Origin: Ectocarpus siliculosus
Lineage: Eukaryota; Sar; Phaeophyceae; Ectocarpales; Ectocarpaceae
Reading direction: 5' to 3'
Assembly (NCBI GenBank): GCA_000310025.1
Contig: FN649733.1
Location: 2,718,915 to 2,748,510, forward strand
Length of the DNA stretch: 29,596 nucleotides
Made by a program: the position numbers and the translations under genes. Under the pieces are notes generated by a model, which saw only the letters and a program-made list of their open reading frames with translations, searched no databases and had not been told where the DNA came from. Shown here in pieces: positions 1-29,596 of the stretch. How positions within the stretch are numbered: the first letter of the stretch is position 1; each line of letters opens with the position of its first letter.

Positions 1-63
1 CATTGACCTCGCATCCCTACAAAGCCGGGACGGAGCACGCCGGGTTCTCACCGGACCAGGCTC
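1..63 (-). repeat. Partial copy of dispersed repeat R1
   Basis: These 63 bases match positions 13696-13758 and 19358-19420 with no difference that I can see. Homology stops abruptly after the bases CCAGGCTC, so this copy ends there on the right; the left part lies outside the window. It is placed on the minus strand because the full copies share their minus-strand 3' end and differ at the 5' end. A run of ten G follows shortly after, as it does near the other two copies. Confidence 0.85.
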
Positions 64-854
64 ATAGTCGAAGGGGGGGGGGGTTAAACCAGGAACGAAT
101 GCGGGAGAACCACGCCCCCGTGACATATTCAAGAGAGGGACGAGGGTCAGGGGGGGCGGGGCAATCGTGCCGGGTGGGCGGGTAAATCATCCCCTCATTC
201 CATACGCCCCCGAGTAGCACGAGAACACCAAAAATACCGCTTCTGCGATGTCGAACCAGGGCAAGGGCTAAGAGCTGGGTAGGGTCTACCGGACAAGCAC
301 TAATTGTTTCAACCCCCCCATCGTTCGCGGGTCGACAATAAGTAATAGTTGTGACGCATTAAGGTCCAAAATTCACGAATGTGAAAAACAGTGAGCGCGG
401 AGAACGCCGTACGAACAGAGTACGGAGGTCATTTTTATTCATATAGTCACTTTCTTTCAGGGAAGAGGGTGCTTGCACTCTTCTCGCATTAAAATTCGAA
501 GACAAGCACCGCAGGAGGGGTGAGTAGGGGAGCCTCAGGGGGAGAAAACATTCTGTGTGGCCACAGATTGGAGCGCCTACCCTGTGAGCACTGGTTTAAG
601 GTGACGCAAAAAGAAAAAAAGCAACCAACTCGAAGTTCGCCTGACGTTTGGCGAAAGTAGGAATGAGAGCGGGTACCCCAGCTGGGGGAGGATCTGGTTC
701 AAAGCATACTACTGTACGTAGACTACTGTATGGAGCAGAAGTTGTTCCTTGCCCGGATATGGCCCCGTATCGCGCGTGTTCAATGCTAGTACACGCATTC
801 GGAACCTTGCTCTTTTGAATCGACTAACGGGAATGTTTGGACTTTCTGAATGTC
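64..854. other. Non-coding stretch downstream of the cysteine-rich gene
   Basis: No convincing coding exon is seen on either strand. It holds a run of G near 72-83 and otherwise ordinary sequence. It probably includes the 3' untranslated region of the minus-strand gene ending at 855, though I cannot place a polyadenylation site. Confidence 0.4.
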
Positions 855-3800
855 TTATTGAAAAACACGCACTCTTCGGAGGGATACGTATGATGACGAT
901 GCACAAAACTCCGATCTCGACGTTCCTCGTCGTTCAGTTGCCTTCGCCTGCTGTTCGCGCATGGTTGCGAGGGCCTTCTTGACGGAACCCACGGGGTGCT
1001 GCTGCGAGAGTGCGGCAAGCTTCTCGGCGATGGCCTTCATCGCAACGTCGTCCCCCTGCATGCGCGGGTGTCACAACGGCAGCACAGCAGTTGCGTTTTG
1101 TCGCTCGCAAGGGTAAGAAAGAGCACGGGAGCCTTAGGTAGTCCTTTCGAATGATATTAAACAGCGAAAATAGTTGGTGGAGACAACAGAACCGACGAGT
1201 GCAAGAAGGACAAAGCGAGAACAGCAACAACAAATTGAAGAAACACACCCACTGCAGCGATAACACCGAGCAGGAACAGCAAATACAAGCGTTGAGTGTC
1301 GAGCAACACACGATTAACGTTTTAAGCCCCTCTCCCTTCCGTAGATAGAACATGCCGGTAGTCTTACTACTCAGTCCCTTTGCACCCAGTCTCTCGCCTC
1401 AAGGTTCAGATGTCCGCCAAAACAAACTCCACTGCTTTCATTGTGACTTCGACGAAGAAGTGCCATTTTCCTACAGCGCCCTCCAGAGTATCTCTTCTCT
1501 CATCTTCACGGGTGCTTCGGGCGTTCCTGTGTTTTCGTCATCGCTCCCCTCAGCCTGAGCCGCAGTGCTCGCTGTGTCTGGTGCTCCTCCTGCTCCCCCG
1601 TCACCGGTCTCCAGGTGAACACAGGACCCGATCGCGCAGCCTCCGCGAGGGTCGAACCACTTCCTCTTCACGAGAAGCGAAGTGGAACCTTCGGGACACG
1701 CCTCGGCGACCTTGGCGCACTTGGTGTCCTCCAGGAGGGCTGCCTGTTGCTGGAACATAACCTCGACAGGGTTCGAACCCTAGGCGAGGGCGTCCCTCCC
1801 GTCGTCGACCTTCTTACCGATGTAGCCGTTAGAGTCGGTCTCGTTGATGAGGACGGCGAGAGCGTTGATTGAGGTCGCGGTCTTCCGTCTCCTGCTTGAG
1901 GATACGTGCGATGTCCCTCCTGTTGAGCTTGCGCCCCTGGCAGGTGGGGTGTGTTTCGTGGAAAGAGGGAAAATGGGAAGAAGGATAGTGGGGGGCTTGT
2001 CTTGTCAGCATGTTCTCTCTCGCGGGCGGCCTTGGTTTGTGTGTTTGTGTAGCCGTTGTATTCTTGTTTGTGGTGCGTGTGCCAGAGAGCATCGGAAAAG
2101 CGTCCGCTTGGAAGTCTCGGCTGCAGGCCTTCTTGCCGTGATAGGAAGGCCGTTGGTCCGACCTCGGCATTCTTTCGCAGCGAACATCATCCTGAACCCA
2201 CCCAAACATTCTATGGTACGGAGATCGTACTCTATTTTTCTCTCTCCCCCATGCTATATCTCCCTCACTTTTCTTCTCTAAAACGCGGGTGGGGGACAAG
2301 AAACAAAAAAAAAAAGTGTGTAACGCTGTGGCGAAGCGGCAGTCTACGTGTGACTGGACTGCAAGAGGACTTGCCACATCGATCGGGTGTCTCAAAAGCG
2401 AGATGGCAACGTGTGTACCTGGTATCTCTCTGCTGTGCACAACTCGAGAAAAACTACAGCCAGTACATGAGGTTACACAAAAACAAGCACTCCCTATCGG
2501 CCGATAGAACGTGTCGCTTCTTACCGCGTTGTATGCCCTCTGCCGTTCGTCGAAAAATTCCCGGAGCGTAGTAAGCCCGGGCTCCTGCTGCTCCCGGAGC
2601 TGAGCCATGAGCACCGAGCTTACTGCCTCGTGCAGCGCTTCTTCGTCTCCGCCCTATGGACGTCGTTTCGGCGCAACGAGCAGCGAGAACCAGAAAGCAC
2701 CACCAGATGAACCGTTTGCATATCTTACATTTCTATTGGCACCTCTCGCTTGCTTGGTTCCGCGTTGCGCAGCGTGTACCAGCATATTGTTCACGTTTGT
2801 ATCCATGGCGTAACTAACTGCGATTGATTGAGATCGCCCGCAATCATGGCCAGATCAAGGCGATGCCCTCTTGGTTTACATTGAACTTGTCCGCCATATC
2901 CTGTTTTAGAGGTAAACACAACATCCGTTGCATGTGCCATTTGTTTCACTCTTGATCTTGCTGTCTATTTTTAACCAGAAGAAAAGTCCCTCCAACAGGC
3001 AGCAGGTACTGTAGATACAGTTGGCCCGAGGGGAGCCGATGAGCGACAATAAATAACAGAGGGGAGCTCAAAGAGTGGGCTGACTGGGAGGGGTAGGGGG
3101 ATATTGCACTTGTTCCATGGAGGTTCCGTTTGCGCGCGAGAATCGTGTGTGTGCGCAGACGGCACTTTCTGGAACAAAGTATCTTTGGACAGCTGAAGAT
3201 GGAGATGTGAGGATACATTGACCATGTACAGCAGTAGACTGTCTGATACCGTTTGCCATTACTCGTGTATTTTGTGGGGGGGCGAAAGAAATGGGTCGCG
3301 CCTCATGCATCGGCCCATTGCTGGTATTTCCGCACCGCGGTTTCGAAGACAGTTCCTCGCCACACCAGTCTAACTTGGCGCCGACCACGGCGTTAGTTTC
3401 TCGAATGTCGAGTAGACACTAACAGCGCCTGGGTTTTGGGGAACCAAAGCATCAGCTGGTCGAGCAGTATCTCCCGATGTGATGTTTCCGAACGGCTGCA
3501 TTCAACGGTGCAATAGCTCCGCCACGCACGTTGTGTTGTTCATGGTGTGTGTGTGCACAACAAACTCTACTCCGTCAGGCATCGATGATCGCGAACATGG
3601 CTTTACTAGTGTAGTCGCATTGGCCACCTAAATCGCTTCGGTCGCATGGTTGGAATCAATCTACTGTAGGTGAAAGATACTCGGGAATGTTCTCATAATA
3701 TTTGGTCCATGTCTCGAACGATGCATAGCGGTGAGAGCGCAGTGTCAAGTTCGAACTACATGCCTCTCCCCTCCCCCAACACGGTTAGGATGGTAGGAGT

Positions 3801-6800
3801 ACCTGTGTTTCTCATCACGACTGGCGTAGTGTGTAGCAACATCGGGAATTCTCCTTGTTTGGGCCTTCGAAAAATTACGCCATTCATAAAGCTTCTTCCA
3901 AATGGACCCATGACGCGGGCGGGGAAATTGTGGGCAAATGCCTCGGGTTGGCATTGTCATGTGCTTGCCGGTCAGCTTGCTCGTGAACATCGGATGCGCG
4001 CCAAATAATTGACGCTCGACGATATCTGCATAGACAACCACGGTGACTTTATTCCTATCCTATGATGAAGCCACATGCTGTACGGTCCCATTGTTTTTCT
4101 ACCATGGGCCGCGCCGTAAGCCGAGCCGCAAGAAGGAATTCGACGTGGCGCCGCGTAACCCCCCCCCGAAAAACAAACAAGCAAACAAACAAACGATACC
4201 ACGCCTCGCGCGTCGCTTGATCCCATGCAACCTGTCCCGGCTACGTTCGGATGCCCACGAGCTTTGGAAACCCGGGCTCCACGATAGCGCAGCCCTGTCG
4301 CTTTCCTTCCGTTGTTTCTTTTTTATTTTATCTGCATCGTGCTTTTTGTCATGTTTCCCCGTGTAGTGAGATATCCCAGGCATCACGCGGATGATTTCGA
4401 GGGAACCTCAAAGATACAGCGGGAAGCAAGCAACGCCATGAAACCACCATACGGCGCGGGGGGCCGTGGCGATCAAGAAGGGCAAGGCAAACGACACTTG
4501 GCGCTTGATAGTGCACCACAGCTGACTATCGCCAATCGGTACTGCACGCCACCGCCGAGAGACAGACTAAGGTCTCTCTGAGGTAGCGCTTGCCGTTGTT
4601 CTTCTTGGTGGAGGAAATCCACCAAGGAACTCTTTGAGTCCTCCGATTTGGGGATTTTCTGGGCGGGCGGTGCGTCACGAAGGCTAACGGCTGAGCTGTG
4701 CCGTCTCGTTTCACGGTCAAATTGCGTGCAGGGTGCGTATCGTACAGTTCTGTGTTGGTAATATAAGCGTAATGCACGACATCGGACGACCCGACGGGTT
4801 GTACTGTTGTATCCCGAAGCAGATATCGCACGACTTCGAATTGGGTGTTTTCTGAAATGGGTAGTGCGTACCTTTGGGAGGCTCAACCGTCCGAGACTGC
4901 TACTGTGCAACAGTTTTGTCCCGTCTGGTGGTATTCGGAGGGAGATTTTGTGTTTTAGTCGCAGAGACACGTTAGGATACCGCAGAGGCTTTGTGCCGAA
5001 CGGAACGTGTGGTACGGGGGAAGTCTCCCTCCGTAGGCCACAGAAATACTAATCAAGGCAATTCGAAAGAAAACAACGACATGAAAGTTTGTTGTCGAAG
5101 ACCGAATAAACTGTAGTTTATTGTGCACGGAAGAATTCGGAACATCTCCCGGATCTAAGTTTGTATTTGGGCTCTTGATGTGCCGCCCTGGAGGCGTGTT
5201 GGTTGGGTTGTCTCGGTTTGGTTTTCTGTGATCTTACAAAGAGAAAGGTCTCACGGAGTTCTCCTTCTCCTGCCTCGCTGCTCCTGCAGCAAGAGTTTGA
5301 TAGACGCGTGTCTACTGGACCAAGGGCCACGTGTTGAGGAATGCACAGTGTGTATCAGCCCGTGTCGGAGGGTCACGCGGGAAGGAGGGCAGCAGCTAGC
5401 TACATCAAAGTTTGGACCTAGCTAGCAGAAATTCGTAGCTTTTCTCCCGCCCACTCACCCCTTTTCTTTCGAAGGTGGGGGATAGGAGATGTTACAAGTG
5501 AGGACTCACTTAGGAGAGGCCTCTTAATATTTCTGTGACTCGAAGTTTGTGCAACCGTTTGCCACGTAGAAGTATGGCGTACGTAGCATGTTTTCTGAAT
5601 GGTAGTGCGTACCATTGGGAGGCTCAATCGTCCGAGACTGCTACTGTGCAACAGTTTTGTCCCGTCTGGTGGTATTCGGCCCCCCAGTAGTGATGACGTA
5701 CCATTACAATGTATCGCTGGTTGGTGGCCATGTTTGCGTATTTGCTTGTTCGTTAGTGGTCTCTCCACCGTGTGCCTTGTTCTGCCTCTTACTTCTTGTT
5801 ATTTTCGGCCTGGTCCCTTATTGTCCTCACTCTTTTTCATTTTATTTTCATTTTATTTTCTCTTCTCCTTACTGTTTCCATTTTTTTTATTTTTCTCTTT
5901 TTCTCTTTTTCTCTTTTTTCTCTGTTCCTCTCTTTTTTTCTCTCTTTTTCTGTGCCAGATGGCCTTGTCTCTGCTAGCGTTGTGAAGTACCAAGATTGAA
6001 CCAAGGGGGTGCACCTCTTTCTTTCCGGCCCATGATAGATAGTGACTCCTAGTCTCAGTTGATACCTCGCATAGCGCGCAGAGGGAGTGGAGGATTCCAG
6101 AATATCTGTCGTTGATTTCTATTGACTTGCGGACCCCTCGGGGCCAGTTTATTTGAGTGTACCTTGTTAGGGTAAGTTAACCTGTGGCCACGGGAATCGA
6201 CCGCGTCGAGTGTTGGATCAGTTTACGACATACATACGAAGGTACTGGGTAGAGAGAGATCGGAACGGTTTTTAAATTGAAGACAATAACAACAACAACA
6301 ACAACAATTCGGAGGGAGATTCTGTGTTTTAGTAGCAGAGACACGTTAGGATACCGCAGAGGCTTTGTGCCGAACGGAACGTGTGGTACGGGGGAAGTTT
6401 CCCTCCGTAGGCCACATAAATACTAATCAAGGCAATTTGAAAGAAAACAAAAAACTGTCATATTAAGAAAAAAAAAAAAAATGGTGATTGGCTATTTTGG
6501 TACACGTTTTTCTTCTCTCAGGATCGCTTGCTTTTTTGGCGGGGTGTGAAAGAGAGAGAAGACAAGGGGCGGTGACTGGAACACGGATGGATCCATGAAA
6601 ACAATAAAAGTTCCAAGCTGGTTGCCCGTACTAGCTCTAAGTTGGGCGGCGCGGCATCCCACTAGCAAGGAGGCTTGGAGCGCACGGTAGATCCAGACGG
6701 CACTGCTGCTATAGGGTATCCACACACAAAAACACGTGCCACACAACAACCGATGCAAACCAAATTATGAGGGCGCTCTCACCGTCATGGCCTCCTGCAG

Positions 6801-7027
6801 GCCCCCAGGCACCGGTGCGCACCCGACGGGGATGCACCCACCGAGGACATTCCTCTTGAGAAGCATAATTTGGCCCTCCGGGCATGCCTGCTGCAGGGCA
6901 TTACACCTTGCGGTGTGGACAAGGTCGATCATGTGGGACATGATCTTGTCGTCCGCCGGCAACGCTGAAGCTGATGGGGCTGCCAATGCAGCCAAGAGTA
7001 CAATGAAAAAGCCCTGAGGGAACCCAT
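855..7027 (-). CDS. Secreted cysteine-rich protein with duplicated Cys domain (4-exon model, broken frame)
   Basis: Exons on the minus strand: 7027-6783, 2653-2525, 1936-1510 and 1055-855, all junctions phase 0, about 333 residues. Exon 1 starts with a clear signal peptide (MGSLRAFF, a hydrophobic core, then APSASA) if one T is restored in the run near 7008-7012. Mature residues 42-70 carry C-x6-CPEG, LLKR and GGC-x4-C. Exon 3 repeats this pattern: C-x6-CPEG, LLVKRK, GGC-x4-C. Exons 2-4 are otherwise helical and charged. Exon 3 also carries one surplus base near 1873-1885 (minus strand GAAGACCGCGACC) and an in-frame TAG at 1782-1780. Correcting the surplus base gives the phase needed for exon 4. 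The breaks may be sequencing errors or real decay. The family is not recognised; an extracellular or vacuolar role is inferred from the signal peptide only. Joining exon 1 to the rest across a 4.1-kb intron rests on matching phase and the shared Cys pattern; they could be two neighbouring paralogues. Confidence 0.5.
1510..1936 (-). pseudogene. Exon 3 of the cysteine-rich gene, with frame break and in-frame stop
   Basis: The exon opens after a CCACCTGCCAG acceptor. The first part reads GRKLNRRDIARILKQETED; the frame then shifts by one base and continues as SINALAVLINETDSNGYIG, which is clearly protein-like. The TAG at 1782-1780 falls in the palindrome CTAGGGTTCGAACCCT. Beyond it the same frame stays open through the second Cys domain to 1471, past the proposed donor at 1509. 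Both breaks lie in one exon while the flanking exons are intact, so either base-call error or early pseudogenisation would explain it. The tail (about residues 225-265 of the model) is low-complexity, rich in G, A, T, E and D. Confidence 0.45.
3745..4065 (-). pseudogene. Possible copia-type reverse transcriptase relic
   Basis: The minus strand is open across KVTVVVYADI followed by a KL..K..M pattern. This recalls the beta-hairpin VVVYVDDI and the downstream KxxM segment of Ty1/copia reverse transcriptases, with the second catalytic Asp lost. Only about 30 residues look related and no other domain (gag, integrase, RNase H) or LTR was seen. It lies inside the long first intron of the cysteine-rich gene. 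Chance resemblance is quite possible. Confidence 0.2.
4845..5076 (+). repeat. Repeat R2, intact copy
   Basis: This is a unit of about 230 bp beginning TGTTTTCTGAA and ending in an A-rich stretch (GAAAGAAAACAA). It is nearly identical to a second copy at 5589-5679 plus 6313-6450. The A-rich end suggests a retroposed element. No open reading frame of note is present, and I could not find a convincing target duplication around this copy. Confidence 0.85.
5589..6450 (+). repeat. Repeat R2, second copy, split by an insertion
   Basis: The left half (5589-5679) and right half (6313-6450) together match the intact copy at 4845-5076. Between them lies foreign sequence, 5680-6306. The six bases ATTCGG occur once at this point in the intact copy but on both sides of the foreign sequence here (5674-5679 and 6307-6312), which is the mark of a target-site duplication. 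Confidence 0.85.
5680..6306 (+). mobile_element. CAA-tailed retroposon (family R3) inserted in repeat R2
   Basis: The insert is 627 bp, starts CCCCCCAGTAGTGATG, contains a strongly pyrimidine-rich tract (about 5815-5955), and ends GAAGACAATAACAACAAC with a short (AAC)n tail. It is flanked by the duplicated hexamer ATTCGG. An ordered tail and a target duplication fit a non-LTR retroposon. The stretch before the tail (GAAGGTACTG, GAGAGA, GAACGGTTT, TGAAGACAA) recurs on the minus strand at 26945-27005, so this is a dispersed family. No transposase or reverse transcriptase is encoded, so it would be non-autonomous. Confidence 0.75.
6451..6782. other. Remaining intron sequence of the cysteine-rich gene
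   Basis: It holds a run of A at 6467-6480 and a fairly open minus-strand frame (6492-6758) without recognisable motifs or good splice borders. I treat it as intron. Confidence 0.35.
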
Positions 7028-9699
7028 GTCTGGTGCCAAGTGGTTTGACCTGTCGCTACAGCAGCAGATCTATCCCTGTTGCCTCCGAAGAGCCACAAGC
7101 AAGGTCGGAGGTGTGCCGTGGATTGCGCGGGCAGCGGGGGGTTCGTCGGCTGCGGGTTGGGAGGGGGGCGCGGAATTTGTTTCTCCGAAGAGTTACAGGT
7201 TATACCGAAGTTTGGGGCGGTTCAGGCTTCAGTGGCCTTTCGGATGAGTCAAGGACTTGAAAACGGACTCAACTAGCCCGCAGCCAGCAGGTCTCACTGC
7301 GTCCTCGTTGCAAAGACGCTAGCACATCCCCTCAGAGAGTTTACCCAGGGTGGGTCGAGTCTCTCTGTGATGGTGTGTCGGCCCGGTGAAAGGGCGTGTA
7401 ACCGTCAACCGTCAAATGCCTGGACGCAGTAGCTAAACGCTAACGTAGGAGGCAGTTCTGTAGGAGGAACTCGAGGCCGTGGTCACACAGAAGGATTCCT
7501 TCCCCTGAGCCCCCCTGTCAACCCCTCCTGCGGTGCTTGCCTTCGATTTTTGACGCGAGAAGAGTGCAGCACTCTCTCCCTGAGAGTGTATACACCACAG
7601 ATAAGTAGATGTTGGACAGGAACGGAAACGAGAGACAAAAACTCACTTTGAATAAAAGACCGCTTTCGCCGGGGTTCGAACCCCTTGCCCTGGTCGTTAC
7701 GGGAGAATGTTGCGAGGATACCAATTAGACTACAGGGATGCATAGGGCAATTTGGAAAGTCTTACGCATACACTACGATATACTTTTTACTTGACAAGGT
7801 GAGCGACAAGTCCTTGCCATCTGGCCACCGAACTGCTCGTAAATCGGTGGCGTGGTAATTCTGAGACACGAGCAAACAAAAACAAAGGACAACCTGACTA
7901 CCGCTATGCACACCAAGACACATCAACCTCTCGCCAAACCAACATGCCAACTCCTCCCCAGGTCCCGTCCAGCTCTGTCTGTCTCCGAAGCAGAATTGCT
8001 CGAAAGACAAGGTCGACTGGTGGAACACGCCGCAGCCCAGCAAAGATCAAACGAAGCACACTTGCAAAAAAATAAGCTCGTCAACATCGTCGACTTTGAT
8101 GAGAACAGAAACCAACGAATCAAAGAACTAAGAAATATACTTCATAAATTACACGTACACATCTCGTCGGTGTTATTAGTTGTACCGGGGCATGCTGCGC
8201 ACGGTGATCGTACTCGAAGACCCCAAGATCTTGGCATGGACCCAACTGTCATGCGCCCGCAAGTCGCAGCGTTGGACAATCCTATCCAACAATACTCGAG
8301 ACACACACAACACCCCGTAGTTTCGCCCGTTGCCTCGAAGAATATGCAAGAGAAACATAGGTATTTCACAGAGGTCACACCGATGTCATTACTGTACCAC
8401 CACATCAACAAAATTTGGACAACAATCGTCTTTCCTCCACTCACTTCCACACTGCCTAGCCCTCTAACTCATCCATCTGGGTTCGGATGAACTGTCAAGG
8501 ATCCTTACCGCCCCCCGTCTCCCTGACACCACAGAAAGCTTTCCCTCCCAATTACCCTTCCCCTCACCCCACATCTCAACGTCACATTCCTGTACCTAGC
8601 TCTACACGGTTGGCAAAACCAAACATGGTCATGTGCAAAGCAGTTGCACCGCACAGACCGCACAGCAGAGCACAGCAAGTAGGCAGTATTCCACAATCGC
8701 GGCGGTGTTGCAGAAATCACAACGCTTAAAGGTGCTGCATTGTGCGTACAGCAGTACACTCGAACATCTCAAAACCCTTGACCACACGGTGCACGGTATG
8801 AGTAAACACCGCGGGCACTGTCCACTAACCGAGCCTCACGGGAACGTTCCGAAATCCCGCGGGATCGTCCAATACAGCACTTGCAGCAACCCCTCGTCTC
8901 TGAGGAACTGCCCGGCCCACACGCGAAGCATGGCTGTCGAAACCCCGGGGATGCTTTCCCCTGCCCTGCCGTTCTTGTTGTTCGTGCGGTGATGTACCAT
9001 AAAGTCTTCAAAATGGGTCGCAGGGAAAACCTGCACGTACAATACCCATTAGTAGTCAGTCGCGAGAAGAGAGGGGGTTCCGGCCGAGGGGGGGAAGGGG
9101 GGGGGGGGGTTACACTATTGGTGGCGTTTCTTGATTGGCGGTGAGTGCGACCGGAGTAGTGTCAGCATTGGAAGGGTAAGTCTACCACAGTGGTTGCATG
9201 AGCCTCGCGCAAGGGTTGCACACAGCCTTAGCCTCGGACTGACGTCAGGAGGGCGGCATGGTCAACAGCGGGTGAGGGCGGCGATAATTTACTGACTAGA
9301 CTAGACCCCAAGCCGAATAATCACGTCGAAACGCCACACGGTCAAAGGACCGTGGACGTCTACAGCCAGAAAATGCCGGTGGCTCAGCAGCAACGCAGGT
9401 GACGTAGTTCGGTGAGAGGGGGGTGGGGGGGCGGGGGCTTGCTGTTGGACAGTTCCAATCAGAAGGAGGAAAGATACCGACCCATACGATCACGCAGGGC
9501 CAGACGATCGATCCAGCTCTTGCAAGCACACGATACTTCGCGTACTGATTCACATCGAATACACTGATGCCACTGAAACAAATTAGTTGCACGGAAAAAT
9601 GCCGGTCGCTGAAGGCGAAAACCGTTCGTGCACGTGCACCATGCAACGGCTGTACCGGAATAAGGTCGACGCGCGCAAGAAAACAGCACGCGCCGCTGG
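7028..9699. other. Intergenic region between two minus-strand genes
   Basis: This is the 5' flank of the cysteine-rich gene and the 3' flank of the glycosyltransferase-like gene. A plus-strand frame open from 7852 to 8490 (212 codons) contains a short charged stretch that could form a coiled coil (about 7980-8130), but it lacks recognisable motifs and strong splice signals, so I do not call it a gene. Runs of G occur at 9088-9110 and 9417-9432. A tRNA-like sequence lies at 7668-7740. Confidence 0.35.
7668..7740 (-). pseudogene. Degenerate tRNA-like sequence (tRNA pseudogene or SINE head)
   Basis: On the minus strand there is an A-box-like TAGTCTAATTGGTATC and, 37 bases on, a canonical T-loop/B-box GGGGTTCGAACCCC. 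The loop CTCCCGT between partly paired ATT and AAC would give anticodon CCC (Gly). The acceptor arms do not pair and the D stem is poor, so it is not a functional tRNA gene. It could be the internal polymerase III promoter of a tRNA-derived SINE. Confidence 0.35.
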
Positions 9700-10247
9700 T
9701 TAAACAAACGGTTGCTGCGTACCTGCAAAAAATACACCGCCGGAAGGCATTGTGTCGTGCGGCAAGAACGATCGAGGATTGTCATGCAACAGCTGGCGCT
9801 GTTCATCGGTTCCTTCATTCACGAATGGACGGGGATTAGGGTACAGCACCTTTATAAAACCGCACTCCGGAAGGAACATCTGTATGCTGCCGCTGTGCAT
9901 CTCTGGTATGCCGTTCGCGGAAGATTCGTCGAATTCCAGGTAGTTGCACGCCTGGTTCGCCGCCATCTTTTTCAGCTGCTCTCTGGTCGCCATCCACATG
10001 CCCTGTAATGATGTTTGGCCACGCCGGGTCGTTACGAGTCATGATCGGACGATGCACGCACTGATGGGATTCTTACATACTCCAAGGAGAGAGGGAGCGA
10101 GAGGGGCGAGGAAGGGCAGTGGGGGAAGGGAGAGGTAGAGAAAAAAGGCAGCAAAAGAACAACCACAAGCAACAACGACAAGAGCCATCATCCCAACCTG
10201 TCATTGCCATCAACAGCAAAAATAGCAACACCACCACCACTACCACC

Positions 10248-10285
<38 letters not shown>

Positions 10286-13200
10286 CGCAAGCATTACATA
10301 GCTCGCATATCGTAAACGCGCCCCCCCTCTTGATCCTTGTCCAGGGGTACAGTACCACACCTGGTTGTTGCCCGCTCTAGGCAGCACCTTGGACGGACTG
10401 AGGGACATGTAAGTGCCCGCTCCGTAAATCTTGATCGGGTTCAACCTGGTTTGTCGTAGCACATGCTTCAGTTGCCGTTTCAGGCGTTGCTTCTTCAAGG
10501 TGGTCGTTGTTTGGAGCCATCCCAAGACCGAAGAGGTCCATGGAATATATGCGTACAAAAAAAAATCAAGAAATCATATCATGAGACGAGCTTTCTGCAA
10601 GACTGGGTCGGTCAAGCTGGTTGGTTGGTGGTGGTGATGTTGGTACTGTCGCTGTTTCCTTTGGGAGGTGGTGGTGATAGTGCCGTGTTCGCCCAATCAT
10701 CCACGAACTCGGGAAGGGGCGAGTTTCCATGCCACAGACGAGCCGACAAAATATTGGCTAATATGAAAAACAAAAACGGTCAAGAGAAAAACGTTCAAAT
10801 GCGGAGGCACTTCCTCTTCCTGTACGGCCGGTTGGTTCTAAGTGACCACCAATATTAGACGTACGGGGCCGAACATCTAGCGTAGGATACTGACGAGAAC
10901 AATGAGCCCATTCGCCGTCCCAACAACAACAACTATTCCCTGGTTGCTGGAGAGGGGGGAGGGGGGTGATTGGCAAACAACCTTCTTACTCTAAAGGGTC
11001 TCCTACTCGAGCCACCCATCCGTCCCCAACTACAAGAGCAATCGGTGGCCCCTTGCTGGGGTGGGCGGGCGTTTGCTTGGCACCAATTGGCACGCACAAA
11101 AACTCGCCTGCTTAACACGATCTCCCACTCGAACCACTCCCCCTCCCACTTGTCCTTCTCCTTGTCCTTCGTCCCCCCGGGCTCGACCCTCAAAAACCCC
11201 GGCACGAACACGTTCGGCCTACCACGAGACCCGCCCATTCCCCTGCACAAAGGGGGAGGGGAACAAAACGCCAGCGTTGGGAGGGGTGGGGGGAGGGGAC
11301 AGGCGAGAGCTCCCTGCTGTGCCATACCGCATGGTCTTTGATGTCACTGCTGCAACTATCTGTCCGCGGAAGGTAGTCCCTACACACAACTATGGGCCAC
11401 GCCCTTTGAAGTTTTTGTGCCGGTTCCTTTCTGCGCGAATCACTCCTTCCACCCTATCCCGAAGGACAGGGGGGCCGGCAGCACCCATGTCCGCACCCCT
11501 TGTACCATATAGAAACGCGGCCAGACACCTCAGGGCCGCAACCAAAGGCCACATTTTCTCGGTGCGGGATGCGCACTGACCGACCAATCACCAGCTGTCA
11601 CTGCGTGGAGAAACTTGGGACTTTGATGCCCGGGAACGACACATGCTATGGTTGGAAAGTGAAGCTCCTTGATACCAACGCTTACGCCCTTCCCACGTTG
11701 ATCACTCAAAATATTGAAACTATCGACTAACAACCGCTTTCGCACAGCTTGTGTGAACCGTCACCGATTCTACCGCCCCTGTTCCGATTAGTCGATCTCA
11801 GAAGTCAGCGTGTCTACGGGGGACTATTGATACTGCTGCTGTCGACGCAACCACCTCATCGCAACTACACCTTCTCTCACAATCTTTTTTCCAGGTTATC
11901 GCATTCCTCGCGGTACAGCAGGATGTGGTTGAGGGTAACGATCATGTCGTCCTCCACCTGCGACCGAAGAAACACATCAGGTACGGACGCGCGGCCCTCC
12001 GGGTCAGGAGTGTGGGTGACGGGCCTGGCCGTGAGGGGGTGAAACGAAACCAATTCCACCGAAGAGGGAGGAAGACGTGACGAGATATGTGTACCCTTGC
12101 TACCGAACTCATTTTCTTTGTTCAATGTTCAAACGAGGATGGTTCTGTTGTCTCACCCCCCGCCCGGCGGCGGGGCACAAGACGACGACAACGAAGAAGA
12201 AGACGAAGGGTGCCGAGAAGGGGGAAGGGGAATGAGATGGGCACTGGTTTGTTTCCGTCTAAACATGGAAAAGAATGGGCAGGCAAAGCTGATTCATCAG
12301 AAAACACACACACACACACACACACAGGAAATACCATGCAGTCATGTGTTGGGGACGGTGCTTGCGAAATGCCTCGCACATTTAGTGTAAGCAAAATACT
12401 TCAAGGGAGTGAAGGCGGTGGTGAGGAAGCAGTCCCCGCACTCTTAAGATAATGCTCACAAATCCACTCTGCTGTCGCTCCATGGGCGAAGCACACTTCC
12501 TCATGCTGCTTCCGTACAACCTGACGGACAACTGCAGGATATCCACCACCGCAATGTGCTCTATAAACGCAAACGCAAGTACGTCCCATCGGGCTCAAAA
12601 CGTCTTGTGGTCCTCACGTTTCACACATCGACGTGCGTGGAACGCCTCTCGCCGACTTACCTGCATGAAAACGTCGAAGTCTTCCACCCTTGGCTTCATG
12701 TAGATGCGATGCTGAACAGACAAGAAGACAAGACCAAAGGGGGATGCAAAAATCAGCTAAAGCGCGCAACAAATAAATACGCTCTTACGCGTACTCCTCC
12801 GTGTCTCAGCTGCCAAGTACCACTTTCCAAAATTAAATGCTGAGCGGATGAAGCCGGAGGCGGGACCGGCGACGGGCTGTTTTTGGGTAAAAACTTCGAT
12901 ACTCTGAAACCCTGAAACAACAGATCGAGCGGGTGTTATCTCGCGACAGAAGCCTGCCGTTGTGGTGGCAGATGAAAACCAACAACAACCAGCAAAAACG
13001 ATCAGACCTCGGCGATGCCGGGACAGCGGTGGATCGAACGAGAACCTTCACACCAAAAATTCGGCAAGGAGAGAGGTATGTATGTAAGTGGACCCAATTC
13101 AACAGGTAGGTATGATCGATGACACCGCAGGAGACACCCGGAGCGTGTTTGTTGGCGTCGATGCGAAAAGAAGCTACTTCCCTATTCCTGGCCGACGGTT

Positions 13201-16106
13201 TCAAACCGCCTACGCCGTGCATGGCAGTACTTGTAGGTGTCCGGTTGTTGGGGCGGTATAACTATTTAGTATTACGGACGAGAATTTTGAAACTATCCTT
13301 CAGATCAATGTACTCACGTCTGAGGCATAAAAAACATAATGCGGTGCCCCCCCTCCGTATGGCCGACTCATTTTCTGTCGGTTTCTCACTTCTCATGTCC
13401 GACTACATACCTCTGCAAGACAACAAGCATCCCCCCCCCCTTCCCACCGCGGATACAACGTCGTCGGTCACCTTGATCGCCAGGTTGTTCCGGACGGAGG
13501 GAGGGTGTTCCTCGGAAGAGTAAGGGACGAGTTCGCCGGTCCTCTGGCAGAAGAGGCGGTCTCGAATCAGGTCGGCGACCTCAGAGGTGTCCCAGGCGGC
13601 GATCAAGTGGACATGGGGTGAGAATCCCCCCTGTTTTGGTCGTGATGCAGGGGGGGGGGGTGTACTCATAGTCGTGCATGCCGTAGTCGTTAGACCATTG
13701 ACCTCGCATCCCTACAAAGCCGGGACGGAGCACGCCGGGTTCTCACCGGACCAGGCTCTCACATCACCAAGCGCGAAGCGCCGTGAGGTATTCGGCGAGT
13801 CGCATGAAGGGTGAGCTGCATCCTGCTAAGGGTATTCGGCATCTTGTGCTTACTTCCTTGCGTACGGATGACAGCTGCGTATGACTTCATTTATTTTCTG
13901 GTGCTTTCACTTCCAGAGACAGTTGTAAGCACTGTGTAACTGCCTCGAGGATGCTTGACCATTTATGCAGGGGGGGGGGGTAACAAGCGTGACGGGGTGC
14001 AGAAAGAAACGGCCGGGGGTTGAGAAGAAACACGCGCGCGACGGGGTGTGCGTGGTGTCTCATGCCTTTTGTATACAAGATAGGAGGGAACACGGAAAAG
14101 AAGGCGCAGCACACACAAAAATAGTGATGCCTTGCTATCGAACGGCGTGTACCCGTACCCGCCTCCTTAATCATCTATCTGCCTGTCGAGCTTCTCTGAC
14201 TTGTCCTTGTGTGCCAAGGGCCATGCCCAGCTCCTGCCTACACTTCTGTCATGTTCGAAGAAATGTCCTTGATCTAACCAGACCACCACGGCCAAGACGC
14301 CAGAAAAAAACATCCCCCGAACTTGTTCCGGGAAACAAAGAAAATCTGCTCCCGTTATGTACGCCATACGAAGACCTCGCGCACCTCGCAGGCCTCCTTC
14401 ATCTCGTCCATCATCATGAGGATGTAGTCCAGCTTGTCCACCTTGCCGTCGTAGCCTAGCCCCAGCCTCTTCCGTCGGTCGTACGACGAGATCACGTACA
14501 GGATGCGCCCCGACTCGCCCCCCGTCGCCCCTGCTGCTTCCTCTGGCCCCTTACCGTAGGACCACTTGTAAACGAGCTCTCTCCTCCGCGTCGGCTCGAT
14601 CGGGGGGACGTAAGTCCCGCGCCAAAGCTCCGCCCCGCGTTTCAATCGCCAGGCGCGCTCCGTCGCCGCCACTGACGACTGCTGTGCCCGCTCCTCCCCG
14701 GCGCCTGCCGTTCTCCTCTTCGTCGTGGTCCTTCGGGGTGTCCGTGCTGCTCGGTCGTCTTCGCGGAGCCCCCCGCTCGCCGACCTCGTCGAGTCGGCCT
14801 CCGAAACGGCTGCCCGTTTCTTCTTCCCCTCCGGCGGGAGAGTCGCCGCTTCTGTCGGCGCCGTTTGCGCCCCCTCCCCGCCCGCCTCGGGCGCCGCCCC
14901 CTGTCGCTTCAGACCCCTCCTCAAGCGTGGTCGCCTTGTTCCCGTCTCTGCACCGCCGCCAGCCGCGGTAGCGGTGGCAGAGGCGGCAACGACAGCGCGG
15001 GAAAAAAACACCTCGGCGTCACCCCTACCCTCCAGCCCCCGCCCCCCCGCGGAGGCCGGGGCTTCGCCTACCCTCGTCGAACCCTCGGAGTCCACAGCCA
15101 CGGGGCTCCCTCCCTCGCCCTCTCCTGCTTCGCCCGCCACTCCTGCTTCTTCGGTTACACCGTCCGTCTTGCCCTGGGCTGCGTTGGCGTCCCCTATTCC
15201 CCCCTCGACACGGCCACCACTACGTGTGTCTACGCTGGCTACCCCTTCGCTGGACCGCATCTCTTCCGCCCGTTGCAGGAGCCACGCTTGGTGCCCGCGC
15301 TGAATTTTGCCGTAGTGCGGCGAGCGCCAGCCACTGTCGTCTCGAACACCCGCCCAGCCGACTGTGAGAGGTGGCGTTCATGCATCCGGTTTGGTAAGTT
15401 TAAGTCTTGTCGTACTTATTTGTTAGTGAGCTACTTCAGCATATTGGCTTGTTAAACAAGATGCGGAGTAACACTACCCGAATTCCGCGCGTAATTTAGT
15501 ATGGCCTGTTCATTCACCGCAAACGCCCCGTTTGACTGTTGCGAAACGTTTGGGGAATGCAATCGTCCATGTCTGTCGACGTTTTTCGTTCCAGTTTCGG
15601 CTTATTTCGAAATGGAACAAATTATTGAACGTGGTTTTATAGCACGAATCCGAGGGCCAAACACACGTTATTTCGTTATTTCTGCATGGGCCATTGACAG
15701 CACAGCCGGACCTCTAGCTGAAATCACCGATCCAGGGTGCAATCCAAGCGTGCATGCGCTGTGCTACGGAGGAGTGTCCCACCCCTTCCTGTTCCCATAT
15801 TTCCCTAGTGCGGGCCCCCCGCGCAGTTAGTTTCTCACCCTTGGATCGACCCTGGTTCGGTAGCCGCACTCCAGGCCTCAACCCGACCTCGCGTCCCCAC
15901 GATTCCGGCCATGCCTGCCCCGCCTCTCCTCTTCCGCCAACAGCAGCAGCCCGGCTTTCCTGGAGAGGTCGGTGGCCACCGCTGCTGTCTTGGACCATGG
16001 GCAGGAGCGCCCGATTGCGAGGGTTGAGGGCGGTCAGGCCGAGGCCGACCAGCAGCAGCGATGCCGTCGCGGCGACGGCGGCTTGATTCGAACGTCTCCT
16101 CGCCAT
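9700..16106 (-). CDS. Putative type II membrane glycosyltransferase, 696 residues, 8 exons
   Basis: Exons on the minus strand: 16106-15839, 15361-14385, 13630-13472, 12711-12661, 11957-11881, 11242-11119, 10492-10361, 10002-9700; every junction agrees in phase. The start MARRRSNQ is followed by a hydrophobic segment (residues about 9-27) and a luminal stem, the layout of a Golgi type II protein. Residues about 100-320 are low-complexity (A, G, E, T). The catalytic-looking part begins with RILYVISSYDR (a first beta strand) and KVDKLDYILMMMDEM. It continues with HPPSVRNNLAIKHR and then DFDVFMQ joined across an intron to VEDDMIVTLNHILLY. Hydrophobic strand plus EDDM (residues 487-490) is the expected DXD-type metal/nucleotide-sugar site of GT-A enzymes. 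Later segments include VFVPGFLRVE, IKIYGAGTYMSLS and GMWMATREQL. The CAZy family is not recognised and the sugar is unknown. Weakest points are the exon 6 donor (ATC|GTGTTA) and the exon 7 start. Confidence 0.75.
10245..10286. repeat. (CAA)n microsatellite
   Basis: This is an uninterrupted run of CAA/AAC triplets within intron 7 of the glycosyltransferase-like gene. The flanking sequence does not resemble the body of the CAA-tailed elements elsewhere in the window, so it is treated as a simple repeat. It creates spurious poly-Asn and poly-Leu frames. Confidence 0.9.
12304..12326. repeat. (AC)n microsatellite
   Basis: About eleven AC dinucleotides lie in the intron between exons 4 and 5 of the glycosyltransferase-like gene. 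Confidence 0.9.
13645..13980 (-). mobile_element. R1 element, short copy, with 16-bp target duplication
   Basis: The element is 13661-13964 (304 bp). It is flanked on both sides by the same 16 bases, ATGCA followed by eleven G (13645-13660 and 13965-13980), each followed by T. It matches 19323-19626 with about four differences, so it is young. It lies in intron 2 of the glycosyltransferase-like gene, with only 14 bases between the inner target duplication and exon 3. No protein is encoded. Confidence 0.85.
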
Positions 16107-17858
16107 CTTGGAGTCTGGCGGGGGGATGGCGGGGTTGGCCGTCTCTGGTAGTGGGTAACACAAAACCGTGGTTGAAGTAAAAGACTGCGTTGTAAACCCC
16201 TGGAGCAATCCAAAGTGGTGCAGAACTCGCCCGCACTTGAGAACTCAATGGAGTAAAGAAATTGAGCCTCAAGAAAATTCAAATTTAAGACATTGAGCAC
16301 AACTTGTGAGCTAGGTAACAACCCCTGCACTAAAACCTTACCGACCCCTCACATTTACGACAGATGGAACTTCATACCTTTTCTCTGCCTATGGACGTGT
16401 AGCAGATCAACTAGACTAGTTCTCATCGTATGGAAGGAACTACAGTATTCACCACGCTGTGACAACGGAACATTTAATAACAGTTATCCGTTGAGAGGGT
16501 CACCACACACACGCTGCCACAAAACCGTACTAAGTACAAAGCGCACCTCTCCTTCGTGTATGCCGAGAACTGTACCTACAAGATGTTTGTTTTGTACAAT
16601 AGACAAGTTGGTGCCCAAGAGAGATTCGCGAGGAAGGCACGTAAGCCACTCGGGTGAAGAAAATTCCAGCGGCCACGACAGACCGCCGACAAGGCATATA
16701 TTGTTCTTGGAGACAAGTTGGTGCCCAAAGCAAGAGAGATTCGCGAAGAAGGCACGTTAGCCACTCGGGTGAAGACTTTTCCAGCGGCCACGGTAGAACA
16801 AGGCATCATGATGTTGCATGTACACAGAGTGAGAGGGGATAACCCGGCTTGAAAATTGGTGAGGGTATGGAGTTGCAGATAACGATGTTATGCCAGTACA
16901 CCTGTGCACATGCTCACCGATTGCTCCGAACATGCACGTTAGTGACGCGACCCACATGAATGCAGGAGGCAAACCACGCAACACACGGAGGTTACAAGGG
17001 ACAGAGATTGGTGTCGGGGTAAATGCGCAGTCTTGAGTTCAGGAACCAAACCGTCTAGCGGTGTAGCAGTATGCACACCTAAATTATCCAGGACTACTTG
17101 TTGGAGGACCAGCAAGTGCCACCAGTTACTTGGCATTTTCGCATTCTCCAACCCTTAGGTGCCTGACTTCTTTTCCGTCTGCGGAACCTGCTCACAGCGG
17201 ACAAGCAAGAAGTGTCTCAAGACAAAGATGTGCCGCTTGTCTCGAGCGTACGGCAAGCATGGGGCCCACACACACCTACCAGTCTACGCCGCCGGGGAAG
17301 CTATCCAACATCCCCTCGCCTCTTCTCCTCTTCCTGTCTTGCTGCAGCCCCTTCTCTCGCCGCTGCGCTCTACGCTCAGCACTAGACGGTCCGCATGCGG
17401 ACCCGCACAGCGAATGGTCGCTTGGCCCCGGGTCTCGGGCTTCCAAAGTCGTCGGATGGTCCGATGCCCCACCGCGAAGTTCTCATTTTTGAATGTGGTT
17501 CTGAAAGCGTGTTGTTCCTTTTCGGCTTGAAACGGCTGAACGACGAAACGACGCCTCGACGAGACCGCCATTTGTACGCTGTCCTTTTTGGCACCATCGT
17601 GGGAATCGTCCGCTACCAAATCACGTAAATTGCCGAGTCTATGGCTCAAGGGAGCGCATACAGTTCTGTGAGACGCAATTGTTGTAAAAACAGAATAGTT
17701 GTTCAGGAACCTGGTCGATTTTTGCACAGCAAGACAGATGCGGAGGAGATAGACGGGTGCTTTGTCGTACTGCAATGATTGCACACCCACGCTGAAAGCT
17801 CGATTGCGTACTAAGAGCAGGGAAAAGAAAATCGGCAACAGACCCGTGCCAAGACAGC
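16107..17858. other. Divergent intergenic region
   Basis: It separates the starts of the minus-strand glycosyltransferase-like gene and the plus-strand membrane-protein gene, so both promoters should lie here. No TATA box stands out. It contains a tandem duplication (16601-16806) and minus-strand fragments that may be a transposase relic (16939-17877). Confidence 0.4.
16601..16806. repeat. Diverged tandem duplication, unit about 100 bp
   Basis: Unit 1 (16601-16710) and unit 2 (16711-16806) both begin AGACAAGTTGGTGCCCAA. They share GAGAGATTCGCG, CCACTCGGGTGAAGA, TTCCAGCGGCCACG and ACAAGGCAT in the same order. A partial third unit may precede them from about 16577. The units differ by small indels, so they are not a coding repeat. 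Confidence 0.85.
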
Positions 17859-17877
17859 ATGCCCGGAAGACGCTCAT
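16939..17877 (-). pseudogene. Possible DDE transposase relic
   Basis: A minus-strand frame of 197 codons (17284-17877) ends with a helix-turn-helix-like stretch NENFAVGHRTIRRLWK, similar in style to the DNA-binding region of Tc1/mariner transposases. Further on the same strand (16939-17151), QQVVLDNLGVHTA recalls the second catalytic Asp motif of that superfamily (QxDNAxxHxA). The parts are not in one frame and no terminal inverted repeats were found. Chance resemblance cannot be excluded, and the frame overlaps the start of the plus-strand gene. Confidence 0.25.
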
Positions 17878-20800
17878 CCGCCGGCCGAGCTCGCGGCGCG
17901 CGCCGACAGAGCGCGTCCCAGATCCAATGGCGCCAAGCGTCCGCGACTCAAGTTGCGGAGACGGGAGGGCTTGAAGTATCGGGGGGCAACGGCTATATCG
18001 ACCCGCTTAAGGCTATCGACAAACTCAAGAAACACGGGAAGGGACTGTGGGGGATGCAGGCTGTCGTCGCGTTTGGAATGTCTGCGATCGCCGTCATTAC
18101 TGGTGAGAGAGAAAAGTATCGCTTGAAGTGCGCTCACGACGGCGCCGTCTTCGCACGGTCAGCGTGCTTTTCTGCCAAGCCAACACAACTTGTGAACCTT
18201 GTGAAGCTGTACTCAAAAAAGTCCCACCTTTTGCGAGTTGTACGTGGTTACATACTGCTGTAGGCACATAAGAAATTAAGTCGGAGATGAGTTTGAAGCT
18301 GTACTTTGCTTTTGGCGCTAATAAGATGGTCGGCACAACTAAAACATGTAGCGAGCTACATACATGTGGTCTAGTCTACACGGCAACATTTCTCGGTCGA
18401 GGCGGTGTTCGTTAGGGGCTTGCTTACTAACCTTGGCAACTGTTAGCGACATCGTTCATGTTTTCAATACAGACGTCAGGTACGGCATCACGTACTGGTA
18501 CACCAACACGGCGGGTGGAGGAAAGCTACGTGAGATGCAGTACGTCTGGGCGTTCTTCAATACCATGTGCGCCATGTGCGGCGTTTGGGTATACCTGCTC
18601 TGGAACGAGGCCGTTGTTGGCGTCCACCGAGATCGAAGAGTTTTCAGACAGAAGGTGATTTTTCCTTACCTTCCATCAAGCTTGGAAATGCGTTTTCGTT
18701 TTCATTCTCATGCTACGAAATACTTCTATCCAAACACCAGGCTATGCATATAGTCTAAGAACGCATAGAAAATCCCTCGCGTGTGAAGCTGTCCAAATAT
18801 TTTTACCATTCTAGTTGAGTTATGTAGTTCTTTAGAGTTGCAGTCATCTCGGGGTCATCAAGCAATCATGCGGGGTAAAAGCGTACTCAAGCTTTGCACG
18901 TATCGTGCGTGATCTTGCGAGTAAACGCACTTATCGGAGGTTACGCACCCATCCGAGTAATCGAATGGGATTAGGCAAAGAAGAAGCAAGAACGGCGTGA
19001 TGTATTTCGATTCTACACAGGTATCGGTGTAATCGCACCTAGTCACGCTTAGGGAGTATGAATGCCTGCTACTGCCGCAAGTGGCTGCGTACCACTTTTG
19101 AAGCTATAACGGGTACTCGATAACATTTGCGTTTAGGTTGTGGCCGTGTTTTGTTACGGATCATATACCGTAGATCTTCTGGTACGGCTGGCACCAGTAA
19201 AGTCGCTGTAGTAGTATTCAGAATCGTACCTATGGGGATGATCCCACCAGGATTCCGTGCATTTTCTCACCACTGGGGGGGTGCTCGCCCCCTTCGGGGT
19301 TATGGCACGGGGGGGGGGGGGGTGTACTCATAGTCGTGCATGCCGTAGTCGTTAGACCATTGACCTCGCATCCCTACAAAGCCGGGACGGAGCACGCCGG
19401 GTTCTCACCGGACCAGGCTCTCACATCACCAAGCGCGAAGCGCCGTGAGGTATTTGGCGAGTCGCATGAAGGGTGAGCTGCATCCTGCTAAGGGTGTTCG
19501 GCATCTTGTGCTTACTTCCTTGCGTACGGATGACAGCTGCGTATGACTTAATTTATTTTCTGGTGCTTTCACTTCCAGAGACAGTTGTAAGCACTGTGTA
19601 ACTGCCTCGAGGAAGCTTGACCATTTTAACACAACGTGGTGCGATCATCCCCCTTGCGCGGAGTGAGGGTTCTCGACCCCGCACAACATGATCTACTCGA
19701 CCACCATTATGGTCACCGCCAAAAAAAAAAACGAGGTAAAAAAAAAAACGGTAACCTGGTTGTCGAGTTCACGAAGTGAATTGGCTTGTTTTACAACGTC
19801 GTTGCCAAGCGACGAAAACCCAATCCCGATGGCAAACACCGAGTGGGGGGCTTGTTTTACAACGTCGTTGCCAAGCGACGAAAACCCAAACCCCGATGGC
19901 AAACACCGGGGGGGGCGGCTTGTTTTACAACGTCGTTGCCAAGCGACGAAAACCCAACCCCGATGGCAAACACCGAGGGGGGGGGTTATGGCACGGGGGT
20001 GTGATAAAAAAGACGAAAAACATAAAAATATACATTATTATAAAAACGATCGCACCCGGTTCGTTCACTCGCAATATCCCGGTGTTCTCCCAGAACCAAC
20101 GGCAGACAACAAGCTTGTTTGACCGTTTAGGAAACAGGACAACATATCTATCTGGCAGGTTGTTCGATATAATTATATCGCGAACGAATATCGAACGAGT
20201 TGGTTCGGAGTAAGTTCGGCTTGTTTCTCCAATTCTCAGGGTAATATGCGCTGGAGAACTCTAGCACTGAACTCGAAGAAATAGTTAATATTCCCACAGA
20301 GCACTGTAGTACATGCGAAACGACTTCATTCTTATACCCTATGAGCACGAGCGCAGTGCTTGTGCCGACTTGTTTGGTTAACACGATTCAGAGACACGTC
20401 ATTCAGAAGTACAAGCTGTAGATGACAGCTTGATCCTACAAGTAGGGAGATGACAAAGGCGCGGGTCACTTGATGCTCTCGATCCACGATTGTGTTGAAA
20501 AGGGATGTTGTCGTGTCAAGATGTATTCTCAACCTCTTAGTTAGGGGACACGCAGATAGTCCTGATGTGAGATACTACCTTAGAAGTATACCTTCCTGTC
20601 ATCCCACACCCTACTCTCTATAAAGTACACCAACTACGGTAACAGCGACACTCCATAACAAAGTGCTGTGCTTCATATACAACGCGCAAACCTGACTTCC
20701 GTGGTGACCAATATGTATGTGCTATTTTTGGGAAGAACGTGGATGCATTCCTTTCTTGAAGGCTGGACGTCGCTTGTTGAATCCTAAAACACTAAACCTC

Positions 20801-23800
20801 GTCAATCTGTCGTCGGAGTTCCAACGACATGTCTCCTGCAATTTCTCCCTTTCAGCTAAGCCGACCACGCCGGGTGAACGAAGTGATCGATCCGTCCGCC
20901 ATCATCCGTTTTTGTTGTTTGTGTTGTCCGTCGAAACACCACCCACCCTCCCTCCCCCCATCACTGGATCTCTTCCGTGCACCAAGGTGCACATCTGGAT
21001 GTCATACTTCACGTGGGCCTTCGGGTTATGGACTACGGCGGTTGTGTTCGTGAGCTTCCAAACTTACTCTTTCTCCGGTGAGCACACAAGGACGTACTGT
21101 AGTGATAAGGGTGCTCGCAGGCCGCAGCTATTGGCTTCTTCTGATGTATCGGTCGGGGATACAACATTTACTGCGATACCACACACACACACAGCTCACG
21201 TCTCTCGACTCATGTTTCCAGGCTGAGCGAGGGCCTTTTGCATCGTATGATCTGTTGTGTACATCTTACTAGTACGAGCAACAGGAGCCAACTGGCGTGC
21301 TCTGTTGTGTATTGTTCACAGGCACGCGCAACAGGAACCAACTTCCCCAGCAGCTTGCCTTCGCTGTTGATCAAACAGAACGCTGTTGCACGTGGTCAGC
21401 CCGAGGTCAAGATGCATTTCTTCGACCGCCTACGGACAAGTTGGTGTTCGGCCCCATTGTACTTTACGGTGCCGGTGATACTGCCAATACTCGTGTCCAC
21501 GTTCAACCCAGCCTTGTCCCCTTCCCGCCACGCAGAACAAAACACGGTCCCAACAAACGCCACACCGTGTCAGAACCAACATCCTCCGTCCCCTGAATGC
21601 ATCGATTTTATCTCACTCTCCCACCGCACTACTCCTTTACCCCACCCCTTTGTCGTTCTCACTACAAGCCAACTACCCGACGGATCTCACTTGCGCCTTC
21701 TTTGGAGCCGTGCTGTGCTGCGCGTTGTCCGACGTGTGGGCGCTGGGAAAGCTCTGCTCGCTAGGGACGTACGCGGCAAGACTCGAAGAAGAGTGGCGGC
21801 TTGCCCCTCACGAACCGACGGCGCCTCTTGCCATGGCCGATCCACTGCAAGAACTGTGAGCCCGCACCTGTTGAAGGGGGAAGGATGTGTCAGGGATGTT
21901 CGTCGTCACGTCGTCGCTTGCCTCCGTCACGTGGCGGCGTTCCTGATACTTTTGCTTGCGAACACGGGAACAGGGCGGAGTGAGGGAGCGTACGTTTCTT
22001 CCCTCGGCTTGTCTTTTCGACAAATCCCTGCTTCTTCGCCAAGAAACGCCGTCCAAATCCCTGTCGGAGAGAGGGCAGGCGACTAACACCCTTACCAACT
22101 CAACAGTGTGCGATCTCTTACGTAGCCCGCTATTCTTATAAACTCGTTGCTCCAAGAGCCATCTTGCTGATAAATTTGTGGTCTACATATACGGTACAAC
22201 TGACACGGATTGGCGGAAATGTGATGTGCTTGCAGTGAAGAAGCAACGCCAGATATGGACGAGAGGGGCTACAGGAAAATAGAGCGAGAGAGGAGGAGGA
22301 GCAGCCTAGCCAAGGCGAAAGAGCGAAGAAAATCTAAGGCCGGTGAGTTTGGGAAGGCCACTGAGGCACATGCACAAAGAGGAAGGAATGGAGATACTAG
22401 AGAGAGACGCACTCACGGAGAACGAGAGGCAAGGAGAGAGACACGTACATACGATCAAAGAGAGAAACGGTGGGGAGGACCACGGGAGACAGGGAGAACA
22501 GCAAGTGGCGCGAAGCCTGCAGTACATAGCCAAAGAGTAGAGAGATTCTAACAAGAAATGAAACATCGAAAGACGGTGTGTCTCCCTCGACGAGCGGGCT
22601 CAATGTCGCCTACCTCCCAAGCATAACGCGCCTCGAAAGACTTGCGGCGTGGAAAAAGAACGCGGTCTTTGGGTAGGCCCTCGGGCGGTGAAACCACACG
22701 TGTGTGTGTTGCATATCACAAGTGTGTATCTGCATTTCCTGAACGTACGGACCTTGGGAGGCTTCTGCTCCCCGAACTAGGCCGTTGGCGGTGAATGTCG
22801 ACATAGAGGAAAGAGAACGGGGACGCAAGAAAAGAACGCTGTTCCGTCCCGACCAAGAAGGGGTAGTCTTTCTGTGTGTTTATTTACTTTTCCTAAGATA
22901 ACCTGATGAAGTTATCGTTGGATACGCTCATAGGTTGAAGGGCGGGCTCCATCGCTCCCGTTTGTCTAGGGGGGAGAAAACTGGATGTGTTCAGATCCAG
23001 CTGGCTTGCAGTAGCAGACATGCGGGTTGTGGTAGGTTACCTCGGTGTCCTGCGTGGTATCGAGGTTCAATGAGGTCTGCTTCCCTCTGTCCTTATTGAT
23101 TTGTGACATGCAAAATCTCGCGCTTACTTAAGAGAGAAGAGCGAGCGGCGGCGAAGGGGTCATGCCGGAACAGCGGGCGGTACCAGGGCAGGACGACCCT
23201 GAGTTCGGGTGAGATTGATCTCAGGGAAAGGTTTACTCCATTTTCTGGACTATTGCAATTGCCGTTCAGCCGAGCGAACAGCTTGTGCTTGTCGTTCGTC
23301 GTAAGGCAGATGCAAAGCTACAGATGTAGTCAAGGATTCGTCTAGGACTTATCGGGCAAGATACTTTGCCCAGCTGCCCCCCGTCAACAAACAAAGACTT
23401 TCTCGGAGGTTTTTGGTACTTGGTAAGTCTGGGAGTGAATCAAGTATTCACAGACATTCACGAAAATAGGGACCGGCTTGGATTCTGTTTTGGGAAGCTG
23501 GTGCACTCGCTAGAAATCAATCCGATATCTCGGATCCGCAGTCACAGTTGTACGCCTCCCTTTCGGCTCCGACCGCCTCACTACATCTCCAGTTCTTTGG
23601 CCCCTTCAATGACTCCTTGTGCTCATGAAAGCCCTCAAATTTGTCGACAAACGCCAAGATAAGGGCATGCTTGTTTGTGTGTAAAGGATGGGCTCTCGAC
23701 TAATCCATGCCCAGAACACTGCAACGCAGGTAGCAAGGAGGCCTTCTCCGCCCTCCCCCCCTCTCACACACACAGTAGTCCGAGATCAGCGTCAGAGGCT

Positions 23801-25280
23801 ACGCGAGCGCGTGGGCACATGCTCCGGTATAACGCACTCATTTTGGGCGGCTCTGTCCCCTCGATTGGACAGCAGTAGGTCAGGGATGCACGATCATATC
23901 CGGTACGAGTCACGCTTACGCCCGTCCGCTCGTCCATCTCGCACGCTCTTAACTATGCTTCTTGTTCCACGCCTAGCCTACAACAAGCTGTTCCCGGAGC
24001 GTCGTTTGGCTTTGGTGAGTGATGCAATATGATGTAGCCCAAACCTGATTGTCGATGCCACTTGCCGAGCTGATCGTGACACGATGGCAGCGATGGAAGG
24101 TACAACGACACCCAAAATATCCGTATTTTGCGTCGTACTGAACAACACGTCCTCCCTCTATAACTACGAACACACATGGTGGTGTCACAACCGGTATGAT
24201 AAGTCGTGAGGGAGAGGGCGAGGCGCTAGGATCGGACTCCCTCAAGGGTTCCAAATTTTCTCGGCAGTCGCAGTTGTTTGCAGCGGCTTCTCGGACGGAA
24301 CCTATGGTCCATAGGGTACAGATTCAATGCTTGTCATTTGCCACGATAGTTCCGATGTCCTTGCGGCGAGAGGGAACTTTCTTGGGGCCGTGCCTCAAAC
24401 GAGCCTTCATAGCAGAAGCTAGGTAAAGGGGGTGACGTGAAAAATGCACAGCTTGCACATGGCACCTTCCGTCCTAGGCATCCGTGGGCGGGGGCAAAGC
24501 GTAGCCACGTCACCCACGTACGGTTCTGTCTCGAACGCACAACGCCCCTGTGCCAAGCTCTTGTCTACGATAATTTCACGTTGACAACGAAGATCACCCC
24601 ACTGTTCTAGCAGAAAAAGGAGAAATGAGCTCACATGGTCTGCTGAAACTATGGCGTGCTTTTCCCTCGTTCCAACGTCCCTCAACCTCACAACAGCCGT
24701 GAGCGAGGACGAAGTAATGATGCCGCACGCGTTCGAGCGACTGTGGGGCGCGTTCGAGCCCCAGGGCGAGTTCCAAACCCACATCACGCAATCGGTACCA
24801 CAGACGACGGTGGTTCGCCACCTCAACGACAGGGGTTTCCAGGTACACGTGATGAGCTTGTCTCTCCAACTCTCTCTCGACGATGGGTCACGGTCGTCTG
24901 TTTGTATCTGTTGTTCCCGGTGCAGTATATAGAGCGTGGTATACAGGCCAGAAGGCTCATCGCGGCGACAAAGAGGGTGGGCTCTGTAACCCGTTAAGAA
25001 TCCGGATTCTCGGTCGGCCACCAATTTGGCACGGATGCCATTGGTTGACGTTCTTACGCAGGTGGTGGCAGCGGGCACGGTGGACGGGTTGATGCGAGTC
25101 CTATTCTGCGCGAAAGAAGCCACCTCCAACGGAACCGGCGCCTGGTTCCTGGCCGAGCTGCTGCAGGATGAGTCAGCCCTGACTCTGGAAGCCACCTTCA
25201 AGAGCAAGCGCCCCGCGGTCGTGCCCGGCTTCGTTCGTGCCTTCATGCTCCACCACGTCTTCACGATGGCCGCCGCGTGA
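17859..25280 (+). CDS. Four-TM protein with C-terminal adaptin-appendage-like domain, 528 residues, 12 exons
   Basis: Exons: 17859-18102, 18416-18654, 20987-21077, 21669-21855, 22236-22342, 23133-23208, 23374-23422, 23687-23729, 23977-24014, 24268-24422, 24704-24842, 25062-25280. All eleven junctions agree in phase and most borders are good GT..AG sites. A basic, soluble N-terminus (1-60) is followed by hydrophobic segments at about 63-90, 125-143, 166-185 and 198-217. TM1 spans intron 1. A highly charged stretch follows (EEATPDMDERG, IERERRRSSLAKAKERRKSK), then DFLGGFWYLDG, NPCPEHCNAAYNKLFPERR and a C-terminal domain. Residues 410-528 resemble the platform subdomain of the beta-adaptin appendage: SEDEVMM...AFERLW, then WFLAEL 59 residues after that Trp, then a Pro-Ala-Val 17 residues later, spacing close to that of animal beta2-adaptin. 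The exon 11 acceptor is a GAG rather than a CAG and was chosen by phase. The membrane half is secure; whether the last three exons belong to the same gene is less so. No known family fits the whole. Confidence 0.65.
19296..20000 (-). mobile_element. R1 element, long copy, with 18-bp target duplication
   Basis: The 18 bases GGGGTTATGGCACGGGGG occur at 19296-19313 and again at 19982-19999; the left copy continues in a longer G run. Between them lie the 304-bp R1 sequence (19323-19626) and about 355 further bases absent from the short copy, including three 67-bp tandem repeats. Read on the minus strand, both R1 copies share the 3' end (ending CTATGAGTACA next to C runs) and this copy reaches further 5'. 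That is the pattern of 5'-truncated non-LTR retroposons. No reverse transcriptase is present. It lies in intron 2 of the four-TM gene. Confidence 0.75.
19783..19983. repeat. Three tandem repeats of about 67 bp
   Basis: Units begin GGCTTGTTTTACAACGTCG at 19783, 19849 and 19917. Each continues through CCAAGCGACGAAAACCC, CCGATGGCAAACACCG and a short G run of varying length. The units are contiguous with no unique spacers, so this is a minisatellite in the 5' part of the long R1 copy, not a CRISPR array. Confidence 0.9.
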
Positions 25281-26256
25281 CAACTGTTCCTTTCTTGATA
25301 GCTTATCTTGCGTGTTTTGGAACCGCTCAACGTCCGACTCCGTTCGAAATACGTAACCCATCCCCATTTGTTATTTCACGCGTTTTTCGTGCGTGAGGGA
25401 GAGCGGGACAGAGTCAGCGAAACTGGTGCTGCAACGGATGACGCCTGGTACACCTCTTGCTTGTTCGAAAACGCAGGTAGTCTGTATACCATGTCTAGAC
25501 AAGTTTCATCTAGACACTGACTTCGGTGTGAGCCCTGGTTGGCCTTGATCCTACTTCAGCACTGCTAATACAGTGAACTGTTTCTGGTAGTTTGGGTGTT
25601 CTGTTCGTAGTAATCCGTTTGGGCCACCTCCTCGATCTCACGCGTTGGTTCGGCTTTATGAGGCATGTGTGCCATGCGACTTCGCAATGTTAAGGGCTAA
25701 TGGTCGGGCTATTTCTCTCTCCAAAGAACAAATTGGACAGCAGTAGTGGTTGTACAAGAACTGGGGAATGTGACAGTCTTCACTTTGGACGAATTTCAAA
25801 AGAGCTCTTTTAGGAAACATGTGGACGTTGTCACAAGAAAACACCAGATGGTGCGACCATAGTACCCAGCATGAACGGCCGAAATTGTCTCGGCTCACAC
25901 GAGTACTTGGACCAGTGGAGCGAAGGAGGAAGAGGGTAGTGGGGAATACGATTGACTCTGCTTGTGACGGTATAGGACTTACATATAGTCACTGTGTGGT
26001 TGCAGCACGACCTCCGAGGTTCAGGTTTCGCGTAGTTCGCCAGTTCTCGGCAGATCTGTTTTTTGGGAGTTGACGATAATGGGGACGATTCGTCCTACGT
26101 CGCTTCGCAATACTTTTTCTTTAGACGGCCATACCGCGACGTCGGGCTCATAAGGCGGTAGAGGGTTGCTGCTCGTGGTAGGGATGTGGAGACTGTTTGT
26201 TGCACGAACTTTGTGGAGGGAAACAGAAAAAAGCCTCTTTGGGGTTAAAGACAAAT
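25281..26256. other. Intergenic stretch downstream of the four-TM gene
   Basis: I see no exon with both convincing borders and recognisable protein. Upstream exons of the TRAPPC2L-like gene should lie here if it is intact, but I could not identify them. Confidence 0.35.
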
Positions 26257-26332
26257 AATGTATATAGAAGCGGAGGAGAGAAAGCTATACATTGGTCTTA
26301 TTTGCTACGAAGAAGACTTGTATGCATACGGA
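26257..26332 (+). CDS. Exon resembling TRAPPC2L (TRAPP complex sedlin-like subunit)
   Basis: After the acceptor ATAATGTATATAG the exon reads EERKLYIGLICYEEDLYAYG. This matches the TRAPPC2L pattern R-x-LY-x-GL...ED...YG-x-VT closely. TRAPPC2L is a small (about 140 residue) longin-fold subunit of the TRAPP tethering complexes acting in ER-Golgi and Golgi traffic. The frame continues VTEADRLAASRL beyond a possible donor at GGAACG|GTAACC, so the right border is uncertain. Neither the N-terminal part nor the C-terminal exon was found nearby. It may be one exon of a gene with long introns, or an isolated fragment. Confidence 0.5.
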
Positions 26333-26564
26333 ACGGTAACCGAAGCCGATCGACTGGCGGCAAGTCGACTACATACTTCGCAGTCTCCCCGTGCATGTTG
26401 TCCTTTGAACGCGGGCCAATCACCTCCGCCACGCCATCGTGGAGGGTCCCCATCAGCTACATACAGTAGTACGCTAAACTAACTGTTGTTTGTTGTCGCT
26501 CCCCCATCATCAGGTTCCCTTTGTAGTTCTTCATCTTTTCGTAGTAAGTGGAGAAACCAAGTGG

Positions 26565-26640
26565 ATGGCGAGAATCGAACCCGGGTTATCCCCACCATTG
26601 TTAGAGATCTTTTGATCGACGCCAATTAATGTGAAAAAAG
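26565..26640 (-). pseudogene. tRNA-like fragment
   Basis: The plus strand TGGATGGCGAGAATCGAACC is the complement of a tRNA T-arm and 3' end (minus strand GGGTTCGATTCTCGCCATCCA). The expected 5' acceptor strand is missing and the D-arm region (ATTAATTGGCG) is only roughly A-box-like. It could be a tRNA pseudogene, a SINE head, or a primer-binding site of a lost LTR element, since it begins with TGG on the plus strand. Confidence 0.3.
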
Positions 26641-26899
26641 CAGACGTTGGGGAACTAGCTGTACACTGCTGTGTTGAGTGTGTGCCGCTCCCTGTCTGTG
26701 TGTGATGGCGTTCATTTTGTTCACCCCGCTCGCGGAGAGGCGGGCGCAATATTTTCTATTTATACTCGTAGGTAACGTATAGATATCTTACAGCAGCAGA
26801 GCAGAGCAGCAGCAGCAGATTGCATTCATTCCTGTGGGAAGTATTTGCAGTGTTAGGCCCGTTCACGAGAAGACCGAGAAGAAAACGGAAAGAAAAACT

Positions 26900-26900
26900 T

Positions 26901-26952
<52 letters not shown>

Positions 26953-27010
26953 CTTCACATTAAACCGTTCTCTCTGCCCAGCAGTACCTTCTTCTGTCCG
27001 TACTATCATA
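26900..27010 (-). mobile_element. CAA-tailed retroposon, second R3 copy (3' end)
   Basis: The plus strand shows (TTG)n at 26900-26951, which is a (CAA)n tail on the minus strand. Directly upstream on the minus strand are GAAGGTACTG, GCAGAGAGAACGGTTT and TGAAGACAACAAC, matching the end of the element at 5680-6306 in the same order. Similarity fades beyond about 27010, so the 5' end and target duplication are not located. Confidence 0.6.
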
Positions 27011-27290
27011 CAGAAGAACGGGCCCGGAGATAAGAAACGTCAAAATCGGGTCGAGCCTCAATTTCATGTTTTGGGCAGAAGGACCAGCCGAAGTCGACCC
27101 AATTTCTTAAAATGGATTTCTTATTCATTTAGGCTGTCGCGTCCAGCTGAGTCTCTTGTTTTCTTATTTTCTTATTCTAGCGAAGAAACAACACACCACC
27201 AGTCAGTACAGCAGCAGTGCCTGGTGGGTATAGCGCAGCCCGCGGCGGCGCGGGGGCGCGGAGGGCGCCGCGAAAATATCCTCCCCCCTC

Positions 27291-27384
27291 CCCTACCAAT
27301 AAATATTACATGGCAAAAATCGCTCCGATTTTGAATGGAGTGGCGAAAAAAATAAGGGGTTGTGGGTCCGTAAATATTGGTAGG
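27291..27384. repeat. Small inverted-repeat element or hairpin
   Basis: The left end CCTACCAATAAATATTAC and the right end GTAAATATTGGTAGG are inverted copies, with ten perfect bases then a small gap. Inside, GGCAAAAATCGCTCC and GGAGTGGCGAAAAA form a second imperfect inverted pair. The 94-bp length would suit a very short MITE-like element, but no clear target duplication was seen. Confidence 0.45.
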
Positions 27385-27934
27385 TGGCAAAATTGTCTTA
27401 ATCGTAGAGACAGGCTAGGGCTTTGTGCTCCTTTTCATCTTGGAAATACGTGTACACAGGCGACTCCTATGCATGTATACGATCGAACCAGCGGGGTGGG
27501 GGCACTGCTGGACACTATTGTACATACAACTGAGCACAGAGAAATGCAGCAGTACTTCAAGGAATAATGTCTTACTTTACACAGCAAAGGTTGATCCTCG
27601 TTTGTCCGAGACGTCTGCGCCTTGAATATGTCGTTCGTATTGTGCGCGTGAGGATGACGGGGTGAACCCAGTGCTGAGAGGGTATGTAGCAGGTGTTTTT
27701 GAGTCGGACTGCTGCGAGGCTGGGCAGCATGCACCACATGCCATGCATGTGTTTGGTGTGCCTGTGTCGGCAAAGAATATGACTCTTTATGAGCCATGTT
27801 CTTTGGGTTGCTGTGTGTGTCAACTCGGGGGAGACGCGAAATCATTACAGGAAGGTATTCACCATTTGCGGACCCCCCAGCTCTCCAGTAATCCATGGAG
27901 AGAGCCACCCCCACAAGGCACTTTCCGCGACAGC

Positions 27935-28108
27935 CAATAGGTGAGGAAATACGCTGTCCAGTCGAACCTGGCTTGGATCCCTACGGTACCGGCATCCACC
28001 AGCGTTGTAGAAGCATCGTACTCGAGCAAGCCGAACCTCGGATCATTGACAATGTACCGCGCGGCAATGAAGCAGCGCCTCACACAGCGGCGGAAGCGCT
28101 GGTTTTAG
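27935..28108. other. Exon-like stretch open on both strands
   Basis: On the plus strand, after AGCCAATAG, a frame runs 27941-28108: RKYAVQSNLAWIPTVPAS near its start and ending MYRAAMKQRLTQRRKRWF then TAG, a basic C-terminus of the kind seen in mitochondrial ribosomal proteins. On the minus strand the same bases encode CFIAARYIVNDPRFGLLEYD and FDWTAYFLTYW in an open frame. Both have GC-rich third positions and weak acceptors. At most one is likely real; I lean to the plus strand. The product is unrecognised. Confidence 0.3.
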
Positions 28109-28387
28109 TTTCAGCCAGCGCTGTCCTGTGTAGATCGCGGGGTTGGAACGCCCTCCGCTCTGTTCTCTGATCAAGATTTTCGGCGTCGGTCGGTTCCTTC
28201 TCTGATGTTGCCGTGTCGTGGAGCTGCTACCCGTCTGTGTTCGGGCGAATATTCGTGGGTGCCTGTTGTCCATCTCTCACATTTCGCGATCTTGCTGCTC
28301 GGTTTTTCTTTCCTCTGGCTGTCGGAAAATATCAGCTCATCATCGCAACAACAACCCCTACCGCGCAAATACAACGGCACCCCCAAG

Positions 28388-28418
28388 CAGCAGCAGCAGC
28401 ACTAGCAGCAGCACCAGC
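28388..28418. repeat. (CAG)n-rich 5' leader of the RRM gene
   Basis: Interrupted CAG triplets lie just upstream of the ATG at 28431. They contain in-frame TAG and are not translated in the RRM frame, so they belong to the 5' untranslated region or promoter. Confidence 0.6.
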
Positions 28419-28430
28419 CACTGACCAACC

Positions 28431-28598
28431 ATGGCGGAGCTCGCATCCTGCACGATCTACATCAAGGGGATTGCCACGACGGCCACGGAGGCGGACGTTC
28501 GCGACGCGTGCTCACAGTACGGGAACATCACGGACGTGGCTATCCCGGAGGGCAAAGATTTTTGCTTCGTGGAATTCGCGGAGGAAGCGCAGGCACAG
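28431..28598 (+). CDS. RNA-binding protein, first exon with RRM domain (partial)
   Basis: The exon starts at ATG 28431 in a good context (CCAACCATGGCG) and ends at the donor GCACAG|GTGAAG, phase 0, giving 56 residues. It contains RNP2 as IYIKGI (about residues 9-14), the helix ATEADVRDACSQYG, a strand ITDVAIPEG and RNP1 as DFCFVEF (about 44-50). This is the first three-quarters of an RRM; the second helix and last strand must come from the next exon. A frame near 28935-28975 reading NLNGINFGNK could be that next exon (compare the loop NxxGxxFxGR), but its acceptor is unclear. Subfamily (cyclophilin-E-like, eIF-like or other) cannot be decided from one exon. Confidence 0.85.
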
Positions 28599-29160
28599 GT
28601 GAAGAGAGGGGGATATTAAAAACAGCTGCTTGTCAGAACATCGGCTGAGTCTCCGCGCGTGAGGCGCACAAGCAACGAGGACCTACGCCACTGGCTCGCA
28701 TTGCATTTGCACCGTGACGCAGTCCTGCTAGCGCACCAACCGCCCTGCCCTTGTCGTGCGTGACGATCTTGTGTTCTCTGTTGCAGAAAAATGGTCGCAA
28801 AAAAAAAGTCGTCGCTTTTTTTTTGTGTGCTCTTTGCCCCTCCTCTCCTCTCTCTCTCTCAGAGAGTCCGTGTTCGGTAGATTTGTTCCTTGATAGACCG
28901 CAAGATTTCGCGCCATCTTGCTGTACCCAACAAACAAACCTGAACGGCATCAACTTTGGGAACAAGTCGCCATGTCTCGCCGTATTGCGGGACTCCATCC
29001 TTCCGACCTAATCGCGCCCAAGCTCTCGCCTGACGCTTCGATTGGCTTCCTTGCTCGTTTTTTTTTTTTTCGGCACTTTCTTTCCGCACTCCCTTGCCTC
29101 CCCCGTTCTCGCTCGCGGTTTGGTTGGTTGTTGTCGGTGCACGACAGCACAGCTTATCTA
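28599..29160 (+). other. Intron and unresolved downstream part of the RRM gene
   Basis: It begins with the donor GTGAAG. Possible acceptors are at 28786 (CTCTGTTGCAG) and later. Homopolymer A and T runs at 28795-28825 and 29058-29070 hinder reading. No exon is called with confidence. Confidence 0.35.
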
Positions 29161-29596
29161 TACCCCCCCCCCCCCAAACCCCCCTGGGTTTGCTTTTTGA
29201 AAGGGGGGGGGTGAAAAAGGGGGGTTTAATGGGGGGGGGGGAAATGTTAAGGGGGAAAAAAAGAAAAGGGGGGGGGGAAGGAGAAAGGGGGGTAAGGGGG
29301 TGGAGGGGAATAAAAAAAGGGGAGTTAATTGTTTTTTTTTGGGGGGGGTTTTTTTTTTTTTTTTAGGAAAGGTGTGTAAAAAATTAGGGGGAAAAATTTA
29401 AGGGGAGGGGGTTGTATTTTAAAAGGGGGTGGGGGGGGGGGAATATATTTTGGGTGTTGTTGTGAAAAAAGGGGGAAGATTTTAAAAAGGGTTTTTTTTT
29501 TTTTGGGGAAGAAAAAAAAGAAAAAGAAGGATTTTTTGATTAAAAAATTTTTTTTGAAAGGGGGAGTAGGAGGGGAAAGGAAGGGGTAATTTTTTT
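29161..29596. other. Low-quality terminal sequence
   Basis: From about 29161 the sequence is almost only runs of C, then G, A and T, with nearly no C on the given strand after 29190. This composition is unlike the rest of the window and typical of a degraded read tail or contig end. Frames found here should be ignored. Confidence 0.75.

Follow-up and report, generated by a model that had tools for sequence, protein, structure and literature searches.

A divergent beta-adaptin platform domain and its possible membrane anchor in Ectocarpus siliculosus

Adaptin ears are known from soluble adaptors of the AP and GGA types, and the locus described here raises the question whether such an ear can instead be built into a membrane protein. 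The stretch of Ectocarpus siliculosus DNA that was analysed (the window, 29,596 nucleotides of contig FN649733.1) had been interpreted, in a sequence-only reading, as holding a twelve-exon gene for a 528-residue protein with four membrane segments in its first half and a beta-adaptin pattern in its last 119 residues. The features referred to below, in window positions and with codon scores in bits, are as follows.

17859..18102, plus strand: exon 1 of the putative four-span gene, with the ATG, a basic N-terminal end and the greater part of TM1; donor G|GTGAGA; codon score 2.3 bits
18416..18654, plus strand: exon 2, with the end of TM1, loop 1, TM2 and basic loop 2; acceptor TTAG, donor AAG|GTGATT; -1.6 bits
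20987..21077, plus strand: exon 3, with TM3; pyrimidine-rich tract and AAG acceptor; 12.4 bits
21669..21855, plus strand: exon 4, with TM4 and the start of the predicted cytosolic tail; AAG acceptor; 1.3 bits
21857-21859, plus strand: in-frame TGA after exon 4, read when donor ACT|GTGAGC is unused
22236..22342, plus strand: exon 5 (uncertain), a charged low-complexity tail; GC3 0.60; -1.2 bits; poor pyrimidine tract
22343..24696, plus strand: stretch between the halves, read as one 2354-base intron, as introns with short exons, or as intergenic
24651..24653, plus strand: alternative start ATG that shares the frame of the platform exon; sequence context GAAACTATGG; 24651-24696 scores -3.8 bits
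24697..24842, plus strand: first platform exon, starting at PF09066 profile position 1; 13.8 bits
25062..25280, plus strand: last exon, with the remainder of the platform (PF09066) and the stop TGA 25278-25280; 43.7 bits

By profile comparison, the last two of these exons, which are adjacent, code for a genuine, though divergent, beta-adaptin platform with no adaptor trunk before it. Joined, exons 24697-24842 and 25062-25280 match PF09066 (B2-adapt-app_C) in a Pfam profile search with an E value of 7.5e-19 and 68.2 bits, above the gathering cut-off of 22.6 bits, and the match spans profile positions 1-109 of 112; unspliced, they still match at E 7.2e-11. The adaptin pattern claimed for the C-terminal 119 residues is thereby borne out, as are its two spacings: on alignment the tryptophans lie 59 residues apart in the window domain against 56 in human beta2, and the distance from WFLAEL/WILAEL to the proline is 17 residues in both (the beta2 segment used is identical to PDB chain 1e42_A). 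Human beta2 scores 134.3 bits against PF09066, so that the window domain matches half as strongly, which suggests a divergent paralogue, as judged against human beta2 and not against an AP beta from stramenopiles or other protists; 25 of 100 positions are identical to beta2, and direct pairwise comparison gives E 1e-5 (single comparison). A single-sequence search of PDB sequences, run up to E 10, recovered none of the AP chains and returned one unrelated match at E 1, so kinship to beta-adaptin rests on the Pfam profile and the direct comparison with beta2. With a beta2 appendage as tblastn query, a weak test, the platform exon appeared in the window at E 7.5 and was outranked by chance matches, and a single-sequence AlphaFold2 model, for which the contiguous read-through including the intron and not the spliced domain was the input, had a mean pLDDT of 34.9.

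The ligand pocket of the platform appears to be retained in part. Positions F837, W841, E849 and E902 of beta2 (the last of which we take to be a platform pocket residue) are identical in the window domain, I876 and Y888 are conservatively changed to V and F, and R834, L838 and R879 are altered. Set against the seven residues named as DFLR motif contacts of beta2 in PMC6939906 (R834, F837, L838, W841, I876, R879 and Y888), two are identical, two conservative and three changed.

The whole platform is common to the window domain and the AP-2/AP-1 beta appendages (PF09066; PDB 1e42, 2g30, 2iv8), and with it the opening ED..M...F...W pattern as well as W[FI]LAEL and P-x-V, but the trunk, hinge, clathrin box and sandwich of the latter were not found. 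Adaptin_N (PF01602) gave no match in the three plus-strand frames of 1-28900 (E 1 for 17000-26500, 0.05 elsewhere), in scans that did return split or partial domains, B2-adapt-app_C and RRM_1; PF02883 went unmatched up to E 1 within 17000-26500, a scan that could overlook a sandwich divided among short exons, and tblastn with a beta2 appendage, again a weak test, found no sandwich beside the platform exons. In the earlier reading an ordinary AP beta gene was excluded, and this conclusion is supported for the plus strand of 1-28900. A rather unlikely alternative takes the platform exons as the 3' end of an AP-1/2 beta gene, or of a truncated copy, placed beside the four-span gene by rearrangement or by misassembly of the contig, the protein either lacking a function of its own or belonging to an ordinary AP beta. 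The AP beta family domain and the strong codon bias of both exons (43.7 and 13.8 bits), as a housekeeping gene might have, argue for such an origin, and dispersed repeats that are nearly identical (99% over 300 bases, positions 13650 and 19312), together with the low-complexity end of the contig, make a misjoin conceivable; against it stand the failure to match a trunk, hinge or sandwich on the plus strand up to 28900, the score of 68.2 versus 134.3 bits, which points to a divergent paralogue, and the finding that none of the listed repeats of at least 60 bases lies between 22343 and 24697. The AP-4 beta appendage (PDB 2mj7) is likewise a beta ear made of a platform with no sandwich, but AP-4 has a trunk. 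A profile built from two rows, the window domain and human beta2, matched 2mj7 only at E 0.0045, with beta2 and beta1 scoring far higher, a ranking that does not classify the window domain, beta2 being part of the profile.

Upstream, exons 17859-18102, 18416-18654, 20987-21077 and 21669-21855 join in phase into a reading frame with four hydrophobic segments, and a four-span membrane protein is a plausible product. Among 2000 sets of joined unrelated ORF pieces, at least four such segments occurred in 59 and an equal third-position GC excess in 3. Leave-one-out codon scores, from a model trained on six exons only, are 2.3, -1.6, 12.4 and 1.3 bits for exons 1-4; the four membrane segments claimed for the first half thus stand as plausible against the null, with codon support for exon 3 alone. 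Exons 3 and 4 both require AAG acceptors, and intron 2 measures 2332 bases. The balance of K+R to D+E (12/4 at the N-terminus, 3/3 in loop 1, 5/1 in loop 2 and 0/1 in loop 3) fits an N-in/C-in topology, which would place the platform, if fused, in the cytosol. Judged by profile and sequence searches the protein belongs to no known family: Pfam at E up to 10 returned DUF3980 alone (E 0.25, under its cut-off), NCBIfam nothing at E up to 1, and PDB sequences one chance-level match (E 1.3). A MARVEL-like family, considered from topology only, was set aside, there being no match to MARVEL or any other family profile.

Whether the two halves form one gene turns on the 2354 bases between them. In-frame exon chains through 22343-24696, with anything from zero to six internal exons, number 211, fewer than in the median dinucleotide shuffle (11,012); in-frame chains arose in 100 of 100 shuffles, and a five-internal-exon chain in 99, in a test that counted stops inside exons, not in junction-spanning codons. 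Since every shuffle yields in-frame chains, matching phase carries no weight, and the twelve-exon, 528-residue frame loses the agreement in phase on which it had been built. Exon 5 leaves one base and is in phase with exon 24697, a match with a one-in-three chance, and splicing the two directly gives a simpler model of seven exons and 410 residues. The best candidate exon in between, 23140-23208 with its variants (up to 11.4 bits), outscores the top candidates of four comparison stretches (1.2, 9.7, 8.5 and 5.8) and falls below that of a fifth (15.7), and its acceptors are AAG or GAG; it was not counted as an exon, though it may be one. The exon ends near 24345 and 24355 named in the earlier reading score no higher than zero, 24268-24315 giving -8.6 and 24355-24422 -1.6. 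Of the proposed membrane anchoring, then, the adaptin half is upheld by the HMM match, and the linking exons are left with no convincing coding support and an uninformative phase.

A second, doubtful alternative is two genes, the four-span protein ending at TGA 21857-21859, in exon 5 or in an extension, and a separate, soluble and nearly stand-alone platform being read from or upstream of ATG 24651. The in-frame TGA follows exon 4 immediately, codon support for anything between the halves is weak, GC3 differs between them (173 of 253 codons for the four-span part against 100 of 121 for the platform part; P 0.004), and upstream of the platform exon its frame stays open to 24585 and contains a single ATG, at 24651 (context GAAACTATGG). 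KAE in Toxoplasma is a precedent for an ear domain on an otherwise unrelated soluble protein (PMC10105704). However, 24651-24696 scores -3.8 bits as coding sequence and resembles the pyrimidine tract before an acceptor, and the start of the Pfam domain coincides with that of the exon rather than with the ATG. Because a pyrimidine-rich tract and AG fall exactly at the start of the Pfam domain, exon 24697 looks internal and in need of a 5' partner, and the only other gene candidate modelled upstream on the plus strand is the four-span gene.

The leading model, to which we give a probability of roughly 0.4, is a single gene in which a four-span membrane protein carries a C-terminal beta-adaptin platform. 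It would probably comprise seven exons and 410 residues, with exon 5 joined to the platform exons across 2354 bases, an intron length close to the 2332 bases of intron 2, which we count for fusion. Against fusion count the lack of codon support for exon 5 (-1.2 bits), the TGA reached by exon 4 if unspliced, the GC3 difference, the AAG acceptors of exons 3 and 4, and the change of three of the seven DFLR contacts.

If the single-gene model is correct, both protein ends would be cytosolic, the platform pocket could bind short peptide motifs present in accessory proteins of trafficking, and these proteins would be gathered at the membrane of the four-span protein without an AP complex. The 410-residue model holds neither a clathrin box (L[LIVMF]x[LIVMF][DE]) nor the Tyr815 sandwich, and as there is no clathrin box and no sandwich, recruitment of accessory proteins rather than of clathrin itself would be expected. 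Of the "fixed docking site" proposed earlier, the platform is present, while the clathrin box and the sandwich with Tyr815 are missing. More tentatively than the gene model, we propose a natural membrane-anchored adaptin platform, that is, a four-span protein whose cytosolic beta-ear module may gather coat-formation accessory proteins without an AP complex.

An artificial counterpart exists in "hot-wiring", in which a beta2 hinge-appendage is placed on a membrane anchor with no AP core; as described in PMC8488560 and PMC9337851, the construct is drug-induced and contains hinge and sandwich, on which vesicle formation depended. In mammalian cells the anchored construct required the clathrin box and Tyr815, and no effect of the platform mutation Y888V could be measured (PMC8488560). 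A C-terminal adaptin ear on a non-AP-like protein is also found in KAE, the alpha-ear protein of the K13 complex in Toxoplasma and other myzozoans; its ear is an alpha-adaptin ear with a sandwich that binds WxxF motifs, whereas the window domain is a beta platform alone, and the sections of PMC10105704 consulted describe coiled coils and no membrane spans. A beta platform free of its trunk, and more so one in a membrane protein, would mean that the ear hub is reusable as an independent recruitment module; a membrane-built platform, if true, would be a natural counterpart and test of hot-wiring.

The literature searched gave no description of a natural membrane-anchored ear, which is thin evidence of its absence from print. 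No credible relative was found in the collections searched, which are not meant for eukaryotes, so that their silence says little. Viral contigs yielded four pattern stretches for the platform domain and two for the four-span protein, none of them a relative, and two probes taken from repeats had 0 matches each there; in genome contigs, 109 stretches for the platform domain included one tblastn match, on Rhodococcus contig L001, which was dismissed as chance, the contig being bacterial and the matching ORF presumably, going by a motif, a phosphopantetheinyl transferase. Rfam and tRNA scans gave no matches, and a low-complexity end is present on the contig.

Joining the exons at 24697–24842 and 25062–25280 (+) gives a match to the beta-adaptin appendage platform profile (PF09066, B2-adapt-app_C) with E 7.5e-19 and 68.2 bits by hmmscan, the alignment covering residues 3–111 of the joined exons and profile positions 1–109 of 112. 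With 13 extra upstream residues E is 1e-18, and the match is independent of the splice, as the unspliced raw frame over 17001–26500 (stops as X) also matches at 7.2e-11. The beta-adaptin-like C-terminal domain put forward in the sequence-only reading is thus borne out and, judged by profile, is a genuine adaptin platform belonging to the B2-adapt-app_C family. It is divergent, since a single-sequence PDB search with it returned no AP chain; the platform of human AP-2 beta2 reaches 134.3 bits against PF09066, versus 68.2, and 25 of 100 positions are identical in pairwise BLASTP. The window is eukaryotic in character, with introns, and tRNA and Rfam scans of it gave no tRNA and no Rfam match. 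Placed on beta2 numbering from a MAFFT alignment, with VFYF beginning at 813, F837, W841, E849 and E902 are unchanged, V stands in place of I876 and F in place of Y888, and further changes are R834 to P, L838 to E, R879 to G, E847 to Q and R904 to L. The DFLR contacts of beta2, as described in the available part of PMC6939906, are R834, F837, L838, W841, I876, R879 and Y888. By this alignment the aromatic centre of the pocket is kept and its charged and aliphatic rim is not, so that a docking site with altered preference appears likelier than a faithful beta2 copy.

Profile scans of the three + strand frames over 1–28900 (thresholds E 1, 0.05 and 0.05 for the three scans) gave no match to the AP trunk (Adaptin_N) or to the sandwich subdomain, and nothing significant was found on the − strand over 2050–21990. 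The same + strand scans detected unspliced B2-adapt-app_C and an RRM at 4.1e-8, and a conserved 500-residue trunk should therefore show; as far as such profiles reach, it is absent from the window unless lying in very short exons. By its testable sequence features the platform-bearing gene is not an AP beta subunit, in agreement with the earlier view that it is not an ordinary AP beta gene.

Upstream lies a probable four-span gene, its exons joining in phase:
17859–18102 (+), exon 1
18416–18654 (+), exon 2
20987–21077 (+), exon 3
21669–21855 (+), exon 4
Its hydrophobic segments have 19-residue means of 2.27, 1.61, 1.26 and 1.79; at least four such segments occur in 59 of 2000 null joins of unrelated open-frame pieces, and as high a third-position GC excess in 3 of the 2000. 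Leave-one-out codon scores for the four exons (2.3, −1.6, 12.4 and 1.3 bits) lend weaker support than this null comparison. Exons 3 and 4 have AAG acceptors, loop charges are consistent with a predicted topology with both termini cytosolic, and family-profile (Pfam, NCBIfam) and PDB sequence searches gave no known family. Intron 2 contains one copy (19312–19611) of a 300-base dispersed repeat that recurs at 13650–13949 with 99% identity and of which a 63-base part forms the window start (1–63, 100% identity), as well as three tandem copies (19783–19987) of a unit of about 68 bases ending in long G runs. A 32-base probe taken from the dispersed repeat gave no match in the viral_contigs collection.

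A fusion of the four-span protein and the platform, spliced across 22343–24696, is possible, with a probability of about 0.4. Of the membrane-anchored fusion proposed earlier the adaptin domain stands, and phase matching, its chief structural argument, falls away: exon 5 (22236–22342) can be joined in frame to the exon at 24697 in 211 ways, directly or through as many as six internal exons, and in-frame chains are also present in dinucleotide shuffles of the gap, 100/100 having chains with internal exons and 99/100 with five. Exon 5 joins 24697 directly without change of frame, and the shortest model therefore has seven exons and 410 residues (introns of 313, 2332, 591, 380, 2354 and 219 bases). 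The best candidate exon in the gap, near 23140–23208, has a codon score of up to 11.4 bits, higher than the best value in four out of five comparison stretches and lower than that in the fifth. For the link, the exon at 24697 begins at the exact PF09066 model start after a pyrimidine-rich tract and AG, much as an internal exon would. Against it, exon 5 is without codon support, exon 4 with its donor unused runs into TGA at 21857–21859, and GC3 differs between the halves (173/253 codons four-span, 100/121 platform; P 0.004). The latter two points also favour a stand-alone platform gene separate from the four-span gene, for which ATG 24651 offers an alternative start in frame, but the stretch behind this ATG scores −3.8 bits as coding. 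We consider such a gene somewhat less likely than the fusion. That the platform exons are a truncated copy or a misassembly we rate only slightly lower than the stand-alone gene.

In the fusion, the four-span anchor would keep the beta platform cytosolic. The available part of PMC8488560 describes membrane-anchored beta2 hinge-appendage as sufficient to start coated vesicles in cells, requiring both the clathrin box and, in the sandwich, Tyr815, with no measurable effect of the platform mutation Y888V; anchored hooks also gathered epsin-2, according to the part seen of PMC9337851. Since neither clathrin box nor sandwich was found in the 410-residue model, the platform would be expected to recruit accessory proteins with short platform-binding motifs and not clathrin directly. 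The closest precedent for an ear carried by a non-AP protein, going by the accessible portion of PMC10105704, is KAE, an alpha-ear protein belonging to the K13 micropore complex; KAE has kept the Eps15 binding of the ear that AP-2 alpha has lost. As KAE demonstrates, ear domains can become detached from the AP trunk; whereas KAE carries an alpha ear, the window would hold a beta platform alone, perhaps membrane-anchored.

Other features of the window are:
14355–15377 (−), 340-residue open frame, C-terminal part protein-like in appearance
24419–25375 (−), antisense open frame of 318 residues, opposite the platform exons
28455–28598 (+), partial RRM_1, E 4.1e-8, profile positions 1–53 of 70
A Pfam scan of the − strand frames covering 14355–15377, with a threshold of E 0.05, found no match, and the antisense frame is probably a by-product of strong GC3 bias in the platform exons. 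The RRM_1 stretch probably represents exon 1 of a gene for an RNA-binding protein. At the window end (29150–29596) the translations show sequence of low complexity, made up of G runs and A/T runs, perhaps a contig end of poor quality.
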